From Pseudomonadota bacterium (lineage in GTDB: Bacteria > Desulfobacterota > Syntrophorhabdia > Syntrophorhabdales > Syntrophorhabdaceae): a stretch of 43,501 bases of DNA. Positions 1 through 43,501 of the stretch are shown here, in pieces. A model generated the notes under the pieces. The model had not been told where the DNA came from. It ran no database searches and saw only the letters and a program-made list of their open reading frames with translations. The DNA lies in NCBI GenBank assembly GCA_026388315.1, contig JAPLKA010000117.1, positions 1 to 43,501 of the forward strand, given 5' to 3'. The position numbers were made by a program, and so were the translations under genes. How positions within the stretch are numbered: position 1 is the first letter of the stretch; each line of letters opens with the position of its first letter.

Positions 1-381
1 AATCATATTCCGGAAAAAGTCCCTCCACATTATCCACCGATACCCCCAACATATTGTATTTACTGGTTAATTATACCATATACGGCACACTTAATCCACG
101 GAATAGTTACGGATGAGGGGATTATTTCACAGGTTCTACCCGGCTTCGGACAAATCAGGCCGGCCCAGACACGGCACTGGCCGCAGGCTTAACCTCCAGC
201 CGGGAACCCGCATGAACTTTTGCGGGTGGCCACCAAGGCATGCTTGAAGTCGCGACTCGCAAAAAGTTCTTCCGGCCATAACGCAATTCATTGTATCCTT
301 ATCTATCATGCCATATCGATATTCACTGTTCCGTCGAAGAGTTCATTTTTATCTTTAAGATGGTAGAACACAAGAATATAT
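1..381. other. Gene-free left edge with one inverted repeat
   Basis: I see no convincing reading frame here. An imperfect inverted repeat pairs GAACTTTTGCG (214-224) with CGCAAAAAGTTC (258-269), which could form a stem with a loop of about 33 nt. A single DnaA-box-like word, TTATCCACC, lies at 30-38 but has no companions. Nothing else is recognisable. Confidence 0.4.
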
Positions 382-410
382 TTGAATTTTCCGTATTGCA
401 GGGTTAGAAT
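382..410 (+). promoter_or_regulatory. Candidate sigma-70 promoter of the parB-like gene
   Basis: TTGAAT (382-387), a 17-bp spacer and TAGAAT (405-410) fit a sigma-70 promoter. It ends 26 bp before the ATG at 437. A GAGGGG ribosome-binding site lies at 427-432. Confidence 0.5.
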
Positions 411-436
411 TTCAACAAAAAACACAGAGGGGCAAT

Positions 437-1387
437 ATGGCGACGAAGAAGAATAGTACCGTACAGGAAACAAACCCGGAGTTTCTCTATGTTCCCATAG
501 GGAATATCGTTGTGTTGGAACAGGTCAGATCGAATGTCAACATTGAATCAGATTCATTCAAAGCTCTTGTACAATCCATTAAAGACAAAGGCATCTTAGA
601 GCCTCTCCTTGTAACAAGAGGAGATGGCGACTCATACACGCTTATCTGCGGGGAGAGGCGTCTTGAAGCAGCCCGGCAGCTCGAACTTGAATTAGTACCG
701 GTGCGGATCATAGAAGCAGGTAAGGAATCAGGTGAGACCATAGCCCTTCAACTCACAGAGAACCTCCAGCGAGAAGATTTAAACCCTATGGATCAGGCAA
801 AGGGGATATTGGCATATATACAGGCAAGACATCCTGATAAGGGGTATGATGTGGATGGGGTAATGAGTGAGTTGGTGAGCTACGACCTTAAGCCTGACTC
901 CGTATCGCCTGAAATGACAGACACGGTGTCTGTCATTTCTCAAATAGTAGGAAAGTCAATACGGACGCTGTCTCGCACGATTTCACTTTTAAAACTTTCC
1001 CCTGAGATTCAGGCAGCGATTTCGGAGGGGACACTCCAAGTTTCCCAGGGATATCTCTTCGCAGCCAACCTCGAATGTCCCGACCGTGCGAAGATATTCA
1101 CCGACATCATGAAGACACCAGTGACCAACCCCGTCCTGAACAATCTGCTCACAGCATACAAAAAAGTCAAACCAGTCCCGGGTGTTGCAAAGCCACTACC
1201 CATGAAGAAGCAGATTGCCGGCTTACGATCCTTTGAATCACGCATTGAGATGGGCTTCGCAACATACACGAGAACTGACCTTGTGACACTTCTTGATGAG
1301 CTGCATGTTTTCTGTGCTTTAGTGGAACTGCGGATACCGATTGCCCCGGAACCTCCGCCGGAGAAGAAAAAGCCACCACAGGTGTGA
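437..1387 (+). CDS. ParB/RepB/Spo0J-family DNA-binding protein
   Basis: This 316-residue protein has ParB-family hallmarks. The ParB/sulfiredoxin-like N-domain carries GERRLEAARQL (about residues 72-82) and ENLQREDLNPMDQAKG (about 108-123). A KorB/HTH-like region follows (SQIVGKSIRTLSRTISLLKLSPEIQ). Family members bind parS-like sites and some are CTP switches. No parA gene lies beside it and the setting is accessory, so a solitary ParB-like regulator or mobile-element gene fits better than the chromosomal segregation ParB. Its middle (EMTDTVSVIS) is encoded by a perfect 29-bp palindrome just before the HTH. Decayed copies of the same HTH segment occur at about 3018-3085, 3167-3300 and 16605-16775. 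The start is the ATG after GAGGGG. Confidence 0.8.
   Translation: MATKKNSTVQETNPEFLYVPIGNIVVLEQVRSNVNIESDSFKALVQSIKDKGILEPLLVTRGDGDSYTLICGERRLEAARQLELELVPVRIIEAGKESGETIALQLTENLQREDLNPMDQAKGILAYIQARHPDKGYDVDGVMSELVSYDLKPDSVSPEMTDTVSVISQIVGKSIRTLSRTISLLKLSPEIQAAISEGTLQVSQGYLFAANLECPDRAKIFTDIMKTPVTNPVLNNLLTAYKKVKPVPGVAKPLPMKKQIAGLRSFESRIEMGFATYTRTDLVTLLDELHVFCALVELRIPIAPEPPPEKKKPPQV
911..939. repeat. 29-bp perfect palindrome inside parB
   Basis: The arms are GAAATGACAGACAC (911-924) and its exact complement (926-939) around a single central G (925). It is translated in frame as EMTDTVSVIS. Related sequences at 3027-3055 and 3176-3196 keep the GACAC-G-GTGTC core. Their outer arms differ but remain self-complementary. 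Confidence 0.85.
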
Positions 1388-1679
1388 AAAGGGCCGTGAT
1401 TCGTGAATCGTGATTAGTCAAACCAATTACGAATTACGAGTTTTAAATGGAGCGGAGAGCGGGTAGACGCAGACTTCAGCCTGCGTGGAAGGGGAGAGCA
1501 AAACCGCGAATCGATATAAGGCACCCCAAAATAAAGGAAGCTCTGTTTTATTGCTGTTGAGCACTCCTTCCTGAAGTCGATAGTTTGCCATTTTCTTTTA
1601 ATGTTAAATCTTTCAGACGGTAATAAATTAGATTTTCACTTGCATACTATCAAAGATTTAGAGAAAATAGAAAAGGAAC
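1388..1679. repeat. Intergenic stretch with word repeats and a hairpin
   Basis: No gene is visible. At about 1397-1440 there are short near-tandem words of the GTGATTC/GTGAATC and AATTACGA type. A hairpin pairs ACGCAG (1467-1472) with CTGCGT (1481-1486) inside a GTAGACGCAG..CAGCCTGCG string. The last 100 bp are AT-rich and lead into the next gene, whose ribosome-binding site is AAAAGGAAC. Confidence 0.45.
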
Positions 1680-2762
1680 ATGGATAACTCAAAAGAACAC
1701 AAGTGGAAATTATTTGAAAAGCTTGTAACAGCTATTCATGTTGCTGAAGGTCGGGGCGCAGAAGTTTTCTGGGATAAGAAAATAAATGGTCGCCAATTTG
1801 ATGTTGTCATAAAATTTAAGCATGGCTTTTATGAATATCTCACGGTTATAGAATGTAAAAATTATGCCAACCCAATATCGGTAGAAAAAGTAGAGGCATT
1901 TGTCACAAAAAGCCAAGATGCAAATGCCGATAAAGCAATAGTTGTTTCTTCGTCAGGCTTTCAAGAAGGCTGTTTTAATGTTGCCAAAATACACAATGTT
2001 GAACTCTACACATTAAACGAGATAAGCAAAATTCCTGATAAGCTCCTAAGCTCTCAGCTAACCCCGGCCTTAAATATTTATGATGTTGAGCTTACGCTAA
2101 GTAAGGGGAAAAAAGTAAAACTTCCTAAAGAAAGCAACAAATTCACATATTTTATATACAACTCTGTTATTTACCAAGGAGAAAAGACTTGTTCTATACA
2201 AGCACTCATTGAAAAAGAATTAAGAAAAAATGTTGCCATACCGAAACAAGTAGAGCAGATCTTGCATATAGCTGTTGATTTGCCGTGTAGGGTCAGTATC
2301 CCTACTATTATAGACAATGCTCAACTATCTAAGATTACATTAAAATACAAGTTGATTATAGGACGCCCTCTGAAAAGCAATCAGAACCTTGATTTACATG
2401 TCGCACGTAAATTATTTACCAATTATGAATATAAAGATGTTCTCAAAGGAACAAAGATAGAGGTAGAGGGAAGTAAACTCAGAATTGGAATTGATACGAC
2501 TCTGCAACCGGGGAAATTTTATATTAATAATTTGGGGTTTTATTACTATTGTGACTCACTTGATGGTACAATAGCGACCGTTTATTTGGTAGAGTCTTAT
2601 CAGCATGGGCGCTTATTACAAACCGGCAGGTTTCAGATAGAAACAAAACATGCAGATCATTACTTAGAGGTCACCGAAAAGCATGATATAAAGAGATTGA
2701 AAAATAGACTAAATAAACTTAAAAATGCAGAAAAAAGTAACTCTGAAAGGAAATCTACATAG
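1680..2762 (+). CDS. Restriction endonuclease-like (Mrr-type) protein
   Basis: This is a 360-residue protein. Its N-terminal third fits the Mrr_cat branch of the PD-(D/E)xK nuclease fold. The fold elements are a helix (LFEKLVTAIHVAEGRGAEV), the metal-binding Asp in GRQFDVVI (about residue 40), the ExK signature in TVIECKNY (about residues 57-63), and a strand-helix VEAFVTKSQDANADKAIVVSSSGF. Residues 140-360 match nothing I recognise and end in a Lys-rich tail. The gene is clearly more AT-rich than the core genes downstream and lies between ParB-like debris, so I infer horizontal acquisition. There is no methyltransferase beside it, so a type IV-like (modification-dependent) or solitary defence nuclease is more likely than a classical restriction pair. 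ATG follows AAAAGGAAC. Confidence 0.7.
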   Translation: MDNSKEHKWKLFEKLVTAIHVAEGRGAEVFWDKKINGRQFDVVIKFKHGFYEYLTVIECKNYANPISVEKVEAFVTKSQDANADKAIVVSSSGFQEGCFNVAKIHNVELYTLNEISKIPDKLLSSQLTPALNIYDVELTLSKGKKVKLPKESNKFTYFIYNSVIYQGEKTCSIQALIEKELRKNVAIPKQVEQILHIAVDLPCRVSIPTIIDNAQLSKITLKYKLIIGRPLKSNQNLDLHVARKLFTNYEYKDVLKGTKIEVEGSKLRIGIDTTLQPGKFYINNLGFYYYCDSLDGTIATVYLVESYQHGRLLQTGRFQIETKHADHYLEVTEKHDIKRLKNRLNKLKNAEKSNSERKST

Positions 2763-3017
2763 TTAATCTATGATAGGAGCAGACAAGACTTTTATGTTCT
2801 AAGGAGACATCCTTTAAAAAACAAGAAACAGCTTGACGTTCCTTTCGAACACGTTAGAAGCAGAGATATTCTTAAGGAAAGAAATAACTTTGGGAAGTAA
2901 TAGCCCTCTCTTTCTCTCGGTAATCCTTGTTTTTAGGAAACCGCGAAGCCCACGCTTTGTAGGTGCAGTTATTACGTATAGTAATTTGAAATATTTACTT
3001 TTTATTACATTGAGGAC

Positions 3018-3085
3018 CTGCCGGAGGATGTTGTTGACACGGTGTCAACAACATCATAAATCTCTGTAAAGTCAACACTGCCGCC
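3018..3085 (+). pseudogene. Decayed ParB fragment with its own 29-bp palindrome
   Basis: Translated in one frame this reads P-E-D-V-V-D-T-V-S-T-T-S-stop-I-S-V-K-S-T-L. It aligns with P-E-M-T-D-T-V-S-V-I-S-Q-I-V-G-K-S-I-R-T of the intact ParB at 437-1387. The palindrome spans 3027-3055, with arms GATGTTGTTGACAC and the exact complement around G3041. It sits at the same position as the parB palindrome, but only the GACAC-G-GTGTC core is shared. Confidence 0.55.
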
Positions 3086-3101
3086 GGAAATACCATTCTT
3101 T

Positions 3102-3139
3102 GAGATTGCCACACTTCCTGGAGGTCGCTCGCGATGACA
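3102..3139. repeat. Dispersed repeat-like string
   Basis: GAGATTGCCAC at 3102-3112, followed by CGCTCGCGATGACA at 3126-3139, resembles a dispersed intergenic repeat I recognise from other bacterial genomes. The assignment is by eye and only one copy is present in this window. Confidence 0.35.
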
Positions 3140-3166
3140 GGTAAAGGGGAGACCGGAGGACCTATC

Positions 3167-3300
3167 CAAAGGAAGTGACGGACACGGTGTCCGTCATCGC
3201 TAAAATCTCTGGAAAGTCAATACGGACAATGTTTAACGTGGTTTAACTTTTGATAAATTCTGACGAGATTCAGATGGCAATCCGAAATGAAGGCAGTGGA
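3167..3300 (+). pseudogene. Decayed ParB HTH fragment with a 21-bp palindrome
   Basis: In one frame this reads P-K-E-V-T-D-T-V-S-V-I-A-K-I-S-G-K-S-I-R-T-M, then a stop, then L-L-I-N-S-D-E-I-Q-M-A-I-R-N-E-G. It is collinear with ParB residues around the HTH (TDTVSVISQIVGKSIRT..LLKLSPEIQAAISEG). The palindrome at 3176-3196 has arms TGACGGACAC and its complement around G3186. Compared with parB, an A-to-G change in the left arm is matched by T-to-C in the right arm. Confidence 0.65.
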
Positions 3301-3353
3301 TAGTAAATAGTGGATAGTAAAAGATGAAAGGGGAAAGCTGATAGTTGATGATT

Positions 3354-3440
3354 TGTTGCCCAAATATACATATAACCAATAATATAGAATATGAGCAGGG
3401 AGCGAAACTGTGTTCCTGCGGATATCATATTTGGGCAACA
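3354..3440. repeat. MITE-like element with 14-bp terminal inverted repeats
   Basis: TGTTGCCCAAATAT (3354-3367) is exactly complementary to 3427-3440, and 59 bp lie between. An inner stem pairs GCAGGGA with TTCCTGC within the loop. There is no coding capacity and no obvious target-site duplication. The short size, perfect terminal repeats and accessory setting suggest a miniature non-autonomous element or a long hairpin. The preceding bases (about 3294-3350) hold GGATAGTAAATAGT word repeats. Confidence 0.5.
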
Positions 3441-3580
3441 GGCTGTTATCTTCTAACCTTTACCCCTTCAGCCATCAATTCTTAATGGGTTACTGAGCGG
3501 AAAATGAAATAGCTGTTGATTACCACATTTCCTTATGATAAAAAATTCTATATACCCAAAAAAACAAGGCGAGAGTCTGA

Positions 3581-4156
3581 TTGACCATTAATGAAGCAAA
3601 TCCATTGAGAAGAACTGGTGACACAAAAAGAAACACTATAGTTTGTATTGTCTGCACTGTTATCATATTATTCATTATCCCGGATATGGCGTATGCCTTC
3701 AAACAGACAGACCTGGATAAACTCCTGGCAACAAAACAGTGCCAATGGTGCGACCTGCGAAACGCTGACCTCTCTGATGCGCAGCTCTCCGGTGCGCAAA
3801 TCGCCAATGCCAACCTGTCAGGCGCAAACCTATCCGGCGCCGACCTGTCAGATGCCAACCTTTCCGGTGCTGTGATGTCCGGCGCTAACCTCCACAATGC
3901 TAATCTGTCCGGCGCATACTTGCGCGGCGCCAAACTGCACAACGCCGACCTGTCAGGCGCCGACCTGTCAAAAGCAAGGTTGAACAACGCCAACCTGTCA
4001 GATGCCGACCTGTCAGATGCAAACTTTTCTGGTGCCAATCTTTCGGGCACCACCTGGGAAGATGGGAAAAAATGCGATGATGACTCAATAGGACAGTGCA
4101 CCAGGGCCATCTCTCCCGCTAATCGTGGAAGCCTCGGAGGAGGGATTCCTTTTTAG
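3581..4156 (+). CDS. Secreted pentapeptide-repeat protein
   Basis: This 191-residue protein starts with TTG behind AAGGCGAG. It has a signal peptide: basic N-region ([10 protein letters not shown]), hydrophobic [15 protein letters not shown], and an AYA cleavage site near residue 39. A CxWC-type motif (CQWCDL) follows, then about 20 A(D/N)LSG-type pentapeptide repeats (about residues 58-160) that form a right-handed quadrilateral beta-helix in known structures. The C-terminus is short and unique ([17 protein letters not shown]..). CxWC plus A(D/N)LxG proteins are common in anaerobes and of unknown function. The repeats make the GC-rich antisense frame look open, but that frame is a shadow. 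Confidence 0.75.
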
Positions 4157-4460
4157 CCACGTTATTGAAGGCCAAACTCTGAGGCTGGATGTTTTCCGTA
4201 AGCCCTCAGTCTTGTGAGATATTGTCAGAAAAATTGTCTCTGGAGTAAGCATCGAAGCATTATCGGGTAACCCATCATGACGAGAATGAACGTTCCCATA
4301 GGGACGATGGGCAGGGATGAGCCCACTTCAGGCAGCCTCCGCCCTTGCCCATCGAGTGAGTTTGAGTCATAGAAAGGGTAATAATGCTGAGTTGGCGAAC
4401 GGAAGAGATATTTTCCAGTCTAATAACTGATGAGGGGATACTATTTTCTTCCATTTTATC
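4157..4460. other. Leader region before rpsB with a long stem-loop
   Basis: There is no gene. A near-perfect stem pairs CGATGGGCAGGG (4305-4316) with CCCTTGCCCATCG (4342-4354), with a one-base bulge and a loop of about 25 nt. It could be a terminator-like structure for the upstream gene (no T-tract follows), a repeat, or a regulatory element. Nothing else is recognisable. Confidence 0.4.
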
Positions 4461-4489
4461 TTGAAATATTTGAAATCATATGGTATTTA
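4461..4489 (+). promoter_or_regulatory. Candidate extended -10 promoter of the rpsB operon
   Basis: TTGAAA (4461-4466), a 17-bp spacer and TATTTA (4484-4489), with TGG directly before the -10, fit an extended -10 promoter. It leaves a 5' leader of about 100 nt before rpsB, where ribosomal protein feedback could act. Confidence 0.4.
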
Positions 4490-4593
4490 AACCACGCAGT
4501 TAATTCGCACGTCTTTCAATCGGCAGCAGGGTGCAGTAAATCTGTCTGTTGCTGAAATGCGAAAGGCGGAAGTTAAAAAAACCAGGAGGATCG

Positions 4594-5382
4594 ATGTCTA
4601 ATTTAACAATTAAACAATTACTCGAAGCAGGTGTGCATTTCGGACACCAGACAAAAAGGTGGAATCCCAAGATGAAACCTTACATTTTCGGTGCACGGAA
4701 CGGCATATACATCATTGACCTGCAAAGGACATTGAAAATGTTCAAAGAGGCCTACAATTTCGTAAGAGAAGTTGCGTCACGGAACGAATATATCCTGTTT
4801 GTGGGCACCAAAAAACAAGCCCAGGAGGGTATCCGGGAAGAGGCAAAAAGGTGCGGCGCCTTTTACGTGAACGTCAGATGGCTTGGTGGCACAATGACGA
4901 ACTTCCAGACGATTGAAAAAACAATCGACAGATTCCGGAAATACGAAGAGCTGAAAGGCAGCGATATCTTCAAGGCGCTCCCCAAGAAGGAAGCTATTGG
5001 AATAGACAAAGAAATTGCAAAACTCGAAAGGAACATCGGCGGTATAAAGAGCATGGATCGTTTGCCGGGCGCTATCTATATAGTTGACCCGAAGAAGGAA
5101 TACATTGCTGTGAAGGAAGCCAAAAAACTCGGCATCCCCACTGTAGGCATTGTGGATTCGAATTGTGACCCCGATGATATAGATTACATCATACCGGGCA
5201 ATGATGATGCAATAAGGGCTATCAAACTTATTACCATGAAAATTGCAGACGCCGTTCTCGAAGGAAAAGCACTCTATATTGAAGAATTCCAGGGCAAAGA
5301 CGAGCCGACCGAAGAACCCAAACCTTTTGTAGACGAAAGTCTGCTTGAAGAAGAGAAGTACGAGGAATTTTTCGATCGTTAG
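4594..5382 (+). CDS. rpsB: 30S ribosomal protein S2
   Basis: This is a 262-residue S2. It begins [38 protein letters not shown], the conserved S2 N-terminus, and contains [10 protein letters not shown] and [36 protein letters not shown]. An in-frame upstream ATG exists at 4549, but the ATG at 4594 follows a strong AGGAGG and matches the family start. It opens the operon rpsB-tsf-pyrH-frr-uppS-cdsA-dxr-rseP-tsaB. The acidic C-terminal tail is normal for the family. Confidence 0.97.
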
Positions 5383-5409
5383 CAGGATCGTTAGTTTAGG
5401 AGGATAATG

Positions 5410-6015
5410 ATGGAGATATCTGCAGGACTTGTTAAGAAATTGAGAGAGAAAACAGGCGTTGGCCTGATGGATTGCAAGGAGGCACTAAAACACGCCAGCG
5501 GTGACATGGAAAAGGCAATCGATTACCTGAGGGAAAAAGGTCTTGCAAAATTGCAGAAAAGGTCTGGCAGGGCAGCATCCGAGGGTGTAATCGCATCGTA
5601 CATACATACCGGCGGAAAGGTGGGTGTCATGGTAGAAGTGAACTGTGAAACCGATTTTGCCGCAAATTCAAAAGATTTTCAGGAATTCACAAAGGATGTG
5701 GCCATGCAGGTTACTGCAGCGAGCCCGCTCTATGTTAAAAGGGAGGATATCCCTGAGGAAATAAGGGTAAAAGAGAAGGATTTATACCGGAGACAGGCCC
5801 TTGATTCCGGCAAGCCGGAAAAGATAATCGACAAGATTGCCGAAGGGAAAATGGAGAAATTTTACCAGGAAGTATGTCTCATGGAGCAATCTTTTATCAA
5901 GAATCCTGATATTACGATGAAAGGGCTTCTCGAGGATCTTGTTGTCAAAATCGGTGAAAATGTTATTATCAGGCGCTTTGTACGTTTCCAGCTTGGAGAA
6001 ACTGCCGAAGAATAA
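5410..6015 (+). CDS. tsf: Elongation factor Ts
   Basis: EF-Ts is the nucleotide-exchange factor that recycles EF-Tu. The 201-residue protein starts [25 protein letters not shown] (UBA-like N-domain) and has the core motif [13 protein letters not shown]. This is the short, single-core form. Two ATGs are adjacent (5407 and 5410). AGGAGG at 5398-5403 gives better spacing to 5410. It lies 27 bp after rpsB, and the gap contains a repeated GATCGTTAG word. Confidence 0.96.
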
Positions 6016-6016
6016 G

Positions 6017-6751
6017 ATGAGATTCAACAGAATCCTTTTAAAATTAAGCGGTGAAGTCCTCATGGGAAAAGAGGGCTATGGTATTGATCCGGAAATCGTA
6101 AGGGAAACTGCGTTTCAAATCAGGGATGTGAAGGAGCTTGGCGTTGAGATTGCCATTGTGATTGGCGGAGGGAACATATACAGGGGCATGAGAGCAGAAA
6201 AGCAGGGCATAGACAGGGTAACGGGCGATTATATGGGCATGCTCGCAACACTGATGAATGCCCTTGTTATTCAGGATGCCCTTGAAAAGATCGGGGTCCC
6301 TGCAAGGGTCCAGAGCGCCCTCCAGATAGAAAAGGTGGCGGAGCCTTTCCTGAAGAGAAAGGCCATCAAGCACCTTGAAAAAGGCAGGGTTGTCATATTT
6401 GCCTGCGGGACAGGAAACCCCTTCTTTACCACAGATACCGCTGCAGCCCTGCGTGCCCTTGAGGTAGGGGCCGATGTGCTTTTAAAGGCAACAAGGGTGG
6501 ACGGAGTCTACGACAAAGACCCCGAGGTCTGTGATGATGCGATATTTTTCCCTGAAATCTCCTATATGGATGTCCTGAAGAAAGGTTTGAGAGTTATGGA
6601 TGGCACTGCCATAAGCCTCTGCATGGATAACAATCTTCCTATCATTGTTTTGAATATAAAAGAAAAAGACAACATGAAAAAGGCAGTCCTGGGAGAACGT
6701 GTCGGGACTGTTGTGAAGGGGGTAGGGTATCATGAAGAACGAAATAGTTGA
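6017..6751 (+). CDS. pyrH: UMP kinase
   Basis: This 244-residue amino-acid-kinase-fold enzyme phosphorylates UMP to UDP for pyrimidine nucleotide synthesis. Visible motifs are [11 protein letters not shown] at the N-terminus, [28 protein letters not shown] (acceptor/phosphate loop), [13 protein letters not shown] and [17 protein letters not shown] near the C-terminus. The ATG at 6017 is one base after the tsf stop. The end overlaps frr by 20 bp, which implies translational coupling. Confidence 0.96.
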
Positions 6752-7289
6752 TGAACTCGAAGACAAACTAAAAAAAACAACCGTAATGCTCCAGAAAGAC
6801 CTGTCAAAGCTGAGAACAGGTATTGCATCTGTTTCACTCCTCGAAGATATAAAGGTTGCGTACTATAACCAGCCCACTCCATTGAATCAGGTTGCCACGA
6901 TAGGAGTATTGGACAGCAGAACCATTACCATTCAACCCTGGGATAATGCCGTGATAGGTGAAATTGAGAAGGCCATCCAGAAATCAGACCTCGGTGTAAA
7001 CCCCATGTCTGACGGAAAAGTAATCAGGCTCGTCTTTCCAAAGCTCACCGAGGAGAGAAGGAGGGAGCTTACAAAGTTGGGGAGCAAAATGCTCGAAAAC
7101 ATAAAGGTGGCCATGCGGAATGTCAGAAGGGATATGAACGAAAAACTAAAAAAGATGGAAAAGGATAAGCTCCTCTCCAAGGACGACTTGCACAAAAACC
7201 AGGAAGATGTCCAGAAACTGACGGACAGGTATATCCAGATGGCAGAAAAGATATACACCGACAAGGAAAAGGAAATCCTGGAGATCTGA
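6732..7289 (+). CDS. frr: Ribosome recycling factor
   Basis: RRF splits post-termination ribosomes together with EF-G. The 185-residue length is standard. The N-terminus ([26 protein letters not shown]) and the Arg-rich segment [39 protein letters not shown] are typical of the three-helix bundle. The gene overlaps pyrH and is followed 6 bp later by uppS. Confidence 0.96.
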
Positions 7290-7295
7290 CCTTCC

Positions 7296-8030
7296 ATGTC
7301 TAAACTCGATCAATCTAAACTCCCCGCACATGTTGCAATCATAATGGATGGAAATGGAAGATGGGCAAAAATGAGGAATCTTCCCCGGGTTGAGGGGCAC
7401 GCGCAGGGCCTTGAGTCTGTGCGGAACATTGTCACCATAACAAGGGAGCTACGTATCCCCTATCTCACGCTCTATGCATTTTCAAAGGAAAACTGGTCAA
7501 GGCCAAGGGCAGAGGTAAGGAGGCTCCTTGAACTTCTGGGGATTTTCCTTGAGAATGAGTTGCCGTTGATGATGGATGAGGATATACGGTTTCGTGTGGT
7601 GGGCGACATTAAGGATTTCCCCAAAAAATTACAGCATCAGTTAAATGCTGCGATGCAAAAAACAGCAGGGAATAAAACCCTCTCTCTTAACATCGCATTG
7701 AGTTACAGCGGCAGGGAGGAGATCCTGAACGCAGTGAGGCTGCTTCTGAAGGACATGGACAAAGGGCACATAACGTACATTGATGAAAAGGTTTTTCAAA
7801 GTTATCTCTATACCAGAGACATACCGGACCCCGATTTGCTCATACGGACGAGCGGGGAGATGAGGGTAAGCAACTTTTTGCTCTGGCAGATTGCATATAC
7901 CGAGATATATGTGACGGATACGCTTTGGCCTGATTTCAGGGAAGATGCCTATACGGAAGCATTAAAGGAATACGCGAAAAGAGAAAGACGATTCGGGAGC
8001 GTGAAGGAAAACTTAAGTGGGAGAGCTTAA
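7296..8030 (+). CDS. uppS: Isoprenyl transferase (undecaprenyl diphosphate synthase)
   Basis: This 244-residue cis-prenyltransferase condenses IPP onto FPP to make the C55 lipid carrier for cell-wall precursors. HVAIIMDGNGRWA carries the catalytic Asp (residue 18). YAFSKENWSRP, LNIALSYSGREEI and the substrate-binding DPDLLIRTSGEMRVSNFLLWQ..TEIYVTDTLWPDF are conserved. The loop after NGRWA reads KMRNLPRVEGHAQG, a small departure from the usual arrangement. Its end overlaps cdsA by 14 bp. Confidence 0.95.
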   Translation: MSKLDQSKLPAHVAIIMDGNGRWAKMRNLPRVEGHAQGLESVRNIVTITRELRIPYLTLYAFSKENWSRPRAEVRRLLELLGIFLENELPLMMDEDIRFRVVGDIKDFPKKLQHQLNAAMQKTAGNKTLSLNIALSYSGREEILNAVRLLLKDMDKGHITYIDEKVFQSYLYTRDIPDPDLLIRTSGEMRVSNFLLWQIAYTEIYVTDTLWPDFREDAYTEALKEYAKRERRFGSVKENLSGRA

Positions 8031-8814
8031 AAAAAGGGTAGTTGCTTCTCTGTGTATTGCCCCTGTTATTGCATCAGCTTTTTATTTTTTGCCTGCAAAA
8101 TGGTTTTTTGTCTTGCTCATGCTCGTTTCGATCATTGCCTTGCTTGAGTTGATTACCATGTCAGGCGTCAGGGAAAGATACTTGCTTCTCCTTCTCGCAA
8201 TTTTGTGTATCATCCCGTTGTATTACAAATCGTTTTTTGTCTATACAGGATGTCTCCTTTTTGCGCCATTCATCTTTATGGGATATAAAATTTTGAGGGG
8301 TGAAAGCAAAAAAGAGGGGATCAATGAAGATATTCTGAAAGGGATATATGTCATATTCCTCTGCGAGATTTTTGTTATTATACCCCTTTATTATCTTTCT
8401 TTGCTGAAGGAGACAGGTTGCTCACTCCCTTTTATACTTCTTCTGACCATGTGGGCAAGTGACACCTGCGCATACCTCTTTGGAAAAAGATTCGGGAAGA
8501 GAAAACTTGTGCCATATATAAGCCCGAAAAAAACCTATGAAGGTTTGTTGGGTGCCATGGCGGGCAGTACGGTCGTTATTGTGCTTTCAGGAAAAGTCCT
8601 GGGCATGGGAATATTGGAAACAGTCATTGTCGGCGCCACAATCGGTATCCTTGCACAGATGGGGGACATACTTGAATCTGCCGGGAAAAGGGTCTGCGCA
8701 ACAAAGGACTCCTCTCGTCTTATCCCCGGCCACGGGGGCATCCTTGATAGAATGGATAGTTTTATATTTACGGCACCATTTTTGTACCATTACCTGGCAG
8801 GCGTAAAAATATGA
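8017..8814 (+). CDS. cdsA: Phosphatidate cytidylyltransferase
   Basis: CDP-diacylglycerol synthase makes the CDP-DAG precursor of phospholipids at the inner membrane. The 265-residue protein has about seven hydrophobic segments and the family signature near the C-terminus: SAGKRVCATKDSSRLIPGHGGILDRMDS. It begins with GTG, overlapping the 3' end of uppS. Its stop overlaps the dxr start (ATGA). Confidence 0.94.
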   Translation: MGELKKRVVASLCIAPVIASAFYFLPAKWFFVLLMLVSIIALLELITMSGVRERYLLLLLAILCIIPLYYKSFFVYTGCLLFAPFIFMGYKILRGESKKEGINEDILKGIYVIFLCEIFVIIPLYYLSLLKETGCSLPFILLLTMWASDTCAYLFGKRFGKRKLVPYISPKKTYEGLLGAMAGSTVVIVLSGKVLGMGILETVIVGATIGILAQMGDILESAGKRVCATKDSSRLIPGHGGILDRMDSFIFTAPFLYHYLAGVKI

Positions 8815-9962
8815 GAAAAGGAATAATAGTTTTGGGTTCTACCGGTTCCATCGGGAAGGCAACACTGGAAGTAATCGAAAACCAGAACGATGCCTTCGAA
8901 GTGGTGGGCCTTGCCTGCAAGGGGAATGTGGAACTCCTGAACAAACAGATCGGGAAGTTTAAACCGAAATATGTCTGTGTATATGAGGGGCATATGAGGG
9001 GTAAAGTTCATTTTGATAAAACACGGCTCCTTGCTGGTGTTGAAGGTATAAAAGAGATGGTGCGCATGGATGGAGAAATTGTAGTCAATGCGCTGCCGGG
9101 AAGTGCCGGTCTTGAACCTACAATTGAGACATTAAAATTAAATAAGATACTTGCCCTTGCAAACAAAGAAAGCCTTGTTATGGCAGGAAGGATCGTGTCA
9201 AGGTTGCTGGATACGTATGAATCGAAGCTTTTCCCGGTAGACAGTGAGCACTCTGCGATTTTTCAGTTACTGAAAAATATCGGACCGGCTAAAATAAAAA
9301 ATATTACAATAACCGCCTCTGGCGGTCCCTTCAGAAAGCACATGAAGGAGGCGTTACACCTTGTGAAACCGGAGGAAGCCCTCGACCACCCAACATGGAA
9401 GATGGGGAGGAAGGTTACTCTGGATTCTGCAACAATGATGAACAAAGGCCTTGAGGTAATCGAGGCGCGATGGCTCTTTGACATAGAGCCTGAAAGGATA
9501 AAGGTGCTCATTCACCCTGAAAGCATAGTCCACGGGATGGTTGAGTTGGTAGATGGCGCCTTTTTTGTGTATATGGCTTCCCCTGATATGAAAATACCCA
9601 TCTCTTTTGCCATAAACCAGGGAATGGTACAGCCCCTGTCCTTTGCTCAATTAAAATTGGAAGAATTGCAGAAATTAAGTTTCTATTCTCCCGATACAAA
9701 TAAGTTCCCCGCTCTGAAACTCGCCTTCAATGCCCTCCATGCCGGAGATGGGGCACAGGTAGTATTAAACGCATCAAACGAGGTTGCTTCAGATGCCTTC
9801 ATAGAAGGGAAGATAAAGTTTACGGATATTCCTTTCTTTATCGAGAAGACGTTAGAGCGCCATGAAGGGTTTTCTGTTATTGAAGACATCGGGACTGTCT
9901 GGGAAATCCATGAATGGGCTAAAAGATATACAGAAGAAATGTTAAAGGAGTCATATGCCTAG
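8811..9962 (+). CDS. dxr: 1-deoxy-D-xylulose 5-phosphate reductoisomerase
   Basis: DXR catalyses the NADPH-dependent conversion of DXP to MEP, the committed step of the non-mevalonate isoprenoid pathway. The 383-residue length fits. Visible motifs are the NADPH site GSTGSIG (residues 9-15), ALANKESLVMAG, the metal site DSEHSAIFQ, TASGGPFR, and ATMMNKGLEVIEARWLFD. It sits between cdsA and rseP as in many bacteria. The start overlaps cdsA by 4 bp and the end overlaps rseP by 8 bp. Confidence 0.97.
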   Translation: MRKGIIVLGSTGSIGKATLEVIENQNDAFEVVGLACKGNVELLNKQIGKFKPKYVCVYEGHMRGKVHFDKTRLLAGVEGIKEMVRMDGEIVVNALPGSAGLEPTIETLKLNKILALANKESLVMAGRIVSRLLDTYESKLFPVDSEHSAIFQLLKNIGPAKIKNITITASGGPFRKHMKEALHLVKPEEALDHPTWKMGRKVTLDSATMMNKGLEVIEARWLFDIEPERIKVLIHPESIVHGMVELVDGAFFVYMASPDMKIPISFAINQGMVQPLSFAQLKLEELQKLSFYSPDTNKFPALKLAFNALHAGDGAQVVLNASNEVASDAFIEGKIKFTDIPFFIEKTLERHEGFSVIEDIGTVWEIHEWAKRYTEEMLKESYA

Positions 9963-11031
9963 TATTGTCATGAACGTAATTTACGGATTTATTGCTTTGA
10001 GCCTTCTCATCCTGGTTCATGAGTTTGGCCATTACCTTGTTGCACGGCTTGCGAATGTAAAGGTACTGGCCTTTTCCCTCGGATTCGGGAAAAAGCTTAT
10101 CAATTTCAAAAAAGGCGAGACCGAATACGCCATATCAGCTATTCCCCTCGGCGGATATGTAAAGCTGCTCGGCGAATCTCCTGACGATGAGGTCAAAGAG
10201 GAGGAAATCAACAGGTCGTATTCACATAAACCGCCTTTTGTAAGAATCATGATCGCCTTTGCAGGTCCTTTTTTCAATATCATCTTTGCCTTTTTCCTTT
10301 TCTATTGCGTGTTTCTCAGCGGGTACAACGTCCTGTCCACCAAGGTGGGAAGCGTTGAGAACGGATACCCTGCCTACGAGGCCGGCATCAGGGAAGGAGA
10401 CACTATAGCAAGTATTAACGGGCAGAACATCTCAGAGTGGGGAGAATTAATGGATGTCATGTCCAGGGCAAAAGAAAGGACTTTGAAGTTTACCGTCAAA
10501 AGAGGCGGGGATTTAATAGATTACCAGATAACCCCGAAAGAGATCGAAAGTAAAAATATCTTTGGAGAAACGATAAAAAGAAAGGTCATCGGTGTTACGG
10601 CATCGAATGAGTTTTTGACAAAAAAGGAGACATTGTCAGGCGCTTTCGGCAAAGCAGGTTTTCAGACCTACAACCTCACAAAAATAACTATTATGGGTAT
10701 TGTGAAGTTGGTAGAGGGAAGCATATCGCCGAAACAGGTCGGTGGCCCCCTTCTTATCCTTGAGGTTGCAGGGAAACAAGCAAGGGAAGGGACAAAAAAC
10801 CTTATATACTTTATTGCTATTATCAGTATTAACCTCGCTGTTATTAACCTCCTCCCCATACCGATCCTTGACGGGGGTCATATCATGTTTCATTTGATAG
10901 AGATTGTCATAAGGAGGAAGATTTCACAGAGATTCATTGATATTGCACAAAAAGCAGGCATGGGGATACTTATAGCAATCATGGTGCTTGCCTTTTTCAA
11001 TGACCTCATGCGTATATTCTATGGAAAATAG
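9955..11031 (+). CDS. rseP: RIP-type site-2 zinc metalloprotease RseP
   Basis: This is a 358-residue intramembrane protease. The zinc-site HEFGH (residues 22-26) lies in the first membrane helix. One PDZ domain follows (about residues 115-195), and LPIPILDGGH near the C-terminus supplies the third metal ligand. Homologues cleave anti-sigma factors and remnant signal peptides. Only one PDZ domain is evident, whereas E. coli RseP has two; this shorter form is common outside gamma-proteobacteria. It overlaps both dxr and tsaB. Confidence 0.95.
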   Translation: MPSIVMNVIYGFIALSLLILVHEFGHYLVARLANVKVLAFSLGFGKKLINFKKGETEYAISAIPLGGYVKLLGESPDDEVKEEEINRSYSHKPPFVRIMIAFAGPFFNIIFAFFLFYCVFLSGYNVLSTKVGSVENGYPAYEAGIREGDTIASINGQNISEWGELMDVMSRAKERTLKFTVKRGGDLIDYQITPKEIESKNIFGETIKRKVIGVTASNEFLTKKETLSGAFGKAGFQTYNLTKITIMGIVKLVEGSISPKQVGGPLLILEVAGKQAREGTKNLIYFIAIISINLAVINLLPIPILDGGHIMFHLIEIVIRRKISQRFIDIAQKAGMGILIAIMVLAFFNDLMRIFYGK

Positions 11032-11713
11032 GGTTATCCTCGGCATCGATAATTCCCTGGACTTCTTGAATATCGCCATCTCCGCTGGGGATAAACTCAT
11101 TGAGGAGAGAAACATCGGGAACAAGCGGGTACCTTCCGGTATTATTCCCGTGGAAGTGTCCCATCTGCTATCTGCTAACGGGTATACAATTGATGATGTT
11201 CATTACATGGTGGTCACGCTTGGCCCGGGCTCTTTTACGGGTATAAGGGTAGCCCTTGCATTCTGCAAAGGCATTTCTTCCGGTAAAAATATCCCGCTTA
11301 TCGGGATACCGACCCTCGATGTGCTCGCATCGCCCTTTGCATTCATGGAGGGACACTTCCTCTGTCCATTGATAGATGCGAAAAAGGGTGAGGTCTTCTA
11401 CTCGCTCTATTATGTGTCTCATGGTGAAATTGAAAGGCTTGAAGGGTACATGGCTGCAAAACCTGGAGATATCAAGGGAATCGTTAAAACCCCGTGCATA
11501 TGCTTCGGGACAGGCGTCCATCTCTGCGAAGCCTATCTGCCCCGCATGGATGGTGGGATAACGTTTATAAAAGACAGCTTTACGAGGGTTTCCGGTGAGG
11601 CCCTCATCAGAGAAGGCCTGAAAAGGTTATCACCAGACACGGGTGGCACCATAGTACCCATCTACGGAAGAAAATCCGAAGCAGAAATCAAATTCAATGT
11701 CACGCTGACCTGA
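11021..11713 (+). CDS. tsaB: tRNA t6A biosynthesis protein TsaB
   Basis: TsaB (YeaZ) is the ASKHA-fold scaffold that pairs with TsaD and TsaE to attach threonylcarbamoyl to A37 of tRNA. The 230-residue protein shows ILGIDNSLDFLNIAI at the N-terminus, the signature TLGPGSFTGIRVALAFCKG, and the C-terminal PIYGRKSEAE. The ATG at 11021 overlaps the rseP 3' end by 11 bp and is the last member of the core operon. Confidence 0.9.
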   Translation: MENRVILGIDNSLDFLNIAISAGDKLIEERNIGNKRVPSGIIPVEVSHLLSANGYTIDDVHYMVVTLGPGSFTGIRVALAFCKGISSGKNIPLIGIPTLDVLASPFAFMEGHFLCPLIDAKKGEVFYSLYYVSHGEIERLEGYMAAKPGDIKGIVKTPCICFGTGVHLCEAYLPRMDGGITFIKDSFTRVSGEALIREGLKRLSPDTGGTIVPIYGRKSEAEIKFNVTLT

Positions 11714-11728
11714 ATTACCCTGAAAAGG

Positions 11729-11758
11729 TTTAAAAAGATGCCTGTTTTAGTGTATAAT
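11729..11758 (+). promoter_or_regulatory. Candidate promoter upstream of the DUF39 gene
   Basis: TTTAAA (11729-11734), 18 bp, then a perfect TATAAT (11753-11758), preceded by TG. It sits in the only clear gap after tsaB, 22 bp before the TTG start. Confidence 0.45.
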
Positions 11759-11780
11759 TTATAGGCGAAAGGAGGTTGCA

Positions 11781-12989
11781 TTGAAGACAATTGATGAGAT
11801 AAACGAAAAGATAAAAAACGGCAAGGCTGTCGTTGTGACTGCCGAAGAGATGGTAGAGATAACAAAAGATAAGGGTACAAAGAAAGCCGCCGGGTATGTG
11901 GATGTTGTAACAACAGGGACCTTTGGCCCTATGTGCAGCAGTGGTATGTTTATGAATGTGGGTCACTCTAAGCCAAGAATAAAGATCGGCGGGGGCAAAT
12001 GCCTTCTCAACGATGTGCCGGCATATACCGGAGTTGCCGCTGTAGACATATACTTGGGGGCTACAGCAATTCCGGACGATGATCCAAGGAATATGGTGTA
12101 TCCGGGGACCTTTAAATACGGTGGCGCCCATGTGATAGAGGAATTTGTGAATGGAAAAGACATACGGCTTGTAGCAACAGCCTACGGTACCGACTGTTAT
12201 CCGAGGAAGCATATAGAGACCTATATCAATAAGGATACGGTAAATGAGGCATACCTTTACAATCCAAGAAATGCCTACCAGAACTACAATGTGGCAGTGA
12301 ATCTTTCAAAAAAGATTATTTACACCTATATGGGGATAGTCAAACCACACATGCTCAGTGCAAATTACTGCAGCGCAGGTCAGCTTTCCCCCCTCCTGAA
12401 AGACCCGAAATACAGAACTATCGGTATCGGTACGAGGATATTCCTCGGAGGCGGTGTAGGGTATGTGGCATGGAACGGAACACAACATAACCCTGATGCG
12501 CTCCGGAGCCCGGATGGTCTCCCCAGGGCTGGCGCTGGCACAATTGCCGTTATAGGGGATGCCAAGAAGATGAGTGGTGATTATCTCAAGGGGGCAAGCT
12601 TTGTCGGTTATGGCGTAACAATGTTTGTGGGTCTCGGCATACCCATACCTGTTCTCGATGAAGAAATGGCCTACTTTACATCAAGGAGCGATGAAGATTT
12701 CTGGGCGCAGGTCGTTGATTACGGAAACGATTACCCGAACAGGGTGCCAAAAAGTATTTGCGAAGTTAATTATGCCCAGCTGAAATCGGGCAAGGTCACA
12801 ATAAACGGCACAGAAGTTCCCACTTACCCCATATCGAGTTACTCGAAGGCACGGGAGATTGCAACTATCCTCAAAGACTGGATACATTCCGGGGCATTTC
12901 TCCTTACAAACCCCGTAACACCACTCCCCGGTGTGGATTCAGGAATCAGGCTGAATACACTGGAGGAGAATGTGCCGGGAGTTGTCTGA
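11781..12989 (+). CDS. DUF39 homocysteine-biosynthesis-type protein
   Basis: This 402-residue protein belongs to the DUF39 (HcyS-like) family. In methanogens, members convert aspartate semialdehyde plus sulfide-equivalents to homocysteine together with a ferredoxin-CBS partner. Family-type segments are KTIDEINEKIKNGKAVVVTAEEM at the N-terminus, TTGTFGPMCSSGMFMN, GGKCLLNDVPAYTGVAAVDIYLGA, and GIGTRIFLGGGVGYVAWNGTQHNP. There is no CBS domain at the C-terminus. The TTG start follows GGAGG (11771-11775). The gene precedes a PP-loop sulfur-transfer-like protein, which fits a sulfur-assimilation role. Function in this organism is inferred. Confidence 0.82.
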   Translation: MKTIDEINEKIKNGKAVVVTAEEMVEITKDKGTKKAAGYVDVVTTGTFGPMCSSGMFMNVGHSKPRIKIGGGKCLLNDVPAYTGVAAVDIYLGATAIPDDDPRNMVYPGTFKYGGAHVIEEFVNGKDIRLVATAYGTDCYPRKHIETYINKDTVNEAYLYNPRNAYQNYNVAVNLSKKIIYTYMGIVKPHMLSANYCSAGQLSPLLKDPKYRTIGIGTRIFLGGGVGYVAWNGTQHNPDALRSPDGLPRAGAGTIAVIGDAKKMSGDYLKGASFVGYGVTMFVGLGIPIPVLDEEMAYFTSRSDEDFWAQVVDYGNDYPNRVPKSICEVNYAQLKSGKVTINGTEVPTYPISSYSKAREIATILKDWIHSGAFLLTNPVTPLPGVDSGIRLNTLEENVPGVV

Positions 12990-13116
12990 GGAAGAACCGA
13001 ATCGGAGAAACGGGGAAGCGGAATATCGGGGAAGTAAAGATTCTAAATCCATTTTCGCCGATTCGCCGGCTCATTAACATAAGTCGCACAGAACATTTGA
13101 GTGTAAAAAAAGAGGT
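12990..13116. repeat. Intergenic word repeats
   Basis: The gap contains near-repeated CGGGGAAG/CGGAGAAAC words (about 12999-13040) and CGCCGATTCGCCGG (about 13059-13072). No promoter or terminator is clear. Confidence 0.3.
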
Positions 13117-13119
13117 ATG

Positions 13120-14106
13120 ATGAACAAAAAAGCTATTTCACTGCTTTCCGGCGGTCTCGACAGTACCCTTGCAACAAAGCTCATTATTGACCAGGGAATA
13201 GAGGTTGTTGCGCTTCATTTTACCTCTCCCTTCAGCAGCAAAAGGGAAAAAGAGGGGGGGTTGCAGGCAGAGAGAACAGCTCAGGAACTGGGGATCAGGC
13301 TGATCCTCATGTATAAAGGGCCGGAATATCTCGATGTTGTAAAAGCGCCGGAACATGGTTACGGTAAAAATATGAATCCCTGTATCGATTGCAGGATATT
13401 CATGCTCAAAAAAACTAAAGAGGTCATGGCCAGCGAAGGTGCAAGCTTTGTTATTACAGGGGAAGTCCTCGGTCAGAGGCCCATGTCACAGCGGAGGGAT
13501 ACGATTAATATCATAGAGAAGAAAAGCGGGCTCACAGGTCTCATAGTAAGACCTCTTTCTGCCATGCATTTCTCGCCTTCCATCCCCGAGACGGAAAACA
13601 CCATAGACAGGTCAAAACTTCTGGATATTGTCGGCAGATCAAGGGAGATGCAATACCGGCTTGTAGAGCGGTTTAATTTGAAAGAATACGGATGCCCCGG
13701 CGGCGGTTGTCTGCTTACAGACCCTATTTTTTCTCATAAGTTACGGGACCTTTTCTTGCATGATAAAGTATTTACCATGCAAGACATTGAGCTTCTCAGC
13801 GTTGGCAGACATTTCAGGTTGGGGGCAGAGACTAAACTGATAATCGGAAGGGATAAAAATGAGAATGAAAAACTGGAATCTCAGCGGCAATCACCATATG
13901 TGCTATGTTACCCTGTAGGCTTCAAAGGGCCTTTCGGTCTTCTAAAAGGAATACTTAATGATGAAACTATTGGCATCGCAGCCAATATAATCGGACATTA
14001 TGGAAAAAACGAATCCCCCACGATAGCTATTGAGCTGCACAATGGACAGATAGAGAAACGGATTGCAAACAAAACTGATATGAATGTAACTGATTTGAAA
14101 ATTTGA
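13120..14106 (+). CDS. PP-loop ATPase, tRNA thiolation-like
   Basis: This 328-residue protein is related to MnmA/ThiI. The PP-loop SGGLDSTLATKLI is near residue 10. NPCIDCRIFM (about residues 86-95) supplies a CxxC, and VITGEVLGQRPMSQRRDT is the PP-loop domain's second substrate region. CPGGGCLLTDP (about residues 193-203) adds two more cysteines. The C-terminal part (LGAETKLIIGRDKNENEKL) looks like the small RNA-binding domain often annotated in this family. In many anaerobes these proteins are labelled tRNA 2-thiouridine or 4-thiouridine synthases without proof. Two ATGs are adjacent, and I chose the second, which has better spacing to AGAGGT. Confidence 0.75.
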   Translation: MNKKAISLLSGGLDSTLATKLIIDQGIEVVALHFTSPFSSKREKEGGLQAERTAQELGIRLILMYKGPEYLDVVKAPEHGYGKNMNPCIDCRIFMLKKTKEVMASEGASFVITGEVLGQRPMSQRRDTINIIEKKSGLTGLIVRPLSAMHFSPSIPETENTIDRSKLLDIVGRSREMQYRLVERFNLKEYGCPGGGCLLTDPIFSHKLRDLFLHDKVFTMQDIELLSVGRHFRLGAETKLIIGRDKNENEKLESQRQSPYVLCYPVGFKGPFGLLKGILNDETIGIAANIIGHYGKNESPTIAIELHNGQIEKRIANKTDMNVTDLKI

Positions 14107-14181
14107 TTTCTGCCCCTGTCTTGTATTGCTGTTTCAAGTTTCGAGTTTCAAGATCCAAGATTCGCATTTTCAGGAGGCCTT

Positions 14182-14838
14182 ATGAGATTATTGGATGATC
14201 TTTATGTATATCCATGGACATCTTTTCAGGAAAATAATTGCAATACGATTTTTATTGACGGTGAAATCCCGATAATCGTTGATCCCGGGCATGTGCACCT
14301 CTTTAACCATGTCGTTGAGGGGATGGCGAGGGATGGTAAACCGATTGATAGTGTAAAATGCCTTTTGTGCACCCACGGCCACCCTGACCATATCGAGGCT
14401 GTAGACAGATTTAACAGCGGTGTTTTGAAAGGCATCAGCAGGGTTGAATATGAGTATTTGAACAATGGCGGCAAGGAGCTCTTCATCGCTACCGGCTGTC
14501 AGGTAACAAGAATGCCCTTTAAGATTTTTCTCAAGCCGGGCAATATAAAGCTGGGCGACAAGACATTCAGGGTTATCCCTACCCCCGGGCACTCACCGGG
14601 TTCGGTCTGTCTTTACTGGGAAGAGGAGAAGGTTCTTATTTCGGGAGACACGATCTTTTATATGGGGGTTGGAAGGACCGACCTGCCGGGCGGGGACATT
14701 GAAGAACTATCCCGGAGCATTAAGGAGCTTTCAAAACTCTCTGTTGAATACCTCATTCCCGGACATGGTGAAATCGTAAGAGGAGAAAAGGCTATTCATA
14801 AAAATTTCAGTGTAATTCTCGGCGAATTTTTTGAGTAA
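14182..14838 (+). CDS. MBL-fold metallo-hydrolase
   Basis: This 218-residue protein has the metallo-beta-lactamase fold of the glyoxalase II/persulfide dioxygenase-like branch. It carries THGHPDH (H65, H67, D69, H70), TPGHSPGSVCLYW, LISGDTIF and LIPGHGE, which supply the two-metal site. The ATG follows AGGAGG. The substrate is unknown. It lies after two sulfur-transfer-type genes, so a thioester or persulfide substrate is possible but not shown. Confidence 0.8.
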   Translation: MRLLDDLYVYPWTSFQENNCNTIFIDGEIPIIVDPGHVHLFNHVVEGMARDGKPIDSVKCLLCTHGHPDHIEAVDRFNSGVLKGISRVEYEYLNNGGKELFIATGCQVTRMPFKIFLKPGNIKLGDKTFRVIPTPGHSPGSVCLYWEEEKVLISGDTIFYMGVGRTDLPGGDIEELSRSIKELSKLSVEYLIPGHGEIVRGEKAIHKNFSVILGEFFE

Positions 14839-14986
14839 TGTCAGCATGATATGCGTTGTTGACTTTCTGGCAAACCATGCATATAATGATTTTGAAATAA
14901 ATATTGGATGATATAACATTTTTTTGCGAAAAATATAAAGAGCGTATAGATATCAATAAAAAACCTTGTCCGCATCCAAACGATTA

Positions 14987-15015
14987 TTGTCAATATAGAA
15001 CACGGTGTGTTATAC
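14987..15015 (+). promoter_or_regulatory. Candidate promoter of the zinc-ribbon gene
   Basis: TTGTCA (14987-14992), 17 bp, then TTATAC (15010-15015). A small dyad, GTGTG-TTATA-CACAC, overlaps the -10 region and could be an operator. Confidence 0.4.
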
Positions 15016-15066
15016 ACACTCTTTGTAAGGAAAACCCTGACTGCGCTGAAAAGAGGAGGAAAAAAG

Positions 15067-15243
15067 GTGAGATTACCTGACGAATATATATGCAATATGT
15101 GTGGGTTTATGTTCCTTTCCGGAGAGAAGTTGAATATTTTCTGCCCTGAATGCGGGAGCAGCATGGTTGCCAAAGAGGTTAGCTACGAAGAATTTCTCGA
15201 CGAGGACGCTTACAACTTCAACTTCAAGCAGATGATCTTTTAA
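15067..15243 (+). CDS. Small zinc-ribbon/rubredoxin-like protein
   Basis: This 58-residue protein has two CxxC knuckles: YICNMCGFMF and FCPECGSSM. This fits a zinc ribbon or a rubredoxin-like metal site, followed by an acidic/aromatic tail (EEFLDEDAYNFNFKQMIF). A longer frame opens at 15007, but the GTG at 15067 is preceded by GAGGAGGA at 6 bp and starts right before the first knuckle. Partners are unknown. Confidence 0.65.
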   Translation: MRLPDEYICNMCGFMFLSGEKLNIFCPECGSSMVAKEVSYEEFLDEDAYNFNFKQMIF

Positions 15244-15386
15244 AAAATCATGACAGTCTATGGCTCGGGCATCCTATCCGGTTCGCATAAAAGTTCCGGT
15301 GCACGGATGTTTTGCCGCATTTTGCACATTTGAATGCCTTCGTGTCTTTCGGAAGGAAAGACTAAGCCCTTCAGGGAGGTATTGAA

Positions 15387-15785
15387 GTGTTACTGACATA
15401 TGTTCATGCATCTTTCATGGCAGCCGGTTTTATCTTCATGGCAGCCGGTTTTATTACAGCAAGATTTCTGAAGAAAAAAATATGGTGGCTAAAATTACAC
15501 AGGATTCTTGGCATTTCAGGTGCATGCTGTGTGTTGGCAGGTGTTTGTTTTGAATCCATCCACCTTTCCCTTATCAGTGCCGGGCATTTTAACGTGGCCC
15601 ATGCCTACTTCGGTATTCTCGTTGTTGTGCTGTCTCTGATTACGCCTGCGATGGGGTTAGTGCAGATAAAAATATACGGGATAGCATCAAAAATAAGGCC
15701 TCTCCATCGCTGGTCAGGAAGAGTCATTATACTATTGATGGGTATCAATATCGTTTCAGGTCTCTATACAGCAGGAATCATATAA
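15387..15785 (+). CDS. Four-helix membrane protein, cytochrome b561-like
   Basis: This 132-residue integral membrane protein has four hydrophobic helices. Histidines sit at or near helix ends in HASF, LHRILG, HLSL, HFNVAHAYFG and RPLHRWSGR. This resembles the eukaryote-type cytochrome b561/DOMON-associated core that binds two hemes, but heme binding is inferred. The GTG start follows AGGGAGGT by 6 bp. The first helix contains an exact tandem duplication (FMAAGFI twice). Confidence 0.6.
   Translation: MLLTYVHASFMAAGFIFMAAGFITARFLKKKIWWLKLHRILGISGACCVLAGVCFESIHLSLISAGHFNVAHAYFGILVVVLSLITPAMGLVQIKIYGIASKIRPLHRWSGRVIILLMGINIVSGLYTAGII
15414..15455 (+). repeat. 21-bp tandem duplication in a membrane helix
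   Basis: Two consecutive 21-bp units starting TTCATGGCAGCCGG (15414-15434 and 15435-15455) differ only at the last base. They encode FMAAGFI twice, which lengthens the first transmembrane segment by seven residues in frame. Confidence 0.85.
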
Positions 15786-15827
15786 AGGCCCGGTCTTATA
15801 CGAAAGATATTCGATTGAAAGGGCATT

Positions 15828-16589
15828 GTGCTTGAAATAACATTACTTTGTGGATTTTCGTTCCTTGCCGGATTGATTGATTCTGTGGCGGGGGGAGGCG
15901 GCCTTATCCAGCTTCCCGCCCTCTTTATTATTCTTCCCAATCTCCCTGTGGCGCTCCTTCTGGGAACAAACAAACTCTCCTCGATTGCCGGCACATCAAT
16001 TGCCTCCCTCCAGTATGCAATGCATGTGGATATAAGCTGGAAGGCAACACTCCCGGCCACAATTGCAGCGCTCATATTTTCATTTCTGGGGGCAAGAACC
16101 GTAAGCATGTTAAACCCGGGTACTATGCGGCCGGTCATCCTTTTTCTGCTCGTTGCAATTGCAGCCTATACTTTTATCAGAAAAGACTTTGGCACGGTGC
16201 ATATACCAAAACTGGGTCATAGAGGACAATTTTTATTCAGCATTATTACCGGTACGGTAATCGGTTTTTACGACGGGTTTTTTGGTCCAGGGACAGGTAG
16301 TTTTCTTATCTTTGTCTTTATAAGCATCTTTGGATTTAATTTTCTCTCTGCATCTGCATCCTCAAAGGTCATAAATTTTGCAACAAATCTCTCTGCCGTG
16401 CTCTATTTTGCGTTTACTGACAATATCCTCTATAAAATTGCCTTACCCATGGCAGTATGCAACATACTCGGGTCCCTTGTGGGGACGAGACTTGCAATCT
16501 TAAAGGGCAGCCGTTTTGTAAGGGTATTTTTTCTTATCGTGGTTTCAGGGCTGATTATAAAATTAGCATACGATACTTTCAGGTATTAA
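15828..16589 (+). CDS. TauE/SafE-family permease (probable sulfite/anion exporter)
   Basis: This 253-residue polytopic membrane protein has about eight helices. The family motifs are FLAGLIDSVAGGGGLIQLPAL near the N-terminus, LLGTNKLSSIAGTSIASLQY, and the second half-repeat GFYDGFFGPGTGSFLIF. Family members move sulfite, sulfoacetate or related anions. Nearby sulfur-type genes fit but do not prove the substrate. The GTG start has a weak AAAGGG site. Confidence 0.85.
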   Translation: MLEITLLCGFSFLAGLIDSVAGGGGLIQLPALFIILPNLPVALLLGTNKLSSIAGTSIASLQYAMHVDISWKATLPATIAALIFSFLGARTVSMLNPGTMRPVILFLLVAIAAYTFIRKDFGTVHIPKLGHRGQFLFSIITGTVIGFYDGFFGPGTGSFLIFVFISIFGFNFLSASASSKVINFATNLSAVLYFAFTDNILYKIALPMAVCNILGSLVGTRLAILKGSRFVRVFFLIVVSGLIIKLAYDTFRY

Positions 16590-16604
16590 ATAGAAACAGT
16601 TTCT

Positions 16605-16775
16605 ATGACTCTGGAAATCTCTGGAAAGACAGCAAAGACGCTGTACAACGGGTTTTCACTTTTAAAAAATTCTCCTGAAATTCAGGCAGTGATCCGGGCA
16701 GGAAATCTCCCTGTTTCTCAGGGGTATCTCTTTGCAGCGAACCTCGAATGCCCCGATCTTAGAAACAGTTTATAG
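16605..16775 (+). pseudogene. ParB HTH fragment, short open frame
   Basis: A 56-codon open frame encodes ISGKTAKTLYNGFSLL, then KNSPEIQAVIRAG, then VSQGYLFAANLECPD. It closely matches residues around the HTH of the ParB at 437-1387. It lacks the N-domain and C-domain. It starts within a TAGAAAC-A-GTTTCTA palindrome (16591-16605) and ends in a near-copy of that sequence (TAGAAACAGTTTATAG, 16760-16775), so the fragment is bracketed by direct repeats. It could be a relic or a mini-protein; no ribosome-binding site is evident. Confidence 0.65.
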
Positions 16776-16865
16776 TTGATAGCAAATGAAAAACCTTCAT
16801 TTAACACGGATAACATTGGATAAAGGCAAGCTGAAGGGGGGGGTAAACCTGGCACAAAGCACGAT

Positions 16866-18002
16866 TTACGTTGCATTGGTATAGGACTCGACCGTAAGGC
16901 GGGATTTTTCGACGTCTCTGACGAGATCTGTTGTTATGATTCCCCGGATATCTTTGTTTATTCCATACATCTCAAAATATTCATCTCTGATGGGCAGCGT
17001 CTGTTCGTTCTGTCCATGATAACCGAGGACCTTTGCTATAAGGTCTGCAAGACAGATCGTGAAGCATTGTGTGCGATATTGCTCCGGAATAGCCTCAGGC
17101 AGAAAAAATGAGGGATAGTGGTGGTATTCAATGCCATGAACGATTACATGCGGTAGCTTCCATTTATTGGCAATAAGGCCTCCTGCAACTGCATGGTTGA
17201 TGCCATACTGGTGTTCTTCCTTAATAAGGGCGGGGATATCGGAAATTATTTCAAAATAGCTTTCCAGTGTAACAAGGAAATATTTACCGATATCGTGGAG
17301 AAGACCAATCGTAGCAAGGTCATACTCAGAGAATTTAAAGAGTTTTTTACCGATATACCCTGCGCATGTTGATACGATGGCAGAGTGCACCCATGTTTTA
17401 ATATACAGGTCAGGTTCCATATCCAAATGTTTCGGAACTACATTCTTAATGGTCTCCTGAAAGACAATCGTCCTTACATTGTTGTATCCCAACAGGGTAA
17501 TAGCCCTTCCAACGGAAGTGATCTTCCCCGGGAGTTCAAAATATGAGGAATTGATGGTTTGCAGGATTTTCCCGGAAAATACAGGGTTTGTTGAGACCAA
17601 TGCCGTAATCTTTTCAGGGTTTGACTCCGGCTTTCTCAGAAGATCCAAAAGTTTTATGGATGTTGTGGGTATGGGCGGAAGAACCGAAAGCCTTTCCTCA
17701 ATAATTTTCCTGGTCTTTTCCTCGAGATCTTGAAGGGTTGTGGGAAAGGTGTTCTCGGCAGGAATGAAATAGTTTATCTCTTTGAGGTCAGGGTGTGATT
17801 CTGAGGGGGTCCTATTTAATGGGCTATCATGGCCGGATGTTTGTTTTTGAACAATCTCTTTCGTTTCGTTTTCATTGGATTTCCCGGGTGGCTCATGAAG
17901 CCTCTCTTTGTCTTTGTGAGAAGCTGTTTTCCGGTTTTTACGGAAAAGTATTATGATGAGAACAACAGCGATAATCGATGAAAGCAAGATGATGATTTTC
18001 AT
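16866..18002 (-). CDS. Membrane-anchored HDOD-domain protein
   Basis: This protein of about 378 residues starts with a single N-terminal transmembrane helix (MKIIILLSSIIAVVLIIILF). A charged, low-complexity linker covers about residues 25-90. The HDOD domain follows (about 95-300): LPPIPTTSIKLLDLLRKPESNPEKITALVSTNPVFSGKILQTINSSYF, then TIGLLHDIGKYF. HDOD proteins relate to HD phosphohydrolases and usually act in signalling. Here the HD pair is preserved as LLHDIGK. A TTG start at 18029 is possible, but the ATG at 18002 begins directly at the membrane helix. A second HDOD gene lies upstream on the same strand. Confidence 0.75.
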   Translation of the reverse strand: MKIIILLSSIIAVVLIIILFRKNRKTASHKDKERLHEPPGKSNENETKEIVQKQTSGHDSPLNRTPSESHPDLKEINYFIPAENTFPTTLQDLEEKTRKIIEERLSVLPPIPTTSIKLLDLLRKPESNPEKITALVSTNPVFSGKILQTINSSYFELPGKITSVGRAITLLGYNNVRTIVFQETIKNVVPKHLDMEPDLYIKTWVHSAIVSTCAGYIGKKLFKFSEYDLATIGLLHDIGKYFLVTLESYFEIISDIPALIKEEHQYGINHAVAGGLIANKWKLPHVIVHGIEYHHYPSFFLPEAIPEQYRTQCFTICLADLIAKVLGYHGQNEQTLPIRDEYFEMYGINKDIRGIITTDLVRDVEKSRLTVESYTNAT

Positions 18003-18221
18003 GTTAAAATCCACAAAAAAGACTGTCAACCTTCGTAAATATATTATCGCACAATATCGTAATTGATTACATCAAAAAGCAAAATTTACAAACACTGGAA
18101 GAAGATTGTAAAAATTTATAAGGAAAGCCCGAGCCCATAGCGGATAAAAAGCACATACGTAAACCCACAATCAATTCTTAATCCACTTTTTGGCACTGGG
18201 CTTAAAGTGCTGTTTTCATTG

Positions 18222-19448
18222 TTAGCCCTGAAGGTCTTTTGTTGCCTCATTCAATGCATCCTCAAGCCTTTTTGTTTCATTTAGTATTATCTCAACATAC
18301 CGCCATCCCTCCGAAGAAGGATCCATCGTTTTGGCAAGCCTTCTCGCAAAACCGCCAACTACCGTCAAGGGATTACGGATTTCGTGAGCCACAGCCTGGA
18401 GCGTATACTCTACCTCCTCACTCCTGTCTCCTCTTGCGCGCAGTCCTTCAAAAGACGGCGGTCCCTGGGCTATCTCTCCATGCTGATTTTGCAGCACCTG
18501 TTCCGAAAGCCTGCTCAGGGCACGGTTTGCCTTTTCCATGAGCCCCAATAAATCCTTTTCGCTTTCGATTTCTACTTCGAAGATCCTGGCTATTCCATCA
18601 GCCTCTTTCAGTGCACCAATGACAACATCGTACATTGTTTCGTCTGAAAAGCTCCATGGGGGATTATTCCCATTCGGTACCCTCAGCAATGACGCCGCCG
18701 CAGCAAAGACATCCTGAAAATCGACCTTTGCGTAACATATAAGGGCCGAGAGCTTACCGGCAATTCTGCAGATCCTCGACAACATCGACGCTTCAAGGCT
18801 GCCATCTTCATATCCATAGTAACGTTGGCATTCAACAATCTGTTCCGGAAACTTCCAGTATCTGAGTGCAATTTCACCGATCTCCCTGTGGTTTAACCCC
18901 TGACTTTTTTTCTCCGTATCGAGAAGTAGCTCCAGGGGGTAAGCGCCAGTGTCTACCGTCTCATTTTTTCCTTTCAAAAAAAAATCGTAATAGATGAGAA
19001 AACCTACTTCAAGGGTAAGACCTGCTACAAAGGCCTCTTCAGGTTCACAAGCCTTTAGTTCCTGGGCAAGGGATTTCGCGAGAAGACCGCGGTAGAGGGA
19101 AACCCGCCAGAATTGGCCGTAGTCTATCTGACCAACCTTGCCCATGGGAAAGGTATCTTTCAACGATAACGAGAGGGCTAAAACGCGCAGATGGTGAAAG
19201 CCGATTCTCATAATTGCCTGCTTGAGGGTTGAGGCAGGGTAAAGGGATTTAAAAAATGCGCTGTTTGCCATTTTGAGGACGCGAACAGCAAGAGAAGGGT
19301 CTTTCTCGATTAGGCCGGTTAATTCATTCAAAGAACTCGAGTCGTCTGATGCAATCTCAACAAGCTTCACCGCTATCACTGAAAGCGACGGAAGGGCATA
19401 CCCTGATTGAAATTTCTTTAATATTTCTGAAATATATTTCTGTTCCAT
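18222..19448 (-). CDS. HDOD protein with orphan HisKA domain
   Basis: This is a 408-residue protein. The N-terminal HDOD domain covers about residues 12-210: LPSLSVIAVKLVEIASDDSSSLNELTGLIEKDPSLAVRVLKMANSAFF. The helical middle is followed by a histidine-kinase dimerisation helix at the very end: LQAVAHEIRNPLTVVGGFARRLAK, with the phospho-acceptor His at about residue 355. Translation stops about 50 residues later, so no HATPase_c domain exists, and none is visible downstream. The protein could be a truncated kinase, a phosphotransfer adaptor, or simply a dimerisation unit. Confidence 0.75.
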   Translation of the reverse strand: MEQKYISEILKKFQSGYALPSLSVIAVKLVEIASDDSSSLNELTGLIEKDPSLAVRVLKMANSAFFKSLYPASTLKQAIMRIGFHHLRVLALSLSLKDTFPMGKVGQIDYGQFWRVSLYRGLLAKSLAQELKACEPEEAFVAGLTLEVGFLIYYDFFLKGKNETVDTGAYPLELLLDTEKKSQGLNHREIGEIALRYWKFPEQIVECQRYYGYEDGSLEASMLSRICRIAGKLSALICYAKVDFQDVFAAAASLLRVPNGNNPPWSFSDETMYDVVIGALKEADGIARIFEVEIESEKDLLGLMEKANRALSRLSEQVLQNQHGEIAQGPPSFEGLRARGDRSEEVEYTLQAVAHEIRNPLTVVGGFARRLAKTMDPSSEGWRYVEIILNETKRLEDALNEATKDLQG

Positions 19449-19664
19449 TATTCTCTCAAAAGTATTATAAATGAAAAACAGTCAAAATGAAAAAAAATTA
19501 AACCGCTTTAAGCTTATAGTTTTTCAATCGATTAGATTCGTCCACTTTTACTTTCTATCCTGGGCTGCGTTCAAAAACATGGTCATGATGAGCAGAGCAA
19601 AGACAGCAAGCAATAGTGTATGAAGGTAGGAACGTTTTGTAGGTTGTTTGGGAAATAGTTTAAT
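19449..19664. other. Gap between HDOD and glutamate synthase genes
   Basis: This is AT-rich upstream DNA for the HDOD-HisKA gene, with nothing convincing beyond that. Confidence 0.3.
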
Positions 19665-19686
19665 GGGGTCTACCGCGGTAGACCCC
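19665..19686 (-). terminator. 22-bp perfect palindrome after the glutamate synthase gene
   Basis: GGGGTCTACCG is followed directly by its exact complement (19665-19686), 15 bp beyond the stop of the minus-strand gene ending at 19701. It would form a GC-rich hairpin in the transcript. No T-run follows (ATTAAACTATTT), so it may be a weak terminator, an RNA 3' stabiliser or a protein-binding site. Confidence 0.45.
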
Positions 19687-19700
19687 GGGTAAAATATGTG

Positions 19701-21380
19701 TTATGGGCGGGCACCTGATTTTTTCGCAAAAACCTTGTAATCTGTATTGAGGATTCTTTTGGCGCTTTCATCCATAACATCGGTTATGAATGGAATCTTT
19801 GTTTCTTTTTCGGTTTCCCTGTTTCCGGAGAAGACATCATTACGGGAAATTTCAGGAAGGCTGAATTTGCGTGCACCGGCCATTAACTGCTGAAGCCCTG
19901 CAGCAAGTTTATCGGCAAGTGTCCACATGGCAATTGCACCAAAGGGAATATCTTTCATTCCCTCTTCCCCGACCCTTTTCTGAACGTCATAGTAACCGGC
20001 GAATATCTCTTCAGGGGTTGAACCGAGTTCTTTTACGGCTGGGGCAAGATCATCCCAGTTACCGTTCACTGCTTTCTTCCGTTCCGGTTTCAGTACGCCT
20101 TCGATATTCGAACCCACGAACCCCGGTATCATTGCGCCTCTTCCCATGCATATAAGTTTTGTAAACGGTGCGCCGAGGGCAAGTGCCTTGAATATATGGT
20201 CTTCCCGTGCGAGGCCGCCGGCAAAGGCAATATCAACAACCTTTTCACCTTTTGCTGCGAGCATTGATGCGTATTCATATGTCTTTGAGTGGAGGAGGAT
20301 CGAAGGTACGCCCCAGGTTTCCATCATATTCCACGGACTCATTCCTGTGCCTCCGCCGGAACCATCCACTGTAAGGAGGTCAAGCCCTGCATCGGTTGCA
20401 AACTTTATCGACATGGCAAGGGCTTCCATACCATAAGAACCTGTCTTTAATGAGATTCTCTTGAATCCTATCTTCCTGAGGTACTCAACGGACTGCATAA
20501 AATTTTCCTGTACTTTATCAGGCGAAGAAAGGTCTGTATATCCAAGCCTGCTGTGCCGTGCAAAGGCTTTAATAGCGCCATGTTCAAAGGCCTTCTGGAC
20601 TTCCGGTCTTGTCGGATCAGGGTCAACAACATATCCTCTGTCTTTCAGGAAGAGGGCATACCCGAGACTGTCAACCTGTATCTCGCCGCCGATGTCCTTG
20701 GCCCCCTGGCCCCATTTAAGTTCAATAATTACTTTTTCGCCGTACTTGCCGATAACGTATTCTGCAACACCGTTTCTTGTGTCTTCCACGTTCATCTGGA
20801 CAATAATTGCCCCGTATCCGTCGAAATATTTGAGATATGTGTCAATCCTTCTGTCCAGTTCGGGTGCCTTTTCGATTTTGCCATTTTTTATTACGGCCTC
20901 TCTATCTATACCGACAACGTTTTCGCCGATAACGATGGGTATTCCTACGAGGGCTGCGCCAATGGCAAAAGAATCCCAGTACTTCGCTGCAATAAAGGTT
21001 GAGCCTAATGCACCCGTCATAATGGGGATCCGGCACTTTGTCTTCTCTTCGTTTCCAAATTCTGTTTCCAGGCTTACATTAGGGAATATGCAGTCATCTG
21101 CTGAACTCGATAGTCCGTTAGGCAGACCGTGTACGCCATAATTGTACCCCTGAATCCTCAATGAGTTATAGGAAACACCAATGTGACATGTGTTTGCACT
21201 CCCTGCAGTAATATATCCAAAATCTCTCGGGTAAAGGACTTTCCTTCCCTTCAAGCTGGAAATCCAGGTTTCGCATCTTCCCTTGCAGTCAGCGCGGCAT
21301 AATGTACATAATCCCGATTCTGCGGGATTGCCACGGTTAACCGTCCCAATCGCATCATTTGATTTTGGCCATTCGATCAT
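19701..21380 (-). CDS. FMN-binding glutamate synthase-family protein
   Basis: This 559-residue protein carries a glutamate synthase central/FMN domain. An N-terminal cysteine cluster (C25, C28, C32, C36: CTLCRADCKGRC) probably binds Fe-S or zinc. The catalytic barrel shows LLTVDGSGGGTGMSPWNMMETWGVPS, FAGGLAREDHIFKALALGAPFTKLICMGRGAM and an upstream IELKWGQGAKDIGGEI. It lacks the glutaminase and GXGXG domains, so it must use partner subunits or free ammonia, or do different chemistry. The ATG at 21380 follows AGGAGGAGAC. An upstream in-frame extension is less likely because it would overlap the operators. It is divergent from nrpR and has two NrpR-type operator candidates just before it, so nitrogen-status control is likely. 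Confidence 0.85.
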   Translation of the reverse strand: MIEWPKSNDAIGTVNRGNPAESGLCTLCRADCKGRCETWISSLKGRKVLYPRDFGYITAGSANTCHIGVSYNSLRIQGYNYGVHGLPNGLSSSADDCIFPNVSLETEFGNEEKTKCRIPIMTGALGSTFIAAKYWDSFAIGAALVGIPIVIGENVVGIDREAVIKNGKIEKAPELDRRIDTYLKYFDGYGAIIVQMNVEDTRNGVAEYVIGKYGEKVIIELKWGQGAKDIGGEIQVDSLGYALFLKDRGYVVDPDPTRPEVQKAFEHGAIKAFARHSRLGYTDLSSPDKVQENFMQSVEYLRKIGFKRISLKTGSYGMEALAMSIKFATDAGLDLLTVDGSGGGTGMSPWNMMETWGVPSILLHSKTYEYASMLAAKGEKVVDIAFAGGLAREDHIFKALALGAPFTKLICMGRGAMIPGFVGSNIEGVLKPERKKAVNGNWDDLAPAVKELGSTPEEIFAGYYDVQKRVGEEGMKDIPFGAIAMWTLADKLAAGLQQLMAGARKFSLPEISRNDVFSGNRETEKETKIPFITDVMDESAKRILNTDYKVFAKKSGARP

Positions 21381-21406
21381 GTGTCTCCTCCTGATTTTTT
21401 CTATTT

Positions 21407-21442
21407 GGTAGCATATTGCCATTCTAACGGCATTACATTGCC
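21407..21442. promoter_or_regulatory. Two NrpR-type operator candidates
   Basis: GGTA-N6-TGCC lies at 21407-21420 and GGCA-N6-TGCC at 21429-21442, spaced 22 bp start to start. The experimentally known methanogen NrpR sites have the form GGAA-N6-TTCC or GGTA-N6-TACC. The sites lie 27-62 bp upstream of the glutamate synthase start, downstream of its candidate promoter, and an NrpR gene is divergent. Confidence 0.6.
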
Positions 21443-21468
21443 ATATAAATAATGTATTACTATTATTT

Positions 21469-21497
21469 TATTTATCAAAATAAATATTTATTGTCAA
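21469..21497 (-). promoter_or_regulatory. Candidate promoter for the glutamate synthase gene
   Basis: On the minus strand, TTGACA (21497-21492), 17 bp, then TAAATA (21474-21469). The -35 is perfect and the -10 is weak, which suits a regulated promoter. The NrpR-type sites are immediately downstream. Confidence 0.45.
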
Positions 21498-21565
21498 GTA
21501 TATATTGTATTCATAGAATTTATTGATTTATGTTGCCATATTTTATATGTTTTATTATACTATAG

Positions 21566-21609
21566 TTAGCGGCAATGTTGCCAATATATATAATAGATGT
21601 TGCCGCTAA
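21566..21609 (+). promoter_or_regulatory. nrpR promoter bracketed by a long inverted repeat
   Basis: TTAGCGGCAA (21566-21575) and TTGCCGCTAA (21600-21609) are exact complements separated by 24 bp that contain a perfect TATAAT (21589-21594). A second dyad, GGCAA-TG-TTGCC, overlaps it (21571-21582). The recurring GGCA/TGCC half-sites match those before the divergent gene, suggesting autoregulation by NrpR. Confidence 0.5.
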
Positions 21610-21687
21610 TTTACATGTATTATGGATGATATTATTCTTTTGGGTTGATATACTGTGGCATCGTTCATAACGAAAGGACAATGAAAT

Positions 21688-22695
21688 ATGGTTGAGAGAA
21701 AGAAACGGAAAGAGTTGTTGATATTAAACGTCTTAAAGAACACAGAATCCCCCCTTTCCAGCCCGAGGATAGCCGATGAACTGTCAGCGCTTGGCCACGA
21801 GATGAGCGAGAGGACGGTTCGGTTGTATCTTCAGCAACTGGATCGGGATGGATTTACCGTAAGCAATGGGAAAAGGGGGCACCAGATAACGCAATTTGGT
21901 TTAACAGAGTTGGAATCTTCAAAAATTATCGAAAGAGTAGGCTTTTTATCGGCAAAAATTGACCGGATGACGTACCAGATGAATTTTGACCTGAATACAA
22001 CCTCCGGCACGGTTGTTATAAACGTAACTCTGGTGGAGCCAGGCCAGTTTGCAAAAAAAATCCCCGACATCGTTAAAGTTTATGCAGACGGGTATGCCAT
22101 GGGCCATCTGATGACCTTCCTGAAACCCGGGGAATCCCTGGGGCACATCAATATACCGGAAAAAATGATAGGCATAGGCACTGTATGCTCAATTACCCTT
22201 AATGGTGTATTATTAAAACACGGCATTCCTACTGTTTCACGCTTCGGTGGCCTTCTGGAACTCAAGGACAAAAAACCGGTCAGATTTGTCGAGATCATCA
22301 TGTATGACGGGACAAGCATAGACCCGCTCGAAGTATTCATACGGAGCGGGATGACTGATTATATGGGTGCCATAAGAACGGGTAACGGCAAGATAGGGGC
22401 AAGTTTCAGGGAATTTCCAGCAGAGAGCAGGGATACCGTTATACATCTTGCCGGGATGCTGGACAGGATAGGGCTCGGAGGGCTTGTAAAAGTGGGCATG
22501 CCGGGCCAGAGTCTCTTTGACATCCCTGTAAGCGAAGGCAGGATAGGAGCCATCGTAATCGGCGGACTGAATCCCGTCTCCATCCTTGAAGAGACGGGTG
22601 TACGGGCATACTCCCGGGCCCTTGCCGGACTCATCGACTTTAAGAGGCTCTTTCGTTTTGAAGAAATGGAGGACAGAATCAGGAAATTCTTATAA
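21688..22695 (+). CDS. nrpR: NrpR-family transcriptional regulator
   Basis: This 335-residue protein has an N-terminal winged helix (ILNVLKNTESPLSSPRIADELSALGHEMSERTVRLYLQQLDRDGF, residues 11-55). One NrpR effector domain (DUF128) spans about residues 80-330, with VINVTLVEPGQFAKKIPDIVKVYADGYAMG, GIGTVCSITLNGVLLKHGIPTVSRFGGLLEL and GAIVIGGLNPVSILEETG. In methanogens NrpR represses nitrogen-assimilation genes and is released by 2-oxoglutarate. Some archaeal NrpRs have two DUF128 domains; this has one. It is divergent from an FMN glutamate synthase and convergent with the metF/hdr operon. Confidence 0.88.
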   Translation: MVERKKRKELLILNVLKNTESPLSSPRIADELSALGHEMSERTVRLYLQQLDRDGFTVSNGKRGHQITQFGLTELESSKIIERVGFLSAKIDRMTYQMNFDLNTTSGTVVINVTLVEPGQFAKKIPDIVKVYADGYAMGHLMTFLKPGESLGHINIPEKMIGIGTVCSITLNGVLLKHGIPTVSRFGGLLELKDKKPVRFVEIIMYDGTSIDPLEVFIRSGMTDYMGAIRTGNGKIGASFREFPAESRDTVIHLAGMLDRIGLGGLVKVGMPGQSLFDIPVSEGRIGAIVIGGLNPVSILEETGVRAYSRALAGLIDFKRLFRFEEMEDRIRKFL

Positions 22696-22834
22696 TCTTT
22701 TCTTATTGTCATTACGCCGTATCCATGCAGTAGAGTAGGCAACCTGACAGGGATGGACATTGCATAAAGGCAATTGAGCTCCTTGACCCTCTCCCCAAGG
22801 GCATGCGTTTTTTTCTGAAGCACCTCTTTTGTTG
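22696..22834. other. Convergent gap between nrpR and metF1
   Basis: The two genes point at each other. A short dyad, ATTGC-N6-GCAAT, is present (about 22760-22775), but I see no convincing terminator with a T-tract on either strand. Confidence 0.3.
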
Positions 22835-23761
22835 CTAATGTATTACCGGTCTTGGATACAGTCCCGCTTCTTCAACAATCTGAGGGACTTTCTGCTCCCA
22901 TTCGATAGCCATGATGTGGATACCGGCAACACCCTTTATCGCGCGGACCCTCTCGATGAGTTCAACGCAGATATTGATGCCTTCATCGGCTGCCTTTTCC
23001 TTGGAGACACCTTTTAACCGGTCAATCATCTCCTCCGGTACGTCCATACCCGGAACCGATGCCTTCATGTAACGAGCCATGCCGACCGATTTGAATGGGG
23101 TGATTCCTGCAAGAATATACATCTTTTCGTGGACACCGAGGTCGCGTACCATCTCCATCCATTTTTCGAACTTTTCCACATTAAAGACACACTGAGTCTG
23201 AACAAACTGGGCGCCGGCTGCCGCCTTTTTTGCGAGTCTCATAGCCCTTATCTCGAACGGGTCTGCAAAGGGGTTCTCTGCACAACCGATAAACAGGTTA
23301 GGCCTTCCCTTCACTTCTTCCCCGCTTATAAATTTCCCCTCATCCCTCATCCGCTTTACGGTCTGGATGAGCTGAATGGAATCGATATCAAAGACATTTT
23401 TTGCTGTTGGGTGGTCGCCGAAGCTCTGGTGGTCGCCTGAGAGACAAAGAAGATTATTGATGCCCCATGCTGCCGCCCCCAGGATATCGCTCTGAATAGC
23501 AATCCTGTTTCGGTCCCTGCAAACCATCTGCATCACAGGATCAAAGCCCATCTCTTTCAGTATGAGGGAGGCCGAAAAACTGCTCATCCTGACAACGCTT
23601 GTCTGATTATCAGTAACATTCACGCTGTCAACATAGCCTTTCAGGAAAGCACCTTTCTTCTTTACTGCTTCCGGGTCAGCGCCCCGTGGAGGACCGCATT
23701 CTGAGGTGACGGCAAAGGCGCCGCTTGCCAACACCTTTTCCAAATTGCTTCCCGTACTCAT
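22835..23761 (-). CDS. metF: Methylenetetrahydrofolate reductase MetF, copy 1
   Basis: This 308-residue TIM-barrel flavoprotein reduces methylene-THF to methyl-THF (or the reverse, in syntrophic oxidation). Key motifs are AVTSECGPPRGAD, SVNVTDNQTSVVRMSS, MQMVCRDRNRIAIQSDILGAAAWGINNLLCLSGDHQSFGDHP (folate/FAD region), ENPFADPFEIRAMRLAKKAAAGAQFVQTQCVF and YILAGITP. The N-terminal catalytic domain stands alone, which is the form that works with the separate Fe-S/zinc subunit MetV. The start overlaps metV1 by 4 bp. It is last in the 16-kb operon and is a collinear paralogue of the gene at 37024-37947. Confidence 0.9.
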   Translation of the reverse strand: MSTGSNLEKVLASGAFAVTSECGPPRGADPEAVKKKGAFLKGYVDSVNVTDNQTSVVRMSSFSASLILKEMGFDPVMQMVCRDRNRIAIQSDILGAAAWGINNLLCLSGDHQSFGDHPTAKNVFDIDSIQLIQTVKRMRDEGKFISGEEVKGRPNLFIGCAENPFADPFEIRAMRLAKKAAAGAQFVQTQCVFNVEKFEKWMEMVRDLGVHEKMYILAGITPFKSVGMARYMKASVPGMDVPEEMIDRLKGVSKEKAADEGINICVELIERVRAIKGVAGIHIMAIEWEQKVPQIVEEAGLYPRPVIH

Positions 23762-24426
23762 ATCCTTAAATCCTCCCTTACCCTCTTTCTCGGACCGCCA
23801 TCCCTGCTTGCCGACCAGTCTTTGGTCGGTTGTATCTCAAGATATTTCTCCATCATATTCATCTCTTTCAGCCTGTCCACGATGAGCTGCCATGCGCAGG
23901 GCACATCTTTATTTATCTCGCAGAAACCCCCCTGGGAGCCGCCGCAGGGACCATTGAATATACTCTTTGCACATCGTGAAACAGGGCAGATACCAAGGGT
24001 CTTATCGAGTATGCAGTTTCCGCACCCCTGACATCTTTCTTTCCAGACCCCCTGTTCCTCGGAACTTCCCATGAAAGTGGTATTAACGGCAGGAACTACA
24101 TACTTGTTTCTGTATGCTTCGGCCATAGACTGTATGCCGCACCCGCAAGCCATGGAGATCACCACATCACATTCATCCACAAAGGATTTTGCCTCTACTG
24201 TATATTCAGGGTCACATTGCCTCTCCAGTGTGTGTTCCTTCACCTCAACAGGGATGCCGTCCTTTGCCCTCACAAGTCGTATCTCCGATGCAAGGACCGC
24301 TACCTCTTTCGCCCCGCCTGCAGAGCAGACCGTAACACATTCGTTGCAGCCGAGAAGCAGTATCTTCGTATATGGTTTTACCATATCCATGATCTCTTCA
24401 AAGGGTTTTCGGTTCGCTACTATCAT
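23758..24426 (-). CDS. metV: MetV-type methylene-THF reductase partner, copy 1
   Basis: This 222-residue protein matches the MetV family that partners MetF in acetogens. An N-terminal cysteine set GCNECVTVC (C27, C30, C34) precedes a domain with SMACGCGIQSMAE. The C-terminal Fe-S/zinc region is CQGCGNCILDKTLGICPVSRCAKSIFNGPCGGSQGGFC, then CAWQLIVDRL. It probably relays electrons from the MvhD/Hdr module to the MetF flavin. The ATG follows AAGGAGT. Confidence 0.88.
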   Translation of the reverse strand: MIVANRKPFEEIMDMVKPYTKILLLGCNECVTVCSAGGAKEVAVLASEIRLVRAKDGIPVEVKEHTLERQCDPEYTVEAKSFVDECDVVISMACGCGIQSMAEAYRNKYVVPAVNTTFMGSSEEQGVWKERCQGCGNCILDKTLGICPVSRCAKSIFNGPCGGSQGGFCEINKDVPCAWQLIVDRLKEMNMMEKYLEIQPTKDWSASRDGGPRKRVREDLRI

Positions 24427-24446
24427 AATGTACTCCTTAGTAAATG

Positions 24447-24911
24447 TTAAGGGTTCGAGTGTTGTTCGCTTGGCCCCTCGACCCCTTGGCCCCTCGACCC
24501 CTGTAATTTTGCCGGATTCGGCCCCAAGGCCCTTATCTTCTCCGTCATCTCACGCGCCGCTTCTGCAAAACGCCGACCCTCTGCCGCCGACAGGTTGTAC
24601 ATTACCACCCTGTTGCCGCCGATACCGGTTTCATCAAGCAGTTGTTTTACGTATTCTACACGTTTTCTTGCCCTCAGGTTTCCGGTCAGAAAATGGCAGT
24701 CACCCTCAAGACAGCCTACAAGACAGACTCCATCGGCGCCATTTTCAAAGGCCTTCAGGATGAGAACAATGTCCACCCTGCCCGTACAGGGCACCTTCAC
24801 TATCTTAATGCTTGCCGGATACGAGAGTCTCATCGAACCTGCCAGGTCCGCTGCGGTATACCCTCAGTATTCGCAGCAAAAAGCTATAATATCCGGTTCA
24901 AAATGTTCCAT
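24447..24911 (-). CDS. mvhD: MvhD/FrhD-type hydrogenase iron-sulfur subunit, probable selenoprotein, copy 1
   Basis: The frame runs through an in-frame TGA (24866-24864) at residue 16. The protein reads EPDIIAFCCEY-[TGA]-GYTAADLAGSMRLSYPASIKIVKVPCTGRVD, which is continuous MvhD sequence with TGA in the place of a conserved cluster Cys. MvhD/FrhD selenoproteins with Sec are known in methanogens and Deltaproteobacteria, and a SECIS-like hairpin follows. Later motifs are GCLEGDCHFLTGNLRARKR and ALGPNPAKL. The 2Fe-2S protein normally carries electrons between HdrA and a partner oxidoreductase. The start is ATG 24911, 20 bp past the hdrA stop. The C-terminal tail after NPAKL comes from a tandem repeat. 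A naive call would split it at 24864 or start it at 24833. Confidence 0.82.
24470..24501 (-). repeat. Two 16-bp tandem units in the mvhD1 tail
   Basis: TTGGCCCCTCGACCCC is repeated exactly at 24470-24485 and 24486-24501 on the plus strand. The minus-strand reading frame passes through it and gives a unique Gly/Glu-rich tail to MvhD1. Confidence 0.8.
24835..24849 (-). promoter_or_regulatory. SECIS-like hairpin after the mvhD1 UGA
   Basis: On the minus strand, GGACCU-GGC-AGGUUC folds as a 6-bp stem (one G-U pair) beginning 14 nt after UGA. The apical loop has the GG expected of bacterial SECIS elements. A possible lower stem pairs GGGUAU, directly after UGA, with GUAUCC downstream. SelB dependence is inferred. 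Confidence 0.55.
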
Positions 24912-24931
24912 CAAACGCTCTACGCTCCACG

Positions 24932-27900
24932 CTATATTCCCACACACAGTGCCTTCACCTTCTCTGTCAACTGGACATCCGTATAGTGCATAAGATCGAT
25001 TGCCTTTGCAGGACACTCTGCAGCACAGGAGCCGCACCCCTTGCATTTGCTTATATCAATCTCTGCCTCGCCTTTTGTATTAATAACAGGTACAGAGTAG
25101 GGGCATACCCTTACACAGGTGAGGCATGCAGCACACTTTTCACCTTCCACGTGTGCAACAACCCCGCCGACGGCCATCTTCTCTTTTGAGAGGATCGTGA
25201 TTGCCCGTGCCACCGCTCCCTCTGCCTGGGTGATACTTTCCTGTATATTCTTGGGGGAATGGGCAAGACCGCACAGGAACATGCCATCCGAGGCAAAATC
25301 TACAGGCCTCAGTTTCATATGGGCTTCAAGGAAGAAGCCTTCATTCGTTCTCGGGACCTTGAGGAGCGTTGCCAGCCCCTGATTATCTCCAGGGACAATG
25401 GCGCTGCTCAGTGCAACAAGGTCGGTTTCGAAGATAATCTGTTCCATAATCGATGGGTCATGGCAGGTCATATATAACAAACCGTCCTTGAGTTCAAGGG
25501 TCGGAGGGTTTTCTATGTCATATCTGATAAACCTTACACCAAGTCGCCTTGCGTGGAGGTAATACTTTTCGAGAAACCCGTAAGTCCTGATGTCTCTGTA
25601 TAGGATCACCACATCACCGTCGGGGTTTCTCTCCTTCAGTGTTATTGCATTTTTTATGGCAGTCGAGCAGCAGACCCTGCTGCAATAAGGCCTTTCTTCG
25701 TCCCTTGAACCCACGCACTGGATCATTGTGCAGCGTTTGAACAGGGGAAGTCGTTCTTCTATGATCTGTTTTTCAAGCTCTGCCTGTGTTAAAATTCTCC
25801 TGTCTTCGCCGTATAAGTACTTACCCATTGGCTTGAATTCTTGTCCACCTGTAGCAACGACAATAATACCATGCTCTATCGTTACCGGGGCTTGCGCCTG
25901 TCCCCGTAAGGGGGTCGCCCCCTCCACAAGCAAAGCTCGTGGAGCCTCCCCCTCAAGCTCGCAGTGCTCGCTGGTTAGATGTTCTATAGGAACTTGCCTG
26001 TGGGAACCTACTACTGTTTTAAAATTCCCCTTGAAACCCGAATGCTCCACGACAGTGGCGTTCATTTTCACATGAATGAGCGGATGACTTGTCACCTTTT
26101 CAACGGTTTCTCTCAGAAATTCCTGTATGTCTGTGCCGTCGAGGGTATGGTAAATATGCTGCAGATTACCTCCAAGCTTATTCTCTTTTTCTATAAGGAA
26201 AACCTCAAAGTTCTGGTTGGCAAGTTTTAATGCAGCAGTCATACCGGCAACGCCGCCGCCCACAACAAGCGCCCTTTTATTCACGTCAATTGTTACCTCT
26301 TTGAGGGGCTTTATAAAATTGGTGTTCATAACGGCCATTCTCACGAGGGTCTTTGCCTTCTCTGTGGCATCCTCTTTTTCGTGCATATGCACCCATGAAC
26401 ATTGATCCCGTATGTTGGCCATGTCAAAGAGGTATTTGTTAAGCCCTGCCTCGCGGATCGTTGCCCTGAAGAGCGGCTCGTGTGTCCGCGGCGAACAGGA
26501 GGCAACAACAACCCTGTTTAGCCTGTATTCGTCGATCATCTTTTTCATCTTGTCCTGCGTGTCCTGAGAACAGGTGAAAAGGTTCTCGTCGGACAGCACC
26601 ACATTGGGAAGGGTACTTGCGTAACGCTGTACCTCCGGGACATTTACCACGCCCCCGATATTGATACCGCAGTTACAGACAAAAACACCAATCCTTGGTT
26701 CTTCAGCATCCACGTCCTTCTCGTCAGGCAGTTCTTTAATAATAAGGTCTTTGCCACGCATATCAGCTATGACGGATCCCGCCTCACATGCGGCGGCGCT
26801 TGCCTGCATGACCGTCTCAGGAATATCTTTCGGGGATTCACAGGCGCCACATACAAAAATTCCCTCCCTGGAGGCGAGAAGTACATTTTTAGGGTTGGTC
26901 TTGATGAATCCGTACCCGTTAAGCTCAACACCTATTGTTGCTGCAAGGCGCGCAAGGTTCTTTGAGGGCCTCAATCCCACAGAGAGGACAATCAGGTCGA
27001 ATATTTCCGATTTGAGCTCTCCATCCTCGTCAATATAGGCAATCTCAACATCCTTTGTCTGGCGGTCTTCAAGCACCCTCGATACGAGGGATTTAACATA
27101 CCTTACCCCGTATTCCTTTCTTGCCCGCTCATAGTACTGGTCGAAGCCCTTCCCGTATGCCCTGATGTCCATGTAAAAGATGGTCGGTTCAATATCGTTC
27201 TGATGCTCTCTGGCAATAATGGCCTCTTTCGTTGCATACATACAGCATACAGAAGAACAGTATTCGTTCACCTTGTCCCTGCTGCCCACGCACTGGATAA
27301 AGGCGATCTTTTTGGGTATTTTCCCGTCGGAAGGCCTCATTACCACGCTTCCGGTAGGTCCCGTGGCAGAGAGGATTCTTTCAAATTCGACACTGGTAAC
27401 GACATTTTGATATATACCGTAGCCGAGTTCTTTTTTTGCATGGGCATCATATTCATCGAAGCCGCTTGCAATGATGATGCTTCCCACCTGAACTATTTCT
27501 TCAGATGGTCCTTCGAGGTAATCGATTGCTTCAGGCTTGCAGAACTCTTCACAGATCCTGCATCCCAGGCACTTCCTGCAATTGAGGCACCTTTCTGCCT
27601 CTTCCATGGCATCCTTCTCGCTCAAAGCAAGGTACACTTCGTCGAAGCCTTTTCGCTTATCTGCCGGTATTTCCGGTATGACAGCCCGCGCCTTCTTTTC
27701 TATAAAGGCCGGGACATCTTCCACAAGCTTGTCTTCCTGCGCAAGTCTGCCTTCCTTTAAACCTTTGCCTTCAAGGAACCGCTTGATGGATTCTGCCGCA
27801 GTCTGTCCCTGATGGACCGCATCTATTGCCGCTTTCGGTCCTGTAACTGCGTCCCCGCCCGCAAAAACACCTTTTACTGTGGTTTCCAGTGTCACCGGGT

Positions 27901-29437
27901 CAGTCTTGATCCTGCCGTCCCGGAGAAGCTCTATATTGGCCGGGCCTTTTAAAAACCCCGTATCCATGGCTTGCCCGATGGCGAGAATCACTGTATCGGC
28001 ATGAAAGCTTTGTGTTGTAAACTCATCATAACAGGGGCTGAACCTTCCCCCTTCGTCAAACACGTCACTGCACCGTTTACATTCTACCCCTGATACGATG
28101 CCGTTCGACGTGATAATCCGCTTTGGCCCCCATGTGGTGTGGATTTTAATGCCTTCTTCAACAGCCTGGTCAATCTCCCACGTGTGCGCCGGCATCTCGT
28201 CCCATTTCTCAAGGCAAGCCATGTGAACTTCATTCGCTCCAATTCTTTTGGCAGTTAATGCCACATCTATAGCCACATTACCGCCGCCGATGACCAAAAC
28301 TATTTTTCCGGTCTGTACAGGCTCACCCTTATTCACAGCCCTTAAAAAGTCTATGCCACCAATGACACCTTCTGCGTTTTCATTTTCAATGCCGAGGACT
28401 CTGCTGCCGTGGGCGCCAAGCCCGATAAATGTGGCATCAAAGGTATCAAAGATCTCGTCTGCGGGGATATCTTTCCCGACCCTCGTATTGTATGTAACCT
28501 CGATGCCCATCTTTTCCACAATGGAAACTTCCCTGGCAAGCTCTTCTTTGGGGAGCCTGTAGGCGGGGATACCAAGATAGAGCATACCACCCAATTTGTC
28601 GTGGGCTTCAAAGATCGTAACCGCATACCCGGCCTTCCTGAGGTCAATTGCACAGGCCAGACCTGCCGGCCCTCCGCCAATGATCGCCACCCTTTTATCC
28701 TTATCGGGGCCTGTTTCCGGAACAGGTATCTCCCTTTTATCCTTTTCGTAATCGGCCACAAACCGTTTCAAGGCGCAAATTGCAATAGGCTGGTCTGCCT
28801 TCCGGCCCCGCAGGCATACCTCCTCGCAGGGGTGGGCGCAAATACGCCCGATAATACCGGGGAACGGCAGCCTTTCTCTTATGAGGTCAAGGGCTTCGAG
28901 GAACTTGCCCTCGGCAATGAGGCCCACATAATCACGTGCATTGAGGTTTACAGGACAATGATTCACGCAGGGTGCGATCTCCCTGTCTATCATATATGTG
29001 GAAGGGATTGCCTGCGGGAAATTGATAAATGCCGCACTCCTTATTGACAACCCTTCGTTATAGTTGCTATCTACTTCCAACGGACAGCTTTGTGCGCAGA
29101 GTGCACAGGATGTACATTTTTCAGGCAATACCCGCCGCGGCCTTCTCTTTAATGTTACCGTGAAGTTACCGGCCGCACCCTCAAGACCCACCACCTCGGT
29201 ATTCATGAGAAGCTCTATGTTGGGATTCCTTCCAACCTCCACAAGTTTCGGGGCCATGATACACATGGAACAGTCATTGGTTGGGAAGGTCTTGTCGAGC
29301 TGAGACATATTCCCGCCAATATTCGGTTTTTCATCGGCAAGGTAAACCCGGAAACCTGACTCAACAAGATTAAGGGATGCCTCCATCCCGCCAATGCCGC
29401 CACCGATAACAAGGACCTTGCCTATCTTATCCGCCAT
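24932..29437 (-). CDS. hdrA: Giant HdrA: HdrA + GltD-like module + second HdrA + ferredoxin
   Basis: This 1501-residue flavin/Fe-S protein has the following order. Residues 1-150 are the HdrA start (VLVIGGGIGGMEASLNL, DCSMC, CTSCALCAQSCP). Residues about 155-565 are an inserted glutamate-synthase-small-subunit-like (GltD/NfnB-like) module: CVNHCPVNLNARDY..CAHPCEEVC, FAD-binding VAIIGGGPAGLACAIDLRKAGY, NAD(P)-binding VLVIGGGNVAIDVALTAKR, and FAGGDAVTGPKAAIDAV. At 617-900 the HdrA body resumes (CLNCRKCLGCRICEEFC, YCSSVCCMYATK). From 915 a second complete HdrA begins (GVFVCNCGINIGGVV; VVGGGVAGMTAALKLA; YCSRVCCSTAIK). It ends with two 4Fe-4S motifs (CAACLTCVRVCP, CKGCGSCAAECP). HdrA is the flavin hub for bifurcation in Hdr complexes. 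Residues 1151-1186 are a 36-residue repeat-derived insertion. Confidence 0.92.
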   Translation of the reverse strand: MADKIGKVLVIGGGIGGMEASLNLVESGFRVYLADEKPNIGGNMSQLDKTFPTNDCSMCIMAPKLVEVGRNPNIELLMNTEVVGLEGAAGNFTVTLKRRPRRVLPEKCTSCALCAQSCPLEVDSNYNEGLSIRSAAFINFPQAIPSTYMIDREIAPCVNHCPVNLNARDYVGLIAEGKFLEALDLIRERLPFPGIIGRICAHPCEEVCLRGRKADQPIAICALKRFVADYEKDKREIPVPETGPDKDKRVAIIGGGPAGLACAIDLRKAGYAVTIFEAHDKLGGMLYLGIPAYRLPKEELAREVSIVEKMGIEVTYNTRVGKDIPADEIFDTFDATFIGLGAHGSRVLGIENENAEGVIGGIDFLRAVNKGEPVQTGKIVLVIGGGNVAIDVALTAKRIGANEVHMACLEKWDEMPAHTWEIDQAVEEGIKIHTTWGPKRIITSNGIVSGVECKRCSDVFDEGGRFSPCYDEFTTQSFHADTVILAIGQAMDTGFLKGPANIELLRDGRIKTDPVTLETTVKGVFAGGDAVTGPKAAIDAVHQGQTAAESIKRFLEGKGLKEGRLAQEDKLVEDVPAFIEKKARAVIPEIPADKRKGFDEVYLALSEKDAMEEAERCLNCRKCLGCRICEEFCKPEAIDYLEGPSEEIVQVGSIIIASGFDEYDAHAKKELGYGIYQNVVTSVEFERILSATGPTGSVVMRPSDGKIPKKIAFIQCVGSRDKVNEYCSSVCCMYATKEAIIAREHQNDIEPTIFYMDIRAYGKGFDQYYERARKEYGVRYVKSLVSRVLEDRQTKDVEIAYIDEDGELKSEIFDLIVLSVGLRPSKNLARLAATIGVELNGYGFIKTNPKNVLLASREGIFVCGACESPKDIPETVMQASAAACEAGSVIADMRGKDLIIKELPDEKDVDAEEPRIGVFVCNCGINIGGVVNVPEVQRYASTLPNVVLSDENLFTCSQDTQDKMKKMIDEYRLNRVVVASCSPRTHEPLFRATIREAGLNKYLFDMANIRDQCSWVHMHEKEDATEKAKTLVRMAVMNTNFIKPLKEVTIDVNKRALVVGGGVAGMTAALKLANQNFEVFLIEKENKLGGNLQHIYHTLDGTDIQEFLRETVEKVTSHPLIHVKMNATVVEHSGFKGNFKTVVGSHRQVPIEHLTSEHCELEGEAPRALLVEGATPLRGQAQAPVTIEHGIIVVATGGQEFKPMGKYLYGEDRRILTQAELEKQIIEERLPLFKRCTMIQCVGSRDEERPYCSRVCCSTAIKNAITLKERNPDGDVVILYRDIRTYGFLEKYYLHARRLGVRFIRYDIENPPTLELKDGLLYMTCHDPSIMEQIIFETDLVALSSAIVPGDNQGLATLLKVPRTNEGFFLEAHMKLRPVDFASDGMFLCGLAHSPKNIQESITQAEGAVARAITILSKEKMAVGGVVAHVEGEKCAACLTCVRVCPYSVPVINTKGEAEIDISKCKGCGSCAAECPAKAIDLMHYTDVQLTEKVKALCVGI
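25871..25987 (-). repeat. 108-bp in-frame hairpin-rich insertion in hdrA with 9-bp flanking repeats
   Basis: ATGCTCTAT (25871-25879) and ATGTTCTAT (25979-25987), 8 of 9 identical, flank GC-rich DNA with a period of 108 bp (36 codons). The inside has strong dyads: CTCCACGAGC pairs with GCTTGTGGAG, and GGGGG-CGA-CCCCC. HdrA proteins normally run from a GxxxIEH-like strand directly to GIIVVATGG. Here one IEH starts the insert and a second IEH ends it. Confidence 0.7.
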
Positions 29438-29481
29438 ATCTTAAACCTGCCGTTGAATACGTGCGAGTTCTGTAAAATGTA

Positions 29482-29853
29482 TCAAGATATTTTCCTCCGA
29501 AACTTCGGGTCTCTTCCATCGTGTCCGGCTATCTCCACCAGGTTTTTTCTCATCATTTCCTTTATATGGGTAAACACCCTGTCTTTTTCAATGCCCAGTT
29601 TTTCAGAAAGACCTGATACTGTACCCGCACTCTGTGATAACACCTCAAGTATACGCGCCCTCTCAAATGTAGTATCGAGCAGGGGGTTAAAAACGAGCGA
29701 GAACTGCCTGTCAGTAAAACGTTCACCATATACGTTTCCTTCTTTCAGGGCATCCTTCTTTCCTATGAGCCGCTCAAGTCGCGCCGCTCCGTCAGGATCA
29801 TATGCCCTGATAAATGTTATTTTCTCTGTAATTTCTTTCAGTTCATCCATCAT
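29482..29853 (-). CDS. Small winged-helix protein between hdrB and hdrA
   Basis: This is a 123-residue protein. The N-terminal half has no clear family (ITFIRAYDPDGAARLERLIGKKDALKEGNVYGERFTDRQFS). The C-terminal half is a winged helix: RARILEVLSQSAGTVSGLSEKLGIEKDRVFTHIKEMMRKNLVEIAGHDGRDPKF. It overlaps the hdrB stop by ATGA, so it is translated with the Hdr subunits. It may be an operon-specific regulator or a structural piece. I do not recognise a named family. Confidence 0.65.
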   Translation of the reverse strand: MMDELKEITEKITFIRAYDPDGAARLERLIGKKDALKEGNVYGERFTDRQFSLVFNPLLDTTFERARILEVLSQSAGTVSGLSEKLGIEKDRVFTHIKEMMRKNLVEIAGHDGRDPKFRRKIS

Positions 29854-30713
29854 GTATTCGCTCTTTTCACCTTCTTCACCACTCCATCCACCGGTATGAT
29901 GTGCGACCCGCTGCCGGAAAGCTTTCCAAAGAGGGCAAGTTCAAAAACCTCGGACAAAAACAGGACGGGCAGATTATCCTCAGCCGTCCCGAGATAGGGC
30001 AAGAGGTCAAGGTTCATCTGGCAAAGCGGACAAGAGGTTACAATCATGTCTGCCCCGACTGCACGGGCCATATCCATAATCTTACTCGATAATCTTAACG
30101 TAGTGTCTTTGTTTGTGAGGGTTTTGCTTGCACCACAGCATTCCATTTTAAAAGGCCATTTTACAAGTTCTGTCCCCACTGCCCAGAGGAGGGTATCCAT
30201 GCTCACGGGGTCTTCAACATCATCGAAGGCCTTCACACCTGGGATCCTTGTCAGGACGCACCCGTAATAGGGGACAACCTTTATGGCAGAAAGGTTGTGT
30301 TGTATCCCCCTGGCGATTCGCTCAATCCCGACATAATCGTGAAATACTTCAATGATATTTTTTATCTCTATCGTACCGAGACACTGAAGGGGGGATATCA
30401 GTTTGTTGACTTCTTCTCTCAGTTCTTTATCTTTGAGCATCTTCTCATTGGTAATCCTGGACCTATTGTAGCAGGCTGAACAAGGCGCAAAGAAATGGTT
30501 GCCGTCGGCTTCCGCCATGGCTATATTCCTCGCAGCAAGGGCGTGCGCAAGCATTTCATCCACTGTGTGCGCAGCAGAGGCCCCGCAACAGGACCAATCG
30601 CCCAATTCCTTCAACCCGATCCCGTAAAAAGAGAATACCTCTTTGATCGATGCTTCGTAGAATTTACTCGATGTTTTTAATGAACATCCGGGGTAGTAGG
30701 TCAGCGTTGCCAT
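29850..30713 (-). CDS. hdrB: HdrB-like CCG-domain subunit
   Basis: This protein of about 287 residues has two cysteine-rich CCG domains. The first has YYPGCSLKTSS, WSCCGASAAH and APCSACYNRS. The second has VPYYGCVLTR, MECCGASKTLTNKD and TSCPLCQMNLD. In methanogens this subunit holds the two non-cubane 4Fe-4S clusters that reduce the heterodisulfide. In bacteria the acceptor is unknown and could be a thiol/disulfide or another module. The ATG at 30713 is preferred over TTG 30719. No clear ribosome-binding site is present because the upstream DNA is a tandem repeat. Confidence 0.88.
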   Translation of the reverse strand: MATLTYYPGCSLKTSSKFYEASIKEVFSFYGIGLKELGDWSCCGASAAHTVDEMLAHALAARNIAMAEADGNHFFAPCSACYNRSRITNEKMLKDKELREEVNKLISPLQCLGTIEIKNIIEVFHDYVGIERIARGIQHNLSAIKVVPYYGCVLTRIPGVKAFDDVEDPVSMDTLLWAVGTELVKWPFKMECCGASKTLTNKDTTLRLSSKIMDMARAVGADMIVTSCPLCQMNLDLLPYLGTAEDNLPVLFLSEVFELALFGKLSGSGSHIIPVDGVVKKVKRANT

Positions 30714-30719
30714 AGTCAA

Positions 30720-30830
30720 GGTTTTGAGTTTTGAGTTTTGAGTTTTGAGTTAAACACCCCAACAGAAAACTTACCGATGTTCTGCGTTTTAAAATCCGCA
30801 ATCCGCAATCCGCAATCCGCAATCCGCATT
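30720..30830. repeat. hdrC-hdrB gap made of tandem word repeats
   Basis: TTTTGAG is repeated in tandem about four times at 30722-30750, and CAATCCG about four times at 30798-30826, followed by TTTTACC/TTTCACC words. No gene or terminator is present. Confidence 0.75.
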
Positions 30831-31376
30831 TTACCTTTTACCTTTCACCTTCCCACCTTCTATCTTCTCGAATATCTCCCTCAACTGCTTCCTGTCCTTC
30901 ACGTTATGCGGGAGGATGCCCATCCTCCCTTTTAAAAACATGCCTATACCCATCTTTGTATCACTGAAAAGGTCTCTCTTTGCCAGCTTGTAGCGCATGA
31001 TCGCCTCCAGTTCATGGAGTTTTCCGTGCTTTCTCACGCTGTCCAGAAAGAAACTGTCAAAGAGCCACGTGTCTTTGTCTGCTTCACGATGCTCTTTTAC
31101 CGATATTTTCCGCAACGCGTCAAAGACATGGGCAACATCTATATCATTGGGGCATCTGACACTGCATGTTACGCATTGCAGGCATGTCCAGATGGTTTTC
31201 GATGCGAGAACCTTCTCCCTGTTGCCAAGTATGATGTGTCGTATGATCCTGTGTGGGAGTACATCCATTTCGGCTGCCACAGGGCAGCCATTTGTGCACT
31301 TATAGCACTGGTAGCATGTTGATATGCTCTCTCCCGATGCCTCCTCTGTTTCATGCAAAAATTCCAGGTTGTCCAT
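30831..31376 (-). CDS. hdrC: HdrC-like iron-sulfur subunit
   Basis: This 181-residue protein has two 4Fe-4S motifs. The first is CYQCYKCTNGCP (C21, C24, C27, C31), the second WTCLQCVTCSVRCP (about residues 63-76). This is the HdrC pattern that wires HdrA to HdrB. The C-terminal part (about 110-181) is helical and basic. The start has AAGGTTAC before ATG. It lies 28 bp after the glutamate synthase amidotransferase gene. Confidence 0.9.
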   Translation of the reverse strand: MDNLEFLHETEEASGESISTCYQCYKCTNGCPVAAEMDVLPHRIIRHIILGNREKVLASKTIWTCLQCVTCSVRCPNDIDVAHVFDALRKISVKEHREADKDTWLFDSFFLDSVRKHGKLHELEAIMRYKLAKRDLFSDTKMGIGMFLKGRMGILPHNVKDRKQLREIFEKIEGGKVKGKR

Positions 31377-31404
31377 GTAACCTTAAAAAAACCTCATGAA
31401 TGTA

Positions 31405-34092
31405 TTATAATGCAGTGCGTGGTAGAATGGAAGACAAGACATAATCCCCTGTCGTCCACTCCTCGTTCATCGTAAGCGTTGCTGCACTGCTGGAAAGTAC
31501 GGAAAGCTTTACAGCGCCGATGGTACGGTATACCTCTTCCGGCTGACGCCTTTTCCCATCCACCGTGAGCAGGTGCTCATCAATAGATATGCCAAAAAGT
31601 CTCTCATTTTCTTTAAGATAGGGGAGGATAAGCTCCCAGTCACGCCCGTTGAAAGGAAGAATCTGCCCGCCGTTTAATTGCTCTGGAACAATCCTGCCAT
31701 AGGGGTCACGGACAAAGATGGCTCCACCGGATGCTAATGAAAAGATGTTTGATCCGGAGTAGGGTGTCTCCTGTGGAATCACATTTCCGTCAATGTCGAA
31801 GGTTAATGCATTCAGGATGACAAAGCCGCCGCCGCTGTAAGGGTCTCCTGCCATGAAGGATTCTGCAAGGAAATCAAGCGCTGTGCCGTTGATGATAACC
31901 CTCGGTTTTCCCACTGCATTGATGAGCGGACGGCCTGCGGCATTTCCCATAACATAGACCTCGCCGCCTTTTGCACCATACATGAAGGTCTGCCCGACAT
32001 CGCCGTACACAACGAGCTTACCTGATTTTAAAATCTGCCCCAGTTGGTCCTGGGCGTTGCCGTGAACGTACATTTCAAGCCCGTCTATGCCGGATGCAAA
32101 GTAGTCACCGCTGGAGTTATAGACATCAATGCGCACACCTTTTGTCTGGGGACCGAAACCGCATCCGAGGAAGCGCTGACCGCGGTGACCGAAACAGATG
32201 AATTGCCTCCAGCCGAGCCGGTATGCATCAGATATAATGCGCGCAAAGGAATCATCACCTTCAGGCTGGAATAGGCCTGCATCTGCCACGAGCACCTCTT
32301 CGCCTGGCACCGGTGCACGAAGTTTCTCGCGGGATGCAAAATCTATCCGTGCATAACGCCCTGCCGGTGCTCCATTCAGAAGGGGCACCGACCGGAAGGT
32401 CGTATCAAGGGAATTGAGAATCATCTGTAAGATCGAGCGGCGTCTTTTGCTACCCGTTGAGTATCGACGGTCAAGCAACAGGGTAAGGAGTTCAATAACA
32501 GGGCCTTTAATGCGTTCATTTTCTGCCAGAACAGTAAGGTGGTTGAGCATAGTAAGCATATCCCCATAATCCCACGATACAATATTCTTTTTGAGTGATA
32601 TAAAGAGTTCAGCGGTTTTGCCTTGAGAAAGTTTTTTCTCAACCTCGCCAACCAGATCAATGTCAATGATTGAAAGAGGCTGTTCCTTTGTAAAATCACA
32701 AGGGACTTGCTTTTTCGGCACATCAATAACCCGTCCGAACTTATCGGTGCACGTAAGGTCCATATGCCCTGGTGAGGATTCTTTAATGGTAAATATAAAA
32801 GAACCGCCATCCGTATAGCTGCCGCCGCGGGCATTCCAGTACTGGTCGGCCACCGTTCCGAACCGCGGGTCTTCCTTTGCAAGGCTTTCGAGCGTTGCAT
32901 CAATGGCCTGTTTCTCAGAGCAGATAAGACCGATTTCCACATCTCCTTTCTGCAAAGCAAAGACCTGGGGCCGCAGCATTGCTGTATCTGTGATACCAAT
33001 AAGCTGAAACTGTTTGTTGCGGACATCGGTGCGGGCAATGATAAAAAACCATGGACCATCAGGCGAACCGTGAATATGCGCAGCCTGAATCTGTCTGTAT
33101 ATACGCTGCTTTTCAACGGAAAGCTTATCAAAGTCCATTTCTGAGGTGGGCGCTAAGGCCTCGATGATATACTCGAGGGGATATCCGTATACCCTGTTCA
33201 GGAGGTCAAAGACCTGTACGGAAACCTCTGTATCGGTGAGGAACAAGGGGTAAATATTTCTCTGTTTCAGATATTCGGAGACAGAGTAGTAATTGGCAAA
33301 GTCACCATTGTGCACAAGCGCCTCATCCAGCCCGATAAAGGGATGGGCACCACCGGGATGCCATACACGACCTTTCGTGGGGTAGCGCTGGTGGGCAATC
33401 CATATATGCGCATCAAAATTGTCGAGTTTGTAGTACCGGGCCACCTGTTCAGCGTATCCTACGATCTTCAGTATCATCATATTCCTGCCGTGGGAGAGGA
33501 CAAAGGCCCTCTTCTCACCAAGGGAGCTGTAAAGGGCAAGGTTAAGCCGGTAAGTATTCTGATAGATAAATTCCTCTTCTGCCTTATCTGCCGGCAGCAT
33601 CTCCAGATTGCGTTCTTTCCGAAAATGGGCGAGAACTTCGGGCTTCACGCGCACAAAGTACCGTTTCACCTGAGGAGGCTTTACCTCAAGTCCCGGCATA
33701 TCCCTGTAATCGTCAATGGTGTCCAGGAACGATTCATGGTCGACACGGAAGTGGGGACGGATAAAGCGTGCTTCCATCTCGGGTAATACCGATTCATCGA
33801 GAAGGGCAATCTGAAGGAGAAAATCATTATCCAGTATCTCCTGGCTTACACCGAGTTTGTCCGGGGTTAAACCTACAGCGGCAAGACCGCCGCCCTTTCC
33901 GTTACCACGATTGTGCATCTGCACCGAAGGCTCATATATATGCCGCCCGCTCACCGGTATGCTGCAGGCAAACCCCGTGACGCCGCAACCGCCTTCCTCT
34001 GCCTCTATGCCACCCTGTTTCACAAGGTTCCCGGCATCCCGGAGATGGTAACGTGCATCAATCATTGCCTGAGCTATGTTTTTATGTCTCAT
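31405..34092 (-). CDS. Glutamate synthase-like amidotransferase + GXGXG subunit
   Basis: This 895-residue protein has an N-terminal class II glutaminase domain. The catalytic Cys (C36 in GGCGVTGFACS) follows a 35-residue segment that may be a cleaved propeptide, as in Azospirillum GltB. The glutaminase also shows HNRGNGKGGGLAAVG, WIAHQRYPTKGRVWHPGGAHPFIGLDEALVHNGDF and SVQVFDLLNR. The C-terminus (about 650-870) is the GXGXG beta-helix: GVRIDVYNSSGDYFASGIDG, KLVVYGDVGQTFMYGAKGGEVYVMGNAAGRP. It is the outer two thirds of a GltB without the FMN barrel; barrels are encoded by the next two upstream genes. ATG 34092 follows GAGAGG and is 1 bp past the previous stop. Confidence 0.85.
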   Translation of the reverse strand: MRHKNIAQAMIDARYHLRDAGNLVKQGGIEAEEGGCGVTGFACSIPVSGRHIYEPSVQMHNRGNGKGGGLAAVGLTPDKLGVSQEILDNDFLLQIALLDESVLPEMEARFIRPHFRVDHESFLDTIDDYRDMPGLEVKPPQVKRYFVRVKPEVLAHFRKERNLEMLPADKAEEEFIYQNTYRLNLALYSSLGEKRAFVLSHGRNMMILKIVGYAEQVARYYKLDNFDAHIWIAHQRYPTKGRVWHPGGAHPFIGLDEALVHNGDFANYYSVSEYLKQRNIYPLFLTDTEVSVQVFDLLNRVYGYPLEYIIEALAPTSEMDFDKLSVEKQRIYRQIQAAHIHGSPDGPWFFIIARTDVRNKQFQLIGITDTAMLRPQVFALQKGDVEIGLICSEKQAIDATLESLAKEDPRFGTVADQYWNARGGSYTDGGSFIFTIKESSPGHMDLTCTDKFGRVIDVPKKQVPCDFTKEQPLSIIDIDLVGEVEKKLSQGKTAELFISLKKNIVSWDYGDMLTMLNHLTVLAENERIKGPVIELLTLLLDRRYSTGSKRRRSILQMILNSLDTTFRSVPLLNGAPAGRYARIDFASREKLRAPVPGEEVLVADAGLFQPEGDDSFARIISDAYRLGWRQFICFGHRGQRFLGCGFGPQTKGVRIDVYNSSGDYFASGIDGLEMYVHGNAQDQLGQILKSGKLVVYGDVGQTFMYGAKGGEVYVMGNAAGRPLINAVGKPRVIINGTALDFLAESFMAGDPYSGGGFVILNALTFDIDGNVIPQETPYSGSNIFSLASGGAIFVRDPYGRIVPEQLNGGQILPFNGRDWELILPYLKENERLFGISIDEHLLTVDGKRRQPEEVYRTIGAVKLSVLSSSAATLTMNEEWTTGDYVLSSILPRTAL

Positions 34093-34093
34093 G

Positions 34094-35620
34094 TCAAAAC
34101 CTCTCAAGTTCTCCTTCAATCTCTTCCTGTTTTATATAATCAAGGTGGGCGAGAACATCGAAACGCCCCACCAGCTCTGATACGCTCTTCATGCCAAGCT
34201 TCTTCAGTATAGCAATAAGCTGATGGCGCCATGCCATATACATATTGATGATGCGCTGGCTACCCCATTCAAGTTCCATAAGGCCCGTAAGTTCTTCGTC
34301 CGTTGTGGCAATGCCCCGTGCGCAACCCCGGCCCGATTCACAGTGGTGACAGCGGATGCACTCAAGGGCAACAAGATCGGCAGTACCGAGGCAAACTCCA
34401 TCGGCGCCCATGGCAATAGCCTTTGCCATGTCATAGGCCGTGCGAATGCCACCGCTTGCTATAATCGTTATCTTGTCCCTGATCCCTTCTGTCAGGAGGA
34501 ATTTGTGAACCTTGGGAAGTGCGTACTCAATGGGCATGGCGATATTCTTTTTTGCTATATCGGGGGCAGCGCCTGTCCCGCCGTAGCTTCCGTCGAGTTG
34601 AACAATATGAGCTCCGGCATAGTAGCTTCCCACGGTTACCATATCCACATCGGTAGGTGTCGATACCTTCACCGACACGAGGGCCTTGGAATTGGTCTCC
34701 TTAATCCAGTCCACATGTTTCTTGTGATCTTCAACCGAGTAAACGCTGTGGAACGGAAAAGGGGAAAAGAGCGCACTGCCTTGTACGGCCTCGCGCATCT
34801 GTGCAACACGGGGGGTCACTTTATCTCCCAGCAGGTGTCCGCCGAGACCGGGTTTTGCACCCTGGGCATATTTGAACTCCACAATACGGACCCTTTTGAT
34901 CGTTTCTTCCCGTACACCAAAAAGTCCGGTTGCTACCTGTGTAATGATGTGGTCGTCGTAGTCCATGAGCTCTTCAGGGTAGCCCCCTTCACCAGTGCAG
35001 CAGAAGGTGCCCAGCGCTACGGCAGCCCTGACACGGGAAAGCATCGTTATGATACTTACCGAGCCGAAAGACATGCCCCCCAAATAAAAGGGCACGGGAA
35101 TCGTTATCTTTGGGCGGGAATCGTCCGAACGGTTCAACTCGATTGCTGTCGATACGTCCTCAAATCCCTCCTCGTTCCCCCTGTTTTCCTTTGGGAATAT
35201 GAAACGGAGTTTATCAAAGCCGCCCTCTGAATCACCCGTTTTGTAATTCAAGTCCTGATGCGGAATCTCGCCGGTCTCTGCCATATGCCAGGTGCTGGCA
35301 AGGAGGTCGCCAGTCCACCGTCTGTCACCCAGTATCTCAAAGGCAGGATTGACCGTCACGGTGATGGCCTTTTCAGGACACCTGTTTACGCAATAGAATT
35401 CGTTTGTGCTGCACGTAAACCCGGTACAGAAATGGTCACAGGCCGCCTTCGGCCATTTTGCACCTTTTTTATAGACACCATAAGGGCAGAGCTCAATACA
35501 TAACCCGCAGTTGTTACAGGATCTGTTTATTGCAATGCGGTATCTGCCAAGGGCATTCCTGAAGCGGCTCGGGATTTCCTTTACACTTGGAAAATCAAAT
35601 TTCTGCGGTTCGAATGACAT
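34094..35620 (-). CDS. Glutamate synthase FMN subunit with N-terminal ferredoxin domain
   Basis: This 508-residue protein has an N-terminal Fe-S region (C35, C38, C41, C45; further C61, C65, C70, C77, C81), then a full FMN barrel. The barrel shows IPVPFYLGGMSFGSVSIITMLSRVRAAVALG, EFKYAQGAKPGLGGHL, SVKVSTPTDVDMVTVGSYYAGAHIVQLDGSYGGTGAAPDIAKKN, and IIASGGIRTAYDMAKAIAMGADGVCLGTADLVALECIRCHHCESGRGCARG (3Fe-4S-type Cys set). This matches the archaeal-type split GltB2. The ATG at 35620 follows AGGGG; an upstream in-frame extension overlaps the neighbour and is unlikely. Confidence 0.87.
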   Translation of the reverse strand: MSFEPQKFDFPSVKEIPSRFRNALGRYRIAINRSCNNCGLCIELCPYGVYKKGAKWPKAACDHFCTGFTCSTNEFYCVNRCPEKAITVTVNPAFEILGDRRWTGDLLASTWHMAETGEIPHQDLNYKTGDSEGGFDKLRFIFPKENRGNEEGFEDVSTAIELNRSDDSRPKITIPVPFYLGGMSFGSVSIITMLSRVRAAVALGTFCCTGEGGYPEELMDYDDHIITQVATGLFGVREETIKRVRIVEFKYAQGAKPGLGGHLLGDKVTPRVAQMREAVQGSALFSPFPFHSVYSVEDHKKHVDWIKETNSKALVSVKVSTPTDVDMVTVGSYYAGAHIVQLDGSYGGTGAAPDIAKKNIAMPIEYALPKVHKFLLTEGIRDKITIIASGGIRTAYDMAKAIAMGADGVCLGTADLVALECIRCHHCESGRGCARGIATTDEELTGLMELEWGSQRIINMYMAWRHQLIAILKKLGMKSVSELVGRFDVLAHLDYIKQEEIEGELERF

Positions 35621-35624
35621 TAGC

Positions 35625-37010
35625 TCAACCCCTTTTGCCCATAGTGGCGAAGATTTCTTTTTCGAGGTCTTCAAAAAACATGGCACGACCCATCTCGCCC
35701 CGTAAGCGCCGCACCTCGCGCATTCCCATAGCGCCCAAAATTTCAAGAAGCTGGTTATGCCACCCTGCCATAAGGTTCCTTATTCTCGCGGAACCCCAGG
35801 CAGGATCAACCTGGTCAATTTCTACGGGACATGCAATACCTTCTTTACAACGGCGGCAAACCCTGCACTCCATTGCTACGAGAAGCGGTATATCTATTGT
35901 AAGCGCATCGGCTCCACATATAATCAGTTTCGCCATATGCTCTGCCATGGCAATACCTCCGCTTGCGATGAGTGTGATCTGATCACGTACCCCTTCCTCC
36001 ACTAAGCGAAGGTGGATTTCCTTCACGCGTTCTTTTATAAAGAGCGGTTGATCGACCTCTTCAAGACCGTATTCATCGGCATAAAGATGAAGGACCTCGG
36101 CCCCTTCCTGTCCGGTAAGTTGAAGCGCCCGTTCTGATGCCTTTGAGTTTAATGGCATTCTAATAATAACCACGAGCTGCGGATTTTCCTCTTTCAGCAT
36201 GGCCTGGACAGCCATAGCGTTCTCACTGTCCGGTATCTCAATCATACGGAGTCTTTTAATCAGTTCAGGGGGAAGATTTTCCGGCTTCCCATCAACATGA
36301 ACAATGATATGCGGGAGATATTTTTCCAAATCAGGGGTGAGGTCTGACTGCCTGACCACGGTAAAAGTGCCCAATGATTGTGCGCACTCAAGGAGTGAAA
36401 GGTTTATCTTTTCGCGTGGAGGAGACCATGGCAATATGTCAAAAATGACCGGCAATGGTATCTCTACAAGGGGCGGAGCAGGAGAAACAATCGATCCGTC
36501 AGGCCCGAACTCAAGGAACATGAGCTTACGACCCAGGTCAACGTTTGTGCTGATATATTCGCGTCCGTGGATGCCGTCCCGTGTGGGCCGAACAATCTCG
36601 GACATATCTGTCCACATGGCGTCAAATCCTGGACCGGAGAACGGACCACCATAGCCGCCCCCTGAGACCGGTATTCGGCCTGTCTCTGCTTGAAACCAGA
36701 GGCTTGAGATAATCTCCGGCGTCCAGTAATGATCCCCTAAAACCTTATAGGTGGGGTTAAGGCCCTTCTGAATCAGCCTGTTAGGACAGTTTTGCACGCA
36801 CCTGAAACAGTCCTGACACTCACTGTCAAGGGTATCGAGCATCTGTCGGGTATCGAGGTTCCGTTTTTCATAGACTTTATAAACGCACTCTTTCTTTACG
36901 CACCGGGCACATCTAAGACATCCTTCCTCCCAGGCTATTACACCGGATTTTGTAATAGCCTGGAATCTGTTAGGTACCGGTGATGTATGGATATTGTATT
37001 TTGGAGGCAT
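35625..37010 (-). CDS. Divergent glutamate synthase-like paralogue
   Basis: This 461-residue protein has the same plan as the next gene: two N-terminal 4Fe-4S sets (C31, C34, C37, C42; C65, C68, C71, C75) and a barrel end DQITLIASGGIAMAEHMAKLIICGADALTIDIPLLVAMECRVCRRCKEGIACPVEI. The Gly-rich FMN/substrate segment found in the neighbour (GSYGGTGAAP) is replaced by LHLYADEYGLEE, and EFKYAQGAKPGLGGHL has no clear match. I infer a catalytically altered, perhaps structural or electron-transfer subunit. It lies 13 bp after metF2. Confidence 0.75.
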   Translation of the reverse strand: MPPKYNIHTSPVPNRFQAITKSGVIAWEEGCLRCARCVKKECVYKVYEKRNLDTRQMLDTLDSECQDCFRCVQNCPNRLIQKGLNPTYKVLGDHYWTPEIISSLWFQAETGRIPVSGGGYGGPFSGPGFDAMWTDMSEIVRPTRDGIHGREYISTNVDLGRKLMFLEFGPDGSIVSPAPPLVEIPLPVIFDILPWSPPREKINLSLLECAQSLGTFTVVRQSDLTPDLEKYLPHIIVHVDGKPENLPPELIKRLRMIEIPDSENAMAVQAMLKEENPQLVVIIRMPLNSKASERALQLTGQEGAEVLHLYADEYGLEEVDQPLFIKERVKEIHLRLVEEGVRDQITLIASGGIAMAEHMAKLIICGADALTIDIPLLVAMECRVCRRCKEGIACPVEIDQVDPAWGSARIRNLMAGWHNQLLEILGAMGMREVRRLRGEMGRAMFFEDLEKEIFATMGKRG

Positions 37011-37023
37011 ATCGTCACTCCTC

Positions 37024-37947
37024 TTACACTTGGGGCCGTGGAAAAAGTTTGGCCGCTTCTATTAATTGTGGAACCGCTTCTTCCCACTCGATCGCCATGA
37101 TATGGACCCCGTGAACGCCCTGGGCCTCTTTCAATGCCTGGATGGTCTCAATAGCTATCTTAAGCCCCTCCTGACGCTGTTCCCTGGCCGGTATGGATTT
37201 CATCCGGTTGATTATCTCATCGGGGACATCCATGCCTGCCACCTGTTTACTCATAAATTCTGCCATACGGGCAGATTTTAACGGCGTGATACCGCCCAAT
37301 ATATACACCTTTTCGTCAAGGCCAAGGTCTCTGACCTTATCCATCCACTCATTGAAGCGTGTGAGATTGTATATGCACTGTGTCTGGATAAACTCTGCAC
37401 CGGCCGCCACCTTTTTGCCAAGGCGGATTGCCCTGTACGCAAAAGGATCGGCAAAGGGGTTTGCAACAGCTCCGATAAAAAGGCGTGGCGGCTCTGAAAG
37501 CTTGTCTCCTCCGAGTATTACACCATTATCCCTCATCTGCCGGACAAGCTGTATTAACTGGACAGAATCTACATCAAATACCCCTTTTGCCTGGGGTTGA
37601 TTGCCGAAAGACTGGTGGTCGCCGCTCAAACAGAGGACATTGCGGATACCGAGTGCAGAAGCGCCAAGTATATCAGACTGGAGTGCAATACGGTTACGGT
37701 CCCGTGTTGTCATCTGGAGCACAGGGTCAAGCCCTTCCTTTTTCAGGAGCACACAGGCGGCAAGACTGCTTAAGCGCACAACACCAGTCTGGTTGTCTGT
37801 TACATTTACGCTGTCAACAAAACCCTTCAGAATCTTTCCCTTGGACTTTATGACCTTCGGATCAGCTCCCTTGGGAGGGCCGCACTCTGCGGTAACAGCA
37901 AAATGCCCTTTTTCTAAAACCCTTTTGAGACGACTATCGGTTTTCAT
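37024..37947 (-). CDS. metF: Methylenetetrahydrofolate reductase MetF, copy 2
   Basis: This 307-residue MetF catalytic barrel is collinear with copy 1 at 22835-23761: AVTAECGPPKGAD, SVNVTDNQTGVVRLSS, TRDRNRIALQSDILGASALGIRNVLCLSGDHQSFGNQP, FIGAVANPFADPFAYRAIRLGKKVAAGAEFIQTQCIY. It overlaps metV2 by 4 bp. It sits near the promoter-proximal end, before the glutamate synthase-like genes. Confidence 0.9.
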   Translation of the reverse strand: MKTDSRLKRVLEKGHFAVTAECGPPKGADPKVIKSKGKILKGFVDSVNVTDNQTGVVRLSSLAACVLLKKEGLDPVLQMTTRDRNRIALQSDILGASALGIRNVLCLSGDHQSFGNQPQAKGVFDVDSVQLIQLVRQMRDNGVILGGDKLSEPPRLFIGAVANPFADPFAYRAIRLGKKVAAGAEFIQTQCIYNLTRFNEWMDKVRDLGLDEKVYILGGITPLKSARMAEFMSKQVAGMDVPDEIINRMKSIPAREQRQEGLKIAIETIQALKEAQGVHGVHIMAIEWEEAVPQLIEAAKLFPRPQV

Positions 37948-38612
37948 ATGCTCTGGTCCTCCCTGTGGATTTTCCTGGGTCCCTTGCCCTGCTGCTTTGA
38001 CCAGTCTGCAGGAGGATAGACGTTTTGCAGAAGGTCAAGCCTGCCTGCCTTATCAAGACGTTCAATGATGAGCTGCCATGCGCAGGGGGCATCGGGATCT
38101 GTCTCGCATTTGCCGTCTTTCGAACCACCGCAGGGGCCGTTAAATAACCCTTTGGCGCAGCGGGTAATGGGGCAGACCGCAGCAAAATAACCAAGTTTAC
38201 AGTCGCCACAGGCACGGCAATTCTCTATCCAGAGCCCTGCTTCTTTTGTCTGACCGATAAAGGTGGTATTCAGTGCAGGAAGAATAATTACACCCGCGAA
38301 TACATCGGCCAAAGCCTGAACACCTGCACCGCATCCAAGTGAGAGGATTGCATCGAACTGGCCGACAAGGCCGGTCAACTGGTCAATAAATTCATAGACG
38401 CACTGGCGGTCTAACGTAATCTCATTAACCTCTATCCTTCGCCCTTCCATCTTTGCGTCCATGCGGAGCGCCGAAGCAAGAAGCCCCACTTCCTTTTCAC
38501 CGCCGGAAGCACACTCGGCCACGCAGCTTCCGCAGCCGGCCACAAGAATCTTCTTGTAAGGTGCAATCATTTCCTTGATTTCAGATAAAGGTTTTCTTTC
38601 CGCTGTAATCAT
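37944..38612 (-). CDS. metV: MetV-type partner, copy 2
   Basis: This 222-residue protein is the same length as copy 1. It has GCGSCVAEC (C27, C30, C34), LSLGCGAGVQALAD, and CRACGDCKLGYFAAVCPITRCAKGLFNGPCGGSKDGKCETD followed by CAWQLIIERLD. The final part of the Fe-S region is as well preserved as in copy 1, so both copies look functional. Confidence 0.88.
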   Translation of the reverse strand: MITAERKPLSEIKEMIAPYKKILVAGCGSCVAECASGGEKEVGLLASALRMDAKMEGRRIEVNEITLDRQCVYEFIDQLTGLVGQFDAILSLGCGAGVQALADVFAGVIILPALNTTFIGQTKEAGLWIENCRACGDCKLGYFAAVCPITRCAKGLFNGPCGGSKDGKCETDPDAPCAWQLIIERLDKAGRLDLLQNVYPPADWSKQQGKGPRKIHREDQSI

Positions 38613-38707
38613 ACGTTTACTCCTTTAGTATTAGCGTGGAGCATGGAGCGTTTAGCCCCCGCTCTGCGAGCCCCCACTGCGTGAGGACAGGAACAGGCGT
38701 AGAGTCC
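38613..38707. repeat. metV2-mvhD2 gap with GC-rich word repeats
   Basis: GCGTGGAGCATGGAGCG-type words occur at about 38633-38650, and GCCCCCGCTCTGCGAGCCCCC at about 38656-38676. Part of this GC-rich string loosely resembles the hairpin DNA inserted in hdrA (shared CTCGCAG.GC). The metV2 ribosome-binding site (AAAGGAG) lies at the left end. Confidence 0.45.
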
Positions 38708-39160
38708 TTATGCCTTCTGAACGCTATCCGCTATACGCTCTACGCTGTTTTTTGCCGGGTTTGGGCCAAAATCAGTTTCGCGTGCAAGGAATTCACGTGC
38801 CCTCTCGTTGATGGTCAACTGATCACCCTGTATCGCCTGAATCAACTCAAGCCGCTGAGGTTCAAGCCCTATTTCCTCGATTAATCCCTGAGCAAAGGCA
38901 AGGCGTTTCCTGGCACGGAGATTCCCTTCGTGGTAGCGGCATGCACCTTCAGGACAAATGATGAGGTATACCTTGTCTGCACCTGTTTCGAGGGCACGCA
39001 GCAGATGAAGCGGTTCAATGCGGCCGCTGCAGGGAAGAGGGAAAAATTTAATCCTTGAGCCAAGCTCTCTTTCGAGGACACGACGGTTTGCGTCCTGGTT
39101 CGCATCGAGTTGCTGGCAGAAAAAAATCGTAATGTTCAGTCCCGCACTTTTTTGATCCAT
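38708..39160 (-). CDS. mvhD: MvhD-like subunit lacking the N-terminal cluster cysteines, copy 2
   Basis: This 150-residue MvhD relative begins NITIFFCQQLDANQDANRRVL where copy 1 has AFCCEY-U-GYTAADLAG. The CC and Cys/Sec pair is therefore reduced to one Cys. Later motifs survive: LPCSGRIEPLHLLRALETGADKVYLIICPEGACRYHEGNLRARKRL and FGPNPAK. The 2Fe-2S cluster is probably lost or altered, so this copy may be structural. It is the first gene of the 16-kb operon. The start has AGAGGA at 9 bp. Confidence 0.8.
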   Translation of the reverse strand: MDQKSAGLNITIFFCQQLDANQDANRRVLERELGSRIKFFPLPCSGRIEPLHLLRALETGADKVYLIICPEGACRYHEGNLRARKRLAFAQGLIEEIGLEPQRLELIQAIQGDQLTINERAREFLARETDFGPNPAKNSVERIADSVQKA

Positions 39161-39174
39161 AATATTTAATCCTC

Positions 39175-39194
39175 TGTATATCCTTTGTATATCC
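39175..39194 (-). promoter_or_regulatory. Direct repeat upstream of the hdr/met operon
   Basis: TGTATATCC occurs at 39175-39183 and 39186-39194 (11-bp period), between the terminator at 39208-39230 and the first gene of the operon. On the minus strand it gives GGATATACA twice, a candidate regulator site or -10 region. No good -35 is visible. Confidence 0.3.
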
Positions 39195-39207
39195 TTCTTT
39201 CAGGGAC

Positions 39208-39230
39208 AAAAAAAGCGTCCTTTTGGACGC
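39208..39230 (-). terminator. Rho-independent terminator of the amidotransferase gene
   Basis: On the minus strand GCGTCC-AAAA-GGACGC is followed by seven T. It lies after the gene at 39342-40151 and before the mvhD2 operon, separating the two units. A second hairpin with no T-tract (ACCTCG-N6-CGAGGT) is at 39254-39271. Confidence 0.8.
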
Positions 39231-39341
39231 CTCTGTCAGTTCTTTCTTAGACACCTCGTTGTGTCGAGGTATTCCTTTAACATTTTTCTACAAAATCTGT
39301 CAATCAAATATTATTTGCGGTTAACAGCCAATAAAACAAGA

Positions 39342-40151
39342 TCAGACATATTTTGCTGACATAAAGGCGTGTTCTTTTATGCTCCACCATAGAAGCTTCT
39401 TCTTTTTAGCATTCTTTTCATCCTCAACGAACAATTTCATGACCCTTTTTATCCGGAGTGCCGATTCAACGAGACCCTTGAAATTGAGAAAAATCTGTTT
39501 TGCCTGTTGTTCAAAATCATCCCTCATCTTCTCCGTATCCCTCATTATCTTCTCAATATCGACCTTCCCCGCCTCGTCTTTCATCCATGCCTCTATCATA
39601 TCATTTGTAACTTCTATATGGAATTGAAGGCCGTAAACATTATTTTCAATCCTGAATGCCTGGTTCCTGCATTTCTTTGATTGCGCTAAAAGCATGCCGT
39701 TGGCAGGTAATTCAAATGTATCTTCATGCCATTGAAAAACAGGGATATTTTTTGGCAACCCCCGGAACAGTGAATCCTTCTGTCCTTCCTTTGTAAGTGT
39801 TACGTGGTACCAGCCTATCTCTTTTTCGGATGCTTTTGTAACGGCTGCGCTGCATGTTTTTGCTATCAGTTGAGCGCCAAGACATATGCCCAGCATGGGA
39901 ATTTCTTCTATCAGTGCTTTTCTTATGAGCTTTTCCTCTTCTTTCAGAAAAGGATAGTTTTCCTCTTCGTCAACGTTCATCGGTCCGCCAAGGATAACGA
40001 CAGCCGAAACATCATGGAGGGAATCAGGCAATTTTTCGCCGTTACCTAGTTCTATGGTGCGGAGTTCCCAACCGTCATCTCTGAAAAACTGACCGATGAG
40101 TCCTGGGCCTTCTTGCGCTATATGTTTTACAATTAAAATTGTTTTGTCCAT
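39342..40151 (-). CDS. Class I glutamine amidotransferase (GMP synthase-like)
   Basis: This 269-residue protein has a GATase class I domain. The nucleophile Cys lies in MLGICLGAQLIAKT (about residue 88), and His-Glu in GLQFHIEVT. VVILGGPMNVDEEENYPFL is the oxyanion-strand region. It is a stand-alone amidotransferase of the YfeJ/GuaA-like type with no synthetase domain. A basic, helical C-terminal tail of about 60 residues is unusual. The ATG at 40151 follows AGGAGGG. It probably hydrolyses glutamine or gamma-glutamyl compounds; the ammonia acceptor is unknown. Confidence 0.8.
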   Translation of the reverse strand: MDKTILIVKHIAQEGPGLIGQFFRDDGWELRTIELGNGEKLPDSLHDVSAVVILGGPMNVDEEENYPFLKEEEKLIRKALIEEIPMLGICLGAQLIAKTCSAAVTKASEKEIGWYHVTLTKEGQKDSLFRGLPKNIPVFQWHEDTFELPANGMLLAQSKKCRNQAFRIENNVYGLQFHIEVTNDMIEAWMKDEAGKVDIEKIMRDTEKMRDDFEQQAKQIFLNFKGLVESALRIKRVMKLFVEDEKNAKKKKLLWWSIKEHAFMSAKYV

Positions 40152-40545
40152 ATCTACCCTCCTGAAAGGTCTTAGGGACTGATAAATCATACGCTGTTGA
40201 CTATTTTGAACGGCGTTGTTCGATTTGCTTGAATTACCCTCTGAGGTCGGTGAGGGAATAAGATTTACACACCGATGTGTAAATATGCTTAACGCAAATT
40301 TACAAGTAAATTAATGTTATATTTGGTAACCGACAAAAATTTGTTGCATTTTTATAACATTTAAAAGAAATAGAAAAGCAAGAAATGAATTTCCGTCCTA
40401 ATTTGCCCCTCTATAAGAAATTTACACAATTATGTTAGCAAAACTCATTAAAAAATAAAGTGGTAGTTAAATTGATAAAGTATGTTTTAATTTTTTTCTT
40501 GACATTTCATTTTAGCTCCACCATACTTTTTCTCAGGGGTTAGTA
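40152..40545. promoter_or_regulatory. Divergent regulatory region with ATTTAC/GTAAAT dyads
   Basis: This AT-rich region lies between two divergent genes. A 22-bp palindrome, ATTTACACA-CCGA-TGTGTAAAT, is at 40263-40284. A second dyad, AATTTAC-AA-GTAAATT, is at 40297-40312. A half-site, ATTTACACA, is at about 40429-40437. These are good candidate operators for the neighbouring XRE-cupin regulator. Confidence 0.5.
40499..40527 (+). promoter_or_regulatory. Candidate promoter of the XRE-cupin regulator
   Basis: TTGACA (40499-40504), 17 bp, then CATACT (40522-40527), ending 18 bp before the ATG at 40546, so any leader is very short. The -35 is perfect. Confidence 0.55.
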
Positions 40546-41118
40546 ATGAGAGACAATATTCGGGAGTTGCAGATTCTTGGGAGTAAGATCAAAACCTTTC
40601 GGCTCAGCAGGAAACTTAAACTTTCCGATCTTTCCGAGCATTCATCATGTACAAGCGCCTATATCTCGCAGATTGAGCGGGGTCTGGTAAGTCCATCTAT
40701 ATCGGTCCTAAAAAATATTGCCAACGCCCTCGGGGTTCGCCTCGTAGACCTGTTTCTCACTGATGACCAACAAGAAGATGATGTTATTGTAAGAAACGGT
40801 CATGGGTACGAAATACGATACCCGCGAGGGGATTCGTCCATCTATCTTCTTGTCAAGCACCTTGATGGTAAGTTTATGGAACCGCTGATAAAGATACTGA
40901 AACCGAAGGAAGGCAGTGACGGCCTATATTCCCACAACGGCAGTCAGGAATTCGGATATGTGCTTTCGGGAGAATTCGATTTAATGATTGAGGAGAATGT
41001 TGACACCTTGAGGAAGGGTGACAGTTTTTATTTTAACTCAAGCCGGCCTCACGGGTTCGTCAACAATGGAGAGGAAGTGGCAGAGATACTGTGGGTAATT
41101 AGCCCACCAACCTATTAA
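40546..41118 (+). CDS. XRE-family regulator with cupin sensor domain
   Basis: This 190-residue protein has an N-terminal HTH_3 domain (residues about 8-65: LGSKIKTFRLSRKLKLSDLSEHSSCTSAYISQIERGLVSPSISVLKNIANALGV). The C-terminal cupin_2 domain (about 110-185) has SHNGSQEFGYVLSGEFDLMI and SFYFNSSRPHGFVNNG. Relatives (PuuR, SutR type) sense small metabolites. It stands directly before a Liv-type transporter, 20 bp away, which suggests it controls uptake genes and itself. Confidence 0.85.
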   Translation: MRDNIRELQILGSKIKTFRLSRKLKLSDLSEHSSCTSAYISQIERGLVSPSISVLKNIANALGVRLVDLFLTDDQQEDDVIVRNGHGYEIRYPRGDSSIYLLVKHLDGKFMEPLIKILKPKEGSDGLYSHNGSQEFGYVLSGEFDLMIEENVDTLRKGDSFYFNSSRPHGFVNNGEEVAEILWVISPPTY

Positions 41119-41138
41119 ATAAACTTAAGGAGGGTTTT

Positions 41139-42440
41139 ATGAAGAGGTGTTCAGTGTTGCTTTTTGTTTTTAGTCTGGTATTATTGTCGACTTTTGCCGT
41201 ATCGTTCGCAGCGGAAGATATTAAGCTTGGGGTTTTACACTCCCTGACAGGGCCATTCGCTCCGGCCGGTGGTCTTTCCGGACAGAGAGGCTCTTTGGTC
41301 GCAATCGACATGATAAATGCAAGAGGAGGGGTGGCAGGGAAATATAAGGTAAAGGCTGTAGAGGCCGATGCCCAGAGCAACCCGGAAGTAGCGATCCGTG
41401 AAGCGGAGAGGCTTATATCTGTTGAAAAAGTACCTGTTATTGTCGGGGTTTTTTCAAGTTCCATTGCAGTGCCTCTGGCTCCGATTGCCGATAAGAATAA
41501 GACCATCTTCTGGATCACCATCGCCATTTCCGATAAAGTCCTTGAAGACAGACACCTGAAATATGTTTTTCGTATCCAGCCAATGGGTTCCCAGTGGGGT
41601 AACTCCTCCGTTGATATGCTGTCCGAGATTTACGGAAAATTTGGTTACAGCAATCCGAACCAGGTAAAATTGGCTGTTGCTTATGAGGATGGACCGTATG
41701 GAACGATCGTATCGAAGGCAAACCTCGACAGGGCAAAGAAATATCAGATGTCTGTCGGCCTTACCGAGGCTTACACCCATACTGCGAAAGATCTCTCATC
41801 TTTGATCCTTAAGGTAAAAAGGGCCAAACCTGATGTGGTGCTCCATACCGGCTACTTCCCCGATGTGGTACTCTTCCTCCGGCAGTCAAGAGAGCTCGGT
41901 CTTAAGTGGAAAGGCCTCATAGGCCACGGTGCGGGTTACGCCAATTTTCGTGAAATGGAAAAATCCCTGGGGAGGTCCATGGTAAACTATGTATGCAATG
42001 TAGACCCTGCCCCTGCGCAACTCCTTGATTTAAAAAAGCTTAAACCTGGCATAGGTGATTTGATTGGTGAATTCCTGAAGAGATACAAGGAAAAATATAA
42101 AGAATCCGACCCGGAAACCCATGCTACGCAAGGTTTCTCGCATACATGGGTTCTCCTCAACAATGTTATGCCTGTGGCACTGGAGAAATATGGAAAGATC
42201 ACACCGGATACGATACGGCAGGCAGCCCTCGATCTCGATATACCTGAGGGTGGAACACCAAGCGGCTACGGGGTTAAATTTGCACCCCCCGAACACAAGT
42301 TTGCCGGGCAGAACCTGAGGTCTTATCCCGTGGTAAGCCAGTGGGTCAATGGCAAGGTGGAGATCGTATGGCCGGCAACCTTGCGGACAGCCGAACCCAA
42401 GCTCCCGATACCCGCAGATTCTCCATATGCGGTAAAATAG
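41139..42440 (+). CDS. Liv-type ABC transporter substrate-binding protein
   Basis: This 433-residue periplasmic binding protein (Peripla_BP_6, LivK-like) has signal peptide CSVLLFVFSLVLLSTFAVSFAAED. The mature start IKLGVLHSLTGPFAPAGGLSGQRGSLVAIDMINARGG is typical, as is AVAYEDGPYGTIVSKANL. These proteins bind branched-chain amino acids, amides, urea or aromatic acids. The ligand cannot be read from the sequence. AAGGAGG precedes the ATG. A strong stem-loop follows it before livG. Confidence 0.88.
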   Translation: MKRCSVLLFVFSLVLLSTFAVSFAAEDIKLGVLHSLTGPFAPAGGLSGQRGSLVAIDMINARGGVAGKYKVKAVEADAQSNPEVAIREAERLISVEKVPVIVGVFSSSIAVPLAPIADKNKTIFWITIAISDKVLEDRHLKYVFRIQPMGSQWGNSSVDMLSEIYGKFGYSNPNQVKLAVAYEDGPYGTIVSKANLDRAKKYQMSVGLTEAYTHTAKDLSSLILKVKRAKPDVVLHTGYFPDVVLFLRQSRELGLKWKGLIGHGAGYANFREMEKSLGRSMVNYVCNVDPAPAQLLDLKKLKPGIGDLIGEFLKRYKEKYKESDPETHATQGFSHTWVLLNNVMPVALEKYGKITPDTIRQAALDLDIPEGGTPSGYGVKFAPPEHKFAGQNLRSYPVVSQWVNGKVEIVWPATLRTAEPKLPIPADSPYAVK

Positions 42441-42451
42441 TGTAGGTGGAA

Positions 42452-42481
42452 CCGGAGGGCGAGGTAAAACCCGCCCTCCGG
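42452..42481 (+). terminator. Stem-loop between binding protein and livG
   Basis: CCGGAGGGCG (42452-42461) and CGCCCTCCGG (42472-42481) form a perfect 10-bp stem with a 10-nt loop, followed by ATTTT. This is probably a partial terminator or mRNA-stabilising structure that raises the level of the binding protein over the ATPases. Confidence 0.65.
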
Positions 42482-42502
42482 ATTTTAACGAGAGGTCCGT
42501 TA

Positions 42503-43225
42503 ATGCTGCAAATTAAAGAGATTGTGAAAAACTTTGGCGGTGTACGGGCGTTAAGTGATGTCTCCTTTGGGGTGGAGAAAGGCGAATTTGTAGGCCTCAT
42601 CGGACCCAACGGTTCAGGCAAGACCACCCTTTTTAACATCATATCCGGAGCATATAAACCTACGTCCGGGCACGTGATATTCGAAGGCCATGACATGACT
42701 GTCCTTACCCCTGATCGCATATGTCACGCGGGGATAACCCGCACCTTCCAAATTCCTCGACCCATCAAGGGCATGAGCATTCTGGACAACGTGCTCCTGG
42801 GTCTCGTCTTTGGCAATGCCGAGCGACCCAAGAAACATGCCCATGAAGCCATGAAGGATGAAGCAGAGAAACTGATCAACTTCGTAGGACTAAAGCTCGA
42901 CAAAGATGCCATGCCGGACAAACTTACCGCCGTCGACCTCAGAAAGCTCGAACTGGCAAAGGCCTTGGCTACAAAGCCGAGACTCCTTCTGGCCGACGAA
43001 ATCTTAAGCGGACTGAACCATGACGAACTGGGAGAGGCATCAACCGTCCTTAAAAAAATAAGGGAAGAGATGGGCATCACCATCATCTGGGTCGAGCATA
43101 TACTCTCCGTTCTCATGAGTCTCGTGGATCGGGTGGTGGTCTTTGATTACGGACGCCTGATTGCAGACGGGACACCTCAATCGATAGCAAATGATGCGAG
43201 TGTACTGGAGGCATACCTTGGCTAA
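42503..43225 (+). CDS. livG: Liv-type ABC transporter ATP-binding protein LivG
   Basis: This 240-residue ATPase has Walker A GPNGSGKTT, Q-loop TRTFQIPRP, Walker B LLLADEILSGL and H-loop IIWVEHIL, with the LivG-type insertion MSILDNVLLGLVF. The signature segment reads LTAVDLRKLELAKAL where LSGGQ or LPYGQ is expected, and Walker B ends ADEI rather than LDEP. ATG 42503 follows GAGAGG; the earlier in-frame start at 42446 would translate the stem-loop. Confidence 0.85.
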   Translation: MLQIKEIVKNFGGVRALSDVSFGVEKGEFVGLIGPNGSGKTTLFNIISGAYKPTSGHVIFEGHDMTVLTPDRICHAGITRTFQIPRPIKGMSILDNVLLGLVFGNAERPKKHAHEAMKDEAEKLINFVGLKLDKDAMPDKLTAVDLRKLELAKALATKPRLLLADEILSGLNHDELGEASTVLKKIREEMGITIIWVEHILSVLMSLVDRVVVFDYGRLIADGTPQSIANDASVLEAYLG

Positions 43226-43249
43226 GACTAAAGAAGGAAGGAAGCTACC

Positions 43250-43501
43250 GTGTTAAGCGTTCAGAATGTCAGTGTTTTCTATGGTGAGTTTAAGGCGCTC
43301 TCCAATGTCTCCCTCGAGGTCAAGTCCAAACAGACCACTATTGTTCTCTGCCCGAACGGATCCGGAAAGACAACCCTTATGAAGGCTATCTCCGGACTTG
43401 AGCGGATACGGAGCGGCGAAATCTATCTCGATGGCGAGCGGGTCGACACGAAAGAGGCACATGAGATAGCAGCAACAGGAATAGCCCTGGTGCCCGAGGG
43501 G
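43250..43501 (+). CDS. livF: LivF-like ABC ATPase, cut by the window edge
   Basis: These are the first 84 codons. The GTG start follows GGAAGGAAG. SVQNVSVFYGEFKALSNVSLEVKSKQTTIVLCPNGSGKTTLMKAISGL shows the LivF pattern, and ALVPEG at the edge is the LivF Q-loop region. The Walker A begins with Cys (CPNGSGKTT) instead of Gly. No livH or livM permease gene lies between the binding protein and the ATPases, so any must lie beyond the window. Confidence 0.8.
   Translation, partial: MLSVQNVSVFYGEFKALSNVSLEVKSKQTTIVLCPNGSGKTTLMKAISGLERIRSGEIYLDGERVDTKEAHEIAATGIALVPEG

What the first reader, a model, noticed from the sequence alone, without database searches (positions are those of the whole stretch)
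911..939. 29-bp palindrome in parB with relatives that change by compensating substitutions
Perfect palindromes occupy the same place in ParB-derived sequences at 911-939, 3027-3055 and 3176-3196. All keep GACAC-G-GTGTC, but the outer arms differ in sequence and each stays self-complementary. A different palindrome (TAGAAAC-A-GTTTCTA) adjoins the fourth fragment at 16591. This implies selection or a copying mechanism that maintains symmetry rather than sequence. ParB binding, hairpin formation or inversion-type template switching are possible.
Basis: seen in the sequence. Interest (0 to 1): 0.8.

Follow-up and report, generated by a model that had tools for sequence, protein, structure and literature searches.

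The report
ParB genes carrying their own binding sites
In a few related sediment bacteria, dozens of copies of a DNA-clamp gene (parB) each seem to carry, inside the gene, the mirror-image DNA site that their own protein recognises, and site and protein have changed together into many different pairs, which exposes a natural protein-DNA recognition code.

Summary
The host genome (Syntrophales-like Desulfobacterota, 3.8 Mb) has 98 tblastn matches to the window ParB. Every intact copy has an odd palindrome at the same codon, centred on the third base of an almost invariant Thr codon, just 5' of the helix-turn-helix. Across five or more genomes there are 117 distinct 21-mers with 75 distinct half-sites. 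Pairs ±3 to ±9 are 90-99% Watson-Crick, against 26-54% after shuffling. The arms covary with protein residues encoded outside the palindrome: residue 180 Asn goes with A:T at ±3 (46/46) and Arg with C:G (40/42); residue 176 goes with ±5, 148 with ±7, 150 with ±6. Residues 175 and 180 align with the DNA-contacting residues R173 and N178 of Caulobacter ParB. The code predicts unseen half-sites in another genus (27/27 for ±3). Best reading: each palindrome is the parS-like site of the ParB encoded around it. Short non-coding fragments keep perfect palindromes after losing agreement with their own helix remnant, so they may be sites bound in trans. Binding is inferred from coevolution; what binding achieves is untested. 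A generic symmetry-copying mechanism is not supported.

The parts
437..1387 (+). orphan ParB-like gene (316 aa): ParB N-terminal CTPase-type domain, HTH_ParB domain, C-terminal helical part
   Evidence: Pfam PF02195 E 3e-13 and PF17762 E 1.9e-7; 98 tblastn matches in the same genome; AlphaFold2 model matches ParB, Noc and KorB structures
911..939 (.). 29-bp perfect odd palindrome inside parB; proposed cognate parS-like site (21-bp core 915-935, centre 925 = third base of the Thr163 codon)
   Evidence: same position in 108 protein-located copies
878..901 (+). codons 148-155 (linker after helix 139-151): residues 148, 150, 152 and 155 covary with bases ±7, ±6 and ±8
   Evidence: mutual information, contingency tables, AlphaFold2 helices
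959..979 (+). codons 175-181 (recognition helix): residues 175 and 176 covary with ±4/±5, residue 180 with ±3
   Evidence: residues 175 and 180 align with Caulobacter ParB R173 and N178
3027..3055 (.). 29-bp perfect palindrome in a short non-coding ParB fragment; proposed trans site
   Evidence: near-identical copies in C105 and C109; half-site identical to that of the intact paralogue L020 (rows L012 and L015)
3169..3285 (+). ParB HTH fragment (residues 158-196, one stop) around palindrome 3176-3196; its helix remnant (R176, N180) no longer fits the palindrome
   Evidence: tblastn E 3.2e-5; code mismatch
3176..3196 (.). 21-bp perfect palindrome TGACGGACAC-G-GTGTCCGTCA
   Evidence: half-site identical to intact ParB L233 in another genus
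16590..16763 (+). ParB fragment (residues 161-218, 62% identity) that begins at the palindrome
   Evidence: tblastn E 1e-14
16590..16606 (.). 17-bp perfect palindrome ATAGAAAC-A-GTTTCTAT; fits its own helix remnant (GKTAKTLYN: K176 with C at +5, N180 with T at +3)

Best explanation
Each palindrome is the binding (loading) site of the ParB-type protein encoded by the same gene. A ParB dimer reads the two half-sites with the recognition helix (residues 175/176 at ±4 and ±5, residue 180 at ±3) and with the linker just before the helix-turn-helix (residues 148, 150, 152/155 at ±6 to ±8). The gene family has multiplied and its members have moved apart in specificity, so each change in protein is matched by symmetric changes in the site. 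Shown by computation: the palindromes, their symmetry, and their coevolution with protein positions outside the palindrome. Inferred: direct binding. More weakly inferred: as in KorB and other ParB-type CTP clamps, the protein loads at its own intragenic site and so limits its own expression or marks its own locus, and the many non-coding palindrome fragments serve as further loading sites bound in trans by living paralogues.
For: Copies located only by the 3' flank or only by the protein column T163 have 90-100% pairing at positions 2-10, while pairwise identity between copies at those positions is 0.26-0.6 outside the fixed A, C, T and A bases. Over 117 distinct 21-mers, pairs ±3 to ±9 are 90-99% Watson-Crick with up to four pair types each, shuffled 26-54%; sliding the partner destroys it. 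Protein-DNA tables: residue 180 N with T at +3 46/46, R with G 40/42; residue 176 R with C at +5 34/34, K-C 18/18, P-A 10/10, Q-G 6/6, M-T 6/6; residue 148 N or S with G at +7 49/49, K-A 12/12, V-C 5/5. Adjacent columns 177, 178, 183-192 carry almost none. The 180/±3 link holds within strata of equal residue 176 (94/96, shuffle maximum 78) and 148/±7 within strata of equal inner bases (89/93, maximum 68). A map learned in genus g1 predicts genus g4 half-sites never seen in training: 180 to ±3 27/27 (baseline 14), 176 to ±5 24/29 (baseline 14). On a backbone tree, 9 of 9 independent pairs change together. Residues 175 and 180 align with Caulobacter ParB R173 (reads parS G1) and N178 (contacts parS) (PMC7383237). 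Homologues at 40-43% identity (L125, L126) keep an ACNGT palindrome at the same spot with matching residues.
Against: No binding experiment. Copies recombine as cassettes, so counts are not fully independent; the stratified and novel-half-site tests reduce this but do not remove it. Residues 150, 152 and 155 give weaker predictions than 180 and 148, and part of the upstream signal could be linkage. About 25% of sites break the ±1 pair (AC-N-TT), so that pair is not required. Most genomes are fragmented assemblies, several of them MAGs. No ParA gene lies beside the copies tested, so the role need not be partition.
Confidence: 0.85

Rival explanations
1. A mutational mechanism (quasi-palindrome correction by template switching, or gene conversion between arms) keeps these sequences symmetric without selection for binding.
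For: Symmetry persists in dead, non-coding fragments (mean 8.68 of 9 pairs against 8.82 in intact genes) although their flanks have diverged (0.846 against 0.962 identity at conserved positions).
Against: Only ACNGT-centred palindromes are in excess; other perfect palindromes match the Markov expectation. One-armed intermediates exist (AACAC-GTGAT in L033 and L248 between AACAC-GTGTT and ATCAC-GTGAT, all with helix GKSIMTLHR). It does not predict covariation with amino acids encoded 20-50 nt away.
Confidence: 0.05
2. An RNA (mRNA) hairpin maintained by compensatory change.
For: The stem is strong and sits inside a coding region.
Against: Only 11 G-T cells among 945 stem cells; conserved T:A at ±10 and the ACNKT centre do not look like an RNA loop rule; covariation with DNA-reading residues; no Rfam family.
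Confidence: 0.03
3. The palindromes are recognition structures for a mobile element (hairpin-dependent transposition, or integron-like recombination) that disperses the ~100-150 bp HTH fragments; the protein-DNA link is hitch-hiking.
For: High copy number, patchy distribution in the family, many short fragments centred on the palindrome, absence of the window ParB locus upstream of rpsB in the sister species, attC-like sequence beside some three-palindrome elements.
Against: Hitch-hiking predicts linkage that falls with distance, not isolated contact-type columns with silent neighbours; in dead fragments the link to the adjacent helix is lost (23/39) while symmetry stays. Mobility and binding are not exclusive.
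Confidence: 0.07

Closest known systems
ParB-parS (ParABS) and the ParB/Noc specificity pair
   Same: ParB_N plus HTH_ParB architecture; dimeric reading of a palindrome; recognition-helix residues that set specificity (Caulobacter R173, N178; PMC7383237)
   Different: no parA beside the copies tested; 21-bp odd palindrome instead of the 16-bp even parS; dozens of specificities in one genome; site inside the gene just before its own HTH codons
KorB and its operator OB of plasmid RK2
   Same: ParB-type CTPase clamp acting as an orphan regulator, with an odd palindromic site (TTTTAGC-G-GCTAAAA within the OB oligonucleotide; PMC11790492)
   Different: one specificity with dispersed promoter operators and a KorA partner; here each paralogue has its own intragenic site and no partner was identified
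parS inside Bacillus subtilis spo0J (from own knowledge, not tested here)
   Same: a ParB gene that contains its protein's binding site
   Different: single universal parS sequence, canonical ParABS, no diversification among paralogues
lambda O gene with the ori iterons inside it (from own knowledge, not tested here)
   Same: a DNA-binding protein whose sites lie within its own coding sequence and differ together with it between phages
   Different: replication initiator with iterons; unrelated fold; not a large paralogue family in one genome
Orphan ParB-like proteins linked to mobile elements (survey PMC12704722)
   Same: ParB-CTPase fold outside parAB operons, rapidly diversified
   Different: a text search of that survey for palindromes or the protein's own gene found nothing

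Membership tests
ParB family (ParB_N / HTH_ParB) | ParB N-terminal domain with CTP-box motifs and HTH_ParB domain | tested here: met
   Pfam hits; GERR mostly and ENLQREDLNP fully conserved among paralogues; fold match to ParB, Noc and KorB
ParABS partition system | parA next to parB | tested here: not met
   ten genes flanking six intact copies are unrelated: Fic, response regulator, ABC, IS110, patatin, cation efflux, M20, SurE, FabI-like, Bro-N
ParABS partition system | canonical 16-bp even parS TGTTTCACGTGAAACA | tested here: not met
   sites are odd, T(N7)AC-N-(G/T)T(N7)A; some read TTTCAC-N-GTGAAA, i.e. parS-like halves with one extra central base
ParB-type CTP clamp | CTP binding and site-stimulated clamp closure | not testable with these tools
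   motifs present only
KorB-like repressor | odd palindromic operator read by the HTH | tested here: inconclusive
   odd palindrome and HTH coevolution found; binding not measured
KorB-like repressor | transcriptional repression with a KorA-type partner | not tested
   no partner conserved beside the copies examined
REP / palindromic repeat elements | one conserved palindromic sequence dispersed in the genome | tested here: not met
   75 distinct half-sites among 117 distinct 21-mers

The most novel reading that the evidence does not exclude
A chromosome-wide network of mutually insulated ParB-type clamps: 17 or more intact paralogues per genome, each with its own intragenic site, plus about 45 non-coding palindrome fragments whose sites follow living paralogues in trans rather than the helix remnant attached to them. 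In dead fragments the code to their own helix holds in only 23/39 (17/17 in intact genes), symmetry is undiminished, and 16 of 49 half-sites not assigned to the intact set equal one from an intact paralogue of the same genome (1.6 expected; four or more of the 16 come from partial or recounted copies). Specificity would be driven apart by avoidance of cross-loading, as in partition-based plasmid incompatibility.
Probability: 0.45. Interest if true: 0.88.

Novelty: new variant of a known kind. Interest (0 to 1): 0.82.

Why it matters
A regulator that carries its binding site inside its own gene lets protein-DNA recognition be read from genomes alone: every copy is a matched protein-site pair. 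With about 75 half-sites in a handful of genomes, this family offers a natural, nearly complete recognition code for a ParB-type helix-turn-helix and a direct test of how new specificities arise without loss of function. It also gives many putatively orthogonal ParB-site pairs of the kind now used as multicolour DNA labels (e.g. PMC11798528).

Tried and rejected
Generic palindrome excess or template switching (rejected). RNA structure (few G-T pairs; no Rfam match). Conserved operon partner or ParA (none). Conserved flanks marking a transposable unit: flanks of intact copies share only mosaic patches and no clear ends; a clean empty site could not be shown because the two flanks of the copy tested lie on different contigs in the sister genome. 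The locus upstream of rpsB is simply different in the sister species, and at surE the sister has a decayed ParB at the same place. ParB homologues below about 40% identity do not show an ACNGT palindrome at this site. One literature search for the lambda O precedent and one for parS in spo0J found no held paper.

Full report
OBSERVATION. The three palindromes with a GACAC-G-GTGTC core and the fourth near 16591 are in the window as described; the fourth is 16590-16606. The window is a whole contig (C117) of a 3.8-Mb assembly in 131 contigs. Relatives found by protein search are lake-sediment MAGs and Syntrophus or Syntrophobacterales bins of the Desulfobacterota; G002 has the contig lengths of the Lac Pavin MAG and G010 those of the Alinen sediment MAG.

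SCALE. The window ParB has 98 matches in its own genome: about 17 intact or nearly intact paralogues at 53-82% identity, and many fragments concentrated on residues ~148-200. Of 36 same-family genomes only five others have several close copies (G002, G005, G016 with ~40 each; G010 14; G011 8); the rest have only a few, mostly distant, ParB matches. GACACNGTGTC is in excess over its reversed control in exactly G000, G002, G005 and G016 (21/4, 18/3, 24/2, 14/3).

SYMMETRY WITHOUT SEQUENCE. Copies were located without using the palindrome, by the 3' flank (67 places) or by the protein column T163 (108 unique copies). The centre is the third base of the Thr163 codon (ACN followed by G/T-T). Stem positions 2-10 pair in 90-100% and 91-98%. 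Among 117 distinct 21-mers with 75 distinct half-sites, pairs ±3 to ±9 are 90-99% Watson-Crick with up to four pair types each, against 26-54% after shuffling; sliding the partner by 2-6 bases drops pairing to 18-28%. Fixed positions are A-2, C-1, T+2 and mostly T-10/A+10. Pair ±1 is broken in about a quarter (AC-N-TT). G-T cells are rare (11 of 945).

NOT A GENERAL PROPERTY OF THE GENOME. In 427 kb, odd palindromes with arms of 8 or more: 17 are ACNGT-centred, 11 are others; even ones: 5. Markov sequences give 6-9 odd and 5-11 even.

THE PROTEIN-DNA LINK. Mutual information between half-site bases and protein columns outside the palindrome is sharply localised: residue 180 with ±3; 176 with ±5 and ±4; 175 with ±5; 150 with ±6; 148 with ±7; 155 and 152 with ±8. 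Columns 177, 178 and 183-229 are near zero. The tables read like a code: N180 goes with A:T and R180 with C:G, the classic Asn-adenine and Arg-guanine pairings. The two R180 exceptions (L036, L040) are partial copies. The code is modular: with residue 176 held constant (R, M or T), swapping 180 swaps ±3 alone (94/96 within strata, shuffle maximum 78); 148/±7 holds within strata of equal inner bases (89/93, maximum 68). Learned in genus g1, it predicts 27/27 of ±3 and 24/29 of ±5 for half-sites in genus g4 absent from training. On a tree of the backbone without this region, residue 180 changes 27 times; 9 of 9 well-supported independent pairs change together with the base. Caution: cassettes recombine, so the tree test alone is not decisive.

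STRUCTURE. The AlphaFold2 model (mean pLDDT 84) puts residues 175-186 in the recognition helix, 158-171 in the helix before it, and 148-151 at the end of the helix before that; it matches ParB, Noc and KorB structures. The alignment to the Caulobacter ParB DNA-binding domain (weak E-value but ungapped over the HTH with its GKS motif) equates our 175 and 180 with R173 and N178. R173 reads parS guanine 1 and N178 contacts parS (PMC7383237). Residues 148-155 as base readers are new and need a structure.

INTERMEDIATES. AACAC-GTGTT (L031), AACAC-GTGAT (L033, L248) and ATCAC-GTGAT (L249, L251) share the helix GKSIMTLHR: one arm changed before the other, as expected from selection rather than simultaneous copying.

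NON-CODING FRAGMENTS. In 17 intact genes the 180/±3 and 176/±5 rules hold 17/17 and 16/16. In 50 other places (fragments and partial copies, one a false positive) they hold 23/39 and 28/41, yet stems remain 8.68/9 against 8.82/9, while conserved flank positions fall from 0.962 to 0.846 identity. Of 49 half-sites not assigned to the intact set, 16 equal a half-site of an intact paralogue in the same genome (1.6 expected by position-wise resampling); at least four of these are partial copies or a recount of an intact one (L002, L035, L038, L041), so the excess is real but smaller. Several fragments fit a living paralogue but not their own helix remnant (e.g. L067, L069, L073, L012). I infer that fragments are kept as trans-recognised sites; exchange of palindrome cassettes by recombination is the alternative. 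In the window, 3176-3196 is of this decoupled kind and 16590-16606 still fits its own remnant.

MECHANISM. Most likely each ParB dimer binds and loads at the palindrome in its own gene. KorB shows that an orphan ParB-type CTP clamp can load at an odd palindromic operator and silence promoters up to 1.5 kb away (PMC11790492), so feedback on its own transcription is the simplest use, with other sites giving wider occupancy. This last step is inference (about 0.4).

NOVELTY. Binding sites within the gene of the binding protein have precedents (lambda O and ori; parS in spo0J; own knowledge), and ParB specificity switching is known from ParB/Noc. A many-membered ParB family in one genome with intragenic, co-diversifying sites was not found in the papers searched, and those searches cover only open-licence papers.

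Noticed in passing
L315-L319 (G000 C84:6511, C11:3362, C54:68453, C128:63649, C105:35229): A dispersed composite element with up to three ACNGT palindromes (24 and ~75 bp apart), next to attC-like sequence (GTTGAGCCGGAGCGTTAGCGATCGGCTCCAAC) that also recurs at C90 and C14. It may be an ORF-less integron cassette carrying ParB sites.
   Followed up: partly
G005:C59:64803-67850: Five GACACTGTGTC palindromes within 3 kb, a possible site cluster.
   Followed up: no
L179:1941-1965 (genome G032): A more distant ParB-like gene has a different near-perfect 25-bp palindrome (CCAAACAGGCAAATTGCCTGTTTTG) just 5' of its HTH, without the ACNGT centre; possibly an independent case of the same arrangement.
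   Followed up: no
window 1-4447: The region upstream of rpsB is unrelated in the sister species G002; the pentapeptide-repeat gene block 3515-4447 is missing there between a 29-bp match (3486-3514) and the rpsB leader, so this is a variable region.
   Followed up: partly
window 1680-2762: Mrr-type restriction endonuclease gene directly downstream of the window parB.
   Followed up: no
L293 (G002 C146, 5' of surE): A decayed ParB lies at the same place where this genome has the intact copy L021: birth and death of copies at one locus.
   Followed up: partly
window 19665-19686: Perfect 22-bp even palindrome GGGGTCTACCGCGGTAGACCCC between genes.
   Followed up: no
window 22835-39160: Two similar gene sets (MetF-like 308/307 aa and their 222-aa partners) flank a large block of HdrA-like and glutamate-synthase-like genes, as if duplicated (read from the ORF list only).
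   Followed up: no
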